Under the pieces are notes generated by a model. That model searched no databases and was not told the DNA's origin. It saw only the letters and a program-made list of their open reading frames with translations. This document shows positions 1 through 64,000 of a DNA stretch of 64,000 nucleotides, piece by piece. The DNA is from Niabella beijingensis. Its GTDB lineage: Bacteria; Bacteroidota; Bacteroidia; Chitinophagales; Chitinophagaceae. Made by a program: the position numbers and the translations under genes. The stretch lies in the NCBI RefSeq assembly GCF_020034665.1, contig NZ_JAIQDI010000002.1, positions 2,685,986-2,749,985 on the forward strand, read 5' to 3'. Every line of letters begins with the position of its first letter. Positions within the stretch are counted from its first letter, which is position 1.

Positions 1-934
1 CCTGGTAAGAATCCTTATCAATCCGGATGCGTACTTCATAATTGGTTACATCATTGGTAGTAGTGGTACCTGCAGTGGCGGCCGCTGTTTTTACGCTGCT
101 CGCGATCTTGGTGACGATACCATTGAATTTGCGGCCGGTATAGGCATCCACTTCAACGTCGGCATTATCACCAATATTCACCTTTACAATATCATTCTCC
201 CCTACATTCACCCGTACTTCCATAGTATTCATATCCGCCACCGTCATCATTTCGGTACCTGCCATCTGGGCGGTTCCCACAACCCGCTCTCCTTTCTCCA
301 CTTTCAATGAAGAGATCACACCGTTTATGGGTGAAACAATGGTTGCACGTCCCAGCACCTTATTTGCCGCTACCAGCCCGGTTTGTGAAGACCGCACCCC
401 TGCCTGCAGGCTTCGGATGTTCTGAAGCGCCGCATTGTAGTTGGCCCTTGCTGAGGCCAGGTCAGCTTCAAACTGCTCAAATTCTGATTTTGAGATCACC
501 CGGTCGTCAAAGAGTTTCCGGTTCCGGTCGTAAGATTGCTGTGCCTGCTCCATGGTTGCCTTCAGCGCTCCCAGCGCAGCCTCGCTGTTGGCCACATTGG
601 CCTGAGATTGTCCCAGACGGGCAGAGGCCTCATCCCGGTCAAGCGCATAATTATCTGCGTAAACGCGGGCCAGTACCTGCCCTCTTTTTACACTGTCGCC
701 TTCCTGAACCGTCAGTTCGGTTATTTCACCGCTCACATCCGGGCTGATCTTTACTTCATATTCCGGGTAAATCTGTCCGCTGGCCGTCACTGTTTCTGTG
801 ATCGACCGGACGGCCGCCTTTTCGGCAGAAACCTTTACCAGGTTTTTATCCTTATTGGAGAACAGTCCAAACAGCACCAGCAATAGCACAATGCCGCCAA
901 CGATCCATAATATGCGTTTCCATTTCTTTTTCAT
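1..934 (-). CDS. HlyD-family periplasmic adaptor (membrane fusion protein), partial at window edge
   Basis: The minus-strand reading frame opens with ATG at 934 and runs off the left edge, so the C-terminus is missing. Translation begins MKKKWKRILWIVGG and continues into one hydrophobic inner-membrane anchor, about residues 7-24. A lipoyl/barrel-sandwich half follows (VSPDVSGEI-like stretch, then EGDSVKRGQ), then a long helical hairpin rich in Ala, Gln and Glu, then the second half (ATIVSPINGVIS, VEKGERV). This order is typical of adaptors that link an inner-membrane ABC or RND transporter to TolC. The TolC-family gene lies 25 bp upstream on the same strand, so the two are probably one operon. 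The transporter itself would lie left of the window; in Bacteroidota this pairing usually continues with MacB-type ABC genes (inference). Confidence 0.85.
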   Translation of the reverse strand, partial: MKKKWKRILWIVGGIVLLLVLFGLFSNKDKNLVKVSAEKAAVRSITETVTASGQIYPEYEVKISPDVSGEITELTVQEGDSVKRGQVLARVYADNYALDRDEASARLGQSQANVANSEAALGALKATMEQAQQSYDRNRKLFDDRVISKSEFEQFEADLASARANYNAALQNIRSLQAGVRSSQTGLVAANKVLGRATIVSPINGVISSLKVEKGERVVGTAQMAGTEMMTVADMNTMEVRVNVGENDIVKVNIGDNADVEVDAYTGRKFNGIVTKIASSVKTAAATAGTTTTNDVTNYEVRIRIDKDSYQ

Positions 935-959
935 GATCCAAATTTAAACAGGATGTCTG

Positions 960-2393
960 TTAATGATGCAGTTTAATGCCCCGCCCTTTATAAAATTCCA
1001 GCAGTTTCAATTTAAATACATAATCATACTGTGCTGAAAGCATGTTTATTTTTGCCTTGAATAAATTATTCTGGTTCGTGATCAGGTCAATCGGTTTCAG
1101 CAGCCCCACTTCAAACCGTTTTCGGGCGAAATCATACGCCTGTTCCGCCGATACTGCAGCGATCCGGGAGGCATTGTATTTTTCGATGGCTGCCACCGCA
1201 TTCGTATGCGCCTGGTAAATATCCTGTTTCAGCGTTTGTGCATCCTGTTCCTGCAACAGTTCCTGTGATTCCACGTTCAGCTTTGCTTTTTTCCAGTTGG
1301 TGCGCGCCTGGTTGCCGTTAAAGATCGGAATGTTCAGGCCGATGCCCAGGTTCTGACTGAAGTTATTACTCAGCTGGCGGAAGTAGGTATTTTTATTGAA
1401 CCCTGTAGGCACTTTCTCCAGTGTGTTCACTACATAATTAGTGCCGTTTATGTTTACAAACCCAATCGGAACAGCCCCTTCCTGGTAATTGACCGGCAAT
1501 AATTTCTGGGCATTGGAGTACCGCGAATCCAGTCCGCCAAACAGGCTGAACGACGGATACATCCCCGCCTTTGCCACCAGTACGTTTTTGACAGCCGCCT
1601 TTACATTCAGCTCATTGATCTTCTGTTGCGGCAGGTTAATCATCGCCGAGCTGAAGACCAGGGCCGGATCCAGTTCTGCCAGGGGTTCTACCGGTATGCT
1701 GTCTACCGGAGGCGACAGTACATCAAAAGGATCTGCCGCGTCCAGGTTCAGCAGGGCCTGCAGTTGCAGCAGCTTCAGCCGGAAATCCGCCCGGGCGCTG
1801 ATCAGCGTGGCGCTGTCGTTGGCGAGCTGGGTCTGCATCTCTGCCAGGTTCAGTTCCGGAAGCGCGCCGGCCGTTACCTGTTTGTTCACATTATCACGCT
1901 GCTCCCGGCTTTGCTGCACCTGTACGGTTGCCACATTGATCTGCTCCTTTGAAAGCAGTGCCGCCAGGTAGGCATTGGCTACGTTGAGCGCAATATCATT
2001 CCGTGCCTTTTCAAATTTTGCCACGCTGGCCTCATAAGTGAAATTGTTTGCGGCCACCGTATTTCTTTTGCGGAACCAGTTGAACAGGTCAGCATTTACA
2101 TTCAGCGAGTGATTCGCAAACAGGATTTCATTTGTGGTAAACTGGTTTGAGGTAGGGTCGATGGAGCGGCCGAACTGATATCCGAGGCTGTGCTGGGAGT
2201 TGGCAGTCGGAAAGAGAGCGGCCTTGCTTTGGTCCAGTGTCAGTTTATCAATACGCGCCTGCACATCAGTCTGTTTCACGGAAATATTGTGCTCCACTGC
2301 ATATTCCACACATTGCTCCAGGCTCCATTTTTCCTGTGCCTGTGCCGCAAGCGTTACCCAAAAGCCAGTCAATATCAATAAAGCATTCTTCAT
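960..2393 (-). CDS. TolC-family outer membrane efflux protein
   Basis: A 477-residue protein with a Sec signal peptide (MKNALLILTGFWVTLAAQAQ). It has the two-fold repeated helical architecture of TolC channels: periodic Ala/Gln/Asn-rich helices and the usual opening motif WSLEQCVEYAVEHN. The length fits the family (about 420-500). It would form the outer-membrane and periplasmic conduit for the adaptor encoded 25 bp downstream. A possible -7 box (TATTTTTG on the minus strand, 2398-2405) ends 4 bp before the ATG, so either the leader is very short or transcription starts further upstream. The gene is divergent from the cobalamin riboswitch transcript. The substrate cannot be told from the sequence. 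Confidence 0.9.
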   Translation of the reverse strand: MKNALLILTGFWVTLAAQAQEKWSLEQCVEYAVEHNISVKQTDVQARIDKLTLDQSKAALFPTANSQHSLGYQFGRSIDPTSNQFTTNEILFANHSLNVNADLFNWFRKRNTVAANNFTYEASVAKFEKARNDIALNVANAYLAALLSKEQINVATVQVQQSREQRDNVNKQVTAGALPELNLAEMQTQLANDSATLISARADFRLKLLQLQALLNLDAADPFDVLSPPVDSIPVEPLAELDPALVFSSAMINLPQQKINELNVKAAVKNVLVAKAGMYPSFSLFGGLDSRYSNAQKLLPVNYQEGAVPIGFVNINGTNYVVNTLEKVPTGFNKNTYFRQLSNNFSQNLGIGLNIPIFNGNQARTNWKKAKLNVESQELLQEQDAQTLKQDIYQAHTNAVAAIEKYNASRIAAVSAEQAYDFARKRFEVGLLKPIDLITNQNNLFKAKINMLSAQYDYVFKLKLLEFYKGRGIKLHH

Positions 2394-2509
2394 TCAGCAA
2401 AAATAGCGTAAAGCATTCAACAATAGTTAAAACAGCGGCTTCCGGAGGTGTTCTTTCAATGATAAAAGGAATTCAGCCGCTATATGATCAAAAAACATAA
2501 TGGACCCCT

Positions 2510-2517
2510 TAAATTTG
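2510..2517 (+). promoter_or_regulatory. Bacteroidota -7 promoter box for the B12 riboswitch transcript
   Basis: TAAATTTG fits the Bacteroidota -7 consensus TAnnTTTG and lies just before the riboswitch core. No convincing -33 TTTG is visible at the usual distance. The expected transcript would begin near 2523. Confidence 0.45.
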
Positions 2518-2529
2518 CAGCGGATCTGG

Positions 2530-2712
2530 TTTTTCCTCCGGGAAAATGAAAAGGGAAGTCCGGTGCAAGCCCGGCGCTATCCCCGTAGCTGTAAGAGACC
2601 TCCTCCGGCCTCCTTGGGAGCCGAAGGAGTAAAAATTGCCGGCAGCAAACCACTGTAACCCTGTTACGGGAAGGTGCCGGCAAGGTCTTGAGCCAGAAGA
2701 CCTGCCAGGACC
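2530..2712 (+). promoter_or_regulatory. Cobalamin (adenosylcobalamin-type) riboswitch
   Basis: The aptamer is recognised by its conserved elements in order: GGGAAGTCCGGTGCAAGCCC, then CCCCGTAGCTGTAA, then CCACTG, then GGGAAGGTGCCGGC, and the closing B12 box GAGCCAGAAGACCTGCC ending at 2706. It precedes a BtuB-type TonB-dependent receptor and a PP-loop ATPase, so bound cobalamin should switch both off. The last aptamer bases GCCAGGA (2704-2710) are complementary to TCCTGGC (2777-2783), which is followed by GGCCTGTTTTTG; this could be part of the expression platform. Outer boundaries are approximate. Confidence 0.92.
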
Positions 2713-2860
2713 GCGCCGGTGCATTCCGGAAAACAATATTCAGCTTTCGGGAGAAAAGTACAATATTAGCAGTCTTTCCTGGCGGCCTGTTTTTGAGGCG
2801 CTCTGAACATTCTTCTACTATTTTATTTCCACCGGGAGCCGTCACCTAAAATCTTAAACA

Positions 2861-4795
2861 ATGAACAAAAAGGTTTTGATGATGGCTGCTGTTTTTTACA
2901 GCGGTCTGTTACTGGCACAGGATCAGCAAACAACAAATCTCGACGAAGTATCTGTTACTGCTGCAAAAACACCATTAAAACAAAACCAAACAGGCAAGGT
3001 TGTAACCATTATTGACCAGGCAACTTTGCAACGAAACCTGGACAAGTCCTTGACTGAAATCCTCAACACGCAAAGTGCAATTTTTACCGCAGGAGCAAAT
3101 AATGCCCTGGGGAGCAATCAGGAACTTTATTTCAGGGGAAGCGCTACAGGCAATACCTTGATTTTAATAGACGGCACTCCGATCAATGACCCTTCGCAGA
3201 ACAGCAGTGCCCCTATTGACATCAATAACATCAATGTCGGGCAAATTGAACGGATCGAGATCCTTAAAGGCTCGCAGAGTACACTATGGGGAAGCAATGC
3301 GATGGCGGGTGTAATCAATATTGTTACAAAAAAAGGAGGAACCAAAAAGATAGCGCCCAATGCGCACCTGAGCTATGGTTCTTATCAAACATTTAAAGGC
3401 AATATCGGTGTGAGGGGAGCCATTAACCGCTTCGACTATAATATTGCGTATAACCAGATCAATAGCAACGGTTTTTCTGCGGCCTACGACAGCACCAAGA
3501 GTAACAATTTTGACAAAGACGGGTTCAAACAAAATAATGTCCAGGCCAATCTCGGTTATAAAATATCAGACCGGTTTTCTGCCGCCTACATGGGAATGTT
3601 CAGTAAATATAAAGCCGACGGCGATGCCGGAGCTTTTACCGACGACAGAGATTATACCATTAACAGCAGGAACCTGATCAATACATTAAAACTAAATTAT
3701 AAAGGTGCCAAAACAGCCATCACACTTTCCCAAAGCATAATCAGCAGTCAAAGAGAATACAGTGACGACAGTATCCATATTGGAGGATATGCCAAATGGT
3801 CGCATGGTTTGTACGATGGCCGCTCCTATATTACCGACCTTTTTGGCAACTACTATTTTAGTAATCATGCATCGCTTCTAGCCGGGCTGCAATATTCAGC
3901 AATAAATACCGACCAGCAATATAAGAGCATTTCTTCTCTGGGCATTTATGAAACGCCCCTCGGCAGGGATTCCGCGAAGTTTAATAATTTTGCAGGATAT
4001 ATTTCCTTTTTATTGCTGGACCTGAAAGGGTTCAATAATGAACTGGGAGTCAGGATCAACAACAACAGTAAATACGGATCTAACGCCACGTTCTCCTTCA
4101 ACCCTTCTTACAATGTAAGTAATAGTACCAAAATTTTTGTAAACATATCAAGCGGCTTTCGAGAGCCCTCACTATACCAGTTATATGGAGAATACCGCAA
4201 TAGAAAAACCGAGTTAAAGCCGGAGAAGAGTATGAATTATGAAGCTGGTGTGCAAACAAATTTTGATGAAGGCAAAAGCTGGTTCCGTCTGGTAGGCTTC
4301 AAAAGGGATATTAAAGACTTAATTATTTATTATACTGATGCCTCGACCTTTGAAAGCTATTATATGAATCAGAATGAACAGCATGATTATGGGTTTGAAA
4401 TGGAAAGTTCCATTGCTATGGGGAAAACAGGAAGTTTTTCAAACAATCTGAGTTACGTGGATGGACAGGGGAAAAACAGCTCAGGCACTATCAACAACCT
4501 ATATCGTCGCCCTAATTTCATCTTCAATAGCAGTCTGGTACTAACACCTGTTAAAAAGCTAACCCTCAATCCTAACTTCCGTTTTGTGGGTAACCGTCTT
4601 AAAGGAGAATTTGATGCCGGTGCACCGGTACTTCCGCATTATTACACGGTGGACTTCTACGCATCATATGCCTTCACACCTCAGATTAAAATCTATACCG
4701 ATTTCAGAAACCTGACCGACCAGGTCTATTTTGATACCCCGGGGTACAATACCAGGGGATTTAATTTTATGGGAGGGCTTATGATTGATTTATAG
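2861..4795 (+). CDS. btuB: TonB-dependent outer membrane receptor, probable cobalamin/cobamide transporter (BtuB-like)
   Basis: A 644-residue protein with signal peptide MNKKVLMMAAVFYSGLLLAQ. A short TonB-box-like region (LDEVSVTA) is followed by a plug domain (about residues 35-155, with the VERIEILKG-type motif seen here as IERIEILKGSQSTLWGSNA) and a 22-strand-type barrel to the C-terminus. The length matches BtuB-class receptors. Its specificity is inferred from the cobalamin riboswitch 150 bp upstream. It imports corrinoids across the outer membrane using TonB-ExbBD energy. The next gene starts 5 bp after the stop, so they are co-transcribed. The start ATG at 2861 gives a clean signal peptide. 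Confidence 0.88.
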   Translation: MNKKVLMMAAVFYSGLLLAQDQQTTNLDEVSVTAAKTPLKQNQTGKVVTIIDQATLQRNLDKSLTEILNTQSAIFTAGANNALGSNQELYFRGSATGNTLILIDGTPINDPSQNSSAPIDINNINVGQIERIEILKGSQSTLWGSNAMAGVINIVTKKGGTKKIAPNAHLSYGSYQTFKGNIGVRGAINRFDYNIAYNQINSNGFSAAYDSTKSNNFDKDGFKQNNVQANLGYKISDRFSAAYMGMFSKYKADGDAGAFTDDRDYTINSRNLINTLKLNYKGAKTAITLSQSIISSQREYSDDSIHIGGYAKWSHGLYDGRSYITDLFGNYYFSNHASLLAGLQYSAINTDQQYKSISSLGIYETPLGRDSAKFNNFAGYISFLLLDLKGFNNELGVRINNNSKYGSNATFSFNPSYNVSNSTKIFVNISSGFREPSLYQLYGEYRNRKTELKPEKSMNYEAGVQTNFDEGKSWFRLVGFKRDIKDLIIYYTDASTFESYYMNQNEQHDYGFEMESSIAMGKTGSFSNNLSYVDGQGKNSSGTINNLYRRPNFIFNSSLVLTPVKKLTLNPNFRFVGNRLKGEFDAGAPVLPHYYTVDFYASYAFTPQIKIYTDFRNLTDQVYFDTPGYNTRGFNFMGGLMIDL

Positions 4796-4800
4796 AAGCA

Positions 4801-5499
4801 GTGACAGGAAAGATCCCCATAATACTCAGCTGGAGCGGCGGCAAGGATGCTGCGTTTTGTTTGTACCGTTTGTTGCAGGAAGGCCGGTATGAGGTCCGGT
4901 ACCTGTTAACCACATTTAATGATGCCCGTCGCTCTTCGATGCATGAAATACCGGAAAGCCTGATCGCCGCACAGGCGGAAAGTACCGGCATTCCTTTGCT
5001 CCCGGTTCGCCTGCCACCGGGCGAAGCACAGGGCTATGAAACAGCCATGCAACAGGCCATGGGCGAGGCAAAAACCGAAGGTATCTTTACCATTGCCTTT
5101 GGCGATATATTCCTGGAAGATCTGCGCTCTTACCGCGAGCAGCAGTTACAGCATGCAGGAATGCAGGCTGTTTTCCCCCTATGGCAGATCGGTACGGCGA
5201 TCTATCTGCACCGTTTTTTTGAATCCGGATTTAAGGCAGTGATCTGCTGCATCAATGAATCGATGCTCGATGCCGCCTATTGTGGCCGGCTGCTTGATCC
5301 GGCGCTTATCAGCGGTTTTCCCGCAACGGCAGATCCCTGCGGGGAGAACGGCGAGTACCATAGTTTTTGTTTTGACGGGCCGGTCTTTACCCGCCCTGTG
5401 GCTTACAAGAGCGCCGGTTTTTTTACCAGTCATTTTCCCGCCCCGGATGATGCAGGCAGGCAGGTAGCATTCCGGCACCTTTGTTTAAAGAATCCGTGA
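4801..5499 (+). CDS. PP-loop ATPase of the Dph6/MJ0570 family (B12-regulated)
   Basis: A 232-residue protein starting at GTG 4801. The N-terminal PP-loop SGGKDA (residues 12-17) binds ATP for AMP transfer, and the C-terminal family signature GENGEYHSFCFDGP is present. Automated pipelines call this family 'diphthine--ammonia ligase', the eukaryotic/archaeal enzyme that amidates diphthine on EF2. Bacteria do not make diphthamide, so that name is probably wrong here. The gene sits 5 bp behind the BtuB-like receptor under one cobalamin riboswitch, which points to an amidation step in corrinoid salvage (inference). It is not itself a transporter: there are no membrane segments or signal peptide. 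Confidence 0.8.
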   Translation: MTGKIPIILSWSGGKDAAFCLYRLLQEGRYEVRYLLTTFNDARRSSMHEIPESLIAAQAESTGIPLLPVRLPPGEAQGYETAMQQAMGEAKTEGIFTIAFGDIFLEDLRSYREQQLQHAGMQAVFPLWQIGTAIYLHRFFESGFKAVICCINESMLDAAYCGRLLDPALISGFPATADPCGENGEYHSFCFDGPVFTRPVAYKSAGFFTSHFPAPDDAGRQVAFRHLCLKNP

Positions 5500-5528
5500 G
5501 CCAGGAATGGTTTTATGCGGCCAACAAT

Positions 5529-5536
5529 TACCTTTG
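5529..5536 (+). promoter_or_regulatory. -7 promoter box upstream of the MarC gene
   Basis: TACCTTTG fits TAnnTTTG and ends 15 bp before ATG 5552. It supports that start over the earlier in-frame GTG-like position at 5507. The -33 element is weak. Confidence 0.4.
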
Positions 5537-5551
5537 CAGGAAAAGAAGGGC

Positions 5552-6142
5552 ATGGACTCCGTAAACTACAAGGCCATATTGACCGTAACTTTTACACTTT
5601 TTGCCATTATTGATATTATCGGCTCCATTCCCATCCTGATCTCCATGAAGAATAAGATCGGTGGCATCCGGGAATTCAAAGTCACTCTTATTGCCGGATC
5701 GCTGATGATCCTCTTCCTGTTCCTGGGAGAACCTATTCTGAATGTACTCGGACTGGACGTAAAGTCCTTTGCCGTTGCCGGCTCCATCGTCATTTTCATC
5801 CTTGGCATGGAAATGGTGCTGGGTGTTGAATTCTTTAAATCGGACGGTGACGTAAAGGCCTCCACTCTCGTTCCGCTTGCTTTTCCGCTGATCGCCGGTT
5901 CGGGAACACTCACTACCATCATGTCCTTAAAGGCGAATTATAAGGAGGTCACCATATTAATTGCCATCCTTTTGAACCTGCTGATCATCTATATCGTATT
6001 AAAATCCCTCACGCGTATTGCAAAACTGCTGGGACCGAGCGGATTAATCGCCATCAGAAAGTTTTTTGGCGTAATTTTGCTGGCTATCGCCATAAAAATA
6101 TTTGCCTCCAATGCGGCGGGTTTATTCCAACACCTGCAATAA
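5552..6142 (+). CDS. MarC family integral membrane protein
   Basis: From ATG 5552 the product is 196 residues with about six hydrophobic segments. The first runs through ILTVTFTLFAIIDIIGSIPI and carries the family's conserved DxxGxxP pattern; a matching half-repeat (VPLAFPLIAGSGTLTTI) follows. MarC/YhcE proteins are inner-membrane proteins of unknown activity; an early link to multiple antibiotic resistance in E. coli was later withdrawn. The start at 5552 is preferred because AGGAAAAG lies just upstream and a -7 box ends at 5536. The gene is followed by tRNA-Arg on the same strand, which has its own promoter. Confidence 0.85.
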   Translation: MDSVNYKAILTVTFTLFAIIDIIGSIPILISMKNKIGGIREFKVTLIAGSLMILFLFLGEPILNVLGLDVKSFAVAGSIVIFILGMEMVLGVEFFKSDGDVKASTLVPLAFPLIAGSGTLTTIMSLKANYKEVTILIAILLNLLIIYIVLKSLTRIAKLLGPSGLIAIRKFFGVILLAIAIKIFASNAAGLFQHLQ

Positions 6143-6168
6143 ATTGCCGTAATTGAAATAAAGTTCTT

Positions 6169-6176
6169 TATATTTG
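6169..6176 (+). promoter_or_regulatory. Promoter of tRNA-Arg (-7 box)
   Basis: TATATTTG matches TAnnTTTG; a TTG at 6144-6146 lies 22 bp upstream as a possible -33 element. Transcription would begin near 6182, about 35 bp before the tRNA. Confidence 0.45.
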
Positions 6177-6216
6177 CCCGCCGGCAGAAAAACCGGCAGC
6201 AGTTCTTTAACACAAC

Positions 6217-6288
6217 GGCCTCGTAGTACAATGGATAGTATAAGAGTTTCCGAAGCTCCAGATACAGGTTCGATTCCTGTCGAGGCTA
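6217..6288 (+). tRNA. tRNA-Arg(CCG)
   Basis: The cloverleaf can be folded by eye. The acceptor is GGCCTCG with CGAGGCT (first pair G-U). The D arm is GTAC/GTAT. The anticodon arm has loop TTCCGAA, so the anticodon is CCG (reads the Arg codon CGG). The T arm is ACAGG-TTCGATT-CCTGT and the discriminator is A at 6288. CCA is not encoded. The top pair of the anticodon stem (A27-C43) is mismatched. A strong terminator follows at once. Confidence 0.93.
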
Positions 6289-6291
6289 CTA

Positions 6292-6328
6292 AAAAGGCAC
6301 TGTGAAAAATTTCACAGTGCCTTTTTTT
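6292..6328 (+). terminator. Intrinsic terminator after tRNA-Arg
   Basis: A near-perfect inverted repeat (AAGGCACTGTGAAA paired with TTCACAGTGCCTT) is followed by a run of T. It ends the tRNA-Arg transcript; with A residues on the left flank it could also work in the other direction. Confidence 0.85.
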
Positions 6329-6421
6329 ATACCAGCCCCGCTATTCCTGCTCCACAGGATCTTATTGTCATTTTCAATCATTCAATGGCCCTCCGGCCAT
6401 CAAACTGTTGCCGGGTGCTTT

Positions 6422-6694
6422 CTAAAGGTTTAAAATATGCAGCACTCCTGTGAGGCAGCAATTATCCTTTTGAGGAGTTTCGGCAATAGCCGTTGCCAGC
6501 TCCACATAATACCCTGCCGTTTCGATGGCGGCCACAATGTGATCTTTAAGCTCCCATGATTCCACGGACACGACCACCAGGCCTGCTGTAATGTTCTCTA
6601 CGCCGACCCCCGGAATGGTTCTGATTGCGTTAAAGACTTTTGTCTGGCAATGCGTGCGCTGCATTGCCGGTACTTTGACGGTTAGATGTTTCAT
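6422..6694 (-). CDS. Small HMA-like (heavy-metal-associated fold) protein with an altered metal site
   Basis: With ATG at 6694 the protein is 90 residues. It starts MKHLTVKVPAMQRTHCQ and shows the beta-alpha-beta-beta-alpha-beta rhythm of an HMA/CopZ domain (IRTIPGVGVENI, then AGLVVVSVE, then VAAIETAGYYVEL). In metal-binding relatives the loop is MxCxxC. Here it is M11-Q-R-T-H-C16, so the first Cys is Arg and only Cys16 remains; His15 is adjacent. Two more Cys lie near the C-terminus (DNCCLT). It is on the same strand as the RND/MFS operon, 95 bp downstream of the MFS gene, and the regulator of that region also carries an HMA-like domain. It may be a metal chaperone with an altered site or a domain that no longer binds metal. 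Confidence 0.7.
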   Translation of the reverse strand: MKHLTVKVPAMQRTHCQTKVFNAIRTIPGVGVENITAGLVVVSVESWELKDHIVAAIETAGYYVELATAIAETPQKDNCCLTGVLHILNL

Positions 6695-6789
6695 TGTAAT
6701 TGATTTTGATATTTGACAGCGGATGCAACCCCGGGATGCAGCCATCTGAATATGATTTTCTTCGAATCTTCCTGTTTATTGCCTCCAGG

Positions 6790-8211
6790 TCACCGGGCTT
6801 TTTTTATTCCGGAAGCAGCAACGAATGCCCCGATCAGGCTTATCACTGCCGCTACAAGAAATGCTTTTTGAAAACCTCCGTTCAGCGCGTTGGTGTCCGT
6901 ATGCCCTGCATGCGTTAACCGCGCCGTGGTTGCAGATGATACAGCCACAATGATGGCAAGCCCCAGAGCCGACCCGATCTGATAGCTGGTATTTACAAGA
7001 CCTGAAGCGAGTCCGGATTCTTCCGGCTTTACTCCGGAAATGGAAGCAACCGTTCCGGGTATATATGCCAGCGACATCCCGATGGCACCCAGTAGGGAAG
7101 CAGGAAGCACATGAACGAGGAAACTGCCTCCTACAGGAGCGGTGCTGAAAAGAAATAAAGACATGCTTAATGCCAGCAAACCTGCTACCAGGTTGGCTTT
7201 GATACCGAATTTACTCATCAGCCTGCTGGTGATCACCATCATAAAAAGCATGATCGTAACCGTCATTGGCAGTAAGGCCAGACCGCTGTAGAAAGCTTCA
7301 AAATTGAGGATCTGCTGCAGATAAAGGTTTAAGAAAAACCATAACGGTATCCAGGCTGCCGCCATCAGGGCCATCACTCCGTTCCCGGCGGAAAGGTTAA
7401 ATGCCCGGAAAACGGACAGGGGCATAATGGGATCTTTTTTGCTTTTCTGTAAAAGAATAAAAGCGAGAAGCAATACAACTGAAAACAGAAGCATTCCCCA
7501 GGTCTGTACCGATTGCCAGCCGTTGCTTTCGGCCGCCACAATGGCATATACCATAACAACAAATGCCGCTGTTCCCAGGATGGCACCGCCGAAGTCGATA
7601 CGTCCCTTTCTGTTAATGCCCCTTAGTAAAAGTGAGGGGCTCAGGAAAAGCACGATCAGGCCGATGGGAATATTTATAAGAAATACCCAGTGCCAGGAGA
7701 GCCATTGTGTGATCGCCCCGCCCAGGAATACGCCGGCAGAACCGCCGGCCGCGGCGGACGCGCCCCAAAAGCCTAAAGCTTTATTCAGTTCTTTCGGATC
7801 TGTAAATTTGCTTAACAGCAATGCAAGGGCAGAAGGGGCGATCAGCGCCGACCCCAATCCCTGCAACGCCCTTCCGATGTTCAGTATCGCTTCAGACCAT
7901 GCCGTTCCTGCTAACAGGGAAGCCGCGGTCAGTATGCCGAACCCCCACATAAATATCTTCCGGGCACCAAAAAGATCAGAAAGCCGTCCGCCTAAAAGCA
8001 GAAAACCACCAAGTACAATAACATAAGCATTGAAGATCCATTGCAACCCCGATTGCGAATACCCCAGATCCGTTTTAATTGCCGGAAGAGCGACTCCGAT
8101 AATAGAAGTATCCATAATGACAATAAACTCTGCTGTGCATAAAAGGAATAATGCTGCCCAGCGTTTGTTATAAGGCGCCGACTGTACTGTTTGTGTTGTT
8201 TGTGAAAGCAT
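6790..8211 (-). CDS. MFS transporter, DHA2-type (14-TM drug:H+ antiporter family)
   Basis: A 473-residue polytopic protein. It has the motif A region GGRLSDLFGARKIF after TM2, the long N-terminal block LFLLCTAEFIVIMDTSIIG typical of QacA/EmrB-like pumps, and about 14 hydrophobic segments. It should export hydrophobic or cationic drugs using the proton gradient. It is the last gene of a four-gene operon (adaptor, RND, TolC, MFS), starting 21 bp after the TolC gene stops. An MFS pump joined to a complete RND system is unusual and suggests one regulator controls two independent export routes. Confidence 0.9.
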   Translation of the reverse strand: MLSQTTQTVQSAPYNKRWAALFLLCTAEFIVIMDTSIIGVALPAIKTDLGYSQSGLQWIFNAYVIVLGGFLLLGGRLSDLFGARKIFMWGFGILTAASLLAGTAWSEAILNIGRALQGLGSALIAPSALALLLSKFTDPKELNKALGFWGASAAAGGSAGVFLGGAITQWLSWHWVFLINIPIGLIVLFLSPSLLLRGINRKGRIDFGGAILGTAAFVVMVYAIVAAESNGWQSVQTWGMLLFSVVLLLAFILLQKSKKDPIMPLSVFRAFNLSAGNGVMALMAAAWIPLWFFLNLYLQQILNFEAFYSGLALLPMTVTIMLFMMVITSRLMSKFGIKANLVAGLLALSMSLFLFSTAPVGGSFLVHVLPASLLGAIGMSLAYIPGTVASISGVKPEESGLASGLVNTSYQIGSALGLAIIVAVSSATTARLTHAGHTDTNALNGGFQKAFLVAAVISLIGAFVAASGIKKAR

Positions 8212-8232
8212 AATAAAAAATAGATGAATGAA

Positions 8233-9573
8233 TTATTGAAGTTTTAATAAGCCTTGTGCCCGGCGCAGCTGTACCTGCACAACCCTGTGGCTGTATACAG
8301 CCTGCAGGTAATTGATCCTCGACTGTGTAAGGGCAAGTTCGGCATCCGACAATTCCAGCCGGGTGCTTCGTCCGTTGCGGTAGCGGTCGTCCATCACGGA
8401 ATAGCTGATGCCCGCCAGCTCCATCGTCCTTTTTTGCAACTGCAGTTGTTGACCCGTCTCTTTCCATTCTGCTGTCAATGCAGCCAGTTCTGCTCTGACG
8501 GAATGCTGCAGGTCATCCAGGCCGATCCTCTCCTGTTTTATCCGGATCTCTGCCTGGCTGATCCTGGACCGGATACGATAACCTGAAAAGACCGGAACGG
8601 AAACCTGTACACCAAGAAAAGAGGTCGGGGGCCATGCATATCGCCTCAAACGGATATTGTCGGCCTGAGCCTGTAACTGATAGTGCCCGACTGCCGAAAC
8701 CCTTGGCAGACGTTCTGCCCGAGCCGCAGCGAGTCCCAGCTGCTCTTTTACCATTGTCAGTTTCTGTATTGCTATGTCATTGCGTTTTTGCACAGCGGTT
8801 TCCAGCATTCCGCCAAGTTCATAAAACCCAGACGGCTCATTTTCCGGGGCAAGACTGTCCGACAGCTCCATTTCAACCGAGTCATCCAGACCGATCAGTC
8901 TTTTAAGATAAATGCCGGAGACATTGAGGCGGTTCTTAAGATAAGAGATCGAGGACCTGAGGTTTTCTACAGCAATAAAGGCACGTAAGGTATCCGCCTT
9001 CAGACTCCTGCCTTGCAAAAACAATGACCGCGTATCATCCAGTGCCTTTCTATTCCGGGAGAGACTTTGTTCCTGCAAAATGATCTGCGCCTGCATAAAC
9101 AGCATATTCAAGTAGGCTATGGATAACTGCTCACCTAACCGCCCTTCCAGGTCTCCGGTCTTCTCTCTTTGGATTTGCTCATCATACCGGGCCTGCTCTG
9201 CCTGTTTTCCGGCAACCAAATCTACCAATGGCTGACTGGCAGTAATCATACTATTAAAGGCATGTTTCCCTCCTACCGCCACTTCCTGTACCGGCTTCGA
9301 TGTTCCTGCAAAAGAACCGGGAAGAAAGATGATCTGCCGGTCAAAATAATACTGATAGCTGCCCCCTGCAGCCACATTCGGCAGCAGCAGGCTCTTTACT
9401 TCCCGGGTGATTTCTTTTTGACGTGCCGCTTCCAGTACCTGTACCTGCAGCTCCCGGTTTCCGGCTGAGGCCATTGAAAGGGCTTCCGAAAGACTGATCC
9501 TTTTTACCTGCTGTCCAGTGCCATTGGTACTGAATAAAGTCAGAAACAATACAATGATTACTTCATATTTCAT
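8233..9573 (-). CDS. TolC-family outer membrane protein of the RND operon
   Basis: A 446-residue protein with signal peptide MKYEVIIVLFLTLFSTNGTG and the duplicated helical outer-membrane-efflux domain (opening ISLSEALSMASAGNRELQ; second repeat MVKEQLGLAAARAERLP). The stop is 21 bp before the MFS start and the start is 25 bp after the RND stop, so it is inside the operon. It is expected to form the exit channel of the tripartite pump with the RND and adaptor proteins. Its first ATG gives a clean signal peptide. Confidence 0.9.
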   Translation of the reverse strand: MKYEVIIVLFLTLFSTNGTGQQVKRISLSEALSMASAGNRELQVQVLEAARQKEITREVKSLLLPNVAAGGSYQYYFDRQIIFLPGSFAGTSKPVQEVAVGGKHAFNSMITASQPLVDLVAGKQAEQARYDEQIQREKTGDLEGRLGEQLSIAYLNMLFMQAQIILQEQSLSRNRKALDDTRSLFLQGRSLKADTLRAFIAVENLRSSISYLKNRLNVSGIYLKRLIGLDDSVEMELSDSLAPENEPSGFYELGGMLETAVQKRNDIAIQKLTMVKEQLGLAAARAERLPRVSAVGHYQLQAQADNIRLRRYAWPPTSFLGVQVSVPVFSGYRIRSRISQAEIRIKQERIGLDDLQHSVRAELAALTAEWKETGQQLQLQKRTMELAGISYSVMDDRYRNGRSTRLELSDAELALTQSRINYLQAVYSHRVVQVQLRRAQGLLKLQ

Positions 9574-9598
9574 TTTTGTTCTTTTTTAGAATGATAGA

Positions 9599-12500
9599 TC
9601 ACACCACTTCGATCACTTCATCTGCCTCCGGCTCCTCTACCGCCACTTTTCTGCGCCTGCTGCCCGATAAATAGGAATACACTGCGGGAATAATAAAAAG
9701 CGTTAAAACACCTGCAAAGACCAGCCCTCCTGCGATAACGATCCCCAATGACTGGCGGCTGTTCTGGGTCATGGCGATCGGCAGTGCTCCGAAAATCATG
9801 GCCAGCGAGGTCATAAGGATGGGACGGAAACGCTGCTCGGCTGCCAGAAGGGCGGCCTCGGATTTTGAAAGGCCCGTCGCTTTCAAATGATTGGCAAACT
9901 CTACAATAAGAATCCCGTTTTTTGTGATCAGTCCTACCAGGGTGATAATGCCGATCTGACTGAAAACATTCAGGCTCTGCCCAAACCAGCTCAGACTAAG
10001 CACAGCGCCTGTTACCGCCATAGGTACGGTGAGCATGATGATCAGGGGATCCCGTAAACTCTCGAACTGGGCTGCAAGAATCATATAAATAAGCAACAGC
10101 GCAAGGATAAGTGTGAACATGATATTTCCCTGGCTTTCTTCGTAGTCCCTGGATTGACCCGCCAGCGATGTTTTGAAATTAATCCCCAATACTTCTTTCT
10201 GAATGCGCTTCATTTCGTCGATGCCTTCCGCCAGACTGACCCCTGGTGCCAGTCCCGCGGAAACCGTAGCTGAAGTGTATTGATCATAACGGTAAATCGC
10301 CGCCGGACTGATGCCTTCCGTTATTGTGACCAGATTATCCAGTGCGATCATCTGGCCGCTGGCAGAGCGTACATGAATGGATTGCAGATCGCTCACCTTA
10401 CTTCTGTTCTCCTTCTCCAGCTGACCGATCACTTCGTATTGCCGGTCGTTCCGTAAAAAATAGCCATAACGCTGTCCCGACAGCGACAACTGCAGCGCCC
10501 GGGCCACTTCCTGGATGGACACTCCCATTAACGCGGCCTTCTGCCGGTCGATGCTGATCTGCAATTCTGGTTTATTGATCTTAAGATCCGCGTCCACAAA
10601 CATGAGTTTTTTACTTTGACGGGCAGCAGTGAGGAATTTATTGAGTGCAACTGCCACCGTGTCCAGATGGGGTCCCTGCAATACAAATTGAACGGGCATA
10701 CCGCCGCCATAACGCGTTCCGATGGTAGGCGGCAGATAAGGAAAGAGCAGCATGCCCCTGAAATTGCCCGATGCCGCGGCATACTGATTGTACAGGTCCT
10801 GCACGGATGCTTTGCGTTCTTTAGGTTCTTTAAGATAGATACTCTGTACCGCAAAACTTACAGGAGCAGGAGCCGGGATAAAGGAAACGGCCACCATCGA
10901 ATATGTTTGGTAAAGGCCGTCAGTAGAATCGTTGACATACTTGCCAACAGCAGTCATTTGTTTTTTCATGTAATCGAATGATACCCCTTCCGGAGCAATC
11001 GCTATCAGGCTCATATTGGACCGGTCCTCTACGGGAGCCAGCTCAGAGGGCAGTTTTTTGCCGACAATATATATCAGCGCTCCTGCTCCCGCCAGAAATA
11101 TCCAGGCCATCCAGCGTACTTTCATAAACCCTTTCAGCAAACGGGCATAGCCGTTATTGAGGTGAATAAAAAAAGGTTCGGTAACACGCTGAAGCCAGTT
11201 TGGCCCTTCCTGTTTTTTTAAAAGATAGGCGCTCAGCATCGGCGAAAGCGTTAATGCAACAAATGCCGATACCAGCACGGAGCCGGACACCACGATAGCG
11301 AATTCTTTGAACAACTGGCCGCTGATCCCACCCATGAAAACAATTGGCAGAAACACCGCCGCCAGGGTGATGGTAGTAGATATTACTGCAAAATAGATCT
11401 CTTTTGATCCCCTGAAGGCGGCCTGCACGGGAGTCATACCTTCTTCCACCTTTTTATAAATATTCTCAAGCACCACAATCGCATCGTCAACAACCAGTCC
11501 AATGGCCAGTACCAGCCCAAGCAGCGTCAGCACATTGATAGAAAACCCCGCCACATACATGATAAAAAAAGCAGAAAGGATCGATACCGGGATGGCCAGC
11601 ACAGGGATTATCGTGGAACGCCAATCCCGCAGAAACAGAAAGATGATCAGCACCACCAGGCCAAATGCAATAAACAGCGTCTCTTCCACCTCTTTGATGG
11701 ATTCACGGACCGGCTTGGTAAAATCAAAGCCTACGATAAGGCGGTACGCTTTCGGAACCTCTTCCCGGAGCTGATCCAACCGGCGGTAAAACTCATCCAC
11801 TACCTGTATCGCATTTGCACCACGCTGGATCTGTATGGCAATTCCCACGCCCTGGCGATTGCTGTTATCCGTTTCATTGATGATAGCCGTGCGCTCATTC
11901 AGCTCGCCGAGTTCAGCAAAGCCGATGTCTTTCAGCCGTACGACAGCTGCATCTGATTGTTTAATGATCATTTCATTAAAATCTTCCGTAGTGGTCAGGC
12001 GTCCCATAGTGCGTACACTCAGCTCAGTAGCGCTCCCTTCAATTTTACCGGAGGGCAGGTCCATATTTTCCCGCAGAAGTGCCTGCCGGATATCTTCCGG
12101 CGAGAGCTGATAGGCGGCAAGTCTTACAGGATCAAACCGAAGCCGCATAGCATATTTATGCTCCCCCACTACCGCCACCCTGTTGATCCCCGGTATGGAT
12201 TGCATGCGATCCTTGATAACGGTTGAAGCCAGGTGACTTACCTCCTTGATATCCTTTGTGTCGCTCTCTACTTCCAGAAAAGCAACCAGGTTATCCGGTG
12301 AACTGGCTTTCTCCACAATGGGAGGGTCAACGTCCGCAGGCAGCTGGCTCCTGGATTTGGCCACCTTGTCGCGGACATCATTCAGGGCATCCTCAAGATC
12401 AACATCGCGGTTGAACTCAACAGAAATAACACTGGCCTGTTCTCTTGATTCGGAAGAGATCGTCCGGACCCCTCCTGCTTCGGCCAGCGACTCCTCAATG

Positions 12501-12697
12501 GGTCTTGAGATCTTTGAAGCAATAACATCGGGGCTTGCTCCCGGATAAAAGGTAACGACAGATATAACCGGTGCTTCTGTTAGGGGAAATTCCCGGATGC
12601 CAAGCTGTTTCAATCCCACGAAGCCCAGTATGATGATCAGCACAGAGAAAACACCACCCAGTACCGGTTTTTTTATACTTAACTCTGGTAAATTCAT
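9599..12697 (-). CDS. RND multidrug efflux permease (HAE1/AcrB-MexB class)
   Basis: A 1032-residue inner-membrane pump of full family length. TM1 is at residues 11-30. A large periplasmic loop opens with VVTFYPGASPDVI and GVRTISSES. TM2-TM6 carry the proton-relay pair in GLVVDDAIVVLEN (TM4), the mark of the hydrophobe/amphiphile efflux class rather than the heavy-metal class. A second half repeats the plan. The proton-driven pump works with the adaptor (21 bp upstream) and TolC (25 bp downstream). Although the nearby regulator has an HMA domain, the pump itself reads as a drug exporter. Confidence 0.95.
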   Translation of the reverse strand: MNLPELSIKKPVLGGVFSVLIIILGFVGLKQLGIREFPLTEAPVISVVTFYPGASPDVIASKISRPIEESLAEAGGVRTISSESREQASVISVEFNRDVDLEDALNDVRDKVAKSRSQLPADVDPPIVEKASSPDNLVAFLEVESDTKDIKEVSHLASTVIKDRMQSIPGINRVAVVGEHKYAMRLRFDPVRLAAYQLSPEDIRQALLRENMDLPSGKIEGSATELSVRTMGRLTTTEDFNEMIIKQSDAAVVRLKDIGFAELGELNERTAIINETDNSNRQGVGIAIQIQRGANAIQVVDEFYRRLDQLREEVPKAYRLIVGFDFTKPVRESIKEVEETLFIAFGLVVLIIFLFLRDWRSTIIPVLAIPVSILSAFFIMYVAGFSINVLTLLGLVLAIGLVVDDAIVVLENIYKKVEEGMTPVQAAFRGSKEIYFAVISTTITLAAVFLPIVFMGGISGQLFKEFAIVVSGSVLVSAFVALTLSPMLSAYLLKKQEGPNWLQRVTEPFFIHLNNGYARLLKGFMKVRWMAWIFLAGAGALIYIVGKKLPSELAPVEDRSNMSLIAIAPEGVSFDYMKKQMTAVGKYVNDSTDGLYQTYSMVAVSFIPAPAPVSFAVQSIYLKEPKERKASVQDLYNQYAAASGNFRGMLLFPYLPPTIGTRYGGGMPVQFVLQGPHLDTVAVALNKFLTAARQSKKLMFVDADLKINKPELQISIDRQKAALMGVSIQEVARALQLSLSGQRYGYFLRNDRQYEVIGQLEKENRSKVSDLQSIHVRSASGQMIALDNLVTITEGISPAAIYRYDQYTSATVSAGLAPGVSLAEGIDEMKRIQKEVLGINFKTSLAGQSRDYEESQGNIMFTLILALLLIYMILAAQFESLRDPLIIMLTVPMAVTGAVLSLSWFGQSLNVFSQIGIITLVGLITKNGILIVEFANHLKATGLSKSEAALLAAEQRFRPILMTSLAMIFGALPIAMTQNSRQSLGIVIAGGLVFAGVLTLFIIPAVYSYLSGSRRRKVAVEEPEADEVIEVV

Positions 12698-12718
12698 ATC
12701 GATAAAAGTTTGAGGTAA

Positions 12719-13780
12719 TTACTTTGAGGTGGCCACCTGCACCGGAGCTCCATCATTCAGGCGGAGCGTGTTGGATACAATCACACTATCGCCGTGTTGC
12801 AGACCTGATGTGATCACGGCATGTGACTCGCTTCTGTTACCGATCATAACAGGTGTCATTCGTGCGGTGCCGCCTTTGAGCAGATAAACAGTATACCCTT
12901 CACCACCGGGCAGCAGCGCCTCGGTAGGTACCATGATCCCTTTTGTACCGGCACTTATGGTAGAAAAAAAGATCTTAGCAGAAAGCCCGGACCTTAGCTT
13001 ATTTCCGGGATTTGCAGCAACTGCCTGCACCAGGATACTCCTGCTGCCCGCATCCACACCAGGTTCCGTTGCTATGATGGTAGCCGGGTACCTTTCGGGA
13101 GCCAGTTCCGTGAGGAACTCCACCGCATTTCCTTTTTTGATCAGCGGCAGGTACCTTTCAGGAACAGAAAAATTAATTTTAATCTGGTGCTGGTCCTGCA
13201 GGCTGACCAGTTCGGTGTTGGGGGTCACATAGGCACCTGCTACCATTTTAGAGATGCCGATCTTTCCGGCAAACGGTGCAGTGATCAAGGTCTTTGACAG
13301 TTCCGCCCGCAACAGTTCCCGTTGTGCTTCAAGAACGCTCAGCCGGGTAGCTACCTCATCATATTCCTGTTGCCTGACGGCTTCTGTTTTACGCAGCTCA
13401 GCCAGCCGGAGTTCATCCAGTTTGGCCATTTTTAATTCGACGGCCAATTGCAGTAACCGGGCCTGAAGGTCTGCGTCGTTTAATTTATAGAGCAGCTGTC
13501 CCCGTGATACAAAGGCCCCGTCATGAAAACCAACCTGCAGCACCCGTTGTGCCACCTCGCTTCTTACTATCACCTCCCGGAAAGGCAATGTTGTTCCGGT
13601 GATCACCTCCTGCTGACTGAGGTCAGCTTCCCGGGCAACGGTAATATCAACCGGCAAGGCTGGTGATGCCTCCGCCTTGCCGGCCTGTTTTTTTGGCGCC
13701 GGTCTGTTATCACATGCTCCAAGCAGTATTATTAAGACCGCTGGCAGCAACATCGATGGGTAAATAAATCTTCGTAACAT
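12719..13780 (-). CDS. RND periplasmic adaptor lipoprotein (MexA/AcrA family)
   Basis: From ATG 13780 the product is about 353 residues and starts with a lipoprotein signal (MLRRFIYPS then a hydrophobic core ending LLGAC). The lipid-anchored Cys is followed by a Pro/Lys-rich linker. The family order follows: barrel-sandwich half (VIVRSEVAQRVLQVGFHDGA), a short helical hairpin with many Leu/Glu/Arg, the return half (TLITAPFAGKIGISKMVAGA), beta-barrel and membrane-proximal domain. It is the first gene of the adaptor-RND-TolC-MFS operon. An in-frame ATG at 13810 would add ten residues and lies only 12 bp after a -7 box, so either start is possible; 13780 gives the better signal peptide. Confidence 0.88.
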   Translation of the reverse strand: MLRRFIYPSMLLPAVLIILLGACDNRPAPKKQAGKAEASPALPVDITVAREADLSQQEVITGTTLPFREVIVRSEVAQRVLQVGFHDGAFVSRGQLLYKLNDADLQARLLQLAVELKMAKLDELRLAELRKTEAVRQQEYDEVATRLSVLEAQRELLRAELSKTLITAPFAGKIGISKMVAGAYVTPNTELVSLQDQHQIKINFSVPERYLPLIKKGNAVEFLTELAPERYPATIIATEPGVDAGSRSILVQAVAANPGNKLRSGLSAKIFFSTISAGTKGIMVPTEALLPGGEGYTVYLLKGGTARMTPVMIGNRSESHAVITSGLQHGDSVIVSNTLRLNDGAPVQVATSK

Positions 13781-13822
13781 AGTTTTGTGATTAATATGAA
13801 CACCTAACATTTTTATTGATCA

Positions 13823-13830
13823 CAAATGTA
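13823..13830 (-). promoter_or_regulatory. -7 promoter box of the efflux operon
   Basis: On the minus strand this reads TACATTTG, a fit to TAnnTTTG, 12 bp before ATG 13810. No good -33 box is seen, as is common for promoters that need an activator; the AraC-type gene just upstream is the obvious candidate (inference). Confidence 0.45.
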
Positions 13831-14043
13831 GAAGACTGCGATCCCGGGGGTGTTATACTATAGGGAGTAAGATTTGCAATATTCTAAGAAAAAGGGGACG
13901 GCCTCAAAAGCCGGTTGGCAGCATTGCCCGGTGCAACACTGGAGCAGCATCTATGCTCCAGAAAACCGGAATGGTCTGCCAGCGGCAGCAACAAATAACA
14001 GAATGGTGTTTTGAAACCAGCTCTCCGGGCTTTTCCCGGTCAG

Positions 14044-14619
14044 CTATAACTCCCCTGTCTTTTGGATGCTTTTTGCCCGGCGCACTTCTTTAAAATGAGA
14101 GGTATTTAAACCGGTCAGGAATTTAAACTGTCTCGATAAATACGCCGCACTGCTGAATCCGAGCCTGAACGCAATATCGGAGAGTGTATCTTCTGTATAC
14201 ACCAAAAGCTCTTTGACCTTTTCTATCCGGTATTCAATAATGTATTGTTCAATGGTTGTCTGCTCCAGTTCATTAAACACCGAACTGATCGCCTTGTAAT
14301 CTCTGTTCAGCTGCTTTGATGCCAGACCGGAAAATTTAAAATTGTTCCCGAAGTCATAACTGCCCGAGTATACATGGTCAACGAGCGCCTTTACCTCCCG
14401 CACCATCCGGAATTTTTTATTTTCAAGTAATGTAAAGCCCAGGTGCGCCAGTTCCTTTTGAACGGCTTCCATATCCGGGCCGGATAACAGCGACCGGGTA
14501 ATCACTTCACCCAATCCAATACGCGTTACCGGTATCTGCAGTTCCTGCATCTTTTGCCGGATAGCCAGAACGCAACGACCGCAGACCATTCCTTTAATGG
14601 AAATTTTATGATCCTGCAT
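14044..14619 (-). CDS. AraC-family regulator with N-terminal HMA-like CxxC domain
   Basis: A 191-residue protein in two parts. Residues 1-70 resemble a heavy-metal-associated domain: ISIKGMVCGRCV gives the GMxCxxC loop (Cys13, Cys16), then the beta-alpha-beta rhythm. Residues 85-185 form an AraC DNA-binding domain with two helix-turn-helix units (EDTLSDIAFRLGFSSAAYLS, then FKFLTGLNTSHFKEVRR). It lies upstream of the adaptor-RND-TolC-MFS operon on the same strand with a 233 bp gap. It could sense a metal or thiol-reactive compound through the CxxC and activate the pump genes; this is inference from the fusion and the neighbours. No effector-binding cupin is present. Confidence 0.85.
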   Translation of the reverse strand: MQDHKISIKGMVCGRCVLAIRQKMQELQIPVTRIGLGEVITRSLLSGPDMEAVQKELAHLGFTLLENKKFRMVREVKALVDHVYSGSYDFGNNFKFSGLASKQLNRDYKAISSVFNELEQTTIEQYIIEYRIEKVKELLVYTEDTLSDIAFRLGFSSAAYLSRQFKFLTGLNTSHFKEVRRAKSIQKTGEL

Positions 14620-14718
14620 AGCATGCCTTTATAAAAGCAAATTGCAATTTATTCTGCCGTCGCCTGTTGTTCAATTCTGGAAATATGTTACAAGATTTTA
14701 ATATTTTCCGACCCGCTG

Positions 14719-15546
14719 GTGAAGAAAAAATGTAAATCTTATAAAGATGCGTCTCCAAAAGACAACATCCCGGCAGGCCCGCTCAATGAAATTTGCATTC
14801 ATCCAAAGAACAGCAACATGAATCAGTACAATAAGGGAACTCCGAATTGCAATGCAGTAAGGATGCTGCTCCTTAATTTCAGACAGGAGGTCCGTGTCCA
14901 TCAGGCGGCAACACTTATATTCGGCCCCTCCAACTTCAATGATCCTGAAGACAAGGCATCATCGCCTCAGGAGGCCGATTTCCGGCTGGTTATTATAAGC
15001 GAAGACCTCACCTGGTTCCGGCTGGTTCGTCCGGGATTTGTGACGGGCGGAGCTTACAGCGTCACATTGATATTCCCCTTTGAGGGAAATTATATTTTAT
15101 TTGCCGATTTCCGGTCGAAACGCCACCCTTCGATCACTGATAAACTAAAGCTATATGTAAAAGGCGCACTTCCCCCGAAGAGTGAAGGAATGATGGAGAA
15201 ACTGGTGTTCTCATCCGGGGATCTTCAAATGAAGATCATCACAGAACAGGCATTTAGAACGGAAACTCAAAACAAGATAGCGGTCACGATCCGGAAAAAT
15301 GGTGTACCCCTGCGGGCAACCGACCTTACATCTTGTCTCGGAGCCATGGCACATATTATCCTGGTCCGCAGAAATGATAAGTCGTTTCAACACCTCCATT
15401 CCGAAGCGGATGAGAACTATCCGGTCATCGGCCGTATCCTGTTTTCCCGGCCGGGGATTTACAGGATGTGGATCCAGTTCCAGACCGGTAACCAGCTGTA
15501 CACAGCAGATTTCACGCTTAACGTAGCGGAAAGCAATGCACAGTAA
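14719..15546 (+). CDS. Two-repeat beta-rich protein of unknown function
   Basis: Up to 275 residues; ATG 14818 (33 residues later) is an equally possible start, because the first part (MKKCK-like, with several Cys and Pro) looks unstructured. The rest holds two copies of one about 100-residue module. Copy 1 has FRLVIISEDLTWFRLVRPG followed by a GNYILFADF strand. Copy 2 has AHIILVRRNDKSFQHLHSEA followed by GIYRMWIQF. Copy 2 keeps an H-x-H pair where copy 1 has R-x-V. Similar modules occur in secreted metal-related proteins of Bacteroidota, usually with the His residues kept (from memory, not checked). No signal peptide is seen. It is divergent from the HMA-AraC gene, so it may share its control. 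Confidence 0.6.
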   Translation: MKKKCKSYKDASPKDNIPAGPLNEICIHPKNSNMNQYNKGTPNCNAVRMLLLNFRQEVRVHQAATLIFGPSNFNDPEDKASSPQEADFRLVIISEDLTWFRLVRPGFVTGGAYSVTLIFPFEGNYILFADFRSKRHPSITDKLKLYVKGALPPKSEGMMEKLVFSSGDLQMKIITEQAFRTETQNKIAVTIRKNGVPLRATDLTSCLGAMAHIILVRRNDKSFQHLHSEADENYPVIGRILFSRPGIYRMWIQFQTGNQLYTADFTLNVAESNAQ

Positions 15547-15605
15547 CCGGGGCAATCCCAGCCGGCTGTTGCCTGCTTGTACCCGCCGGCCGAAGCACAG
15601 GCGCT

Positions 15606-16211
15606 TCAGCTCTTATTGGGCTTACTAACATATTTATTGTCCCTGACGAAAAACCGCCAGGGCAAAAGCGCATCTTCCAGGGCATAGGCAACGCCTATAC
15701 GCGGTGTTGTTATGATCGCATCAGAAGTATACCGGATGTTGTGATCTTCGATCCAGATCTCCTGCCCGGTCAATTTTTTTTTATTAAAGCTGCCGTCAAT
15801 TCCCAGGGCCCTGGCTGCAGAACCCGGACCGGATGAAATTACAGCACTGGTAGCGGGCATGTTCCGCCTGCGTTCCATTATTTGTTTACCGATTAATGGT
15901 TCAACAGCCCTTACCAACACTGCATGAGGTTCATCCTTAAAAGAACTAACAATATTAAAAAGATAATGCATGCCGTAACATAAATATACATAAGCAACCC
16001 CGCCCGGACTATAAAGTATTTCCGTCCGGTTTGTACGCCGGCCGCCATAGGCGTGTGAGGCTTTATCCTGTACACCAAAGTAGGCTTCGGTTTCAACGAT
16101 TATGCCGGCGGTTACCGCACGCCCCTTCCGGGTGAAAAGCACTTTGCCGAGAAGATCCCTGGCAAGGAACGTGACATCCGGATTCAGGTAATAGGCAGAT
16201 GGTAATTTCAA
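15606..16211 (-). CDS. DNA-3-methyladenine glycosylase (AAG/MPG family)
   Basis: A 201-residue protein with the AAG fold signatures: the opening LARDLLGKVL, the catalytic block IIVETEAYFG (the Glu activates water), NRTEILYSPGGVAYVYLCYG with the intercalating Tyr region, and VLVRAVEPL. It removes 3-methyladenine, hypoxanthine and other alkylated purines to start base excision repair. The length matches bacterial members (about 190-210). It stands alone, converging on the 14719-15546 gene with a 60 bp gap. A second alkylation repair gene (AlkB) lies at 47.9 kb; they are not linked. Confidence 0.93.
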   Translation of the reverse strand: MKLPSAYYLNPDVTFLARDLLGKVLFTRKGRAVTAGIIVETEAYFGVQDKASHAYGGRRTNRTEILYSPGGVAYVYLCYGMHYLFNIVSSFKDEPHAVLVRAVEPLIGKQIMERRRNMPATSAVISSGPGSAARALGIDGSFNKKKLTGQEIWIEDHNIRYTSDAIITTPRIGVAYALEDALLPWRFFVRDNKYVSKPNKS

Positions 16212-16766
16212 CTTGAGCCGATTTATTAAATAACAACCTTTACAAACTCAAATAAAGCACAAAATTCCGGATTCCGCAATCAAACGATCCTGAAAAATAA
16301 AACAGAAGGGGATTTTTCAGAAACAAATCACAAGAAACTAAAAACCAATTATATACATATGCACGTAGACAATTTATAGACACTCCGGATGCCCCTTGTA
16401 GCAATTGTGTAGGAGTTCAAGACTTTGATGATCCAGCTCAATAGTTCAAATTTGAAAAGTGCGGGAACAGGTCCCAACGCACAATGCAGCAGGAATAGCA
16501 AAACGGTTTCCGCCAGGGAGATCATGTACAGGCTGTATTGCCGCTCTTTCTAAACACCGGATCCCTTTTATCGGATGCTGTTAAAAAATGATTACGAATG
16601 AAAAAATCGACAAGGCCGTTGTTACCTTTATGTTTTACACCCCGCTTTTCCTCAGCCGGAAATAAAAAGATCGTATTTTCATTCCCAAGGGCTGTGAAAA
16701 AGATCCGGGAACAAATGATACAACCGGATCCGTTGTTTTGTACACCGGTATTTTAAATTAACACAC
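16212..16766 (+). other. Non-coding gap before SPFH cluster A
   Basis: About 555 bp with no credible gene on either strand. It must hold the promoters of the glycosylase (minus) and of cluster A (plus). No perfect TAnnTTTG box is seen near 16767; TTGTTTTG at about 16733 is one base off. Confidence 0.5.
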
Positions 16767-17741
16767 ATGAACCTACCTTTTATTGAAATCATTGAATCGC
16801 CCACACCGGATCCTAACCTGCTGATGTGGAAATTTGCCGACAAGGACAGGGAAATAAAGAACGGGGCACAGCTTACCGTAAGGGAGAGCCAGCAGGCCAT
16901 GCTCCTGAACCAGGGACAGCTGGCAGACGTATTCCAGCCCGGGCTGCACCGTCTGGCAACAGAGAACGTACCGATCCTAAGCCGGCTTAAAGGCTGGAAG
17001 TATGGTTTTGAAAGTCCGTTTAAAGCTGATGTTTACTTTTTCAACACCTACCATTTTATCAACAATAAATGGGGTACCCCGGCACCGATCCTTATGCAGG
17101 ATTCCCAGTTCGGGCAGGTGCGGGTGCGCGCTTTTGGCAGCTTTGATATAAAGATCGCTGATGCAGGGAAATTTTTCAGGACCTATGCCGGCACCTTTCC
17201 CCGGCTTACTATTTTTGAGTTACAGGGACAGTTGCGCGATTTTGTAGCACCGAAATTCGGCGAAGTGCTGGCCCAGGAGCAGATCCCGCTTACTTCCGCG
17301 GCAGGAAATATTACCGATCTCAGCCGGAAGATCGAACCGCATCTGAAACCCTATTTTGAAACGCTGGGACTGGAGTTAACACAGTTCATCATTACCAGTG
17401 TTACCCTGCCGGAAGAAGTGACCGCCTTCTATGATAAGGTGACCAATATGAATATGGTGGCCGATATGGATAAATTCACCCGGTTCAATACGGCCAATGC
17501 CATCGGGGAAAAAGGCACCGCTCTCAACGACGCCACGCAAACGGCGCTGGCCATGGGCGTGCTGCTGAACCAGGTACAGCAGAACAATACGAATGCCACA
17601 CCGCAACAGGCGCCGGCCGCTACCCCGCCCCCCAACGATATCACTGCAAAACTTCAGCAACTGAAGATCCTTTTTGAGAATGGCCTGATCGACGAAGACG
17701 AATACAAGGCAAAAAAAGCAGACCTTTTAACACAACTGTAA
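16767..17741 (+). CDS. SPFH-domain protein with C-terminal SHOCT motif (cluster A)
   Basis: A 324-residue soluble protein. Residues about 20-245 form an SPFH/virion-core-like domain (GAQLTVRESQQAMLLNQGQL; SRLKGWKYGFESPFKADVYF; QLRDFVAPKFGEVLAQEQI; VTLPEEVTAFYDK). A Gln/Asn/Pro-rich linker and a SHOCT element follow (ITAKLQQLKILFENGLIDED, then EYKAKKADLL). There is no TM segment or signal peptide, unlike stomatins, so it resembles the YdjI type. SPFH proteins oligomerise at membranes. It is the first gene of a four-gene unit; its stop TAA overlaps the next ATG by one base (taATG), implying coupling. A paralogue at 58141-59127 starts an identically ordered cluster. Confidence 0.88.
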   Translation: MNLPFIEIIESPTPDPNLLMWKFADKDREIKNGAQLTVRESQQAMLLNQGQLADVFQPGLHRLATENVPILSRLKGWKYGFESPFKADVYFFNTYHFINNKWGTPAPILMQDSQFGQVRVRAFGSFDIKIADAGKFFRTYAGTFPRLTIFELQGQLRDFVAPKFGEVLAQEQIPLTSAAGNITDLSRKIEPHLKPYFETLGLELTQFIITSVTLPEEVTAFYDKVTNMNMVADMDKFTRFNTANAIGEKGTALNDATQTALAMGVLLNQVQQNNTNATPQQAPAATPPPNDITAKLQQLKILFENGLIDEDEYKAKKADLLTQL

Positions 17742-18001
17742 TGGAAGAAAAAAAGGCTCAATCCTTTTTGGAAAAATTAAAGGCCAAAGCACAGGCACAA
17801 CAGAAATACGGGGGGCCTGCGGAATCAAAAGATGCCAGCATCGGCACGAAAACCTGCCCGAACTGCGGCGCCGGCAGGGCAAAGGACGACGGACTGACCC
17901 ATTGTGCCTACTGTGGTTTTGAATTTATGCAGGTAACGCTTACCGACGGGTTACATATAAAAAAAGAAGACAATTCAAAAGAGAACAACCAACCGGTCTG
18001 A
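17741..18001 (+). CDS. Small zinc-ribbon protein (cluster A)
   Basis: 86 residues: a basic helical N-terminus (FLEKLKAKAQAQQKY) and one zinc ribbon with Cys pairs in CPNCGAGRAKDDGLTHCAYC, followed by GFEF and a tail ending DGLHIKKEDNSK. The paralogue at 57844-58086 keeps both ribbon and tail almost unchanged (DGIHIKKTDNSK) while its N-terminus differs. The conserved tail is therefore likely a binding peptide for a partner such as the SPFH or coiled-coil protein (inference). It overlaps the SPFH stop by one base. Confidence 0.82.
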   Translation: MEEKKAQSFLEKLKAKAQAQQKYGGPAESKDASIGTKTCPNCGAGRAKDDGLTHCAYCGFEFMQVTLTDGLHIKKEDNSKENNQPV

Positions 18002-18039
18002 CCCGGCATCCGTTTGTTTTCATCACCCAATCACCAATT

Positions 18040-18849
18040 ATGTTCAGTCTATTCAATAATAATAACGGGGACGAAAGCGCTTTGCCCCCGGGGCAGACAC
18101 GCCAGATTCACGAAACGCAGGAGCGTTGGTTTACCTTCCTGAAAAAACTTGAAGAGCGGGTGGAAGAACTCTGCACCGCTGCCATTCCGGAACTGAAAGC
18201 CATGCGCAGCAGTACCGATGCGGTATATGAAGCCAATGTAGGACAGGTCCTCAGCGGGCTGCGCGGGCAGATCAACCAGGTAAGGGAAAAAGCCCGGCAG
18301 ACAGAGGAAGAAAAGGTCCGCCCCTTCTACCGGCAACTCGACCAAGCAGGATCATTTAACGCAGCATTAGAATTTAGTGAGACCTGCTCCGGTCGCTACC
18401 GGCAGTTCGAAGCCTTTTGTCAAAGCTGGTACGGTCAGCTGGAAGCCGCCACCAAACAGGATCATGAAGCATTGTATCAAAAAATACTGGCAGAACACGA
18501 ACAGCTCAGGGACCGGTTCCGCTGCCAGCAATGCGGAGCGCCCATTTCCATAGAAAAGATTTATTTCACCACTACTTATCTCAAATGTCCCGCATGCAGC
18601 ACGCAAAATACCTATGAGCCCAGTACCCTTGCGCGAAGCCTGAACTGGATCGCAAGGGATCTGGCAGAAGCGCGCACCGCACACCTGCTCGCCGCATATA
18701 ATAATGATGCGAGCCAGCGGCCGGAACTTTACCGCGTTTACCTGCGGGCCATGTTCGACGAATGGAATAAACTGGTACCGGATCTTACCGAATCCAATGA
18801 AAAATTTTATGAACGGCAGCTGGCCGACTTCAACCGGTCCGTTAAATAA
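18040..18849 (+). CDS. Helical protein with internal zinc ribbon (cluster A)
   Basis: 269 residues without signal peptide. Residues about 20-165 are helical and charged (FLKKLEERVEELCTAAIPEL; REKARQTEEEKVRPFY) and could form a coiled coil. A zinc ribbon sits at about 167-190 with Cys pairs CQQC and CPAC separated by a beta hairpin (IEKIYFTTTYLK). A second helical part completes it. The paralogue at 57052-57837 has the same plan and ribbon spacing (CHQC, CPHC). No known enzyme motif is seen. The place between the small zinc ribbon and the 327-residue protein is conserved in both clusters. Confidence 0.78.
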   Translation: MFSLFNNNNGDESALPPGQTRQIHETQERWFTFLKKLEERVEELCTAAIPELKAMRSSTDAVYEANVGQVLSGLRGQINQVREKARQTEEEKVRPFYRQLDQAGSFNAALEFSETCSGRYRQFEAFCQSWYGQLEAATKQDHEALYQKILAEHEQLRDRFRCQQCGAPISIEKIYFTTTYLKCPACSTQNTYEPSTLARSLNWIARDLAEARTAHLLAAYNNDASQRPELYRVYLRAMFDEWNKLVPDLTESNEKFYERQLADFNRSVK

Positions 18850-18873
18850 AACTTCTAACAAACTTTTCATAAT

Positions 18874-18991
18874 ACTATGTCAAGCGTATTTTTTTGCAAC
18901 AAATATCAGGCGGTGCGTGTTAACGCCCTTTCCATACGCCCTCGTCGGGCTCAGGGCGACAGGCAGCACAACACCTGATGTATGACATAGT
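18874..18991. repeat. Nested inverted repeat between genes 3 and 4 of cluster A
   Basis: ACTATGTCA (18874-18882) pairs with TGACATAGT (18983-18991). Inside, ATCAGG pairs with CCTGAT, and in the centre CGCCCT pairs with AGGGCG. The result is a multi-stem structure of about 118 bp filling most of a 196 bp gap. The paralogous cluster B has only 46 bp at this place. It may be a small dispersed repeat or an RNA structure that tunes the last gene. Confidence 0.5.
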
Positions 18992-19045
18992 ACGGGCTTC
19001 TATTCACCGTTCACTTTTAACGAATAACATATAAAATACAATTCC

Positions 19046-20029
19046 ATGTTCAAGAAATTATTCAACAACCTGCTGGGCAGCGAAGAAGATGCTCAAAAGC
19101 AACAGGAAACAACCGCAAACCAATACCAGCCGGAAACAGCAGCTTCTGCAGGCATGGCTGACCATCAGCAACCAAAGCACGACCGGTATGACCCGGTGAC
19201 CCAGCACGGCACTCATTACCGCAAAGAAGACTTTGATGCCGCGGCGGAAAAAAAATACCAGGAACTGCTCAACGACCAGGATGAGGAACTAAGCGCGGAC
19301 GACCAGCGGAACCTGCGCCGGGAGGCCATCCGGATGGTTTATTTCCAATGGAACGGAGGAGATCAGGATCAGTACATGCGTTTTGAAATGGCCAATTCAC
19401 TGGACATCTCCGGCTTTGCCACGCAGGGCTTTAACCAGGTAACTGAAGATGGGAATGCCTTGTATGATCCCATTCATGGTGTTTCGCTTTATGATTATGC
19501 CGCCCTCGCTCATGCCATGGCAAAAGGCATCCCGGAAGAAACGGTATTAAGAACTTTTGGTATCGAAAAACCGGTATGGGACGAAGTAAACCTGCTGTGG
19601 CCCGAACGGATGAAACAGGATCCCACTTATGGCATCATGACCAAATATGGCGAATATTTTGCTGCAGCCGACCAGCATCCGAAACTAAGCAAACTGAAGC
19701 CCGAAGCCGCACCCGCTGTTGCCGGAAGCTCCGGCGACAACCTGGAAAAATTAAAAACCGACCGCTATTTTTATGAGGAGCTTTGCGGCGCGCGCACAGC
19801 GGCCTATGAATACGGCCTCGACGGTGCACAATGGATCCTCGAAAATTACGGCATCAATCTTTCCGACTTCCAGGCGGTGGCCATGGACTGGATGACCGCG
19901 CAAAATCAAACCTTTAATATGACGGATGTGCAGCACTATATGGATTACCAGTTGCAAAAGCAGAAAGAATATTCCGAAAAATTTGCTGCAGAACAGGGCG
20001 GGAACATTGCTGATGACGTCGAGTTCTGA
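19046..20029 (+). CDS. Uncharacterised conserved protein, last gene of SPFH cluster A (DUF6620-like)
   Basis: 327 residues, no signal peptide or TM. It starts MFKKLFNNLLGSEEDAQKQQ, then a variable Gln-rich region to about residue 70. A conserved body follows: YDPIHGVSLYDYAALAHAMA, EETVLRTFGIEKPVWDEVN, TYGIMTKYGEYFAAADQHPK, YGLDGAQWILENYGINLSDF, and an acidic tail NIADDVEF. The paralogue at 56238-57005 shares these blocks (VHGITVFDYAA; YDNGLDGAQWLIDELGLT; GVADDVEF) but lacks about 70 N-terminal residues. I associate the family with DUF6620 from memory; treat that as tentative. It also shares its first residues (MFKK) and the tail with its paralogue, suggesting both ends matter. Confidence 0.75.
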   Translation: MFKKLFNNLLGSEEDAQKQQETTANQYQPETAASAGMADHQQPKHDRYDPVTQHGTHYRKEDFDAAAEKKYQELLNDQDEELSADDQRNLRREAIRMVYFQWNGGDQDQYMRFEMANSLDISGFATQGFNQVTEDGNALYDPIHGVSLYDYAALAHAMAKGIPEETVLRTFGIEKPVWDEVNLLWPERMKQDPTYGIMTKYGEYFAAADQHPKLSKLKPEAAPAVAGSSGDNLEKLKTDRYFYEELCGARTAAYEYGLDGAQWILENYGINLSDFQAVAMDWMTAQNQTFNMTDVQHYMDYQLQKQKEYSEKFAAEQGGNIADDVEF

Positions 20030-20107
20030 CGGGACCTCTTACCATCGCTGTTAAATCCCGGACAGCAATAACACTGCTCCTTCCGGCAGGCCCACATCCC
20101 CTGCCGG

Positions 20108-21811
20108 TTATTGATACCCCGGGTTCTGTTCCAGTACTGCTTCTGTGTTCTGGGTGATCTCCGTTGCGGGTATGGGCCAAAGATTGTGATAGGCTTCAAT
20201 GGTCAGTCCCGACCGCGGATTGTACCGATGAGTACGATCGAATAATTTACCCAGCCGCGTAAGGGTTACCGCCCGGAATTCCTCCAGGTACAGCTCCCGC
20301 AACCGTTCATCAAGGATATAATCGATATTCATTGCTGCCGCCGTTGCCGGTGTGGCATGGGCCCGGTTTCGCAGTACATTGATATCATCGGCCGCCTTCT
20401 GGGTTTCTCCTTTTCCAAGATAGGCTTCCGCCCGTAACAGATAGGTCTCTGCCAGGCGGGCCATATATTTCTGCATAAATAACCGGGAGGCCCCATTCAG
20501 TAACAGTCCGCCGAACGGATTGGTGACATTGGTAATGATAGACGGACCTGCTGCAGCCACAAAATCGCCGGCCGATGGTGAGGTCTTCCGGATCACCGGG
20601 TAAAAATTGCGAATGGTATCCCTGAAATCTGCCGGTTGCACTTTGTCCTTATACCCGTCCTTTACATACCATTTACCATAGTCAGGAGATGTAGCGGGGA
20701 CACCCGAGATCCGGATATCCCTGACGATATTATAGGGCGAGTTACGGATATCGCCGGGGGTCCATATTTCATAAAAGAAATGAGATGTCGGCCGGATCCA
20801 CCCGATGCCGTTTGATGAAACACTGTCAACGAATTTGGAATTGAAGAGTATCGGTATTTTGGTCTTTGTGGTGGACTCCAGGATCCGTACCCCCGTCAGG
20901 CTCGGCACAACCGCCCAGGCGGTCTGGTCCCCTACCGCAGCCGCATTGTTCAGCTTGGTTTGTATTACCAGCAACCCTTCATGATTGCCACCGCTGTAAC
21001 TCTGGTTATCGTATTCAAAAAGGTCGCGGTATACATCGCCGGGCTGCGCCGATCTTTTTCCGAACCGGTTGGCCATTAATGATACACCGGAAAAATTGAT
21101 CACATCTGATGCACTCGCTATAGCACCATCATAGTCTTTAAGCGAGATCAGCACTTCTGTAAGCACATGCTGCGCGATCTGTTTGTTCACCACGCCATCG
21201 GTAACTTTATCAATATCGGACAACAACCCTATTGCCTGCTGCAGGTCTTTTTTACATTGTTCATATACCGCTGCCCTGGCCGCCCGTACATAATCATACC
21301 GGGGTTCTTTCAGCTCGTTCAGTTCAATGGGTACGCCGCCAAAAAGATTAGCCAGTACATTATACGAGTAGGCTCTGAAAAATAATGCCTGCCCCATAAA
21401 GCTGTTCTTATCCGCATCCGTCAGCTGGGTTGCGCCCGGCACCCGGCTGATGATCAGGTTGGTATTGGTAATGATCTTATAAAATGCCGACCAGATCGTT
21501 TGCGGAATAAAATAGGTTGGCACCATCGTGGCCTTGTAGGCGTTTAACTTGGCCGCCGGATCATAGTCTGTACCGTTAAATGCAAAATCAGTGGCATAAT
21601 ACAATCCGAAATAAGCATCCAGGTTCATATTACCCATATAAATGTTCCGGACGCCGTTGTATACATTATTGGTGGCCTGCTGAAACTGGGCAGTCGTTTG
21701 CAGTGAGCTCTCCGGTGTATACACCGAAAGCAGCTCTTCGTCCAGGAAATCCTTGCTGCAGGACGACAGTATCAAACCGAGGCCGAGAAGATATAAGGTT
21801 GCTTTTTTCAT
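20108..21811 (-). CDS. SusD/RagB-family nutrient-binding outer membrane lipoprotein
   Basis: About 567 residues from ATG 21811, which gives the lipoprotein signal MKKATLYLLGLGLILSSCSK (an earlier ATG at 21835 adds eight residues). The N-terminal SusD-like block (FLDEELLSVYTPESSLQTTA) and the C-terminal block (AETYLLRAEAYLGKGETQ; INVLRNRAHA; ILDERLRELYLEEFRAVTL) have the TPR-like helices and the closing WPIPATEI motif. SusD proteins lie on the cell surface as a lid over the SusC channel and bind the incoming glycan or peptide. It starts 26 bp after the SusC stop. No glycosidase is adjacent, so the substrate is open. Confidence 0.93.
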   Translation of the reverse strand: MKKATLYLLGLGLILSSCSKDFLDEELLSVYTPESSLQTTAQFQQATNNVYNGVRNIYMGNMNLDAYFGLYYATDFAFNGTDYDPAAKLNAYKATMVPTYFIPQTIWSAFYKIITNTNLIISRVPGATQLTDADKNSFMGQALFFRAYSYNVLANLFGGVPIELNELKEPRYDYVRAARAAVYEQCKKDLQQAIGLLSDIDKVTDGVVNKQIAQHVLTEVLISLKDYDGAIASASDVINFSGVSLMANRFGKRSAQPGDVYRDLFEYDNQSYSGGNHEGLLVIQTKLNNAAAVGDQTAWAVVPSLTGVRILESTTKTKIPILFNSKFVDSVSSNGIGWIRPTSHFFYEIWTPGDIRNSPYNIVRDIRISGVPATSPDYGKWYVKDGYKDKVQPADFRDTIRNFYPVIRKTSPSAGDFVAAAGPSIITNVTNPFGGLLLNGASRLFMQKYMARLAETYLLRAEAYLGKGETQKAADDINVLRNRAHATPATAAAMNIDYILDERLRELYLEEFRAVTLTRLGKLFDRTHRYNPRSGLTIEAYHNLWPIPATEITQNTEAVLEQNPGYQ

Positions 21812-21836
21812 TTTCTGAAGTTTACTGTTGAACACA

Positions 21837-24800
21837 TTAAAAGGTCACATTGATTCCCAGGGAATAATTTTTCATCACAGGATACCCGTTCTGATCCAGT
21901 CCCAGCCCGCCGGGGATCCTCAGCCCCAATGATGAGCGCTGACTGGCCGCAGGATTGGATTCCGGATCCCATCCGTCCCATTTGGTAAGGGTAAGCAGGT
22001 TTTGCGCATTGATGTATATCCCCAATGCCTTTATCAGTTTCACCCGTTCGAGAAACCGTTGTGAAAAATTATAGGTAAGCGTTACATCCTGGAGCCGTAC
22101 AAAGCTGCGCTTTACATAGGGACCGAAATTTTCGCCCAGTGTTGCAACATAGGCGGCCACGCTCCTGTAACGCGCACCGGGATTATTGGGCGTCCAGTAA
22201 TCATAAACAAATCCGTTGTTGTTCCGGATATTGTCCGGGTTTTGCAGCATGATGCCCGGCGCTCCGAGGTAACCATCCCTGCCCCCCTGTATGGTATTGA
22301 TAAAGAATTTTAATTCAAATTCTTTGTATTGAAGATTATTGGAAATGCCCAGACTGAACGAAGGGTCCAGCTTACCCAGTATTTGTTTATCCGCCGGTGT
22401 GATAACGCCGTCGCCATTCAGGTCCTCGATCTTGTACTGGCCGGCCTTAAAACCCTGCTCTGCAAGGCCTGCGGGAATTTCCTCCCCAAGCTGGTACATC
22501 CCCGTGATCTTGTAATCATAGACCACACCGTAAGGCTGACCAATAAAATAACTCAGTATCGGGTCGCCGCCGTTGATCAGGTCTTTTCCGGTTCCGTCTA
22601 TATCCAGCACCTTATTCCGGTTCCTGAAAAAATTGGCACCGATCTGCCATCTGAAATTTTTTGTAGCAACAGGAATACCGGTGATGTTCAGCTCCTGTCC
22701 CCTGTTCTGGATCTTCCCGATATTGATGAGGAAGCTGTTAAACCCGGTTATTGTCGGTGTGGCCCGGGAGTTCAGGAGGTTCTTCGAATTGGAAAAATAC
22801 AGATCGAGCGAACCGGAAAGCCGGTTATCAAAAAAGGCAAAATCCACTCCGGCATTAAATGAGTTCGTCGTTTCCCAGCGCAGGTTCAGGTTTGGCAGCT
22901 GGCTTAAAAAAGAGCCCAGCTGCGGTCCGCCCGATGCGCCATAAAGGTATCCGTTGGCCAGCCCCACATTCATCTGGGCAAGGGTCTGATAACGGCCGAC
23001 GGTCCTGTTACCGGTAGAGCCGTAGGACAGTCGCAGTTTCAGGTCGTTTACCCCCGTTACAGACTCAAAGAATTTTTCCTGGTTCAGGCGCCAGGCAAAG
23101 GCCAGTGAAGGGAATACGGCCCATTTGTTCTTTTCAGAAAAACCGGAAAAGCCATCCCTTCTTACAGTTCCTGTCAGGATATATTTTTTGTCAAACGAAT
23201 AGGAAACCCGGGCCATCTGGTACAGCGCCTGCTCCTTCCAGGGCAGGATCGCCGCATCATTTGACACGGTAAGCCGGGCAGGGTCTCCCACATCCAGCCG
23301 GTCGTAATACAGGATGCCGTTGGTGATACCGCCTGCCGATGTACTTGTACCATCGTGCTTATTAACCTCTGCCCCGTACAGCAAGGTCACATCCACTCCA
23401 TGAACGCCGAAATCCCTTTTGTAGGTAAGGATATTGTCCAATGTCTGGAAATAGTCGGTCATATAGGTTTTATAGGCCGTGGCTTCTGTATTAGGCGCAT
23501 TATAGTTGAACCGGTTTGCAGCAATATAGTTGTTGCCAAAATTCACCCGGTAGTTCAGGCCTTTAATGTACGGGATATCCACGCTGGCAAAGAAGTTGCC
23601 GATAAAGTTCAGGTTACGGTCCAGGTCCTTCGACCGGCGGAGTACTTCCAGCGCCGTCGGTGTGGTTGTTTGTGCGTAGAACTCCAGCATCTGGCCTGTT
23701 TTGGGATCGAACGGCAGTGTATAGGGCTTCAGCAGCATGATATCCGAGAAGGAAGGCGACACGCCGCTGTAATCATTTATCGATAATCCCGTTTGCGCTC
23801 CCACCGTCAACCAGTCAAAGGGTTTGGCTTCCAGGTTCAGCCGCACGCTGTTCCGCCGGTAATTATCGTTCTTGACCAGGTTAGTCTGGTCGAAATAACC
23901 GTAGCCCAGATAAAAACGGATCTTCTTCGATTTCCCGCTCAACCCGATATTGTGATTCTGGATCCTTGGCCGGGAGTTCGTCATCAGGTTCCACCAGTTG
24001 GCTTCATAGCCGTTCTTATAATTATCGGCTTCCACACCCGCAAGTTTGGTGGAGGGGTCCCAGTCAGGGTTCATTTGCGTCATGTCATTGGGATCCCTGC
24101 TTTCAGACAGGTACCAATCGCCCAGCTTTTGAATGTACTGCGCTCCCGATGCAGGGCGCATATCTTTTTGGGTCATCTCCTGTATCGAGTAGGACCCGCT
24201 GTAGTCGATGCTGATCCGGTCTGCACCACTGGCACCGCTTTTGGTGGTAATGAGCACCACCCCGTTCGATGCCTGCGAACCGTAAACGGCTGCGGCACTG
24301 GCGTCTTTTAAGAGGTCGATGCTGGCGATATCCGAAGCGTTGATGGAGGTAAGCGATCCCCTGTAGATCAGTCCGTCCACCACGATCAGGGGCGATGTGG
24401 TACCGGAGATGGAATTTCTTCCGCGTACCATAAGTGTGGGGTCGCTACCGGCCCTTGTCACCTGCCCTACGGTAAGCCCGGGAACCGTCCCCCTTAAAGA
24501 AGACATCACATTCGGGTTGGGTGATTGTTTCTGCACCTGAAGATCGGCCTTGGCCACAGCACCGGTAACATCCTGCCGGCGCCGGGTCCCATACCCCACC
24601 ACCACCACATCTTCCAGTTCACCGGCGCGCTGCAATAAGGTCAGTATGATATCCGGGTTCTGTCCTTCACTGATCTTATATCCTGTGAAGGATTTCGTTT
24701 CATACCCTACCATACTCACATTAAAAGTATAATCCCCGGCCGGTAAACTGGCAAAAGTAAATTTCCCATTGTTGTCAGAGATTGCCGTTTTTACATTGGT

Positions 24801-24962
24801 GCCGTTCTGCAATGCTTCCACGGTAGCTCCGGCAAGTGGTGTCCCCCCTTCACCTGTTACAGCGCCGCTGATGCCGCCGGTGGCTTGCTGCGCATAAGAA
24901 AAAAACGGCATGGTGCACACGGCAACCATTATTGCCATGGCAAATCTTTTGATCGTTCCCAT
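21837..24962 (-). CDS. SusC/RagA-family TonB-linked outer membrane transporter
   Basis: 1041 residues: signal peptide, a carboxypeptidase-regulatory-like domain (about 27-110; GGISGAVTGEGGTPLAGATV), then the TonB-box and SusC signature (DVVVVGYGTRRRQDVTGAV), a plug (LRGTVPGLTVGQVTRAGSDP; ISGTTSPLIVVDGL; LLKDASAAAVYGSQASNGVV) and a beta-barrel ending in NYSLGINVTF. It imports oligomers through the outer membrane with TonB energy together with the SusD lipoprotein encoded next. No ECF sigma/anti-sigma pair or hybrid two-component gene is adjacent, so regulation is not visible here. Confidence 0.95.
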   Translation of the reverse strand: MGTIKRFAMAIMVAVCTMPFFSYAQQATGGISGAVTGEGGTPLAGATVEALQNGTNVKTAISDNNGKFTFASLPAGDYTFNVSMVGYETKSFTGYKISEGQNPDIILTLLQRAGELEDVVVVGYGTRRRQDVTGAVAKADLQVQKQSPNPNVMSSLRGTVPGLTVGQVTRAGSDPTLMVRGRNSISGTTSPLIVVDGLIYRGSLTSINASDIASIDLLKDASAAAVYGSQASNGVVLITTKSGASGADRISIDYSGSYSIQEMTQKDMRPASGAQYIQKLGDWYLSESRDPNDMTQMNPDWDPSTKLAGVEADNYKNGYEANWWNLMTNSRPRIQNHNIGLSGKSKKIRFYLGYGYFDQTNLVKNDNYRRNSVRLNLEAKPFDWLTVGAQTGLSINDYSGVSPSFSDIMLLKPYTLPFDPKTGQMLEFYAQTTTPTALEVLRRSKDLDRNLNFIGNFFASVDIPYIKGLNYRVNFGNNYIAANRFNYNAPNTEATAYKTYMTDYFQTLDNILTYKRDFGVHGVDVTLLYGAEVNKHDGTSTSAGGITNGILYYDRLDVGDPARLTVSNDAAILPWKEQALYQMARVSYSFDKKYILTGTVRRDGFSGFSEKNKWAVFPSLAFAWRLNQEKFFESVTGVNDLKLRLSYGSTGNRTVGRYQTLAQMNVGLANGYLYGASGGPQLGSFLSQLPNLNLRWETTNSFNAGVDFAFFDNRLSGSLDLYFSNSKNLLNSRATPTITGFNSFLINIGKIQNRGQELNITGIPVATKNFRWQIGANFFRNRNKVLDIDGTGKDLINGGDPILSYFIGQPYGVVYDYKITGMYQLGEEIPAGLAEQGFKAGQYKIEDLNGDGVITPADKQILGKLDPSFSLGISNNLQYKEFELKFFINTIQGGRDGYLGAPGIMLQNPDNIRNNNGFVYDYWTPNNPGARYRSVAAYVATLGENFGPYVKRSFVRLQDVTLTYNFSQRFLERVKLIKALGIYINAQNLLTLTKWDGWDPESNPAASQRSSLGLRIPGGLGLDQNGYPVMKNYSLGINVTF

Positions 24963-25458
24963 AAAATTTCAGCCTTTTTTAAAAGTGTTCAATCTGGTTT
25001 AAAAGCAATACAAAAAAGTTAACAACCGTTTGCTCTTTTACAAAAAGAAAGCTTTTATCCTGCTTCTGGTTTCGGTAAATTATCCTATTATTAAGCAATT
25101 TTGGCAAATTTGAGCTGTATACTTTCAACAGGTGCCAATATAAGACAGTCCGCACATGGTGGCCGATTCATGTCGCAGCCCCCCACAGGAACTATATGTC
25201 GCTATTTTTTGAGTTGATCACGATAAAACGGACGTCTTCCACGGGACTTTCCCCGGCGGGAGGCCTGTTGTAAAGCGGTGTATCCCGGATCGGGGACTTC
25301 TCCCTGATAAGCCGCCCGGATACCTCTACTAATATGATTGAATAGGAAAAACAGGGGGATCTTTTCAGCCGTTGATCCGCCCGGTTGGTTTAAAGGAAAT
25401 TTATTGATCTTTCTGCGGGCAGGTTGCAATCGAAAAATCGTAGCCCTTTTTTATCCCC
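24963..25458. other. Non-coding gap upstream of SusC
   Basis: About 496 bp with no gene I can support; a 75-codon open frame at 25202-25429 (minus) is Arg/Lys-rich and unconvincing. It should hold the SusC promoter, but no TAnnTTTG box was found on the minus strand. Confidence 0.5.
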
Positions 25459-26028
25459 TTATTGCTGAAGTATCTGCAATTCGCCACCGGCAGTATTACC
25501 GCTGAACTGGCAATAAATGTGATGCCCGTCCTGCCTGCGGATCACATATACCAAAACTTTGTTGTTCCAATAGTCTATTGAACCCTCGTCACCAAAATAG
25601 GTAGCATCCTCTTTGATCCGGTCCAGTTCTGCCCTGGATACCTTTCCTTCAAATATCTTTACACCGCCCAGTTCTGTTATTTGGGCCGTCAGCTTCTTTT
25701 CAAAATAATCGTAAGACCATCCGCTGCCTACAGACCCTTCGTTGGTTATAAATGCCCGCCATACATTCCCCTCCAGGCGTTGCATTTTCCCATTGATCGG
25801 GAAAAATAAAAAGTCCTCCTGGTGTGTATAGGCCTGACTGTTAAGTAGCTTTAAGCCTTTGGGCAGTTGTATATAAGGGAAATCGCCAAGTGTAACTTTG
25901 GAAACCGGAATGGCATTGATATCGAATTTCTTGGTTCCCGGCCCGGGCGTCGTTTGCGCGAAAAGGGAGCTATCCAGGAAATTGAATACCATAAATAAAA
26001 GTAGTGCGCTGCTGATCAGGTTTTTCAT
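25459..26028 (-). CDS. Secreted protein of unknown function
   Basis: 189 residues with a clear Sec signal (MKNLISSALLLFMVFNFLDS ending near FAQTT). The mature part contains the blocks FDINAIPVSKVTLGDFPYIQ, GKMQRLEGNVWRAF and GWSYDYFEKKLTAQI. It resembles OmpA-associated periplasmic proteins only in general composition; no family is recognised. A well-formed promoter lies 38 bp upstream (26066-26097), so it is a single-gene transcription unit. Confidence 0.75.
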   Translation of the reverse strand: MKNLISSALLLFMVFNFLDSSLFAQTTPGPGTKKFDINAIPVSKVTLGDFPYIQLPKGLKLLNSQAYTHQEDFLFFPINGKMQRLEGNVWRAFITNEGSVGSGWSYDYFEKKLTAQITELGGVKIFEGKVSRAELDRIKEDATYFGDEGSIDYWNNKVLVYVIRRQDGHHIYCQFSGNTAGGELQILQQ

Positions 26029-26065
26029 AATACTATTTTTTAAGCTTTCCTGCCTGTTTTATATT

Positions 26066-26097
26066 CAAATATAATACCGTTGCGGCAACACTTCAAA
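26066..26097 (-). promoter_or_regulatory. Bacteroidota promoter (-33 TTTG, -7 TATATTTG) of the 25459-26028 gene
   Basis: On the minus strand TTTG (26094-26097) is followed after 20 bp by TATATTTG (26066-26073), matching the Bacteroidota vegetative consensus in both boxes and spacing. Transcription would start near 26060, giving a leader of about 30 nt. Confidence 0.65.
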
Positions 26098-26220
26098 AAT
26101 TCCTGAAAATAAAGGAGCAATTGAAGAGCGTTTTTTTGTTTAGCCGGCTTCTACATAAAAAAATAAATAACTTATATCCGGTCCCGGACTTATTGGAACG
26201 CCGTTAACCAAAAAACAAAG

Positions 26221-26246
26221 GCCCTATTTGAGGTTACAAATAGGGC
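26221..26246 (-). terminator. Hairpin, possible terminator for the patatin transcript
   Basis: GCCCTATTT pairs with AAATAGGGC around an 8-base loop. On the minus strand it is followed by CTTTGTTTTTTGG, a T-rich tail. It is about 390 bp beyond the patatin stop, so the assignment is tentative. Confidence 0.45.
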
Positions 26247-26637
26247 ATATTTACCTTGAGCTTTTTTAAATTAGTCCGATACGGAAGAAAATAAAAACCT
26301 GACTGGACTTGATCTCCCTTGATAATAAGCTGTATTTTATTCTTTTTGTAGCCAGCTTCTAAAGTCGGCCCGTGGATTAACTCACCGCTATTGCCTTGCA
26401 AAACCTATTCTAAAAAACTATTGCCAAAATATTCAAATAGTTGCAACCCTTTAAGAAGGTTTCATTACAACTATTGGCACTCTTCTAAGTCAATCTGATA
26501 ATCATACTGTTGATAGACTTCTCAAGCACTAGAAGCGTTACCCTTACTTTGAATAACGACAAAACGACGGTTTCTCATATTTTGGATTTTATTGTTTTTG
26601 AGATTTTAGTATTATCTCAAGACGACAGGGATATATA

Positions 26638-27540
26638 TCAGCACCAGAATTCAGTGAACTCCTCAGCAAAGGCTTTGCCCTGGTTGTAACCTGCTTGAGC
26701 AGAAGGACGCCGCCTCGACAGATCCATAAGATCCATACCCATTCCGATCGCGTTTTGGGACTCACTATCCGGCAAGATCGTTTCAACCAGGCTGCCGTGT
26801 GCACGCAGGTCGTTGATCTGTGCTTCGAGATGAAGTCCCCATTCTAACGGCTTGCGCGTTCTGGTACCCAGTGGCGCAATAACCAGTACCCGCTGATATC
26901 CGGCTGCCAGATCAGCATTCACATCGGCACGGTAACCGCCATCAATGTATCGGTTACCACCGATACTATAAGCAAAGCCTCCGGCAGTGCTGGCGGCGAC
27001 GGCGTCCGCCAGGTCTACCCCGCTGTGGCGGTCGAAGACGACCGCTTCACTGCTATGGGCATTGACCGCAGTGATCAGCATCCGTTGTTCCGGCCAGTGC
27101 TGGTTGGGCAGCCTCGCAGCAACAGTGGCCCGCCATTGCAGTTGCCTGGAATCCCGGGACGCCTTGTCTGTTTCAAGGAGTGCCGCACCCATTTTGCGGC
27201 GCATATCGTCTGCATCCTTAGCAGAACTGATAATTCGATTTGTTATTTCTATATGGTTTACTTGCTTATTTGCAATGCCTGTTTTACCGGCTGCTGCAGT
27301 CCCGGGCCGGGGAGCCCAGGCAAGAATGCTGGTAAGAAGTTCCGGTGGCCGGATCGTGCTGGTTATTTGAGCCGCGACGGTAGCTCCTGCCGATGTCCCG
27401 ATGATCAGATCGGCCCGCCTCACATCCAGGCCGGCATCAAACAGGCCGGCAATAACGCCAATCGACCAGGCATTACCCGTAGCGCCGCCACCACCCAGTA
27501 CTAAAGCTTTGCCACTTTGAGTCGCTTTTCTAATTTCCAT
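26638..27540 (-). CDS. Patatin-like phospholipase family protein
   Basis: 300 residues. It has the patatin signatures: oxyanion-hole glycines LGGGGATG (about residues 15-22), nucleophile elbow GTSAG (48-52, Ser50), and the catalytic Asp of the dyad in YIDGGYRAD (Asp200). No signal peptide or TM segment is present, so it is cytoplasmic or secreted by another route. Bacterial patatins hydrolyse acyl lipids; some act in defence or as effectors. The coding DNA is clearly more GC-rich than its flanks, suggesting a separate origin. It stands alone, without nucleotidyltransferase or sensor genes nearby, so a CBASS-type role is not supported. Confidence 0.9.
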   Translation of the reverse strand: MEIRKATQSGKALVLGGGGATGNAWSIGVIAGLFDAGLDVRRADLIIGTSAGATVAAQITSTIRPPELLTSILAWAPRPGTAAAGKTGIANKQVNHIEITNRIISSAKDADDMRRKMGAALLETDKASRDSRQLQWRATVAARLPNQHWPEQRMLITAVNAHSSEAVVFDRHSGVDLADAVAASTAGGFAYSIGGNRYIDGGYRADVNADLAAGYQRVLVIAPLGTRTRKPLEWGLHLEAQINDLRAHGSLVETILPDSESQNAIGMGMDLMDLSRRRPSAQAGYNQGKAFAEEFTEFWC

Positions 27541-27742
27541 TTTTGTTCTACTTTATGTTTACTAAAAAAAACCATTCACCTGAAACTTGTAAAGAAAGTA
27601 CAGTGCCGATTACGTCCCCCATCCTCGTACATGCACCAGTATTGTTCCCGGGGGATGTCATAAACCAGAACAATACCGTATCAACTATAACTTCAACCCG
27701 ATTGAAAAAATAATTGAATAGTATACGAACCTGCTCATATCG

Positions 27743-28243
27743 TTAGCTTTCCATAGCGATCCTCGTTATTGCCCCATTATGGTCTGTGGCCAGGACTAAC
27801 AAATATTGTGTCAGGTCTTCTCCAATTGTATAATCAAAAATCGCGAGTTCATCCAGATCATACGGATACAGACCTACTCTCACCAATTTTAAAGCATTGA
27901 TCAGTTGGAGTTCGGGAGTTATAGCCTTACTATTGCAATCAATAAGGTTGGATAAATCTGCAGGTCCAATTTCTTCGATATGGCGGATAACATACTCCTT
28001 GACTGCCCCACTATTCTCATCGTGGTAATCATGCAGTATACGTTTTCTATTCATTTTGTCTTGTTCAGCAATTGTACCAATAAACCCGTCCACTGTGCGT
28101 AAAGCATCCAGGTCGATAGCCTTGTCCATAAAATTTAAGTCGATGCAAACTTCATGGCCATTGAGCAGAACCGCTACATCGTAGTATTCTTCGAGATTAT
28201 CAGTGTCAACCTCTCCGAAGTGGGGTAAAATATATTCTGCCAT
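27743..28243 (-). CDS. Small acidic protein, DUF2004-like
   Basis: 166 residues, acidic, no signal peptide. It begins MAEYILPHFGEVDTDNLEEY and has IDLNFMDKAIDLDAL, YVIRHIEEIGPADLS and a beta-rich end IFDYTIGEDLTQYLLVLATD. The HFGEVD opening is what I remember of DUF2004 proteins, which occur as orphan or immunity-like genes; this is a tentative assignment. It stands alone in the AT-rich accessory region, and no toxin gene is adjacent. Confidence 0.65.
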   Translation of the reverse strand: MAEYILPHFGEVDTDNLEEYYDVAVLLNGHEVCIDLNFMDKAIDLDALRTVDGFIGTIAEQDKMNRKRILHDYHDENSGAVKEYVIRHIEEIGPADLSNLIDCNSKAITPELQLINALKLVRVGLYPYDLDELAIFDYTIGEDLTQYLLVLATDHNGAITRIAMES

Positions 28244-28806
28244 TGACTATGGTTGAGGATCATTTTTAAAAGGGAAGATACAATCAATTTGAGATTTTTG
28301 CCCTTATTTGCTAACGAGTGTTCTGAACTCGTGCTTAAGAGGTTCACTTTTCACACCCTCCAAACAGTGTTTTTCGAATTCGCTGGTTCAATCGCCGGAG
28401 GCCTTTTAGGACTTTAGCTTTTTCAAGTTCGATCACTTTTTCGATAGAAATTGAAAAAATACGCTGTACAATTCATCAACCACTGTATTTATTAGCTTTA
28501 TAACCATCCTCCAGTCAGATAAAATGTAAAATTTGGTTCTCCTGTCATTTCATACCAAACCCAATATTACTAAAAGTTGATTTTCAACTAACTAAATCGT
28601 TCCACCCATTTACTAAATATATAATTCTAAAATTCAGCTATAAATATTTATATTTATAATGCAAAGTGGATTTCAAGCTAATTTTTTGCTTATGTAACCG
28701 ACAACCAATAATGATAATGCCGTATCAACCTGATTTTCCATCTACACCAAGCTAGTAAAAATTAACGACTATGATAAAATTTATACCATAACTGCTCGCC
28801 TTCTCA
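28244..28806. other. Non-coding AT-rich gap before the C10 protease
   Basis: About 560 bp without a supported gene. It has a small hairpin (ACGAG/CTCGT near 28314-28333). At 28380 GCTGGTTCAATC resembles a tRNA T-loop but no cloverleaf can be built. Confidence 0.5.
28789..28791 (+). other. In-frame TAA within the signal-peptide coding region of the C10 protease
   Basis: The codons before and after this TAA (MIKFIP, then LLAFSMFYLSIITLSC) together make a normal lipoprotein signal in one frame. A single-base change would restore it. It is either a real inactivating mutation, with weaker restart at 28807, or a sequence error. Confidence 0.6.
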
Positions 28807-30135
28807 ATGTTCTACTTAAGTATTATAACACTTTCGTGCTCGAAGCAAGAAAAGTCGAAAACAGAATTTTCATCAAAAGAAATCGCACTAAATGCTGCAC
28901 AGGTTGAAAAAAAAGCTTTTGGGAAGATATCATTTATTGATGGGGCGTACGATATTCCATTGGAAACAGTCGAAGCCATTGCCGTTAATCTCAATGGCAT
29001 TGTTCCGGATGAGCTAAAGTTATCGAATGGAAAGGATAGGCTCCCAATCGAAAAAATAGTAACCGTTCCTGATAGCACTGGCGATCCGGCGATGTATATC
29101 GTAAACTATGCAAAAAACAATCTAGCAATTTTTTCCGCCGACGAAAGAAGTAACCCTTTACTGGCTGTAGTACCCAGTACAAAATATGAGGCAAAAGAGG
29201 TCCCTCCAGGATTTTATAAATGGCTGGAGATTTCAATGGACTTTATCGCATTGGCGAAGAATCCTACTGTTGGAAAAGATTTGGAAAAGCCCCGAGCCGC
29301 TTGGAAAAAAATAATAAAGGATGCAGCAGCGCATAATGACAAGTTTTTGCGTGCCAATACGTTTGTTAGCAGTTACGACACTTGTATATGGAGCTGTCCA
29401 AACTATCCAGATTGCATGACCTACCCGGAGCTTGGATGCGGGGGACCAGACGTTGATCCGTGTGCGCCATCGGTATACTATTCAAAAGGCCCCTATCTTA
29501 CAACCACTTGGGGGCAGGGTTGCACGTACAACAATCTTGTCCCTTGGAGTGGATGCACGGGAACCGACCGAGCCTGCTCATCTAATGATAAAGCACCCAC
29601 CGGCTGCGTACCTACCGCTATGGCACAAATTCTAAAATATTGGAATCATCCGTCCCTTCCAAATTTTGATTATGTTAATATGCCAGACAGTTACGGAAAC
29701 GCACAAGTACAATTGCTGATGGCATCCGCCGGTTCAAGCTTACCCTCGATCGATTATGGATGCGCTGAAACAGGCGCACGGTTAGATGAAGTCGACGATG
29801 CGTTAAAAAGTACCAAATTTGGCTTTACTCATGCCAACTACGCAACCTACGGTACAGGGAGCTACACTACGGTTATATCAAATTTGAACTCCGGTATACC
29901 TGTTATTCTAGGGGGCTGCCGGGATAAAGTCATATTCGTCCCAACAAAATGCCATGCGTGGGTTTGTGATGGATATTACGAATCCGGCGATCAATGCTAT
30001 CGAGCACTAAAGTTCCATATGAATTGGGGTTGGGATGGACTTTACAATGGATGGTACGATTTTAATAACTGGGAGCCGGCACCCGGATATCACTACCAAT
30101 ATGGGCTGGATATGATTTATAACGCCTACCCTTAA
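28807..30135 (+). CDS. C10 family cysteine peptidase (streptopain-like), N-terminus interrupted
   Basis: 442 residues from ATG 28807. A propeptide-like half (to about residue 190) resembles the Spi/inhibitor-like prodomain (NYAKNNLAIFSADERSNPLL). The papain-fold C10 domain has catalytic Cys267 in PTGCVPTAMAQILKYW, catalytic His383 in KCHAWVCDGY, and the closing MNWGWDG. Substrates are extracellular proteins; known relatives are SpeB, interpain and Bacteroides fragilis Bfp. From 28807 the signal is very short (MFYLSIITLSC). An in-frame ATG at 28771 gives MIKFIP, then a TAA stop (28789-28791), then LLAFS leading into MFYLS, so an intact lipoprotein signal seems to have been broken by one nonsense codon. 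A lipoprotein gene follows 17 bp downstream. Confidence 0.88.
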   Translation: MFYLSIITLSCSKQEKSKTEFSSKEIALNAAQVEKKAFGKISFIDGAYDIPLETVEAIAVNLNGIVPDELKLSNGKDRLPIEKIVTVPDSTGDPAMYIVNYAKNNLAIFSADERSNPLLAVVPSTKYEAKEVPPGFYKWLEISMDFIALAKNPTVGKDLEKPRAAWKKIIKDAAAHNDKFLRANTFVSSYDTCIWSCPNYPDCMTYPELGCGGPDVDPCAPSVYYSKGPYLTTTWGQGCTYNNLVPWSGCTGTDRACSSNDKAPTGCVPTAMAQILKYWNHPSLPNFDYVNMPDSYGNAQVQLLMASAGSSLPSIDYGCAETGARLDEVDDALKSTKFGFTHANYATYGTGSYTTVISNLNSGIPVILGGCRDKVIFVPTKCHAWVCDGYYESGDQCYRALKFHMNWGWDGLYNGWYDFNNWEPAPGYHYQYGLDMIYNAYP

Positions 30136-30152
30136 CAGCTAAATATAATTTT

Positions 30153-30644
30153 ATGAAAAAATCTCACTTCTTAGTGTTCACCTTTTTGTCCGTTGCAACG
30201 TTGCATGGCTGCAAGAAAGAAAACAATTCCGACACTGGCCCGTCTTCGTTTAGTATTGTTGTTGAGAACGCTCAAGGGCAAAGCCTTTTAGCTCCGGCAA
30301 CCGCTGGTCATTTTGAAGCTTCACAAATAAAAAGAACTGATCTGATAAACGGCAGTGAGGTCGAGTTCAATCAAGCAAATCTGGATAATCCCAAAGGATT
30401 TAAGATTGCTAATGAAAATGGAAAAAGTTTTCTATTCTTTACTCCCTACATGGGTACACAGCAAGCAGAAACAACAACATATTTCTACTGGAATGCAAAT
30501 ATAAAAGACACCATCATTTGTCATTTTGCTGATAATGGTCAATCTGACAAGGTGATAGATGTGTGGCTAAATAAAGTAAAGGTCTTTCCAGATAAAAATA
30601 TAGCAGGTTACCCGGGCTTTGGTGCATTTAAGATCATTAAATAA
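30153..30644 (+). CDS. Small lipoprotein, probable partner of the C10 protease
   Basis: 163 residues with a lipobox signal (MKKSHFLVFTFLSVATLHGC). The mature part appears beta-rich (SFSIVVENAQGQSLLAPATA; ENGKSFLFFTPYMG; TTYFYWNANIKDTIICHF) with no known domain. It starts 17 bp after the protease stop on the same strand, so both are almost certainly co-transcribed. C10 proteases in Bacteroidota and Streptococcus are often followed by a small inhibitor (Spi-type); an inhibitor or processing role is inferred from position only. Confidence 0.75.
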   Translation: MKKSHFLVFTFLSVATLHGCKKENNSDTGPSSFSIVVENAQGQSLLAPATAGHFEASQIKRTDLINGSEVEFNQANLDNPKGFKIANENGKSFLFFTPYMGTQQAETTTYFYWNANIKDTIICHFADNGQSDKVIDVWLNKVKVFPDKNIAGYPGFGAFKIIK

Positions 30645-30702
30645 TCTTCCTGTTGTCCCGTTGTATTTGATTAGAAAACTCAAAAACCACCTCATTGAAT
30701 GG

Positions 30703-31254
30703 TTATGTTACAGGCCTGGCATAACTGCGTACTCGTTTTTGAAATTCTTTGCAAAGCTCCAAAATTTCGGCCGGTGTTTTTTCAAAACGCCGAAGTCTTA
30801 TCAATCCCTGACGCCAATACGCAGGCAAATCATCCTCGTTGCGGTAAAACATTATTAGATAGTGGTTGGTGGAGGTAACCAAAACTCCGTCGCTGCCGCC
30901 GGAACTTTGGGATGAAAGAGACATAATGTCAAAATTTGAAATATTTTTCCAAATAAATTTTGAATCAGGTTCGATCTTAAATCCAGCCTCAAAATTAACA
31001 ATATCGTAAATGCTTCTGCCGTAAGAAAAAATGACCCCATCTTTTGAAAGCGTAATTTTGGCCGCAACATCCCAGATGTATCCCGCCAATATAAAGCCCG
31101 GAATGATCAGCAACAAAATAATAGCAAAAATTGCAAATCCAATAGGTACTGGATTAGCAATAAGCCAATAGAGCACCGGAGCAATGATTACCCCACTAAC
31201 AATTAGGTCCGGTTTGTACTTCCTTTTCCGTTCAGTTATTATCAATGGATCCAT
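30703..31254 (-). CDS. Membrane protein of unknown function with two TM segments
   Basis: 183 residues from ATG 31254 (an ATG at 31272 adds six). Two adjacent hydrophobic stretches (LIVSGVIIAPVLYWLIA and GFAIFAIILLLIIPGFILA) are followed by a soluble beta-rich domain (ITLSKDGVIFSYGRSIYDIV; HYLIMFYRNEDDLPAYWRQG) like the PH-like domains of bacterial membrane proteins. No family is recognised. It converges on the lipoprotein gene with a 58 bp gap. Confidence 0.7.
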   Translation of the reverse strand: MDPLIITERKRKYKPDLIVSGVIIAPVLYWLIANPVPIGFAIFAIILLLIIPGFILAGYIWDVAAKITLSKDGVIFSYGRSIYDIVNFEAGFKIEPDSKFIWKNISNFDIMSLSSQSSGGSDGVLVTSTNHYLIMFYRNEDDLPAYWRQGLIRLRRFEKTPAEILELCKEFQKRVRSYARPVT

Positions 31255-31411
31255 GCTACTATATAAAAACAAATTCTAGTCCAGCTAAAGTTACTTAATA
31301 GTCCGATTATATCGAGCATTATTCTTTGGCAATCTTCAACCAAAGAAGGTGATAGTAAAAAGCGACTGATCTTTATCTCTAAATCGCAATATAGAGTCAA
31401 CGATCAAGGGT

Positions 31412-31419
31412 TATCTTTG
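31412..31419 (+). promoter_or_regulatory. -7 box of the candidate small RNA
   Basis: TATCTTTG fits TAnnTTTG, in a gap without protein genes, six bases before the start of a structured segment. No strong -33 element is seen. Confidence 0.4.
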
Positions 31420-31424
31420 GTCTT

Positions 31425-31505
31425 TGACAACTGTTGCAGCTTCGCTTGCTGCGGTTCAGCCGTTGTGAAAATATTTAGCGCCTCGCCTATCTGCGGGGCA
31501 TTTTT
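31425..31505 (+). ncRNA. Candidate small RNA (structured segment with promoter box and terminator)
   Basis: The segment has an outer pair ACAAC/GTTGT enclosing GCAGC-TTCGCTT-GCTGC, a short AT-rich spacer, then a 7-bp GC stem GCCTCGC/GCGGGGC with loop CTATCT followed by ATTTTT. A -7 box lies directly upstream. No open reading frame of useful length is inside. Promoter, stem and terminator in the right order support an RNA of about 80 nt; no known family is recognised. Confidence 0.45.
31480..31505 (+). terminator. Intrinsic terminator of the candidate small RNA
   Basis: A seven-base stem GCCTCGC/GCGGGGC (one G-T pair) is followed by a run of five T. The nearest plus-strand protein gene ends over 800 bp upstream, so it most likely ends a short RNA. 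Confidence 0.6.
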
Positions 31506-31928
31506 AATTTAAAATAATTGAGCAGATTAAGAAAGACCATAATTCCATGCAGTCAGTAACTTTTGACCTCCAACTTTTACTTTTTACTACTCACCAGCAG
31601 TTCTCCATATAAAGATAAGCAAACATCCTATTAAAAAAAGTGCCCGGTCATTAAAAACGCCTGTACACCTCATCTCACTTGCCTCTTTCAAATAATGGCC
31701 CACGTCCCATCCATCCCGCTCACAATCAGTCTTCGTCACATTACGCATTATTTAGCACATAGCGGGTACTCCAGCCCCCGCGGCTCCGTTTCAAAACATT
31801 CAAACCACCAGCGTTTCTCTTCGGCTAAGGACTTCCATATCCGCATGTAAAAATCTTATAACTGATAATTGGTGATCTTCTGATCAGCATCATGCCGCTC
31901 ACCTAAGCTCCGGAAGGCGCTCCTCTCT

Positions 31929-32480
31929 TTAGTATTCAAATGCCAAATCATACTCTTTTGGAGATTTTTCATTTGTAACCAATCGCCAACCTTCTCTCAA
32001 TTTCTCTTCTGCTATTTTGCCTACATAAAAAGCGCCTATTCTCTTAAAGTGCTTTTTTATTTTACCCGAAAACAATTTATATAATTCATTCGGGCCGCTA
32101 TCTTCTGAAATAGTACCAACTCTGCCTGCAACTATTACACCTCTTTTTGTAGTTAAGATACCTCCAAGTTTAAGTTCTATGGATTGGGAGTTATTCATCT
32201 GATCCACTGAATATTTTTCACCTCCTGCTCTTTGAGGAATTTCTCTGATGCTTAATTGCGCTGTTTCTTTTAAAACTAAATAACGATCAATGTGGTTCCA
32301 ATCTCCTGATAAAGCAATCCCTACATTTGGAGCATCAAATATGGAGTTATAAGCAGGAATGTCTCTGGTATCAAGTAATCCTGCCTTATAGTAATGAATA
32401 TCGATTGTAGCTTCAATATCCTGCAGTATTTGTGTCACATCCTCTAATACTGCAAAAAATAAAGTTTGCTTACTTTTCAT
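31929..32480 (-). CDS. Hypothetical protein
   Basis: 183 residues, no signal peptide or TM. It contains FFAVLEDVTQILQDIEATID, GIALSGDWNHIDRYLVL, a short beta-rich middle (ILTTKRGVIVAGRVGTI) and LREGWRLVTNE near the end. No family is recognised. It sits alone among other small genes of the AT-rich region, so an orphan immunity role is possible but is only inference. Confidence 0.65.
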   Translation of the reverse strand: MKSKQTLFFAVLEDVTQILQDIEATIDIHYYKAGLLDTRDIPAYNSIFDAPNVGIALSGDWNHIDRYLVLKETAQLSIREIPQRAGGEKYSVDQMNNSQSIELKLGGILTTKRGVIVAGRVGTISEDSGPNELYKLFSGKIKKHFKRIGAFYVGKIAEEKLREGWRLVTNEKSPKEYDLAFEY

Positions 32481-32744
32481 ATTTTCATTTTTCGAAAACT
32501 AAATATACTAGGGCTAATAGATAATTCCGCCATTTTTGAATATCCTGTTGTTTTTCTAAAAGCCAAATCCTTACATTCTAATGCAGGTACACCACTTGCT
32601 CCTCTGCCCCAAAGGTTTTTATATAGCTCGCCTCCCTGCTCAGTTATACACCGGCGCCTTCCACGTCCCGTCTATCCCATTTATTATAGCATCGGCCATC
32701 TGCCCGCAGTCATCAGCATCCTTTCTATTTTTTGTTTTGGGTGT

Positions 32745-33881
32745 TCAATCTCTTGAGGGTACGAGTGTAAATCGGGTCTTCAATTTTAAAAATGGTTTCT
32801 CAAAATACTTATAGGATAGTATGGATATGGTTACCGTTATTACAAATGCGATAACAAATCCCACTTCATTTCTCCACTCATATAAACCGATATTTTTACT
32901 AAAAGCGGCTAATTCATCTTTAAAAATATGATAAACGATCCAGTATACCGTTATATGAAAAACGTACATCCCATAAGATATACGACCAAGATACACAAGT
33001 GGAGAAGGCATGTATTTCTCAGATGCACCAAATAGGGAGAAAAACATAAAGAGCACACCCACAAGTATTAAAAGCCACCCGGTAACGGATTGCACGAGTG
33101 TTGAAACATGAGGAGCATCCGCATTAATCCCGCAAACCATAGACGCCAGCAACCAGCATATGATACCGGCAATAAAGAGAACAAGCCGAAGCGCGGCCGG
33201 CAATTTTGGCTGGCGGCCTTTCAGATATACAGAAAGTAAGATTCCCGCAGCAAAAAACTGGAACTGAACAAAGCTATTTGTCCATTGTCCGCTAAACCCT
33301 GTCGTTGGTCTAAAGGCATAGTAAATGATTGTTCCATACGCAACGATAATTGCAAAAAATGAAAAAGTCTTTAATCCTTTTTTCTTCGTAAAAAACAGAA
33401 CCAGTGGCAGCAAAATATATAGCTGTTCTTCAACGGACACGCTCCATAGTGGATTAATACAATAGGATTGCCATTCATTAAATGTTATATACCAGTTACC
33501 CGAAAATAATGTAAACGCCAGTTGAGTCCCCGGAGGAATTTTCGTTCCAAAATAACCTGTGGTGTGGGTCAATAAAACCATTCCAAAAAAGAAGGTGAAA
33601 TATAGTGGCCAGATACGCAACATCCGCCTTATATAGAATGATTTAATGTTAATCTTTCCGAACTCCTGCTCCTCCCTGCCAAGCAGTTCGGTAATTAAGA
33701 ACGCGCTTAAAAAGAAGAACAGGGGCACTCCATAATTTCCGATCAGGCTAAGATGATATCCCCAATAATATACATTGCTGTCTACAGGGGCCAGATCCAG
33801 CCGATGAACAAAGAATACAAAAAGAAATGCAAACAAGCGAAGTACGTCCAACTCGGGTTTGTAATAGCGTGCTACAGTCAT
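32745..33881 (-). CDS. Acyltransferase 3 family membrane protein (OafA-like)
   Basis: 378 residues with about ten TM segments. The family opening RYYKPELDVLRLFAFLFVFF carries the conserved R/D and is followed by VHRLD with the catalytic-type His. Later blocks are FFLSAFLITELLGREE, RMLRIWPLYFTFFFG, PLWSVSVEEQLYILLPLVLF and YLGRISYGMYVFH. These enzymes transfer acetyl or other acyl groups from the cytoplasm to sugars of surface polysaccharides. No OafA SGNH domain is fused. It is not next to a polysaccharide locus, but three GT-C genes lie 8-13 kb away. Confidence 0.93.
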   Translation of the reverse strand: MTVARYYKPELDVLRLFAFLFVFFVHRLDLAPVDSNVYYWGYHLSLIGNYGVPLFFFLSAFLITELLGREEQEFGKINIKSFYIRRMLRIWPLYFTFFFGMVLLTHTTGYFGTKIPPGTQLAFTLFSGNWYITFNEWQSYCINPLWSVSVEEQLYILLPLVLFFTKKKGLKTFSFFAIIVAYGTIIYYAFRPTTGFSGQWTNSFVQFQFFAAGILLSVYLKGRQPKLPAALRLVLFIAGIICWLLASMVCGINADAPHVSTLVQSVTGWLLILVGVLFMFFSLFGASEKYMPSPLVYLGRISYGMYVFHITVYWIVYHIFKDELAAFSKNIGLYEWRNEVGFVIAFVITVTISILSYKYFEKPFLKLKTRFTLVPSRD

Positions 33882-34379
33882 GTATGATTTTTATACTAAA
33901 AATAAATACAATTCATCGTTTGATCTTTGCAATGGAATAAAATGCAGGTGTTTATCCATCTATCCAACCAAATTTGATGCTCATCCCTGCATATTACAAC
34001 CGGTGCTTTGCGGTTACAAAGATGTACCATTTAGTGAAGTGTAAGTCTTCATGTTATTTGTCCACGCATGGCAGCGGTTCCATAGAGATCTGTCCTCGCA
34101 CATCCCCCAAAACTCCGGTTCCCTCTATCACAAATATAGCGCCGGCTTGCTTTCAAATATTCAATCCGGTACTCCAAATTATAAATCATATATGCTACAA
34201 AAAATTAAAATTTAACATCTTTCAGCATCCTGCCCGTTCCACCTGTCCCTCCATCCAGCCATCGTTCACTCCTCAGTTTTCACTTTTCACATCTTACCAT
34301 ATTTTATAATTTTCCTTTGCGACTATTATTTGCCAATCAGAAAACCTCCGACAATCCTACTAATATAAAAATTTTACGG
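33882..34379. other. Non-coding AT-rich gap upstream of the acyltransferase
   Basis: About 500 bp without a supported gene or clear promoter box. C/T-rich patches are seen but no repeat that recurs exactly elsewhere in the window. Confidence 0.45.
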
Positions 34380-34529
34380 TTAGTCTCTGGCAGTAGCGAG
34401 TCCGTCACCTTTGGTACTGCCGCGATTGATGTCAAACATCGCCGCAATTTTATACTCCAGTTTGGGTAAAGAATCCAAAACCGTCATGTTTGCAGTAAGA
34501 AGAGCTGATAGAAATAATGTTGAAATTAT
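34380..34529 (-). pseudogene. Possible remnant of a small secreted protein without a start codon
   Basis: The minus-strand frame directly after the 34531 gene reads IISTLFLSALLTANMTVLDS, then SLPKLEYKIAAMFDINRG and a stop at 34380. The first part looks like a signal peptide. The only codon near the expected start is ATA (34527-34529), not ATG. About 49 codons. It may be a decayed small gene, a gene with an unusual start, or chance. Confidence 0.3.
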
Positions 34530-34530
34530 T

Positions 34531-34962
34531 TTATGATTCGTTTTTGCTGATGGAATGAATTCTAATTATGCAGCCATAGGCATCAGACTTCAATATTACT
34601 ATTCTCATTTCTTTACCAAACATATTGAATCTTCCCAGTTTTTTCTTAAACTCCCTAATTGGCCCATTCTCACTAACGTACGGCTCCTTTTCATAAGTCA
34701 TACCGTCTACCCCAAAGAAACGTTTAGAATCATCAAAATACGTTTTCTGTTTGGTATACAGCGTTAACCAGATATTATCGTTGACAACGTGTATATTCAA
34801 CCGGTCAAAAAAGTAGTCACCAAAACTACAGTCATAAAAAGTATACTGATCATCCCATTCTTTTTTATGCCGATATTCGGCGAAATTCACTTTACTAAAT
34901 CCCATATGATCAATAACCGACTTAACCAATTTATTCTGCTCAATTGAATGTAAGAGGTTCAT
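34531..34962 (-). CDS. Hypothetical protein
   Basis: 143 residues from ATG 34962 (MNLLHSIEQN); an ATG at 34995 adds eleven residues. It is rich in aromatic residues: DQYTFYDCSFGDYFFDRLNI, NIWLTLYTKQKTYF, FGKEMRIVIL. No signal peptide, TM or known motif is present. The composition resembles small immunity proteins of polymorphic toxin loci, but no toxin is adjacent. Confidence 0.6.
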   Translation of the reverse strand: MNLLHSIEQNKLVKSVIDHMGFSKVNFAEYRHKKEWDDQYTFYDCSFGDYFFDRLNIHVVNDNIWLTLYTKQKTYFDDSKRFFGVDGMTYEKEPYVSENGPIREFKKKLGRFNMFGKEMRIVILKSDAYGCIIRIHSISKNES

Positions 34963-35020
34963 ATTGTGTGAGGTTCTCATGCTTTTGCTGAACAACGAAT
35001 ATCTTGCTTACTGGAACGAG

Positions 35021-35497
35021 CTATTTACCTGCTACGCTTTGAGTTTTATTGAACAATTTCCAAATTCCTATATTGATAAACGGAAAGGCAACCATGCAAG
35101 CCGCAACGACGAATATATAGCGCAACTTCTTCTCGGGCTGAATATAAAGCGAATAGATCCTTCCTTGTGTGAGCCAGGCAAATATAACTCCTAAAATCAG
35201 TCCGATTAATATTATATAAAGTATTCTCAAATGATACTGAAATTGCAGAACTGACAACAACAAGATTATTGCAAAAAATAGACTAATAAATGAAAAAGCA
35301 AAATAGTATCCTGAATAAAACCCCAGACGCTGAAACACATTCTCTTTTCTACATGCTTCCCAACCTTTCATGTTACATAACATGTAGTCAGTAATAGTTG
35401 TCAAAATGCTTCCAAGAATTGCCAGGGAGAGCATCACCAATAGAAAATGTCCTATTTTTTTACCAGTTGACAAGCTACATCTGAATTTTCCTTTCAA
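35021..35497 (-). CDS. Small membrane protein with four TM segments
   Basis: 158 residues with hydrophobic stretches at FLLVMLSLAILGSILTTI, YFAFSFISLFFAIILLLSVL, ILYIILIGLILGVIFAWL and YIFVVAACMVAFPFINIGIW. A Cys-containing loop (YMLCNMKGWEACRKE) lies between the first two. No family is recognised. It may be co-transcribed with the next small gene (59 bp gap). Confidence 0.65.
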   Translation of the reverse strand: MKGKFRCSLSTGKKIGHFLLVMLSLAILGSILTTITDYMLCNMKGWEACRKENVFQRLGFYSGYYFAFSFISLFFAIILLLSVLQFQYHLRILYIILIGLILGVIFAWLTQGRIYSLYIQPEKKLRYIFVVAACMVAFPFINIGIWKLFNKTQSVAGK

Positions 35498-35577
35498 CCA
35501 AAAATGCTAACCTTCTTTGAAATCATATCTCTTTTCCACAAATACAATCCGGCAAATACGCTCTACTTAAATTATAG

Positions 35578-36123
35578 CTACTTATTAAATCGCTGACGAA
35601 TGCCATACCCTTTAAGATTCAATGAATCCGCAACATAAGAAAAGACAACTTCGACTTGCTGATTACTAACGGTACCGGTATCCTGACAAAATAAAGATAT
35701 TAATATCTCTTTTTCGATACCCCACATTTTATGCTTGTTATTTAGCGAAGAACTACCAACGAAAGCTGGTTCTCCAAATTCACTTGTAAGCGATTTTTCC
35801 AGGGCACTACAGTTTTGATTAAAAGACAGCGATATTTTTTTTATTATGTCATTCTTCACCAGAACAAACATATGACCATTTGAAAAAAAGCTCTTTCCAA
35901 ACTGCTTAACCGGCTCGTTATAAACAAACCACTCACTTGAGCTAGGCATAGCTACAAAACTATCTTTAAATTCCGTTTTTTCGAAGGGAGTCACTAACGC
36001 TTGAATCGAGGCGAAACTTGCCCCTAACTCTACTGCCCCATAACCTTTACTATGAAAGGAACTTCGTGCATTCATTTTTAATGTAATTATACTCAATATA
36101 GCTAAACCCAAGCACTTAAACAT
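35578..36123 (-). CDS. Secreted protein of unknown function
   Basis: 181 residues with an N-terminal hydrophobic segment (MFKCLGLAILSIITLKMN) that could be a signal peptide. The mature part has ELGASFASIQALVTPFEK, SSEWFVYNEPVKQFG and SLTSEFGEPAFVGSSS. The order of these blocks suggests a small periplasmic protein in which a short amphipathic region precedes a beta sheet. No family is recognised. It lies 42 bp after the 36166 gene on the same strand, so the two may be one unit. Confidence 0.6.
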   Translation of the reverse strand: MFKCLGLAILSIITLKMNARSSFHSKGYGAVELGASFASIQALVTPFEKTEFKDSFVAMPSSSEWFVYNEPVKQFGKSFFSNGHMFVLVKNDIIKKISLSFNQNCSALEKSLTSEFGEPAFVGSSSLNNKHKMWGIEKEILISLFCQDTGTVSNQQVEVVFSYVADSLNLKGYGIRQRFNK

Positions 36124-36165
36124 AAAATATCATTATTTGCAATTTCAATCGCACCTATTCATCAA

Positions 36166-36663
36166 TTAGCAATCTCTGCCGAAAAACTTCAACTCGACAA
36201 AATCACTTTCAGCCACAGAAAATCCGTCTGAACTTAACAATACTGTAGCCGGATTTACATTCTCATTGTCATAGTAGTCATTTCGTAAAATCTCATTCAA
36301 ATAGGACTTATATTCATTTTTAAACATTGCGCGGTAATATTGATTGTCTATAGGGGATGTAGGGTTTGTAATAACTTGCGCGGCAACAACTGCCACAACG
36401 TCCCTTTCCGCCATAGAAGCTGCTTGAACCGCAATCGACTGAGCAGTTGACGCAGGGATAATATCACCTTTGTAAGTTTTGTAAGGCATCCCTGTCTCGA
36501 TGAGACCAACATCGATAGTATAACTCTTTCTTGTACGAGATTCCTGAAAAGTAAAGCGGTAATTCTTAATAGCAGCTGCCTTCTTTTCCTTCTTCTTTGA
36601 TAATTTATAGTTCTCAAAACTTTGTGCAAAAATTTTCTCCTCTGACAAGCAAATCACTATCAT
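36166..36663 (-). CDS. Hypothetical protein, probably secreted
   Basis: 165 residues. The N-terminus MIVICLSEEKIFAQS looks like the end of a signal peptide. Codons upstream in the same frame (KANAI) would extend it, but no ATG/GTG/TTG is found before a stop, so the original start may be lost or unusual. The mature part has a charged region (YKLSKKKEKKAAAIKNY), an Ala/Val-rich helix (VAVQAA-like), and FVELKFFGRDC at the end. No family is recognised. Confidence 0.55.
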   Translation of the reverse strand: MIVICLSEEKIFAQSFENYKLSKKKEKKAAAIKNYRFTFQESRTRKSYTIDVGLIETGMPYKTYKGDIIPASTAQSIAVQAASMAERDVVAVVAAQVITNPTSPIDNQYYRAMFKNEYKSYLNEILRNDYYDNENVNPATVLLSSDGFSVAESDFVELKFFGRDC

Positions 36664-36731
36664 AATTGCATTCGCTTTGACTTGTTATTTATAAATCATT
36701 GTTTTATTTTAACTTTAATCAAAATCAAGAT

Positions 36732-37343
36732 ATGAATACTGATAATTTCCCAATTTTACAAAATCTAAATCGATTCAAGGAAATTAAAGCTCCTAATGAA
36801 TTGCCCCAGACGATTCAGGATGCGTTAAAGAGGATCTTTGATTGTTATCTCAACGAGAATAGTTCAAACGTAAATTTTGTAGATGGAAAAATTTACAAAA
36901 TGGAACAAAAATACAGTTCAAGAGTAGATTTTTTGTTTCTAAACTACGATTTAAAATTCATTTACAACGACCATTCCAAAAAAATCAAAGATTATATATT
37001 CTCGATTGCAATAAATGAAGCCTGCAACTTTCTTGTATCAGGATTACCTCGAAACAAAGAGCTGTTCTTCAATGTAGTCAATGAAGGCGATTTAGCACTT
37101 AGAATCGCTTCGGAATACTGTAAAAATAAAGATTACCCAACGGAAAAGGCTCATCTCCAATTATGGCATGGCACAATTGAAGATAAGCTTTTTTGGAATA
37201 TTGTATTTACGGAAAAGGGTTATAAACAAAAAACAAGTGCTCGTTTAATTCAAGTGGATACGATGACTGCCAGTATAGTTGGAGAAAAAAGAGTTGAAGT
37301 CCTTAAAGGAAGTGTCGAAATTTCCAGTATACAATTTGACTAA
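36732..37343 (+). CDS. Hypothetical protein
   Basis: 203 residues from ATG 36732 (MNTDNFPILQNLNRFKEIKA). It is soluble, with no signal peptide. Blocks include LPQTIQDALKRIFDCYLNEN, YNDHSKKIKDYIFSIAINEA and LWHGTIEDKLFWNIVFTEKG. It is the only plus-strand gene in this run of small minus-strand genes. No family is recognised; size and setting are like an orphan immunity gene (inference). Confidence 0.6.
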   Translation: MNTDNFPILQNLNRFKEIKAPNELPQTIQDALKRIFDCYLNENSSNVNFVDGKIYKMEQKYSSRVDFLFLNYDLKFIYNDHSKKIKDYIFSIAINEACNFLVSGLPRNKELFFNVVNEGDLALRIASEYCKNKDYPTEKAHLQLWHGTIEDKLFWNIVFTEKGYKQKTSARLIQVDTMTASIVGEKRVEVLKGSVEISSIQFD

Positions 37344-37616
37344 GAACTATGTACCTCCACTGAATTGATTCAGACATTCCCCCAGAAGCAATCGTGGCAG
37401 TATGATAGGGCGACAGTATTGAAAGGTCTCGTCTATTTGTTCTTCCCCATTGATCTACCCTGTAACTACGTGGCAAGACTGGATGCACGTTCAAGCTTGA
37501 AATACTGATTATGCTTTTGATGCCCCTCACGGTTTGTGTGGTCATAACCAAAGAACACCAGATCGTACACAACTCTTAATTTAACTACTTTCTATCCAAA
37601 ATCAAGAATTCTATAC

Positions 37617-38135
37617 TCAACCAGCAATATTAATATTTGTTTTGACACTTTCGGCTACAGGCAAAATAATACAGTTTCTTATTTTCCGGGTGATCATATA
37701 CAAAGCTTGGCTCATGTCTGTCAACAAGAATGACCTGTACATTATTTCGCCACTGGGGAGTTTTTTGGGGTCCTCTATTAAAACAAAAGGCGCGACAATC
37801 ACTGCATCTTGACTTCCTGTAAAATTCAGGAGGTCTGGTTCTAGTAATTTTTTATCCTCACTTTTCACCTCAATTGTATCAAAGCCATTGTTTCTAAAAT
37901 GCAACAAATAACAATTTGTCAGCTTTTTATTCTGAAGTGTCGAAAAAATAAAGTATATGTTGCCAAAATGAGAAGAATTGAGCTTGTAATGAGGTACTAC
38001 TTCCCTTAATGAGTAGTTAAGTTTATTGAATCCCAAATCTGTCACTTTCTCCTGCGCGTTTGCACAAGACGAACACATTATAAAACAATAAATCATTAAA
38101 AGCTTCTTCATAAAGATTAATTTTTTTATGGACAT
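37617..38135 (-). CDS. Secreted/lipoprotein partner (candidate immunity protein) of the 38126-39781 protein
   Basis: The ATG at 38135 overlaps the last codons of the upstream gene by 10 bp; an alternative ATG at 38111 gives the cleaner signal MKKLLMIYCFIMCSSCANAQ. The mature part is about 140 residues and beta-rich (FGNIYFIFSTLQNKKLTNCY; LLHFRNNGFDTIEVK; IMYRSFLLTDMSQALYMI). No family is recognised. It directly follows a lipoprotein with a zincin-like C-terminal domain and is itself exported, as expected of an immunity protein that acts outside the cytoplasm. The overlap suggests translational coupling. Confidence 0.65.
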   Translation of the reverse strand: MSIKKLIFMKKLLMIYCFIMCSSCANAQEKVTDLGFNKLNYSLREVVPHYKLNSSHFGNIYFIFSTLQNKKLTNCYLLHFRNNGFDTIEVKSEDKKLLEPDLLNFTGSQDAVIVAPFVLIEDPKKLPSGEIMYRSFLLTDMSQALYMITRKIRNCIILPVAESVKTNINIAG

Positions 38136-39781
38136 TTGGTTCCTTTGTTTAGGTTATTGAAAGCATTTCTTTCATTCGCGACTAGTATCATCGCACCACT
38201 AGGGAAGGAAGTTGGTTCAAAAAAGCCATTTACAGACAAAGCGTCTCCTACATCATAGGGAAGATTAGGGTTATATTGTAATATTACCGCTCTGATATCA
38301 TTTCGATAGTTTGAAGCCATTGCGCCATGATTATCACTTGTCTTAAATTGATATATTTTATCAAGTGGACTATTAGGATCGTCTTGCAGATAGACGCTGA
38401 TTGATGGATATTTAGCCGCAAAGACAGCTTCGCCAAGTCTTGCGTGTTCTAAAGCAAGATACGCATGGAGAATTTCATGTAGCATGGTAGACAAGATAAT
38501 TTCCTTTGTTCCGAAGTTTAATAAAGAGTCATCTAAATATATAGTACCACCAACAGTATAACTACCATACACATCTTTATATCCTGAAACCTTACCTTGA
38601 AATAATCCATCGTCTTTTGTTAATGCACGAGAAGCAAATACTAAATTATTTCCAGTAGTAGAATCATTGAACACACTCCTTAGCATACCAGATATGCAAT
38701 TGCTCGATTTTATGACGGTTTCTAAGACCCCCTTAGCACATGGGTAATTTTGCAAGGAGTCGGTAATATTTTGACCAGGCGGGTTACTAGAAGCCCCGTC
38801 ACCACCACCACCTCCTCCTCCACCTCCACAGTTACAAGGATCGGTTGGGTTAGGATCACCCCAACCACAGTCACCACAACCATCATCTGAACCGGTGCCC
38901 GTATCCGTATCGGTATCAGTGTCTCTTACCCCGGTAACAACTACCGTTTGCATATTGGAATCCGGATCATTCGTGTCATATTCATCAGTATCTGTACTAT
39001 CACCACCGGAAAACGCCATTACGGGAGGCCGTTCTTCATAACTACGGGCAGCACTTCCCGGTTGAATGGTAACCGATTTTGACACTTTTTCACTGGGAGC
39101 CCTGCCAAGATCTGCACCACCATTAAATGGTACATATGTCTGTTTGGCTTTGGAGGTGCCGAAGGATTTTAGAAAACTGCTGATTTTATTTTTTGGAAAT
39201 AAGCGGGCTACCATTTTACCGTTCTTGTAAACAGCTCCCCGGATAAATTCATTTTTTACACTGTACAGATACATCTTACCGGTAAAAGTGGCCGGGTCTG
39301 AATAGGATCGGATATGCTCCTGCGGACCTTTGAGTTGTATCTGACTGTTTAGATACGCAGTGTCAAACAACTGAAGTTGAACTACCGCATTAAAAGTCTT
39401 TGTCTTGTGGTTCCTTACAATAATTAAATCTCTGAAACCCCGGTATCGCGTTTTGAGATCAGTATAGTCCAATGTCGAGATCAGACTATTCGAATACTTT
39501 CTAAAAGCATGAGTCTCATTCCATTCCGGAACACCAGCAAATACACCCTCGGCATAAGAAACCATTCTTATTGATTTCCCATCTGCCGCGCTTTTGGCCA
39601 CGGTAATTTCGTCCTTATACTCTTTTTCAAACCATTTTTGCGCATCGGCAACTGTCAGAGGACGCGCGGATTTTAAATCAGGAGAATCCCAGTAACTATC
39701 CCGGTTTCTTACGCAGGAAATAACAAAAACAATGATGCCGAGCAGCAGTGTAGGCAGCAATAGCAGTAAGCGTTTTTTCAT
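38126..39781 (-). CDS. Polymorphic lipoprotein with C-terminal HExxH zincin-like domain
   Basis: 551 residues: lipoprotein signal (MKKRLLLLLPTLLLGIIVFV then ISC), a conserved N-terminal region (about 30-250), an Asp/Thr repeat segment, a Cys/Gly-rich linker ending in a run of nine Gly at about 320-330, and a distinct C-terminal domain. That domain has HEILH (435-439) with a further His at 446 and at 485 (NHGAMAS), a zinc-metallopeptidase pattern. The first about 320 residues match the 40670-42094 protein with only a few differences and no gaps; after the Gly run the two are unrelated. A small exported protein gene overlaps its 3' end. The layout fits a polymorphic toxin or effector with a variable C-terminus; activity is inferred. 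Confidence 0.8.
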   Translation of the reverse strand: MKKRLLLLLPTLLLGIIVFVISCVRNRDSYWDSPDLKSARPLTVADAQKWFEKEYKDEITVAKSAADGKSIRMVSYAEGVFAGVPEWNETHAFRKYSNSLISTLDYTDLKTRYRGFRDLIIVRNHKTKTFNAVVQLQLFDTAYLNSQIQLKGPQEHIRSYSDPATFTGKMYLYSVKNEFIRGAVYKNGKMVARLFPKNKISSFLKSFGTSKAKQTYVPFNGGADLGRAPSEKVSKSVTIQPGSAARSYEERPPVMAFSGGDSTDTDEYDTNDPDSNMQTVVVTGVRDTDTDTDTGTGSDDGCGDCGWGDPNPTDPCNCGGGGGGGGGDGASSNPPGQNITDSLQNYPCAKGVLETVIKSSNCISGMLRSVFNDSTTGNNLVFASRALTKDDGLFQGKVSGYKDVYGSYTVGGTIYLDDSLLNFGTKEIILSTMLHEILHAYLALEHARLGEAVFAAKYPSISVYLQDDPNSPLDKIYQFKTSDNHGAMASNYRNDIRAVILQYNPNLPYDVGDALSVNGFFEPTSFPSGAMILVANERNAFNNLNKGTKCP

Positions 39782-39912
39782 AAATTTCTGTTTGGTTTAG
39801 GAAAATAAATTATAAATTTATCTATATAAATATATGATTATTTTTTATATATTCCAAAAAGACAGCAATCTTTATACACATTGATTGCGAAACACTATGA
39901 TTTTTCCGACTC
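38798..39912. repeat. Long direct repeat, copy 1
   Basis: About 1.1 kb is nearly identical to 41111-42225 at a constant offset of 2313 bp within the coding part. It covers the poly-Gly linker, the whole conserved N-terminus, the AT-rich promoter region, and in weaker form the bases up to an ATG (39897) that corresponds to the start codon of the glycosyltransferase gene beside copy 2. Confidence 0.9.
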
Positions 39913-40033
39913 CACCACGGCGACAATTCTCCTTCCTTGCAGTCTGGCACGCTCCAACCCTCCAGCCGTCGTTGTGCAAACTTTCCATTTAAACCTGACC
40001 GGTCGTTTCTTCATCCTTTTCGTTTGGATTCCT

Positions 40034-40657
40034 TTATTTTAGAACATCCACATTTCGAATATCGAATGATTCATCAAAGAGAAAATTGTAAATCGGAACT
40101 CCAACGCTTAAATTGGAGTATCCGCTGGGGTCATAACCGTAAATTTTGTACTTAAAAAGCAAATAATGGTCATAGTAATCATAATCCGAGAAAGAAGCCT
40201 CGAAGGTTTTTTTTATCTGTTTGATTAAGTCATCCTGAAGTCTTCCAGCCTGCAGATAAACAATATGGTGCAATGGAATAGATTCGTTGAACAGAAATTT
40301 ATAAGTATCCCTATAAAAAATTGTGAATACCGGGCAAAGAAGTGATGCATTTATTACCAACTCCCTCTTGATTTCACAAATATTCTCCTTGACAATATCC
40401 TTAATTACAATACTCATTTCATATGAAGGGAATTGCAAATAGGAAACATCATTTATTGGAAAGCCAATTTTCGCTTTTTCTAAACCACCTAAAAACACAG
40501 TCCATTTCGTATCCTTCTTTTCTATTATATCTGTGATTTTCTGCTCGACAATCTTATTCTTTCTAAGTATGCCATCATAGCTGTTTTGTTGATTAGGAGC
40601 ACCTATAGGATAGTATTTATATAAATGCTCAAGCAAAGTAGTAATCTCATTTTTCAT
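40034..40657 (-). CDS. Candidate immunity protein of the 40670-42094 lipoprotein
   Basis: 207 residues, no signal peptide. It is rich in Tyr, Asp and Lys: MKNEITTLLEHLYKYYPIGA, KWTVFLGGLEKAKIGFPIND, FSDYDYYDHYLLFKYKIYGY. It starts 12 bp after the stop of the second polymorphic lipoprotein on the same strand, the place held by another unrelated small gene in copy 1. This positional swap is what cognate toxin/immunity pairs show. No family is recognised, and its cytoplasmic nature contrasts with the exported partner in copy 1. Confidence 0.6.
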   Translation of the reverse strand: MKNEITTLLEHLYKYYPIGAPNQQNSYDGILRKNKIVEQKITDIIEKKDTKWTVFLGGLEKAKIGFPINDVSYLQFPSYEMSIVIKDIVKENICEIKRELVINASLLCPVFTIFYRDTYKFLFNESIPLHHIVYLQAGRLQDDLIKQIKKTFEASFSDYDYYDHYLLFKYKIYGYDPSGYSNLSVGVPIYNFLFDESFDIRNVDVLK

Positions 40658-40669
40658 TTTGTCATATTT

Positions 40670-42094
40670 TTAAGGCCAGCACCAGGAAACATCCGCGCTT
40701 GCAACGCCACTACATTGCGCCGTTGGGGTGAACTTAGATCCACTTACGCCATAATTTATTTGAGTTCTGACTGTTTTCAGCATGTCCTCATATATTGCGA
40801 GTGCAGTTGGTGCTGTGAGCCCCAAATTTAGGTTGTCTCTCACTGCATCAAGAGATCGATTGAAGGCCGCATTAAAAATCCGGCTGGCTTCTAAAGATGA
40901 TCCGGAAAGCGGTCCTATAGGAACAGTAACACAAACATCAAAAAAAGTAGGACGAATTATCTGCTCAGGCTGGCCTGAACTGCCTATGTATCGGAATTCC
41001 ATTGGAATACTCGTAAATCGAATATTATACGAGTTTCCAATCTGAGTCATATTATAGTTCTTATTTAAACACAGTTTAGCTATTGATGGAGGAGGGGGTG
41101 TGCCTGGCCCAGAGCTGCCACCACCACCACCTCCACCTCCACAGTTACAAGGATCGGTTGGGTTAGGATCACCCCAACCACAGTCACCACAACCATCATC
41201 TGAACCGGTGCCCGTATCCGTATCGGTATCAGTGTCTCTTACCCCGGTAACAACTACCGTTTGCATATTGGAATCCGGATCATTCGTGTCATATTCATCA
41301 GTATCTGTACTATCACCACCGGAAAACGCCATTACGGGAGGCCGTTCTTCATAACTACGGGCAGCACTTCCCGGTTGAATGGTAACCGATTTTGACACTT
41401 TTTCACTGGGAGCCCTGCCAAGATCTGCACCACCATTAAATGGTACATATGTCTGTTTGGCTTTGGAGGTGCCGAAGGATTTTAGAAAACTGCTGATTTT
41501 ATTTTTTGGAAATAAGCGGGCTACCATTTTACCGTTCTTGTAAACAGCTCCCCGGATAAATTCATTTTTTACACTGTACAGATACATTTTACCGGTAAAA
41601 GTGGCCGGGTCAGAATAGGATCGGATATGCTCCTGCGGACCTTTGAGTTGTATCTGACTGTTTAGATAAGCAGTTTCAAACAACTGAATTTGAACTACCG
41701 CATTAAAAGTCTTTGTCTTGTGGTTCCTTACAATGATTAAATCTCTGAAACCCCGGTATCGCGTTTTGAGATCAGTATAGTCCAATGTCGAGATCAGGCT
41801 ATTCGAATACTTTCTAAAAGCATGAGTCTCATTCCATTCCGGAACACCAGCAAATACACCCTCGGCATAAGAAACCATTCTTGTTGATTTCCCATCCGCC
41901 GCGCTTTTGGCCATGGTAATTTCGTCCTTATACTCTTTTTCAAACCATTTTTGCGCATCGGCAACTGTCAGAGGACGCGCGGATTTTAAATCAGGAGAAT
42001 CCCAGTAACTATCCCGGTTTCTTACGCAGGAAATAACAAAAACAATGATGCCGAGCAGCAGTGTAGGCAGCAATAGCAGTAAGTGTTTTTTCAT
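40670..42094 (-). CDS. Polymorphic lipoprotein, second copy with a different C-terminal domain
   Basis: 474 residues. Residues 1 to about 325 match the 38126-39781 protein (MKKHLLLLLPTLLLG..., lipobox ISC, Asp/Thr repeat, Cys-Gly linker) apart from a few substitutions such as R4H. After the Gly run and a Pro stretch (GTPPPPSIAKLCLNKN) the C-terminal about 135 residues are unrelated to copy 1: PMEFRYIGSSGQPEQIIRP, FNRSLDAVRDNLNLGL, YEDMLKTVRTQINYG, ending SADVSWCWP. Four Cys are spread through this part. No zincin motif and no known family is seen. It is the last gene before a divergent glycosyltransferase, sharing its promoter region. Confidence 0.75.
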   Translation of the reverse strand: MKKHLLLLLPTLLLGIIVFVISCVRNRDSYWDSPDLKSARPLTVADAQKWFEKEYKDEITMAKSAADGKSTRMVSYAEGVFAGVPEWNETHAFRKYSNSLISTLDYTDLKTRYRGFRDLIIVRNHKTKTFNAVVQIQLFETAYLNSQIQLKGPQEHIRSYSDPATFTGKMYLYSVKNEFIRGAVYKNGKMVARLFPKNKISSFLKSFGTSKAKQTYVPFNGGADLGRAPSEKVSKSVTIQPGSAARSYEERPPVMAFSGGDSTDTDEYDTNDPDSNMQTVVVTGVRDTDTDTDTGTGSDDGCGDCGWGDPNPTDPCNCGGGGGGGGSSGPGTPPPPSIAKLCLNKNYNMTQIGNSYNIRFTSIPMEFRYIGSSGQPEQIIRPTFFDVCVTVPIGPLSGSSLEASRIFNAAFNRSLDAVRDNLNLGLTAPTALAIYEDMLKTVRTQINYGVSGSKFTPTAQCSGVASADVSWCWP

Positions 42095-42225
42095 AAATTT
42101 CCGTTTGGTTTAGGAAAATAAATTATAAATTTATCTATATAAATATATGATGAATATTTTTATATAACCAAAAAAGATAGAAACTTTTTGTACACACTGA
42201 TTGCTAAATACTATGACGTTATTGA
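41111..42225. repeat. Long direct repeat, copy 2
   Basis: Second copy of the about 1.1 kb repeat. It is the likely ancestral copy, because here the divergent glycosyltransferase gene continues past the repeat end, whereas in copy 1 only its start codon is left. Confidence 0.9.
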
Positions 42226-43706
42226 CTTCCCGAAAAACAAGCATAATCATTTTACTGATTATCATAATCTTATACATCATTGCATCATTTACTCTTGTCG
42301 GCTATTATCATCCGGACGAGCACTTCCAGATTTTAGAATTTGCACAGGCTAAAATGGGCAGGCTGGACAGAAGTGGGATGGCCTGGGAATTTCACTATGC
42401 TATGCGACCATCCCTTCAACCCTGGATGGTAGTGGGATTGCAAAAGGTTATTGGATACAGCAACCCTTATACCACTGCACTTGTATTAAGATTAGCTACT
42501 GCACTGCTCTCACTATGGGCTATCCTACGGTTTATAAGAGTAGTGAGGCCGGCATTCAAGGGGAAATGGTTAATTGCTTTTGTGCTTATGTCATTTCTTA
42601 TATGGTATCTTCCTTATCTCAATGTTCGTTTCAGCTCCGAAACATGGTCCGGGCTTTTCTTTCTCTTAGGTCTTTCCTACGTGGCGGGGGCAGAAAAACT
42701 TTCAAGGGTACAAGCGCTGTTTTGTGGCTTATTACTGGGTATTGCTTTTTTGTGTAGATATCAGGTGGCAATAATGATTATAGGGCTACTGCTCTGGTCT
42801 GTCATTATCAAAAAGGAGCGGATTAGCAATATTCTCCTTGTTATAGCGGGCTGCACGTTTATTGCGGCAATAGGAGTGGTTATGGATTATTATTTTTACG
42901 GCTATTGGACACTGTCTGTATGGAACTATTACAATATGAACATAGTTCATGACAGAGCCTCAGCATTCGGAACGACTGACAGCTTCAGCTTTCTGATGCA
43001 GGTTATTGATGCAATGACAATTCCAGTTGGAGCCGTAGTGCTTTTCACTTTGCTCCTTATAATCATTTATCGCCCCCGTTCGTTTATCGTTTGGATTATA
43101 ATGCCCTTCCTGGTCATTCACCTTATCATCCCACATAAGGAAGTAAGGTTCCTTTTCCCGCTTGTTAACCTTACTGCATATACCATTATTCTCGGGGCGC
43201 AGATAATCCGGGAACGGACAAAAAACATAAACCTGCGACCTCGTCAAAGTGAGGTGGCAAAAGGTGTTTTTGCGGCAACAATTTATGTAGTTATTCTATT
43301 TAACGTTGCCTGCCTCACAATAGCAATACTTTCTCCTCCCTTTTACGGAAGGATCGCGATCGCTAACTATATTTTCAATAAGTATCCCAAAGATAATATC
43401 GAATTAACGGGGTTGCGGCGTAGCAATGTCTTTAACCCGTATTCCATCATCACCCAATCGTTTTACCAAATGGACAATGTTCATTTCCACCCGATTGCCA
43501 GTTATGATTCATTGACAAACGTCGCTCCTTTATCCACCAGATCATTTTTTATTGTACAACGGGGTGATCTGAAAAATCCGAAGGTACTTGACCTGCTGAC
43601 TGCTCAAAATGCCCGGCCTGTTAAAACCATCCGCCCGCTCTGGTTAACTTCATTGTTGGATCGTTTCGGTATGGCTGACAGAGATTTTGTCTTGTTTGGA
43701 AAATAA
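42213..43706 (+). CDS. GT-C fold mannosyltransferase-like membrane protein (GT22/PIG-B-like)
   Basis: 497 residues from ATG 42213 (a TTG at 42201 could add four). About ten TM segments. The first loop carries YHPDEHFQILEFAQA, the acidic motif of GT22 enzymes (Alg9/PIG-B), followed by EFHYAMRPSLQPWM, which resembles the E-x-R-S/P motif of the same family. Such enzymes use a polyprenol-phosphate sugar to glycosylate a lipid or protein on the outer face of the membrane. Two more GT-C-type genes follow (11 bp, then coupled), so this is likely one operon that decorates a surface glycan. The acceptor is unknown. Confidence 0.8.
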   Translation: MTLLTSRKTSIIILLIIIILYIIASFTLVGYYHPDEHFQILEFAQAKMGRLDRSGMAWEFHYAMRPSLQPWMVVGLQKVIGYSNPYTTALVLRLATALLSLWAILRFIRVVRPAFKGKWLIAFVLMSFLIWYLPYLNVRFSSETWSGLFFLLGLSYVAGAEKLSRVQALFCGLLLGIAFLCRYQVAIMIIGLLLWSVIIKKERISNILLVIAGCTFIAAIGVVMDYYFYGYWTLSVWNYYNMNIVHDRASAFGTTDSFSFLMQVIDAMTIPVGAVVLFTLLLIIIYRPRSFIVWIIMPFLVIHLIIPHKEVRFLFPLVNLTAYTIILGAQIIRERTKNINLRPRQSEVAKGVFAATIYVVILFNVACLTIAILSPPFYGRIAIANYIFNKYPKDNIELTGLRRSNVFNPYSIITQSFYQMDNVHFHPIASYDSLTNVAPLSTRSFFIVQRGDLKNPKVLDLLTAQNARPVKTIRPLWLTSLLDRFGMADRDFVLFGK

Positions 43707-43717
43707 TCTAACATTTT

Positions 43718-44992
43718 ATGGAACGATCACTACACAAAACGCTATGGTTCTATATTCAAACCGACCGGTTCCTGGCCGCAACTTTTTTTCTGCTCGTATT
43801 TGCTTTCGCCTACAGTCCTGCTACTACATTGAGTTTCTCTATGCCCGACGACCATTGGATGTTGCTAAAAAACGATTACGTTCATCCCGATAAAATGGAT
43901 GTACCCTACTTTGAAACCATATTCAACAGGATCAATAACATCCAGTATTCACCATTAAATACACTTTATTACTACCTGGTTTATCAGATCAATGGCTTTG
44001 ATCCATTTTACTTTCATCTGATGAATATTATTATACATTTTTTTAACGCTATTCTTGTCTTCCGCTTATCTCTTAAACTGCTGGAGGCCTTCTCTATACC
44101 TAACAGTTTGCTCATAGCCTATACTGTTGTATTATTTTGGGCTATCCACCCAATGCATGTGGAAGCAGTAGCATGGATATCCGGGTCAAAGATTCTGTTT
44201 TGCACCTTATTTACATTAGTCTCCTTCAACCAGTTTATTTCTGCTGTTCGTAGCAATAAATGGTATTATTATCTGCTTAGTTTTCTAACTTTTGTCATAT
44301 CCTTTTACTTCAAAGAGCAGGCAATAATTACACCTGTAATGTTGCTCATGTTTGTGGTTTTTTATAAACTTCACCATTTAAAAAGGATCCGGTTGTCAGT
44401 CGGAGAAACACTGTTTCTTTTGCTATCATTCGGAGCCGCAATCTACTTCGGCCTATATACCATTCACGTAAACTATAAGGAGGACCTGGATTTTCCGCCG
44501 ATAAACTATTATCCGATTACACAAAGAGTTTTGCTTATAGCCTATTGCTTTTACTTTTACTCAGTCAACCTAATCGCTCCCCATGGATTAAACTATCACA
44601 GGGAGTTTCCTTTTGTTCCGTATCAGCATACACCCCCTGAATTTGTTGGCTACCTGATTTATTCCATAGCTGCCATCATAGTAATCTTCTATATTGTCTG
44701 GCGTTCGAAAAACCGGCATTTCTACCTGCTCTGCTTGCTAATTGGCTTAGCACAACTATCACTTGAATTGCAGGTAATACCCATGACGCGTCCCGCCATT
44801 TTTGCCGACCGGTATATGTACTTTCCCGCAATCGTTTTTATCGCCGCCATTACAGTGGCATTGACGGCATTAAGAAAATATCCTTTTGCAAAACTTCTTT
44901 ATAAGCCGGTAGTAATTGCATACCTGTTATACTTCACCCTATACAGCAACCAGATGGCAAATTACTGGCATAACTTAAATATGATTAGATAA
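43718..44992 (+). CDS. TMTC-like polytopic membrane protein (GT-C fold)
   Basis: 424 residues with about ten TM segments. The first loop has MPDDHWMLLKNDYV, the acidic pair seen in GT-C enzymes. A TMTC-like block follows: YFHLMNIIIHFFNAILVFRL and AIHPMHVEAVAWISGSK, closely like the NxxxHxxNAxLxF and HPxHVEAVAWI motifs of TPR-containing O-mannosyltransferases. The C-terminal TPR domain of those proteins is absent. It starts 11 bp after the previous gene, and its stop overlaps the next ATG (tAATGA). Confidence 0.78.
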   Translation: MERSLHKTLWFYIQTDRFLAATFFLLVFAFAYSPATTLSFSMPDDHWMLLKNDYVHPDKMDVPYFETIFNRINNIQYSPLNTLYYYLVYQINGFDPFYFHLMNIIIHFFNAILVFRLSLKLLEAFSIPNSLLIAYTVVLFWAIHPMHVEAVAWISGSKILFCTLFTLVSFNQFISAVRSNKWYYYLLSFLTFVISFYFKEQAIITPVMLLMFVVFYKLHHLKRIRLSVGETLFLLLSFGAAIYFGLYTIHVNYKEDLDFPPINYYPITQRVLLIAYCFYFYSVNLIAPHGLNYHREFPFVPYQHTPPEFVGYLIYSIAAIIVIFYIVWRSKNRHFYLLCLLIGLAQLSLELQVIPMTRPAIFADRYMYFPAIVFIAAITVALTALRKYPFAKLLYKPVVIAYLLYFTLYSNQMANYWHNLNMIR

Positions 44993-45609
44993 TGACCCGA
45001 GATAAAAAAATAATCCGAGCGCTAACTTTCTTGTTCATACTCTCTACCAGCTTTTCATTATATGCACTGTTGGCAAAAAAAAACACAGCTGCGCCCGTGT
45101 TTCTGTTCATGTATGATAAACAGCGCCGTTTTCTAAGCGAAGATTCGCTTAGCCGTCCGGAATTCTGGGACAATTACCCGTATTACATTCTCGTAAGCAT
45201 GCACAAAAGCATTCATCTGGAAAGATATGCCAGCGATGAGAAAAGCAAAAGTCTGATCGAGGATCGCCTGAAAGCCAACAAAAGGTTATTCTACCGGTTT
45301 CACTACGTAGCAGGCCAGGATTCGGTTTATCACCAAACGCTTCAATCTGTCACCCAATCAGGCAGACAGGTAGTTTTACTAACAGATAGAAACTCTGTGG
45401 CCTATTTGAATAACTTTATTGATACCAGTAAGCACAATATAGACATTGTAGATGTAACAGACCTGCCTATATACCTGGAAAAGCCAGGGCTTTCTTACTT
45501 CTTCAGAGTATCTAAAAACAACACAGTAGTTGATCTTTTTGTACCACGAAAAGAGCTGCCTGAAGTGACCGACAAATACATTAGTTACGTCTTTTCAACA
45601 AGCAAATGA
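44992..45609 (+). CDS. Small membrane-anchored protein within the GT-C operon
   Basis: 205 residues with one N-terminal hydrophobic segment (IIRALTFLFILSTSFSLYAL) that acts as an anchor or signal, and a soluble part (YDKQRRFLSEDSLSRPEFWD; YYILVSMHKSIHLERYA; FHYVAGQDSVYHQTLQSV). No family is recognised. It overlaps the preceding stop by one base and the following ATG by four (ATGA), so all genes here are translated as a coupled unit. A role as a non-catalytic partner of the glycosyltransferases is inferred. Confidence 0.65.
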   Translation: MTRDKKIIRALTFLFILSTSFSLYALLAKKNTAAPVFLFMYDKQRRFLSEDSLSRPEFWDNYPYYILVSMHKSIHLERYASDEKSKSLIEDRLKANKRLFYRFHYVAGQDSVYHQTLQSVTQSGRQVVLLTDRNSVAYLNNFIDTSKHNIDIVDVTDLPIYLEKPGLSYFFRVSKNNTVVDLFVPRKELPEVTDKYISYVFSTSK

Positions 45610-47225
45610 AAGGCCGGAGCAACTATTTTAAAAGATTGTGTTTAATCCGCAACAATAAACCTGTTGTGTATAACATTGCCAGCATTGCAGTATTTCTATA
45701 TTTTCTTTTTTGGTGGACCTACAAACTGGCAAGTCTCCCAGGCCTACATGGAGATGAAGCCTGGTTTGCGTTGAAGGGAGTGGAATTTAATCAAAGTGGC
45801 ATTCATGAATTACAAGGTATGAATTCCTATACCGGAATATTTCAGTCCCTCTTTGACAGCATTTTTTTCAAGATCTTCCATATCGGTATAATAGAAATGC
45901 GGGTTACCGGTGTAATACTCAATTTGTCAGCAATTGCCATTTTATATTCAGTCTTTCGGTCCCTAAGAAAACCAAAGACATTCATTATCTTCTCCCTGCT
46001 TCTGTCTCAATCGGCGCTTTTTCTAATTTCACCCCGTGTAGCCTGGGAGGTAAATACCTTCACATTTTTCTCTATTGCTGTTCTTTTTGCATCTGCTGTC
46101 CGAATACTTACCAACAATAAACGATCTAACGGGTTGAATCATTGGCTTTTCCTTGCTGCTAACCTATTCGGATCGTACAACCATATCATATTTTCCTGCG
46201 TATCCCTATCGGCGCTGTGCGCCTATATTTTATGGTGCATACATAGTAGGTCTATCATTAAAAGACATTTCGGAATACTCCTTTTCCTCAATGCAGGCAA
46301 CGTTACAGCATTGTTTGTAGTAATGCAAGCGAATTTATTTAAGTCATTACAGCAACAATTGTGGGCACCGGTTCTGGCTTGCCTGGCACTGATTATTGAG
46401 GCGTTCGTTTTATATCATTTCACCAACAAATCCAGCCACACCGATATCGTTCCCTGCAAACTGAACAACAATACTTCAGCTCTTGCCACGATCGTTGTGC
46501 ACTTGATAATCGCTTTTTGCCTCGCATCATTCATGTTCTATCATGGGATCGCCCTGATAGATGTATTTTCAAATTATCGTCTATTGATGCATGCTTACTC
46601 TTATCCCGTTTCCCCGATACTGGAAACTATTATGACAACAGCAGCAGTGGTGTTGATGGGATCTCTTGCCTACTGCCTCGCAAATGACCTGTTTAGTAGA
46701 AAAAAATCGCCTGTAGCCTTTTTTATTGTGATCTACATGGGAGCGCTCTCCTTTTATACAGAAAGAACATCTTTCAGGTATTATCTCGCTATTTCTATCA
46801 TCCTGATCTTATATCTCGCTTGGCGGGCAAGTACACCGGGGATGCGAAAACAACCATTATTTGCTGCAGCAACAGGTATGTTTCTTTGTCTGAATCTTTC
46901 GTTAATTACTATATTCCGTTCGGACTATAAAATAAAAAAGGCACTGAGGTTCCAGATTGGTAACGGACAGGTTGAAACTTCAGCGCATTTTCTACCGAAT
47001 CAACCACTTATAGACTCATTAGCCCAAAATAAAATTGGTGATATACGGTATGGTTCCGGCCGCTATTTTATGGAACAGCCGATCCTATTTTACAAACTTC
47101 TACGCCCCTGGAACGAACAAAAAGAAAAAAGCGCAGCTATCAGCTATGATTATCGGGGAACAGGCAAAGATGGTTTTATATTCCAGACTTCTACCGCCGA
47201 TAATATTCCGCTTCCATCAAAATGA
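45606..47225 (+). CDS. ArnT/PMT-like glycosyltransferase of the GT-C fold
   Basis: 539 residues with about ten to twelve TM segments. The first periplasmic loop carries GLHGDEAWFALKGVEFNQSG, the D-E motif of the ArnT/PMT group, followed by YTGIFQSLFDSIFFKIFHIG. ArnT-like enzymes transfer a sugar from a polyprenyl phosphate to lipid A or proteins. It closes the operon of three GT-C genes and one small protein. The C-terminal domain is short and not recognised. Confidence 0.82.
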   Translation: MKGRSNYFKRLCLIRNNKPVVYNIASIAVFLYFLFWWTYKLASLPGLHGDEAWFALKGVEFNQSGIHELQGMNSYTGIFQSLFDSIFFKIFHIGIIEMRVTGVILNLSAIAILYSVFRSLRKPKTFIIFSLLLSQSALFLISPRVAWEVNTFTFFSIAVLFASAVRILTNNKRSNGLNHWLFLAANLFGSYNHIIFSCVSLSALCAYILWCIHSRSIIKRHFGILLFLNAGNVTALFVVMQANLFKSLQQQLWAPVLACLALIIEAFVLYHFTNKSSHTDIVPCKLNNNTSALATIVVHLIIAFCLASFMFYHGIALIDVFSNYRLLMHAYSYPVSPILETIMTTAAVVLMGSLAYCLANDLFSRKKSPVAFFIVIYMGALSFYTERTSFRYYLAISIILILYLAWRASTPGMRKQPLFAAATGMFLCLNLSLITIFRSDYKIKKALRFQIGNGQVETSAHFLPNQPLIDSLAQNKIGDIRYGSGRYFMEQPILFYKLLRPWNEQKEKSAAISYDYRGTGKDGFIFQTSTADNIPLPSK

Positions 47226-47517
47226 CAATGTCAAGTGCTAACGCTATCGGTGATACGGTTAATTTCCAGGCACGCTATCCTAACAAAGAATAACCTAACA
47301 CTATATAGACCATCAATGGGCGATTCAATTATCGCCGCAATAGAAAACACCACAACTGTAGATTTCAGCAACTGCCAATCAAATACAAGCACAATTAGTT
47401 AGAAATTAAATAATTAAGTAATTAAATGCCCGCCTTTAAGTGAACACTACCGTGGACCACGAATTGGACACTATGCCTTGTATTTTCTTGTATTATTTTG
47501 ACCTGGGGAAAAACAAA
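47226..47517. other. Non-coding gap between the GT-C operon and tRNA-Pro
   Basis: About 290 bp without a gene. At 47442-47475 three spaced copies of a motif like GAACACTA / GGACCACG / GGACACTA (about 12 bp apart) resemble the end of an insertion sequence, but no transposase is present. Confidence 0.45.
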
Positions 47518-47549
47518 AATGCCCATAAAACCTGCATTTTATGGGCATT
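47518..47549 (-). terminator. Intrinsic terminator of tRNA-Pro
   Basis: A 13-base perfect inverted repeat (AATGCCCATAAAA with TTTTATGGGCATT) around a 6-base loop; on the minus strand it is followed by TTTGTTTTT. It lies 26 bp beyond the 3' end of tRNA-Pro. Confidence 0.85.
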
Positions 47550-47574
47550 TAGCCTGCTTTGATATGCTTAAAAG

Positions 47575-47648
47575 TCGGGATGACTGGATTCGAACCAGCG
47601 GCCTCTTCGTCCCGAACGAAGCGCGCTACCGGGCTGCGCTACATCCCG
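47575..47648 (-). tRNA. tRNA-Pro(CGG)
   Basis: On the minus strand: acceptor CGGGATG/CATCCCG, discriminator A at 47575, anticodon arm CTTCG-TTCGGGA-CGAAG giving anticodon CGG (reads the Pro codon CCG), T arm CTGG-TTCGAAT-CCAG. CCA is not encoded. It marks the right end of the AT-rich accessory stretch. Confidence 0.95.
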
Positions 47649-47860
47649 AAAAGAGAAGGGGCCGCAATATAAAATAAGTTTTGGAAATTCCGGATAGATC
47701 TGCTGAATTATTTCCGGACAGGTAATGATTTTCATTCAGCGGAGCATCCCGGTTCCCTGGCGGGATTACCGGCTGAAAAAATGACCCTGACAACCATCCT
47801 GAAGATTTCAATATCGCCGGCTTCTATAGATGTTACATCCGGGTTTCAGCAACACAACTC

Positions 47861-48457
47861 CTACTCTAATACTTTCCTAAATGTCAAATTAATTCGGGGC
47901 GTCATCGGAAGAACGGATTTTGCGATACGATGTTCCCAGCGTTCCTGCAGGCCCGGCTTCATAAGCAATAAAGCACCATGCTCCAGCTGCAATGAATGCC
48001 GTTGACGATGATCCTGCTTATTGCGGAACTCAAAGTGGCGCACCTGGCCGATGCTTACCGATGCGATTTCAGTCTTCAGTCCGGTCAAGCTATCCTTATC
48101 GCTGTGCCAGGCAACCGAATCATTTTCATCCCGGTAATAATTCAGCAAAACCCCATTAAACCAGTGACCCGTATAAAGCTGAAGCCGTTCGCGGATGCTT
48201 TGCAGCTCGTCGGTCCATCGAAGTGCCTCCCTTTTATTTTCGTCCCGGGTCCGCCGGTCACCATACCAGGCAGAAAGCCGGGGTGTCAGCACCTCTTTAT
48301 CATACATCATTACCCTGGCTTGTTGCCACGGAACGGTATTTATTAATAAGGGCAATAAGTAATTCCCTTCCTCCGGCGACAGGAATTCCGATGTATATTC
48401 CATCAGATCCCCCGGGAGTAAAAGCTGTTCATTCTGATCAAAAAGTTGCTGCTGCAT
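47861..48457 (-). CDS. alkB: Alpha-ketoglutarate-dependent dioxygenase AlkB-like (DNA alkylation repair)
   Basis: 198 residues with the AlkB2-like pattern: product/substrate strand LTPRLSAWYGD, iron ligands His118-x-Asp120 in AWHSDKDS, distal His176 in WEHRIAKS, and the 2-oxoglutarate Arg in RINLTFRK (188-195). The family motif NYYRDENDSVAWHSD is present. It uses Fe(II), oxygen and 2-oxoglutarate to remove methyl groups from 1-methyladenine and 3-methylcytosine in DNA. It is a single gene, with no Ada regulator nearby, divergent from the VOC gene. Confidence 0.95.
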   Translation of the reverse strand: MQQQLFDQNEQLLLPGDLMEYTSEFLSPEEGNYLLPLLINTVPWQQARVMMYDKEVLTPRLSAWYGDRRTRDENKREALRWTDELQSIRERLQLYTGHWFNGVLLNYYRDENDSVAWHSDKDSLTGLKTEIASVSIGQVRHFEFRNKQDHRQRHSLQLEHGALLLMKPGLQERWEHRIAKSVLPMTPRINLTFRKVLE

Positions 48458-48656
48458 CCGGGTCTTATTTAATTTTCCGGATACAAATATCCAATATTTT
48501 TAGCTAAAAAGCTAATTTATTTAGCATCTCTAATAACCAACCCTGCTCCGTCTGCCTCCCGTAGTTTCCCTCTTACCGTCGCGGGTCTTCCCCTCTCCTG
48601 ACATACCCTTGTCATTTCGCAGATTTATGTTGCAGGCTCATTTAAAAAAAGCAAAA

Positions 48657-49067
48657 ATGAATTTAGTATCCATTCGCATTATTACAGCCGGGATCGATAC
48701 CCTGGTAAAGTTCTATGAGCAGATAACCGGGGCTGCTGCCATACGCTACACCCCCGATTTTGCCGAATTAAAAACAAAAACGGCCACCCTGGCTATCGGG
48801 AGTACCAGAACACTGGATTTTTTCGGAGGTGCAGGTGTCGCCCAGCCCGCTGCCAACCGCAGCACCATCATAGAATTTATGGTGGAAGATGTAGCGGCTG
48901 AGTACAAAAGACTGGCTGCATTGCTGCAATCATATATCGTCCAGGAACCGACCTTAATGCCCTGGGGCAATAAGTCGCTTCTGTTTCGTGACCCCGACGG
49001 CAATTTAGTAAACCTCTTCACTCCGGTGACACCGGAATCGATCCGGAAATTTAAAACGGAACAATAG
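48657..49067 (+). CDS. VOC-superfamily protein (glyoxalase/bleomycin resistance-like)
   Basis: 136 residues from ATG 48657, preceded by AAAAAGCAAAA and a TATGTTGC box near 48627. One paired beta-alpha-beta-beta-beta module at each half: LVSIRIITAGIDTLVKFYEQ and SLLFRDPDGNLVNLFTPV. The usual metal-binding pair is poorly conserved in the first half (no His in the opening strand), so binding rather than catalysis is possible. Small VOC proteins often give resistance to antibiotics or detoxify aldehydes; the ligand is unknown. Confidence 0.82.
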   Translation: MNLVSIRIITAGIDTLVKFYEQITGAAAIRYTPDFAELKTKTATLAIGSTRTLDFFGGAGVAQPAANRSTIIEFMVEDVAAEYKRLAALLQSYIVQEPTLMPWGNKSLLFRDPDGNLVNLFTPVTPESIRKFKTEQ

Positions 49068-49187
49068 CGTCATGCAGGAGAATGAAATGTCCGTTCCGGT
49101 GGCTGTATGTTGCGGCGGCCGGTCCTTTGGGCATGCCACCTATTAAAATACCGGAAAACCGGTAGCGGCTCCCCGAATAAATTCAGA

Positions 49188-49195
49188 TAGATTTG
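49188..49195 (+). promoter_or_regulatory. -7 promoter box of the 49217 gene
   Basis: TAGATTTG fits TAnnTTTG and lies 21 bp before ATG 49217. No clear -33 box. Confidence 0.4.
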
Positions 49196-49216
49196 TAGTC
49201 ACTAAAATGTCATTCT

Positions 49217-49603
49217 ATGAAAAAGGGAACGTTTCTTACGTTGTTAACGCTGGTAAGCTTCTTTGTTTCCGTCTCTGTAATACATGCAACAACTACTATG
49301 ACGCGGTCCGCGGACCCGGTGGTCATTGAAGTGGTGACAAAGCATACATCCATCAGCGATGCGCTGCTGGCGGCAAAAGCAGCCTTACTGAAACAAAAGT
49401 TTATTCTGGACGGCACAATGGGTGAAACAACATTCACCGCAAAAAGGACCACCGGTTCTCACGCCGATTATTACGTTGCAGATGTAACCGGCAAGCTCGA
49501 TGGCGGCAAGACCAAACTTACCATTTCCTTTGTAAAAGTAGGAACCGGGTTATTAAAGGTTCAGAAAATGGCCAATGCCGTTAAGGTCGAGCTGGAAAAA
49601 TAA
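49217..49603 (+). CDS. Small secreted protein of unknown function
   Basis: 128 residues with a Sec signal (MKKGTFLTLLTLVSFFVSVS, cleavage near HATT). The mature part (about 100 residues) has an alpha/beta pattern (ISDALLAAKAALLKQKFILD; GETTFTAKRTTGSHADYYV; LTISFVKVGTGLLKVQKMAN), as in small periplasmic domains of about 100 residues that bind a ligand or lipid. No family is recognised. It has its own -7 box and no partner gene. Confidence 0.72.
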   Translation: MKKGTFLTLLTLVSFFVSVSVIHATTTMTRSADPVVIEVVTKHTSISDALLAAKAALLKQKFILDGTMGETTFTAKRTTGSHADYYVADVTGKLDGGKTKLTISFVKVGTGLLKVQKMANAVKVELEK

Positions 49604-50236
49604 CGGTTCCTGTTGTGGTGCTGCAAAATACCACGTCCGGAAGGGATCGCGGCAGGTTGGTAATGTGATTTCGATGCTACCATGCTGATCACATTTCCAT
49701 TATTGCTTCCGGTAGTGCAACGCCACACAACCTGATTGTAAAGGGATGACATCTACCAGGATCAGATCAAGCTGTTGCTGAAGACGCCCTTCATCCAGCA
49801 GCCGTCTTCCGCCCTTCGCCGGGATTAAAAATAGTGTGATCGCAATAGCCGTTCAGGCTGAGGTTCATACCGAATGTTACCGATCGCATTGCTGTTCTAT
49901 CCTGATTGTAAGGATATCGTTCAAAATTAAAAAAAATCGTCCATCATGACGGGAACGATCTCCGACAAAAGGAGTTTTTTTAAAACCCAGGGGGTTAAAA
50001 ATCAGATAATGAATGTTCCTGACAGAGCCTTGTTCTTTCATCAGCCGGCTTGCTGCGGCACAACTGCTTGTCACTAAAATTCATTACAACTCCCCTATGG
50101 TACATTTTATAACTTGCAGCTCTGTATACTTAGGTTTACCTAAAATGGAACTGCCAGGGTTTTCACCTTGGCTTTTTTGGTCTGCATCATTTCAAACAAT
50201 AGCCTGCGCCCTTGGGAAAGGCGCTCTTTACCCTTT
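49604..50236. other. Non-coding gap between convergent genes
   Basis: About 630 bp with no supported gene. CCTGATTGTAA occurs at 49731 and 49901. A weak hairpin CTCC-GGAG followed by seven T (49960-49981) and an inverted repeat ATCGTTC/GAACGAT may serve as terminators. Confidence 0.45.
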
Positions 50237-51718
50237 TTATAACTGTGATATCAATGCCGTTACTTTGTCTTTAAGCTCTTTATTATCCGGCTTAAAGTGC
50301 AATGCCTTTTTATAAACATGGAGGGCTTCTTTCTTTTTACCCGTTTCGAGTAACACATCGCCATATACCTGGCAAAGCAGGGCATCGTTCGGATAAAGCA
50401 GATACCCTGTCCGGAATGTTTCAAATGATTCCTCAAATTTCCCGGTACGGAAAAATTCATACCCCATCGCCACCCAGTCGATAGCACCCATCGTGTAATG
50501 AGCCGTATCTTCCCTGTTATCCATAAAATTCAACAGCGCAGTATTGGCTCCGCGGGTAACGATATCCCTGCCATAAGGAAAAGTCACGGGTGTTTTTAGC
50601 CGTTCCATAGGTAAACGGTGTAACAAACGCAGGCAATTGAATGCGGAGGCGCTGATGCCGGCACTGTTGCCATTATCAAGAAGAATAACTGAAGTACCCG
50701 TGGAAAGGCGCTGCAACAATATTGTGCTGGTACCATTTTTGAACCCGGAATGAAAGACCATTTTTCCAAGCTGGCTATCCTGGAGAAGAAACCAACCAAG
50801 ACCAAAATTAACCGTTCCCGGATAGTGCGGGCAGGTAGCTGGTTTTCCATTATTGAGCTTCACAGGTGTAAACATCTTTGCCAACGTTGCCGTTCTGAGC
50901 AATTTGCCGGTCATCAGGGCCCGGTCGAAAGCAAACAGATCCGGAGCAGTGCTTACTACCAAACCCGGTCCCACCACACCTCCGGAAGCATGTAGAAACC
51001 GTTGATTGCGGGCGACAGTATCTGCTGTTACCAGGGTGGACGCATAATAGGTCGGGTACATAAGCGGCAATGCCCGGTTCCCATCCCGGACCGGGGCATT
51101 AAAACGGCTTATATATGTATGCCGCATCCCGGCAGGTTTGAAAATGTACTTTTGAAGATATGCTTCAAAACCCATCCCGCTTTGCCGTTCAACGATCAAC
51201 GCAAGCAGTGCTATTCCGGGACTTGAATAGCTCCATTTGTCGCCCGGTTCAAAAAGCAGCTTTACGCCATTTTTCAATACCGGCAAAATAGCTTCATTCG
51301 TCATTACCCGTTCCGGAGCGGCGTCGAGCAGCTTGTCAAATATTTCAAAATCCGGTAAACCGGAAGTATGAGAAAGCAGGTGTTCGATCTTTACTGAAGG
51401 ATAAGGAAACTCCGGCAGATACTGCTGCACCGGATTTTGCAGTTTTATTTTCCCCTGTTCCTGCATTTGCATTACTGCCACCGCCGCAAACACTTTTGAA
51501 AGCGAGGCAAGCTCATAACGCGTCGAATCGTTGTTATGCATACCATTTGACCGGGTAAAAACAACACGATCTCCCTGACCGATCAATACACTGCCATGAA
51601 AGAATCCAAATTGAGAAAGAGAGGAAAATAAACTATCCAACGCAGTGTGCGGGAACTGTGTTGCTCCCCGTAAAACCAACCCAAGCAGGGCCAGCATGGT
51701 AAAAAGCAGCTTTAACAT
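50237..51718 (-). CDS. Serine hydrolase of the beta-lactamase/class C family with C-terminal TPR
   Basis: 493 residues with a signal peptide (MLKLLFTMLALLGLVLRGAT). The class C-type domain has the catalytic S72-x-x-K75 in ELASLSKVFA, the YSS triad element (164-166) in KWSYSSPGIAL, and an HSG near 315 (MVFHSGFKNG) replacing KTG. From about 430 a TPR-like stretch ends the protein (DALLCQVYGDVLLETGKKKE). Such proteins are more often peptidases or esterases than true beta-lactamases. A -7 box lies at 51797-51804. It is a single-gene unit. Confidence 0.9.
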   Translation of the reverse strand: MLKLLFTMLALLGLVLRGATQFPHTALDSLFSSLSQFGFFHGSVLIGQGDRVVFTRSNGMHNNDSTRYELASLSKVFAAVAVMQMQEQGKIKLQNPVQQYLPEFPYPSVKIEHLLSHTSGLPDFEIFDKLLDAAPERVMTNEAILPVLKNGVKLLFEPGDKWSYSSPGIALLALIVERQSGMGFEAYLQKYIFKPAGMRHTYISRFNAPVRDGNRALPLMYPTYYASTLVTADTVARNQRFLHASGGVVGPGLVVSTAPDLFAFDRALMTGKLLRTATLAKMFTPVKLNNGKPATCPHYPGTVNFGLGWFLLQDSQLGKMVFHSGFKNGTSTILLQRLSTGTSVILLDNGNSAGISASAFNCLRLLHRLPMERLKTPVTFPYGRDIVTRGANTALLNFMDNREDTAHYTMGAIDWVAMGYEFFRTGKFEESFETFRTGYLLYPNDALLCQVYGDVLLETGKKKEALHVYKKALHFKPDNKELKDKVTALISQL

Positions 51719-52208
51719 ATATACTTTTTAAACTTCTGTTAGAGTTGAATGATATCTTTCAGGCGCTTTTTCGCAGAAATTCATCGTCGCATTTTGCAAA
51801 AGTACCTCAATCATTTCACACTTTATATTGTCGCCGAAAAAACAAAAATGTTACAATTCCCATTCCTCCCTTCTTTCCTCCCCTCTGATGTCAGCACCCT
51901 TGTAGCACTACAAAATTGCACTGCAAGAAAATATTACGCCCAAACAAACACTTCACAGGATTAAGTTACAATGCATGAAGGGCTAAAACACACCGGGCAA
52001 CAGCAAATCAATTGCGAAAAATCCTATATTTATACAAGCAACGGGTTCAGATAAATTATCGTAGGTTTTACCAAACGATGCATCTGTTTAACGGGTAGCT
52101 TAAGCAAATAAAGCGCTGCTGCCATACTACCGGCAATAATCCGGTATTCTATAACACATCACAAGATCATGATTGTTTATGCAATTGGGGCAATGTCAAA
52201 AAATCAGA
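51719..52208. other. Non-coding gap between divergent genes
   Basis: About 490 bp. It holds TACTTTTG at 51797-51804 (minus strand), a possible -7 box of the serine hydrolase gene. Nothing else is supported. Confidence 0.45.
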
Positions 52209-52709
52209 ATGGCTAAAAATAAAAATGAGATGAATCCTTTTCTTCTGTTACTATTAGCACCCTTATTGTTTATCTGTCCATCTTCTGCAGAAAACGGTTA
52301 CGCCCGCGGCTTTTATTCCGGTGATCAGGCATCCGGGAATATAAAAGTCGCGGAGCATGGAAACAATTTTCAACACCTACCTGCTCCGGAGGTGCAAAAG
52401 AAGAAAGTACTGATAAGCGGTTATTTCGAGGGGAATGAACCATTCTGGAATATGGAGATAAGGGACAACCTGTTTATCCTTCATTGTGTTAATGATACGG
52501 AAAAAGACACCCTTTATCTGTCAAAAAAAGAAGCTCATAGTGAAACATACGCTTTCCACAGCAAAAAGGCCTTCGGGATCATCAGGAAATCAGACGGGCA
52601 TTGCAAACTGGATATTACCGAAGAAGAGGGCCCGACGCATGAAATTTATTTCAGTTATAAAAATGCAACTTACAGGGGCTGTGGTAAATTAAAATTTCAA
52701 ACTAAATAA
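52209..52709 (+). CDS. Secreted COG3650-like protein
   Basis: 166 residues from ATG 52209 (ATG 52230 is possible too). N-terminal hydrophobic segment FLLLLLAPLLFICPSSAENG. The mature part carries GYFEGNEPFWNMEI and, near the end, NATYRGCGKLKF. These two motifs (EPFW and YxGCG) are those of small periplasmic proteins annotated as COG3650 or as MliC-like. The role is unknown, possibly cell-envelope related. There are no neighbours on the same strand within 200 bp. Confidence 0.65.
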   Translation: MAKNKNEMNPFLLLLLAPLLFICPSSAENGYARGFYSGDQASGNIKVAEHGNNFQHLPAPEVQKKKVLISGYFEGNEPFWNMEIRDNLFILHCVNDTEKDTLYLSKKEAHSETYAFHSKKAFGIIRKSDGHCKLDITEEEGPTHEIYFSYKNATYRGCGKLKFQTK

Positions 52710-52895
52710 GGACGGGATCTAGCCTGATTAGTATTTGTAAAACAGAAGTACTTATGTCACCGTTCAATACCCTGCTTCCCCCTGGTGCTGGCAGCCGTAC
52801 CTCTTTTTTAATCCGGGCAAGAAACAAAACAGCTTCATTGGTCGATTCAAAAAGTTGTTGATCGATTGGCTCTTTTAACCGGGATAGGTGGTTTT

Positions 52896-52903
52896 TAAGT
52901 TTG
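52896..52903 (+). promoter_or_regulatory. -7 promoter box of the collagen-like lipoprotein gene
   Basis: TAAGTTTG fits TAnnTTTG, 42 bp before ATG 52946. The -33 element is not clear. Confidence 0.4.
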
Positions 52904-52945
52904 TATCAGAAAAAATACTGCGTTCAGATTTAAAAATCTACTATT

Positions 52946-53569
52946 ATGAAATTCTTTTTTAAAGCCGCACCTGTGGTGATCGCTGCCACCGTATTCATCA
53001 CTGCCTGTAAAAAAGGCGATGCCGGTCCGCAGGGACCGAAGGGAGATGCCGGCGAACAGGGCATCAAAGGCGACAAAGGAGCAACCGGAACGGCCAATGT
53101 AACGTATTCCGACTGGTTCGTACCGTCATCCTATACCATCCTGACCTCCTATGGCATTAAGCATTTTTATTACAATAAAGCAGTACCGCAGCTCACCGAT
53201 CAGCTGTTAAAAACAGGCACCGTGCTGGTATATGCCAGACTTGAAGGGTATGTAACTTCAATATGGCCCTCCGGACAGATGGCTCAGTTGCCGGTAGCTG
53301 TTGTGTGGCAATCGGGGGGCACGTCCTTTACCGATACCTGGTCGGCCTTCTGTACAAAAGGGAACATAAAGATCGATATGGCCAATTCCGGAAACTATTA
53401 CTCAGCAATACCTCCTGCTCATTCCTTCAGGTATATCATTATCCCGGGCGGCGTCCGCATCAGTGCTACCGGGAAAAAACAGATCATAATTGACAGGTTC
53501 GCGTACAGCGAAGAGCAGCTAAAAGCAATGCCTTACGACCAGGTGGTCCGCATCCTGAACATCAAATAG
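52946..53569 (+). CDS. Lipoprotein with short collagen-like repeat
   Basis: 207 residues: lipoprotein signal (MKFFFKAAPVVIAATVFITA then Cys), then a Gly-x-y repeat at about residues 24-53 (GDAGPQGPKGDAGEQGIKGD), then a globular domain of about 150 residues (SDWFVPSSYTILTSYGIKHF; GYVTSIWPSGQMAQLPVAVV). Short Gly-x-y stretches next to a lipid anchor probably form a surface stalk; this design is common in Bacteroidota. The globular domain is not recognised. Confidence 0.82.
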   Translation: MKFFFKAAPVVIAATVFITACKKGDAGPQGPKGDAGEQGIKGDKGATGTANVTYSDWFVPSSYTILTSYGIKHFYYNKAVPQLTDQLLKTGTVLVYARLEGYVTSIWPSGQMAQLPVAVVWQSGGTSFTDTWSAFCTKGNIKIDMANSGNYYSAIPPAHSFRYIIIPGGVRISATGKKQIIIDRFAYSEEQLKAMPYDQVVRILNIK

Positions 53570-53641
53570 TTTTCGGTTGAAAAGCCGCCGGGCAGATTTT
53601 CGGAACAACACCAAAGACGGATATTAGGTTAAAAAAAGACT

Positions 53642-54337
53642 TCAGTCCTTTCTTACCTGCTTCAACTGTCCGTTCATCGTAAATAGCAGGGTGTAGTCGT
53701 GCCGCTGGCCGCTGATGCTGGTCAGCCACTCCCGGCGTCCAAACGTATAAGAATTGATAAACCGGACATACCCGTCGGGTTCCGGCTCATTTAACTCCCG
53801 GGCCTTTTGCCGGCTGGTCTGAAGTATTTTTCTGACTGTTCCAAACCGGATCTTATCCAGGGGCATCAAATAATTGGTCAGGTTTCTGTTGCCGCGCAGT
53901 TTTACAGGTTTAGGTTCCTGCCATGCACCATCTTCATACTCATAACTATCAATATGCTCCGGCTGCAAAGGATCCTGAAGCTCGAGCAGGATGCGCCCCG
54001 GCGAATAAAAATAGATATTGTTTAAAAAATGCAACCGCTTCCCTTTAAAACGGGGTAATTGCATCAACACCTGCTGTACGCTGTCCAACCGGGCTTCGGT
54101 TTCAAAGATATTTACGGGTTCCGGTTCCTTAACCGGTTCCTCCACTACCGGTGGCTTTGGCCGGGGCGCCGGCTTTGGCGCCTGTCTTGCCTGCTTTTCT
54201 TCTTCCTCTGCTGTTTTTTTTGCTTTCTCAGCAGGCGGATCATACGTATCCTTTACACTTTTTCCAACCTGGTCACAGGCCTGCACGCCCATCACCATTG
54301 CTGCTATTACTATGAGTCTGAAATATAGTTGCTGCAT
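53642..54337 (-). CDS. Lipoprotein with Pro/Glu linker, last gene of SPFH cluster B region
   Basis: 231 residues: signal MQQLYFRLIVIAAMVMGVQA then the lipid Cys, a charged Lys/Glu/Pro linker (EEEEKQARQAPKPAPRPKP) and a C-terminal domain (LPRFKGKRLHFLNNIYFYSP; YEYEDGAWQEPKPVKLRGNR; SGQRHDYTLLFTMNGQ). It starts 8 bp after the upstream membrane-protein stop on the same strand. No family is recognised; as a lipoprotein it would give the otherwise cytosolic SPFH cluster an envelope component (inference). Confidence 0.72.
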   Translation of the reverse strand: MQQLYFRLIVIAAMVMGVQACDQVGKSVKDTYDPPAEKAKKTAEEEEKQARQAPKPAPRPKPPVVEEPVKEPEPVNIFETEARLDSVQQVLMQLPRFKGKRLHFLNNIYFYSPGRILLELQDPLQPEHIDSYEYEDGAWQEPKPVKLRGNRNLTNYLMPLDKIRFGTVRKILQTSRQKARELNEPEPDGYVRFINSYTFGRREWLTSISGQRHDYTLLFTMNGQLKQVRKD

Positions 54338-54345
54338 TTTCTTTA

Positions 54346-55407
54346 TTAATTCAGGGAAATAGGGCCTGTTGCGATCGGGGCATCCGGAAGGTATTCGTCG
54401 GCAAACAATACCTGTTGCGGGTCCTCCGGCAGGTAAAGGATGGGGCGCTCCCCTTGCTGAACACCGCCCAGATTCAGCAGGCTGATGATTTTCTTAAAGG
54501 TCACACGACGTAACCGGCCTTTATGGTCTGTGAATTCCAGCTCAAACCTTACCTGTGGCTGCTCATTGATATACATGCCCGTTTGCTGCGCATTCAACAC
54601 CCGTGCTGTAGCCATCTTTCCTTTCAGCACCAGCACCAGTTCTTTTGGTGGCGCCGACGCCCCTACAGCTGAGCCTCCCATTAATGATCCCATAAACCCG
54701 CCTTCATCGCCTGCCAGTTTTACAATAACCACATCGAGTAGCACACCAAAAAACAGTCCCCACAACGGAATGGTTACCCAGGGATGCCAGAAGTGCATAA
54801 ACCGCCAACCATAGCCCTTACTTTGCAACCAGTATGAAAAAACAAGGTAGCCGGCGCTGAAAACAATAAGCCCGAGAAGGAAGCCGATATTCCGCGCAGC
54901 ATAAGCAACATTTGTTGTTACGGTTATCCCTTCGGGGATCATTGCCGGTGCCCGCAGTGCCGGGTCGATACGCATGCGGATGGAGCTCCCTTTTTCAAAG
55001 CGCCGCTCCTGCGGTTTGGCATCATTGAATTCATAAGGCATCCGGATCAGGGTGCCGCTGAGGTTTTTGAAAACAAGCTCCAGGGCTATCTCCTGGTAGC
55101 TGCCTTTATCAGCCAGCAATCTTTTTTGTACGATGGCAGCGGTTACCGGTACTCCATCCCGGATCGTTTTTTTGATCCTCCCAGCATTGCCGATTATAGA
55201 ACGGACGAACGCTTTATAATAGAAGAAAATAAACAGCACCCATGCCGTCACGCCTATACCCAGGCAGGTAAAGGCCCAGCCGGGCGAAGAAGAGAACACC
55301 GGACCATCATCCGTTCCGGAAAAACCGATCATCGGTGCATATTCAAATATCATGGGGAAGAGAAAAATGAAAAAGAACATATATCCCTTCCAGAAATTTT
55401 TGCTCAT
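54346..55407 (-). CDS. Membrane protein with DUF3592-like domain (SPFH cluster B region)
   Basis: 353 residues with hydrophobic segments at about 8-25, 45-68, 175-200 and 215-235. Soluble parts repeat a DUF3592-like pattern: DGVPVTAAIVQKRLLADKGS and GKMATARVLNAQQTGMYINE followed by PQVRFELEFTDHKGRLRRV. It is placed between the 201-residue protein and the lipoprotein, all on the minus strand. The first TM is close to the N-terminus. Function unknown. Confidence 0.75.
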   Translation of the reverse strand: MSKNFWKGYMFFFIFLFPMIFEYAPMIGFSGTDDGPVFSSSPGWAFTCLGIGVTAWVLFIFFYYKAFVRSIIGNAGRIKKTIRDGVPVTAAIVQKRLLADKGSYQEIALELVFKNLSGTLIRMPYEFNDAKPQERRFEKGSSIRMRIDPALRAPAMIPEGITVTTNVAYAARNIGFLLGLIVFSAGYLVFSYWLQSKGYGWRFMHFWHPWVTIPLWGLFFGVLLDVVIVKLAGDEGGFMGSLMGGSAVGASAPPKELVLVLKGKMATARVLNAQQTGMYINEQPQVRFELEFTDHKGRLRRVTFKKIISLLNLGGVQQGERPILYLPEDPQQVLFADEYLPDAPIATGPISLN

Positions 55408-55571
55408 ACTTACCTGTTTCGTTTATAACCGGTGCTCCGGCTCCATGCTTTTACACCTTCTTCCGCGCGCGCCCGGTAAACGGGTCATCATCCAACCCCG
55501 GGGCCGGAAACAGGCCGGGTGCCTGCTCCGATGGGGTAAAAGAACGATTCACATAGGTTCAACGGCCCGTA

Positions 55572-56177
55572 TCACTTACACACAACCCGGCGTATTTCAA
55601 CAGCCAGTTCATCCCGCGTAAAGAAGGAATTAAAAAAAGTCTCCAGATTTCCTTCTTCTTCAATTTCTGTAAAGAAGACTTCATGATCGGTACTGTAAAC
55701 CGTGGGATTGTCCGGGTTTTTATCAGAAAGACATATAAAATAAACATCAGGGTAACCGCTTGACCAGGCGATCTGCATAAAATCCAACGGATCGGCAGGG
55801 ATCATTTTCCGTACAGCGGTTTCGCTGATCACACCTGTCCACGCAGCAAAATCAGACGCTTCCTTCCGGAATGGCGTGAACAGCTGCGGCCGGAAAAATG
55901 CCTGTCCACCGGAAGGTGCATCAGCTGAAAAATATAAATCCAGTGTATGCTCCAACACGGCACGTGTATCGGCCCCGGTAAGCGCTTCCTGCATATATTC
56001 CCCCAACCCTTCAATGGGCTCTGTTTCTTCCGCCCTGGCCCAGGGCGTATCCCTGGGCTTGGGATACAGTGGTGTTTTTAATTCAATGGCAGCCAGATCG
56101 GCCTGTAACGACACCCCGGTTACCTGGCCGGTATAGCCGCCAAGTGCAGTGATGCGGTCTAAGATCTCCTGTTTCAT
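55572..56177 (-). CDS. Acidic protein of unknown function (SPFH cluster B region), possibly SUKH-like
   Basis: 201 residues, acidic, no signal peptide. It has KPRDTPWARAEETEPIEGLG in the N-terminal part, and its C-terminal half (YPDVYFICLSDKNPDNPTVY, then GNLETFFNSFFTRDEL) resembles SUKH/SMI1-type domains, in which a Glu/Asp-rich strand precedes an F-x-x-F helix. That assignment is from pattern only. It lies 60 bp downstream of the DUF6620-like gene, the first cluster-B gene without a counterpart in cluster A. Confidence 0.65.
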   Translation of the reverse strand: MKQEILDRITALGGYTGQVTGVSLQADLAAIELKTPLYPKPRDTPWARAEETEPIEGLGEYMQEALTGADTRAVLEHTLDLYFSADAPSGGQAFFRPQLFTPFRKEASDFAAWTGVISETAVRKMIPADPLDFMQIAWSSGYPDVYFICLSDKNPDNPTVYSTDHEVFFTEIEEEGNLETFFNSFFTRDELAVEIRRVVCK

Positions 56178-56237
56178 ACCTGCTTTTTATGAATGTAGCG
56201 AACGCGTACAGTTTTTTTTCCGGCGGCCCCGAAGGCA

Positions 56238-57005
56238 TTAAAACTCCACATCGTCGGCAACACCACCCGTGTTGGCCTCCTTTGCAAACCGTTCGTTGTA
56301 CTCCTTCTTTTTCTGATCCTGGTAATCGATCATTTGCGCCAGAATATTAAAATCACTCATCCACTTCGTACCGGCTGCATTTACCTGTGCCACGGTGAGT
56401 CCCAGCTCATCAATAAGCCATTGAGCCCCATCCAGGCCATTATCATAAGCCGCCTGCAGGGCACCCTGTAATTCAAAAAAATAATGTTTGTCGGTTTCTA
56501 TACGCTGCAGGGTTGCCGCGGCCGCTCCTTCGGCTACAGCTGTTGCCGGCGCCTGGTCCGGCACCAGCTGCCCCAGCTTTTCATGTTCGTTCGCTTTACC
56601 AAAGTACTTGGAATAAACATTTACCATGTTATACGTTTTGTCATCACGCATCCGGTTATTCCAGGTGGTTTTTGCTTCCTCCCACAAGGGCAGTTCTACC
56701 CCCAGGGCCTTACATACCTGCATATCTGTACAACCCGCGCCCATCTTTGCCGCACCTGCGGCATAATCGAATACCGTTATTCCGTGTACCGGTTGCAGCA
56801 GGGGATCATTGGGATCTTCGGTAGCTGTATTCATGGTGGTCATACCCACTGAGGCAGCACCAACATCCATTGCTTTTTGCATGTCACCCTGACCATAGGC
56901 TTTCAGTACTTCATTGTATGAATCCGGCTGCTGCTGGTCCTTGGCGGCATTCTGTGTCATGTCTGTAATGCTCTCTGTAATATTTTTAAACATTTTTTTA
57001 AACAT
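56238..57005 (-). CDS. Conserved protein of SPFH cluster B (paralogue of 19046-20029)
   Basis: 255 residues, soluble. It starts MFKKMFKNITESITDMTQNA and lacks the long variable N-terminal region of the cluster A paralogue. Shared blocks are PLLQPVHGITVFDYAAGAAK, CKALGVELPLWEEAKTTWNN, VNVYSKYFGKANEHEKLG, DNGLDGAQWLIDELGLTVAQ, QMIDYQDQKKKEYNERFA and the acidic tail GVADDVEF. It is the fourth gene of the shared order (SPFH, zinc ribbon, helical zinc ribbon, this). Compared with cluster A it has more Met/Thr near the start (VGMTTMNTATED). Function unknown; DUF6620-like is tentative. Confidence 0.78.
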   Translation of the reverse strand: MFKKMFKNITESITDMTQNAAKDQQQPDSYNEVLKAYGQGDMQKAMDVGAASVGMTTMNTATEDPNDPLLQPVHGITVFDYAAGAAKMGAGCTDMQVCKALGVELPLWEEAKTTWNNRMRDDKTYNMVNVYSKYFGKANEHEKLGQLVPDQAPATAVAEGAAAATLQRIETDKHYFFELQGALQAAYDNGLDGAQWLIDELGLTVAQVNAAGTKWMSDFNILAQMIDYQDQKKKEYNERFAKEANTGGVADDVEF

Positions 57006-57051
57006 ACCTGTGAATTTTAATAGTTATAAAAAATTATTATCGGAAGGATTC

Positions 57052-57837
57052 TTAGTCTTCAAGTATTTCAAACTGCCGGTAATCACTGATAAGCCGGTTG
57101 TAAAAATTCTGATGCTGCTCCTCCAGGCCGGGCAATATTTTGTCCATCTCTGCAATAAGCGCCCGGGTGTATTGCTGGTAACTTTCAAAAGCCTGTCCGG
57201 CACCTCTTTCCCCGCGGATGCGTTCGTATACGGTCTTAAGATCCCTGCAACGCTGCTCTGCCAGCGGCCGCGCCAGGAGCTCAACCATTTTTGCTTTTGT
57301 ACCGGGATCAAATGTATTCTGGGTGCGGCAATGCGGACAGGTGATATAGGTAGCTATAAAATAGAACCGGTCGATCTCCAGCCTGCTGCCACATTGATGG
57401 CACTGGAAGCTATCTTTTGTATGGTCATACGCCTCCATCGCAGCTGCATATTCTTTTTCCAGATCTCTTTCCGATATTCCATCAAAGACCGTCACCATCA
57501 GGTTCAGCACCTTGCTGTGCCAGTCATTAAACCGCACAGAGAGTACCGCTGACTCCATCATTCCCGCCTTCGGTGTCACCTGCGTATGAAAAGTATCGTT
57601 CCCTTTTTGCAGGATCCCGTTGAACTGTGCCAGGATGCCCGACTTGAACTGCAGAAAGCTTCTTTTAAAAGGATCATTGTCTGCATCGGCAACCTCCTGT
57701 GCTGTGGCCCTTACTTCATCATACAATGACTGTGCACGCTCGGAAAGCTTGTCCAGGAAAACCTGTAACCGTTGCGCCAACGGTGTTTCCTGCTGCTGTT
57801 CTTTTTTATCTTTTTCTGTCCTGCCAAAGAAACCCAT
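57052..57837 (-). CDS. Helical protein with zinc ribbon (cluster B paralogue of 18040-18849)
   Basis: 261 residues. N-terminal MGFFGRTEKDKKEQQQETPL, a helical first half (LAQRLQVFLDKLSERAQSLY; AAAMEAYDHTKD), a zinc ribbon (SFQCHQCGSRLEIDRFYFIA then TYITCPHCRTQNTF) and a helical C-terminal half. Ribbon residues and spacing match cluster A. The sequence outside the ribbon is much more divergent, so the ribbon is likely the functional core. It starts 6 bp after the small zinc-ribbon stop. Confidence 0.78.
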   Translation of the reverse strand: MGFFGRTEKDKKEQQQETPLAQRLQVFLDKLSERAQSLYDEVRATAQEVADADNDPFKRSFLQFKSGILAQFNGILQKGNDTFHTQVTPKAGMMESAVLSVRFNDWHSKVLNLMVTVFDGISERDLEKEYAAAMEAYDHTKDSFQCHQCGSRLEIDRFYFIATYITCPHCRTQNTFDPGTKAKMVELLARPLAEQRCRDLKTVYERIRGERGAGQAFESYQQYTRALIAEMDKILPGLEEQHQNFYNRLISDYRQFEILED

Positions 57838-57843
57838 GACTGT

Positions 57844-58086
57844 TTATTTTGAATTATCTGTTTTTTTTATATGGATACCGTCGTTCAACTGATGTGTCAG
57901 AAAGGAAAAACCGCAGTAACCGCATTTTGTAAGGCCATCAGACTTTGCCCTTCCGGCACCACAGTTCGGACAGGCCACCGTATCCATCCCTGCAGCTTTT
58001 TCAATAACAGGCTCCCGTTTTTGATGGATGGCGTTTTGTTTCATTTGTGCTACGAGGGACAGTGGTTTTTTATTTTCTTCCTGCAT
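57844..58086 (-). CDS. Small zinc-ribbon protein (cluster B paralogue of 17741-18001)
   Basis: 80 residues: Lys/Gln-rich helical N-terminus (SLVAQMKQNAIHQKREPV), zinc ribbon CPNCGAGRAKSDGLTKCGYC, then GFSFLTHQLNDGIHIKKTDN and SK. The ribbon and C-terminal tail match cluster A closely. It lies 54 bp after the SPFH stop and 6 bp before the next gene. Confidence 0.82.
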   Translation of the reverse strand: MQEENKKPLSLVAQMKQNAIHQKREPVIEKAAGMDTVACPNCGAGRAKSDGLTKCGYCGFSFLTHQLNDGIHIKKTDNSK

Positions 58087-58140
58087 AATTATTATTTTTA
58101 AAACAATACACTTTATAGGTTCGACAATGCAGCCGGTGTT

Positions 58141-59127
58141 TTATAACTGCGCTAACAGCCCGGCTTTTTTTACTTTGTATTCCTCTTCGTCAATGAGCCC
58201 GCCTTCAAATAATGTTTTCAGTTGCTGCAGCTTTGCTGTCAGATCGCCTCCTGCCGGAGTTGCCTGTTGTTGTCCGGCCGAACCGGGTTCCTGTGCATTA
58301 TTCAGCTGTCCCATCATAAGCCCCATAGCCAGCCCCTGCTGTGTACCGCTTTGTGCCGGGTTTCCCTCCTGACTGATCGCGATAGCTGTATTGAACTGCT
58401 GGAAGCGGGTCATATCGCCGACCATATTCATGCCGGTTACTTTATCATAGAACTGCGTTACCTCCTCGGGTAATGTGGCGGAAGTAATGGTAAACTGTGT
58501 CACCCCTATACCAAAATCATCAAAATAAGGTTTGATCAGCGGGGCAATGCGTTCGTTGAGCGTGGTAAGACTACCAGCTATATCCAGTACCGATATATTG
58601 GCGGTGGCCAGCACTTCTCCGAATTTCGGTGCAATAAAATCCCTCAACTGTTGTTCGAATTCGAAAATGGAAAGCCGGGGATAGGTGCCCGCATATTCTT
58701 TAAAAAAACGGGGGATATCTGAGATACGCACATTATAGGTGCCGAATGCCCGTACCCGCACCTGGCCAAACTGAGGATCCCGCAGCACAACCGGCGCTGG
58801 TGTTCCCCATTTGAGGTTGATAAACTGCCTGACCGCAAAAAAATAAACATCCGCCTTAAAGGGACTTTCAAATCCGTATTTCCACCCTTTTAAACGCGAA
58901 AGGACAGGGATATTTTTTGTTTCCAGCGAATGGGTTCCGGCCGTAAAAACATCGGCAACCGTTCCTTCATTGAGCAGGAGTGCGGACTGGCTTTCCCTTA
59001 CAATAAGCTTTGCCCCGTTTTTTATTTCCTTATCTCCATCGGGGATCTTCCACATCATCAGGTTGGGGTCCTGCTCTACCCATTCGATAATTTCAAGAAA
59101 TGGTAATTGGGATGTTGGCTTGCTCAT
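58141..59127 (-). CDS. SPFH-domain protein with SHOCT motif (cluster B paralogue of 16767-17741)
   Basis: 328 residues from ATG 59127 (MSKPTSQLPFLEIIEWVEQD); an ATG at 59169 adds 14 residues without similarity to cluster A, so the later start is preferred. SPFH/virion-core-like domain: GAKLIVRESQSALLLNEGTV, SRLKGWKYGFESPFKADVYF, QLRDFIAPKFGEVLATANIS, ATLPEEVTQFYDKVTGMNMV. SHOCT end: LTAKLQQLKTLFEGGLIDEE and YKVKKAGLL. No TM segment. Identity with the cluster A protein is high over the full length. A TPR-LuxR regulator gene lies 219 bp upstream on the same strand. Confidence 0.88.
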   Translation of the reverse strand: MSKPTSQLPFLEIIEWVEQDPNLMMWKIPDGDKEIKNGAKLIVRESQSALLLNEGTVADVFTAGTHSLETKNIPVLSRLKGWKYGFESPFKADVYFFAVRQFINLKWGTPAPVVLRDPQFGQVRVRAFGTYNVRISDIPRFFKEYAGTYPRLSIFEFEQQLRDFIAPKFGEVLATANISVLDIAGSLTTLNERIAPLIKPYFDDFGIGVTQFTITSATLPEEVTQFYDKVTGMNMVGDMTRFQQFNTAIAISQEGNPAQSGTQQGLAMGLMMGQLNNAQEPGSAGQQQATPAGGDLTAKLQQLKTLFEGGLIDEEEYKVKKAGLLAQL

Positions 59128-59345
59128 GATCTTTCGTTTTTGAATATTACCTTCCGGTATTGTTGTCAATCAAAGTAACGCCGATAGTATCCTGCACAAC
59201 AAGAAAAGGACATTGCAAATCAGCTACACTGCCGGAAAAAAGTGTATACAAAACGACTATAAGCAGATCCAAATAGATCATTATCAGCCATATACCAATC
59301 CCGCCCTGTGTATTACAGGATGCAGCCCATTTTGAGGCATCAGCC

Positions 59346-61202
59346 TTACTTCAATTCTTCGAGGAAATGATCCAGGTCGGTATCCTTATCCAGACCCAGC
59401 TTTTGTTTGATCCGGTATTTACTTACGCGGACACTTTTGGGTGCTATATGAAAAGCAGTGGCAATCTCTTTGGTATTAAGTTTTAAATGAATATAAGCGC
59501 AGTGCTTCAGTTCTAAAGTAGTGAGCTTGTTATCGGATCGTTCTTTTAAAATGCGAAAAAATACGGGGTTGATCTGCTCAAACTCCTTTGCAGACCGTTC
59601 CACGATCTCCTCCAGACGCATCTCCTCCTTAATGACTTTGTCAACATATCCTTTATTGCTTTCTGTTTCCAGTTTGGTGAGCTTTTCCCTCATCTGAAGC
59701 AGGAGCCGGTTTTTACGTTCTATTTGCAGCGCATCAGCCATGGCTTCTTTCTGCATTTGTTCCTTTTGTACCAGCAGCAGCTCCTGTTCCGCTTTAAGAC
59801 GGGCCTGTTCTTCTTTTTCTACTTTTAGCTGCATCTGTGCCCGCTGCCGGGCTTCTTCATTTTCCTTTTGAAGTTGTAATGTCTTTTGCTCCTGCAATTT
59901 TGCCCGGCTTTTGGCCGAGTGAAGTACCAGAAACAAACTCAGCAGCAGCAGAACAGAAATACCGGATAACAACAGATTCTGATTGGTACGGTTCTTCGCC
60001 TTTAATTCTGCTGCTTTTATATCATCCGCCAGCCTTTTGTTCTCAAACTGCGCTTCAAGTCGTTTTGACTGCTGTACCTGTGATTGATTGAATATACTGT
60101 CATTGAACGCTTCTTTTTTCCGCTGAAATAACAACGCCCGTTTAAAATCATCCCTTTTTTCATACAAGTTTGCCAGGCCCTGTGCCACATTGAGCAGGGT
60201 ATAATAAGAAGGTCTTGGCGCCTCAGTGAGATGGATATACGAATCCATCAGATAGGCTTCGGCCATATCGCTGTTCCCCTGCTGTTGTGCGATCTCGGAA
60301 AACAACCCGTTCACATTACCCATTATTTCATAATTCTTATCAAAACCCCGCGCGGTCTGCGCTGCAATATTGGTATAATGGAGGATGCTATCCCTTGTCG
60401 CTGTTTTGTCGGGCGACTGGTATTTAAAGAAAAAATCAGCGAGGTTAAGGTTGGCAATGGCATAGGTACGCACACCCACCTTCCCCGGAAAATCGTTGTA
60501 GAGCTGAACAGACCGGTGCAGGTCGTTCCGCATACTATCCAGGTATACCGGGTCCTTTGTTTTTTTATAATGATATTCCATCACCACCGAACGGGCCGTA
60601 TAGGCATTACTGAGCCGTTCATATTGTTGGGCCTCCAGCGCCGCCGCCACACACAGCCGCGCATATTTATCGGTAAGGGCGATATCATCCCAGGCGGAAT
60701 AAACACCGTATAACGTATAGTAAAGCTGTGCCTTGAGTGCAGGCTGCTTTTGCTGTTGTACCAACCGTAACCCCTCCTGTGCATTACTTACCGCCAGGTC
60801 CCCCACACTCAGATAATTATACCAGGACGCCAGCGCACCGTAGCCATATGCTTCGGCAATCGCGTTGCGGGATGCTTTTCCTGTCTGAAGACTTTTTGCA
60901 GCATAGGTTTTGGCATTGTCATAGTTCCCGTTTATCAGGTAATGCTTGCTTAGCTCTGCATATAGCTGCACTGTCAGCAAAGGATCTGTTCCTTTTTCCA
61001 GATGCTGTTCTGCCTGGTTCAGAAAATAAAAATTACGCGTATAATCTGCTTTCATCCGGCAGTTATAAGCAGTATCCAGTAAAGCGCTTATTGACTGCTG
61101 CCCATTGACCAGCGAACCGAAAAGAATAAAAACATACAGGAATATACTACGCGCAAACAATGCTACCATGAGAGCGTTTGGAATTTGATTAGAAAGACGC
61201 AC
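59346..61202 (-). CDS. TPR-containing membrane protein with C-terminal LuxR-type HTH
   Basis: 618 residues: N-terminal signal/anchor, a periplasmic TPR array (about 40-390; e.g. LYAELSKHYLINGNYDNAKT), one TM segment (LLLSGISVLLLLSLFLVLHS), a long charged coiled coil (about 430-525), and a LuxR-type helix-turn-helix (LTTLELKHCAYIHLKLNTKE, IATAFHIAPKSVRVSKYRIK). This layout, a TPR sensor outside with an HTH tail inside, is common in Bacteroidota; no histidine kinase domain is present. It reads towards SPFH cluster B and may control it (inference). A -7 box TACATTTG lies at 61229-61236. Confidence 0.87.
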   Translation of the reverse strand: MRLSNQIPNALMVALFARSIFLYVFILFGSLVNGQQSISALLDTAYNCRMKADYTRNFYFLNQAEQHLEKGTDPLLTVQLYAELSKHYLINGNYDNAKTYAAKSLQTGKASRNAIAEAYGYGALASWYNYLSVGDLAVSNAQEGLRLVQQQKQPALKAQLYYTLYGVYSAWDDIALTDKYARLCVAAALEAQQYERLSNAYTARSVVMEYHYKKTKDPVYLDSMRNDLHRSVQLYNDFPGKVGVRTYAIANLNLADFFFKYQSPDKTATRDSILHYTNIAAQTARGFDKNYEIMGNVNGLFSEIAQQQGNSDMAEAYLMDSYIHLTEAPRPSYYTLLNVAQGLANLYEKRDDFKRALLFQRKKEAFNDSIFNQSQVQQSKRLEAQFENKRLADDIKAAELKAKNRTNQNLLLSGISVLLLLSLFLVLHSAKSRAKLQEQKTLQLQKENEEARQRAQMQLKVEKEEQARLKAEQELLLVQKEQMQKEAMADALQIERKNRLLLQMREKLTKLETESNKGYVDKVIKEEMRLEEIVERSAKEFEQINPVFFRILKERSDNKLTTLELKHCAYIHLKLNTKEIATAFHIAPKSVRVSKYRIKQKLGLDKDTDLDHFLEELK

Positions 61203-61228
61203 CGGCCTTTGGTAAAAGGCCCTTCTCT

Positions 61229-61236
61229 CAAATGTA
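61229..61236 (-). promoter_or_regulatory. -7 promoter box of the TPR-LuxR regulator
   Basis: On the minus strand TACATTTG; a TTG at 61260-61262 lies 23 bp upstream. The leader would be about 20 nt, supporting the start at 61202. Confidence 0.45.
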
Positions 61237-61445
61237 CGATTTTAGCCGTTGTGGTGCGTCAACAGGCAGCGGTTATTATCAAATACGGCCGGATGCACGA
61301 ACCGTCGCAAATCCGGATAACGGATTAAGGTGCGGGAACAACGAAATAAACAGCCGCTATTTTATGACCTATTGTATCATACAACAGACAGCCCCCTGGA
61401 TAAATAGCGCAACAGGTATTCAGATAATTTTTATAATATTGTTCT

Positions 61446-62021
61446 ATGAAATACGCTCTTGCACTGATCCTGGTAGTTGCTACCGTTATGGCTGGACATG
61501 CACAAAAACGCCATCTTAAACCGCCACCGAAACCACCTGCGCCGCTTCCGCCTCCCCCAAAACCAGTTCCCCCTGAAGACGAAAAAATGGAAGCAGATCC
61601 ACTAGTGGAACATATAACCGCTTTCTGGACAGACACACTTTACCGCACCACTGACAGCAGCTTTCAGGTAGAGTTATGGAATTTCGCTCCTTCCGGATCG
61701 GGCACGGCCCGTCTTTCAAAGAATATTTATCCCTATCCCAGGCGCTATACAAAGGATTCTCTGATAAAAGACGGGAACCGGGTGTTGTCACTGACAATGG
61801 AAACTTATTTTCAGGATGGTGAATACGTTTATAATAAAAAGCGGCCCAAAGAAGCCGACAAAATAATTTTTACGGATACCAGGACCAAACGCCGGACGGT
61901 ATTTAGTATTAACTGGGAGGGTGACGGCGCAGACAAAACAATAAAAGCGCTGAAAGACGAAGCCACCAATACCCTGTGGAAACCGGGTGACCCTCCGGCT
62001 TATGGTCCAACGGGCTTTTAA
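61446..62021 (+). CDS. Secreted proline-rich protein of unknown function
   Basis: 191 residues with signal MKYALALILVVATVMAGHAQ, a Pro-rich stretch at about 25-45 (PPPKPPAPLPPPPKPVPPED), and a domain that starts LVEHITAFWTDTLYRTTDSS and includes IYPYPRRYTKDSLIKDG and FSINWEGDGADKTIK. No family is recognised. It converges on the arabinofuranosidase gene with a 68 bp gap. Confidence 0.7.
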   Translation: MKYALALILVVATVMAGHAQKRHLKPPPKPPAPLPPPPKPVPPEDEKMEADPLVEHITAFWTDTLYRTTDSSFQVELWNFAPSGSGTARLSKNIYPYPRRYTKDSLIKDGNRVLSLTMETYFQDGEYVYNKKRPKEADKIIFTDTRTKRRTVFSINWEGDGADKTIKALKDEATNTLWKPGDPPAYGPTGF

Positions 62022-62089
62022 GCGTTCCTCATTACTGCTGTTGCGCCTTCTGTTTTCTTGTAATTGCCTGAAGTACCCGTTCCTGCCGG

Positions 62090-63634
62090 TCACTCCAGGA
62101 GCAGCTGCACTACGGAAAGCCGCGGGAGTTTTGCAACAAGCTCCTGCCCTTTCAGCTGTGCCCCCGTAAAAGAAGCCGGAGCTACTTTCTTTTTATTTTC
62201 AAAAGTATTGATGTCTGTAAATGCAGCGCTGGTCAGCACCGTGCCGTTGAGCTTCTTATACCCCATTCCCTTCAACGGTGTATGGATGGTAATATCATTT
62301 ACAGGATCGATATTCACCAATGTGATACAAAGGCGCCCTTTTGCATCTATCGAAGCTGAAGCATTCACCGCGGGAAGCTGCTGCCCGCCGCTGAGATAGC
62401 CCGGTGCTTTTATGTCAAGCGGTACCCGTCTGGCATCCATGTGGGGCTGGTACAGATCAAAAACATAATAGGTAGGGGTCAGCAACATATCCGGTCCCTT
62501 CGTCAGTATCAGCGATTGGAGCACATTGACCGTTTGCGCCAGGTTGGCCATCCGTACCCGGTCGGCATGGTTGTTAAAAATATTCAGCGTAGTGGCTGCA
62601 ATCAGCGCATCCCGCAGGCTGTTCTGCTGGTACAGGAATCCCGGGTTGGTGCCCGGCTCCACATCGGTCCATATCCCCCACTCGTCCACCACCAGTGCCA
62701 CGCGTTTTTCGGGGTCATATTTATCCATGATGGCGGCATGCTTTGTTACCAGCTCATCCATAAAAAGACAGTTCTTCATAGTGTTGAAGTACTCTTTTTC
62801 ATCAAATGCGGTAGCAGAACCTTTCCGGTCCCATTTACCGGTAGGAATGGTATAATGATGCAGGCTAAGCCCCCACATCATTTGCCGCGGAATATTTTTC
62901 ATCACCACTTCTGTCCAGTTGTAATCAGCCGAATTGGCGCCGGCCGCTACTTTTTTCAGTGGTGCATCGGGGTAGTTCCGGGCGAAAGTCGCGTAACGCC
63001 GGTATTCACCGGCATAGTATTCCGGTGTCATGTTTCCGCCGCAGCCCCAGCTTTCATTTCCCACGCCCCAGAAACCCACCTTCCAGGGACGGTCCCGTCC
63101 GTTCTCCTTCCGCAGCCGTGTCATGGGTGTTTCACCATCCGCATTCAGGTATTCGATCCATTTCGACATTTCTTCCACGGTTCCGCTGCCTACATTACCG
63201 GCGATGTACGGCTCCGTACCCAGCAGTTCGCAGAGCTCCAAGAACTCGTGGGTACCAAAACTGTTATCTTCTGTAACTCCGCCCCAATGGGTATTGATCA
63301 TTTTCGGCCGGCTGTTCCGGTCACCGATGCCGTCCCTCCAGTGGTACTCATCGGCAAAGCAGCCACCCGGCCAGCGGAGGTTGGGGATATGTATCTTCTT
63401 AAGTGCTTCCACCACATCCAGGCGGATCCGGTCCTTCTTGGGAACATTCATCCCCGGGTCTACCCAGAACCCGTCATAGATGCAGCGCCCCAGGTGCTCC
63501 GAAAAATGGCCGTAAATATGACGGCTGATAGTAGTTCCCGTGTCTTTTGTTGCCAGACTCAGGGTTCCTGTCTTTTGCGCGCTCAGGGAGGCGCCCGTAC
63601 ACAGAAGGGTTACAATAAGCAAGCTGCGTTTCAT
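62090..63634 (-). CDS. Alpha-L-arabinofuranosidase, GH51
   Basis: 514 residues with a signal peptide ([20 protein letters not shown]). The family opening [20 protein letters not shown] is present. Acid/base Glu194 lies in [11 protein letters not shown], nucleophile Glu318 in VVDEWGIW, and substrate loop [16 protein letters not shown] in the N-terminal half. A beta-sandwich domain follows the TIM barrel. The length fits GH51 (about 500). It releases terminal arabinofuranose from arabinan or arabinoxylan in the periplasm or outside. A strong promoter and a palindrome lie 70-130 bp upstream. No other glycan gene is adjacent; the SusC/SusD pair is 37 kb away. Confidence 0.93.
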
Positions 63635-63702
63635 ATTATCGTTTTTATTTTAAGAGGGCAATGATCTTCCCGGTTGGCGATGTTCCGCCAGGTATCACTT
63701 AT

Positions 63703-63725
63703 TTAATTGTCATAAATACAATTAA
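63703..63725. promoter_or_regulatory. Palindromic operator candidate at the GH51 transcription start
   Basis: TTAATTGT (63703-63710) and ACAATTAA (63718-63725) form a perfect 8-base inverted repeat with a 7-base spacer, just downstream of the predicted start point near 63728. This is the place expected for a repressor operator. Confidence 0.5.
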
Positions 63726-63733
63726 CAGTGTAC

Positions 63734-63764
63734 CAAATTTAAATGATCGGGATGATCTCTCAAA
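63734..63764 (-). promoter_or_regulatory. Bacteroidota promoter (-33 TTTG, -7 TAAATTTG) of the GH51 gene
   Basis: On the minus strand TTTG (63761-63764) and TAAATTTG (63734-63741) are 19 bp apart, matching both boxes and spacing of the consensus. Predicted leader about 95 nt. Confidence 0.65.
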
Positions 63765-63900
63765 ATATTTTACCGGGCGGGTTGCAGGTGTTACGTAGTC
63801 GGTCAGCTGGATCTTTGCGACCGGCATGCTTTGCGGCATCCGCAGTTATTATAAAGGCCTGGGTTCTGCGGGGTTTCCGGATCCATGAGGCATACAGACA

Positions 63901-63927
63901 AAAAAAAGCCTCACATTTCTGTGAGGC
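63901..63927 (-). terminator. Intrinsic terminator of the rRNA operon
   Basis: On the minus strand GCCTCAC-AGAAAT-GTGAGGC is followed by seven T, directly after the 5S rRNA 3' end. Confidence 0.85.
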
Positions 63928-63937
63928 GCTTCAATAA

Positions 63938-64000
63938 GAATGGCAGCTACCTACTCTCCCGCATTGTGGTGCAGTACCATCGGCCATAAGGGGCTTAACT
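63938..64000 (-). rRNA. 5S ribosomal RNA, 3' part
   Basis: The minus strand reads AGTTAAGCCCCTTATGGCCG, then GATGGTACTGC, and GGGAGAGTAGGTAGCTGCCA near its end: the conserved loop and 3' segments of 5S rRNA. The gene continues beyond the right edge, so 23S and 16S should lie further right. The exact 3' end is estimated. Confidence 0.9.

Follow-up and report, generated by a model that had tools for sequence, protein, structure and literature searches.

Adjacent lipoproteins with a common N-terminus and unrelated C-terminal domains in Niabella beijingensis as candidate members of a polymorphic toxin/immunity system

According to Vassallo et al. 2017 (PMC5562445), SitA is a myxobacterial polymorphic toxin that is itself a lipoprotein; lipoprotein polymorphic toxins are therefore not wholly new. 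The same paper places SitA relatives only in Myxococcales and only together with traAB, with no significant homologues beyond Myxococcales. Other lineage-specific N-terminal domains of polymorphic toxins, as presented by Zhang et al. 2012 (PMC3482391), are MafB-N, Microscilla-N, and APD1/APD2, which are described as restricted to Neisseria, Microscilla, and Amoebophilus; the APD effectors are predicted there to be deployed in parallel against the eukaryotic host.

The window analyzed here is a 64,000-nt stretch of the N. beijingensis genome (contig NZ_JAIQDI010000002.1). It encodes two lipoproteins, hereafter carriers A and B, each with a small gene behind it:

38126–39781, minus strand: carrier A, 551 aa, with a lipobox (Cys23), shared residues 1–326, a poly-Gly linker, and a predicted C-terminal SprT-like zincin (residues 328–551)
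37617–38135, minus strand: small gene behind A, proposed immunity gene A, 172 aa, with a hydrophobic N-terminus, sharing 10 nt with the end of A
40670–42094, minus strand: carrier B, 474 aa, a lipoprotein with residues 1–326 common to A, a poly-Gly linker, and a 148-residue type B C-terminal region
40034–40657, minus strand: small gene behind B, proposed cytoplasmic immunity gene B, 207 aa, lacking a hydrophobic N-terminus, separated from B by a 12-nt gap
38817–39838, minus strand: shared unit, copy A, comprising 57 nt upstream and 965 coding nt and ending at the linker
41130–42151, minus strand: shared unit, copy B, comprising 57 nt upstream and 965 coding nt, spaced 2313 nt from copy A

Both carrier reading frames were recovered on the minus strand at the positions given by an earlier sequence-only reading. 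That reading had described approximately 320 identical, gap-free N-terminal residues at a constant 2313-bp offset, ending at the poly-Gly linker. The offset is exact, and residues 1–326 align without gaps and with five amino-acid changes; the coding DNA differs at 11 positions in the first 965 nt, and the likeness is lost sharply at the Gly run just past this point. The two copies also agree over the 57 nt that precede the ATG, except at one position, so that A and B each possess their own start region. No Rhs, PAAR, LXG, or other Pfam/NCBIfam model scored above its cut-off in A or B, in agreement with the earlier description of a carrier devoid of these markers, and neither RHS/YD repeats nor PAAR matches were found in the two proteins. 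We interpret the constant N-terminal part as a predicted signal peptide II, a lipid anchor, a carrier domain of approximately 200 residues, and a low-complexity Asp/Thr/Gly linker. The linker may serve as a recombination joint, at which cassettes of C-terminal toxin plus immunity gene would be swapped. We propose, with a probability of roughly 0.76, that both proteins belong to a polymorphic toxin/immunity system, SitA-like in logic, that uses a lipoprotein as its carrier, probably one located in the outer membrane.

Tail A contains the HEILH motif that had suggested a zincin, and alignment of six zincin C-termini revealed seven invariant columns, among them the three fixed residues of HExxH (His, Glu, and His) and an additional His. 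Scores against the SprT-like family PF10263 lay under the curated Pfam cut-off of 25.6 bits both for tail A (14.2 bits) and for relatives (17.4, 20.5, and 23.4 bits). A zincin profile compared with solved structures matched Spartan best (6mdw, E = 0.0026), and this match supports only a distant relationship. Spartan is an intracellular DNA-associated enzyme; the SprT/Spartan zinc peptidases have HExxH in common with the zincin tails, which differ in sitting on a lipoprotein. Tail A is not a Tox-MPTase3 domain, and no recognized toxin domain scored above cut-off in Pfam or NCBIfam. We considered whether the zincin of A could be an auto-processing peptidase rather than a toxin; this is conceivable, but the zincin forms the C-terminal end of the protein, and no further domain follows that it might release. 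For the small protein encoded behind A, the only match was a weak one, to the protein encoded behind another zincin carrier, G808 (E = 0.0011; E = 0.034 in a larger set). The closest relative of tail A within the set belongs to G698 (E = 8.4e-32), and the gene downstream of that tail showed no significant similarity to that of A (E = 0.25).

Tail B gave no Pfam or NCBIfam hit above cut-off and contains no recognized toxin domain by these models. Structure prediction with AlphaFold2, for which inputs were limited to window sequences plus L025, was too poor for a fold search in the case of both the type B domain alone (pLDDT 50.6) and carrier A (three-row alignment, pLDDT 28.6). The type B tail also occurs on three diverged carriers, directly behind each of which lies a homolog of small gene B; across all four type B carriers found, tail and partner recur together on N-termini that are barely alike. 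Three Cys residues are invariant in the type B tails, a feature that fits an exported domain and is odd beside a partner without a signal peptide. The small proteins behind A and B showed no match to one another among those listed at E < 0.01, in keeping with their initial description as unrelated.

Further carriers show the same arrangement. A third copy in the same genome has a JAB-like tail, and its partner is present twice in tandem. In another genus, two carriers lie 4.3 kb apart with two other reading frames in between; their tails are unrelated, yet their N-terminal DNA shows no difference over 938 nt. Pairs of this kind, in which the N-terminal DNA is the same or almost the same, display cassette swapping. 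It had been suggested that the C-termini attached to the N-terminal domain be listed, and this showed that the tail is not always the same: four kinds of tail occur among the closer carriers (zincin A, type B, JAB-like, and Tox-MPTase3), and diverged relatives within the family bear further C-termini with other small genes behind them. A sibling tail (L014:9794–11269) was assigned to Tox-MPTase3 at 59.9 bits (cut-off 25), a domain that also ends an Rhs protein of the same family (L062). The pattern HxH...S..D, which we take to be that of JAMM proteins, was read by eye in three tails. One could instead envisage a plain tandem duplication of a single lipoprotein, the 3' end of which was then replaced or diverged, with unrelated neighbors and no function in conflict. 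Such an event would be expected to leave two adjacent copies that are nearly identical at their 5' ends, yet we regard this explanation as very improbable, as the tails are separate domains with relatives of their own on other carriers rather than diverged copies, the pattern is repeated in another genus, and the type B tail and its partner recur on diverged carriers.

We take Niabella to belong to Chitinophagaceae, within the class Bacteroidia. Once the loci had been read, 15 of the 101 genera sampled from this family proved to have the carrier. A lipobox-like Cys is present in 24 of 27 carriers; two of the remaining three are pieces of interrupted genes, and the third, G776, lacks a signal peptide at its start in the portion that was read. 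A search of genome contigs returned one relative, from Niabella ginsengisoli (1 of 57 stretches). Plasmids contained no match to carrier B, and none of eight viral-contig stretches that fitted a search pattern was confirmed as a carrier relative. Four Niabella genomes gave short N-terminal matches that were rejected as relatives (two of the four loci were read, and both encode another lipoprotein), as were L045, L046, and L047, which are other proteins.

The relationship between tail and partner was examined in the 27-carrier set, which leaves out L040, L050, and L059 (no partner seen, or a fragment only). Partners were alike in 13 of 52 similar-tail pairs, a count reached by 0 of 10,000 shuffles (maximum 10). 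With the set split into zincin and non-zincin tails, a division made after the whole-set result was seen, non-zincin pairs with similar tails had similar partners in 12/13 cases versus 0/123 for other pairs (0 of 10,000 shuffles reached 12; maximum 7). For zincin pairs with similar tails, the class of A, the corresponding figure was 3/41, which 7308 of 10,000 shuffles equaled or exceeded. Where the N-termini of a pair were alike and the tails were not, partners were similar in 0/16 cases. In all of these counts, pairs have members in common and are not independent. The downstream gene is specific to the tail for the non-zincin types, including that of carrier B. Most partners in the set have a hydrophobic N-terminus. 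In these loci, C-terminal domains that are unrelated to each other are swapped on a conserved N-terminal carrier, and tail and partner are linked among non-zincin types. The polymorphic toxin/immunity pattern originally proposed, with toxicity as a prediction, is supported by the varied tails on one carrier and by the recurrence of type B tail and partner on three diverged carriers.

The failure of zincin partners to track their tails is also compatible with a role of the carriers as enzymes of the envelope or as effectors directed at eukaryotes or at nutrients, in which case the zincin tails could be digestive and the small genes would encode chaperones or inhibitors rather than immunity proteins. 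The lipobox carriers APD1/APD2 of Amoebophilus, with variable tails predicted in PMC3482391 to act on the host, offer a precedent. We consider this reading unlikely: one kind of tail is a curated polymorphic-toxin domain that is also present in an Rhs protein, the partners of other tail classes do track the tail, the partner behind the third copy is duplicated, and exchange occurs at the linker. A variable surface antigen or phage-evasion display, with a constant anchor, changing domains, and a partner acting as secretion or display helper, would accord with the lipoprotein carrier, the variable tail, and the mostly hydrophobic partner N-termini. Against it, the tails have retained catalytic motifs (HExxH plus His in six, HxH...S..D in three, and Tox-MPTase3), and we assign it only a slim chance.

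Under the preferred reading, a lipid-anchored polymorphic toxin, we infer toxicity, immunity, surface display, and a delivery route for the A/B system. The lipid anchor would tether the lipoprotein to the envelope, probably on the cell surface, from which it may reach a neighbor by contact or through vesicles. Tail A would then act as a SprT-like zinc peptidase in the envelope of the neighbor and tail B in its cytoplasm, while the small gene behind each carrier would protect the producer. The type VI sheath protein VipB (PF05943) had no match in the N. beijingensis genome at E ≤ 0.001, and the E. coli control was found. The earlier suggestion of a different delivery design thus stands as a possibility, favored by the lipobox, the lack of a known secretion domain, and the lack of a VipB match; the route itself is conjectural.

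On the basis of PMC5562445, the likeness to SitA/SitI extends to a lipoprotein toxin with a constant N-terminal part, a variable C-terminal toxin, an adjacent immunity gene, and frequent proximity to mobile elements; the present carriers have the lipobox and polymorphic C-terminus of this type. They are set apart, by description, in that SitA tails are typically nuclease-like, whereas those found here are zincin, Tox-MPTase3, JAB-like, and type B. MafB-N, Microscilla-N, and APD1/APD2, as characterized in PMC3482391, similarly combine a conserved N-terminal domain and signal peptide (with a lipobox in APD1/2) with polymorphic C-termini, and surface anchoring was proposed for them; by description, the present carrier differs in its partner gene and its spread over 15/101 genera of a family. 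Rhs toxins with Tox-MPTase3 have the toxin domain in common (L062) but carry it on a long RHS/YD protein rather than on a lipoprotein part of roughly 230–330 residues. We give even odds to the broader proposal of a lipid-anchored polymorphic toxin class, separate from SitA, across Chitinophagaceae and, through diverged carriers, other Bacteroidia families. The surface lipoprotein itself would be the delivery vehicle in the absence of a known secretion apparatus, constituting a second independent lipoprotein-based design. If the present genes kill, they would represent a further lipoprotein toxin carrier, in Bacteroidota, and would raise the question of how, without a known secretion machine, the tail of a lipid-anchored protein is brought into a neighbor. 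The carrier profile provides a means to find uncharacterized toxin and immunity families such as type B.

Defense-system models had no hit on the carriers or their partners. Two neighboring regions have counterparts near other carriers:

35021–35497, minus strand: membrane protein, 158 aa, with a homolog split over two frames approximately 200 nt upstream of the N. ginsengisoli carrier
42201–45609, plus strand: three genes, an Alg9-like mannosyltransferase and two without a Pfam match, which adjoin the pair and also adjoin carriers in G248

The first matched L015:6229–6453 and L015:5994–6251 in phmmer searches (3.4e-15 and 3.5e-6, respectively) and is possibly an orphan immunity or accessory gene. 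The three genes of the second share 41, 51, and 50% identity with their G248 counterparts and are probably co-transferred neighbors of the pair; the middle gene has a match in 2 of 17 genomes of the genus, its own included, the other match being 37% identical with internal stops. One carrier relative lies approximately 1.4 kb from a relaxase gene, and others adjoin genes that resemble, by eye, transposases or recombinases.

Two lipoprotein genes with near-identical N-termini and unlike C-termini, as the sequence-only reading had described, are present in the window, and each has a small gene close behind it on the same strand:

38126-39781 (-), carrier lipoprotein A, with a zincin tail
37617-38135 (-), small partner gene behind A
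40670-42094 (-), carrier lipoprotein B, with a type B tail
40034-40657 (-), small partner gene behind B

The two carriers differ at 11 positions in the first 965 nt and at 5 of the first 326 residues, and sequence comparison confirmed that their similarity ends inside the poly-Gly run, beyond which each has its own tail. The 57 nt preceding the ATG differ by a single mismatch, so each carrier has a start region of its own; farther upstream the likeness is weaker by eye. Both partner genes are A+T-rich (G+C 0.34 and 0.33 vs 0.45 for the whole window).

Searching the N-terminal carrier region against its own genome (6.59 Mb, 3 contigs) returned three copies, the third 32% identical across residues 9-197 and followed by a partner doubled in tandem (the duplicates match at 1.9e-54). 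The closest named relative, at 70% identity, is from Niabella ginsengisoli. Six of 17 genus genomes matched at E<=0.001, with a true carrier in two (the window's own and G006); the other four matches, confined to some 40 residues of the signal region, were rejected. A single-sequence query matched 3/394 genomes of a family sample at E<=1e-5, and a 5-row profile 3/396 of an order sample at E<=1e-4, with G084 and G660 new. An 8-row profile (A2) matched at least 19/244 genomes and at least 19/101 genera of a family sample at E<=0.001, lower bounds given that at most 12 candidates were scored per genome. The 16 new loci from this search were read individually: 11 encode a lipoprotein in which a spacer leads to a distinct tail, followed by a small gene (extending past the fetched stretch in L033, L039 and L043), two (L040, L050) encode lipoproteins with no partner seen, and three (L045-L047) were rejected as other proteins. 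After locus reading, a carrier with partner occurs in at least 15 genera of the 101-genus sample.

Listing the C-termini attached to this N-terminal domain, the check proposed in the sequence-only reading, yielded several unlike tail types, as well as several further tails without a name:

A-type zincin tail: window A and relatives
Tox-MPTase3 tail: L014:9794-11269 (59.9 bits, cut-off 25)
JAB-like tails: L016:8346-9899, L014:5353-7011 and L024:3017-4651 (HxH...S..D pattern by eye; no hit in a Pfam search)
type B tail: window B, L027, L036 and L041

The zincin domain was found in 6/149 genomes of a class-wide sample, the window's included. Of the five others, L056 (its tail interrupted by a stop), L057 and L058 form the tails of lipoproteins that have a small gene after them. 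L060, from genome G776, has a small gene after it too, but no signal peptide is seen at the start of its frame in the sequence read; L059 is a fragment of 197 aa. Across six aligned zincin tails, seven residues are invariant: both His and the Glu of the HExxH motif, one further His and three others. The zincin profile matched Spartan among solved structures at E=0.0026, which suggests that the A-type tail is an SprT-like zinc peptidase, though A itself scores under the Pfam SprT-like cut-off. In type B three Cys are invariant, and no named relative was found for this domain; its best solved-structure match, a phage tail fibre protein (E=0.024), was taken as chance. It occurred in 1/198 genomes of a class sample (the window's own) and in family samples in 2/244 genomes with a single sequence and 3/195 with a profile, while a fourth type B carrier, in G227, came from the carrier search.

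For 27 carriers, each cut at the linker, tails were compared alongside the next genes; this set omits L040, L050, L059 and L045-L047 and takes in the interrupted-gene pieces G287, G660_2 and G770 together with G006, whose tail has 37 residues. Partners were alike (E<0.01) in 13 of the 52 similar-tail pairs (E<1e-3); across 10000 shuffles of the partners, the maximum was 10 such pairs. Three pairs had alike partners but tails not alike at E<1e-3: two are type B pairs barely over the threshold (tail E 0.0013 and 0.0015), and the third is G248b-G287. The set was divided, after the whole-set result had been seen, into 10 A-type zincin carriers and 17 others; G248b (Tox-MPTase3) was placed among the latter, and its cross-group tail match to the zincin G022 (1e-4) falls in neither half. 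Among the 17, alike partners accompany 12/13 similar-tail pairs (E<0.01) and 0/123 other pairs (shuffle maximum 7 in 10000). Sixteen pairs among the 27 have N-termini alike (E<1e-10) but tails unlike (E>=1), and none of these has alike partners. Outside the zincin class, partners thus track tails and not N-termini, which is the signature of tail-and-partner cassettes being swapped at the linker. The clearest case of tail and partner moving together involves the window: type B is also the tail of three other carriers, with N-termini matching that of B at just E=0.0045-0.022, and the same partner family lies behind all three (window-G075 5.1e-21, window-G227 1.7e-8, window-G122 1.5e-7).

Among the 10 zincin carriers, alike partners were seen in 3 of 41 similar-tail pairs, and 7308 of 10000 shuffles did as well. 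The tail closest to that of A (8.4e-32) is in G698, from another family, and the gene downstream of it has no significant match to the partner of A (E=0.25). Because zincin partners do not track tails, 37617-38135 is a putative cognate of A by position, hydrophobic N-terminus and analogy. Two explanations are possible: rapid divergence or replacement of zincin immunity genes, or a different way of working in this class.

Tox-MPTase3 scored above cut-off in 2/117 genomes of a family sample. In G100 (L062) it ends an RHS/YD-like protein (by eye; open frame of 3040 aa), behind which lies a small gene (128 aa, hydrophobic at the N-terminus); in G076 the frame runs off the contig end, its start outside the available sequence. 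Zhang et al. (PMC3482391) describe Tox-MPTase1-5 as exclusive to polymorphic toxins, which typically carry RHS repeats; in their table Tox-MPTase3 is listed with T2SS and PVC export. Its occurrence here on a lipoprotein makes the carrier a predicted additional vehicle for a known warhead.

A lipobox-like Cys is present in 24/27 carriers, the exceptions being two interrupted-gene pieces and G776, and Lys or Arg stands two residues past it in 22/24 (counted by eye, with no background set). In Bacteroidota lipoproteins, Lys and acidic residues following the Cys make up a surface-export signal. For the carrier region, no Pfam or NCBIfam model matched over cut-off, and solved structures gave a single match, at E=0.065 across the signal region. 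The T6SS sheath protein VipB, the one secretion-system component searched for, was not found in the window's genome. The simplest reading is putative surface display of the carrier, which would then be transferred by contact or in vesicles. Three of the four type B partners have no hydrophobic N-terminus, and that of G075, in a GTG-started reading frame, has a hydrophobic run from about residue 15; the N-terminus is hydrophobic in all 23 remaining partners (best 12-residue Kyte-Doolittle mean >=1.69). Should each partner be located at its toxin's site of action, that site would be the cytoplasm for type B and the envelope for the peptidase types.

The logic of the system is that of polymorphic toxins, with toxicity and delivery predicted. 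Lipoprotein toxins as such are already known from SitA, which by its published description resembles the carriers in that the toxin is itself a lipoprotein. PMC5562445 presents SitA as the first system of this kind known to its authors, who found no significant relatives of it outside Myxococcales. In Amoebophilus (Bacteroidota), carriers with a lipobox and variable tails were noted as host-directed effectors (PMC3482391); that likeness, in lipobox and variable tails, is likewise one of description.

Several neighbouring genes bear on mobility:

42201-45609 of the window (stretch 42201-47225), three-gene block: an Alg9-like mannosyltransferase and two genes without Pfam match
L014:1389-4884, the same three-gene block
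L024:608-1615, gene for a MobA-type relaxase, some 1.4 kb upstream of a diverged carrier that ends in a JAB-like tail

The block adjoins a carrier pair 4.3 kb apart in G248, a genome of another genus (41-51% identity), and so carriers of two genera have it as a neighbour. Only 2/17 genus genomes, own included, gave a match to the middle gene of the block. This distribution, the low G+C of the partners and the nearby relaxase fit horizontal spread. The partner of the JAB-like-tail carrier (L024:4658-5191) matches DUF6705 (PF20448, 58 bits), which may be an immunity family.

A small membrane protein is encoded at 35021-35497 of the window; its homologue (L015:5994-6453), split over two frames, sits about 200 nt upstream of the Niabella ginsengisoli carrier, and the window gene possibly has an orphan immunity role or an accessory one. 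At the type B locus L068, a 619-aa frame (2105-3964) ends at the carrier's start codon and a 486-aa frame (5885-7345) overlaps the end of the partner gene. Elsewhere, the window encodes a C10 family peptidase with a Spi protease inhibitor domain (28807-30135, +) and a protein with a PF00144 (beta-lactamase family) domain and C-terminal TPR repeats (50237-51718, -).
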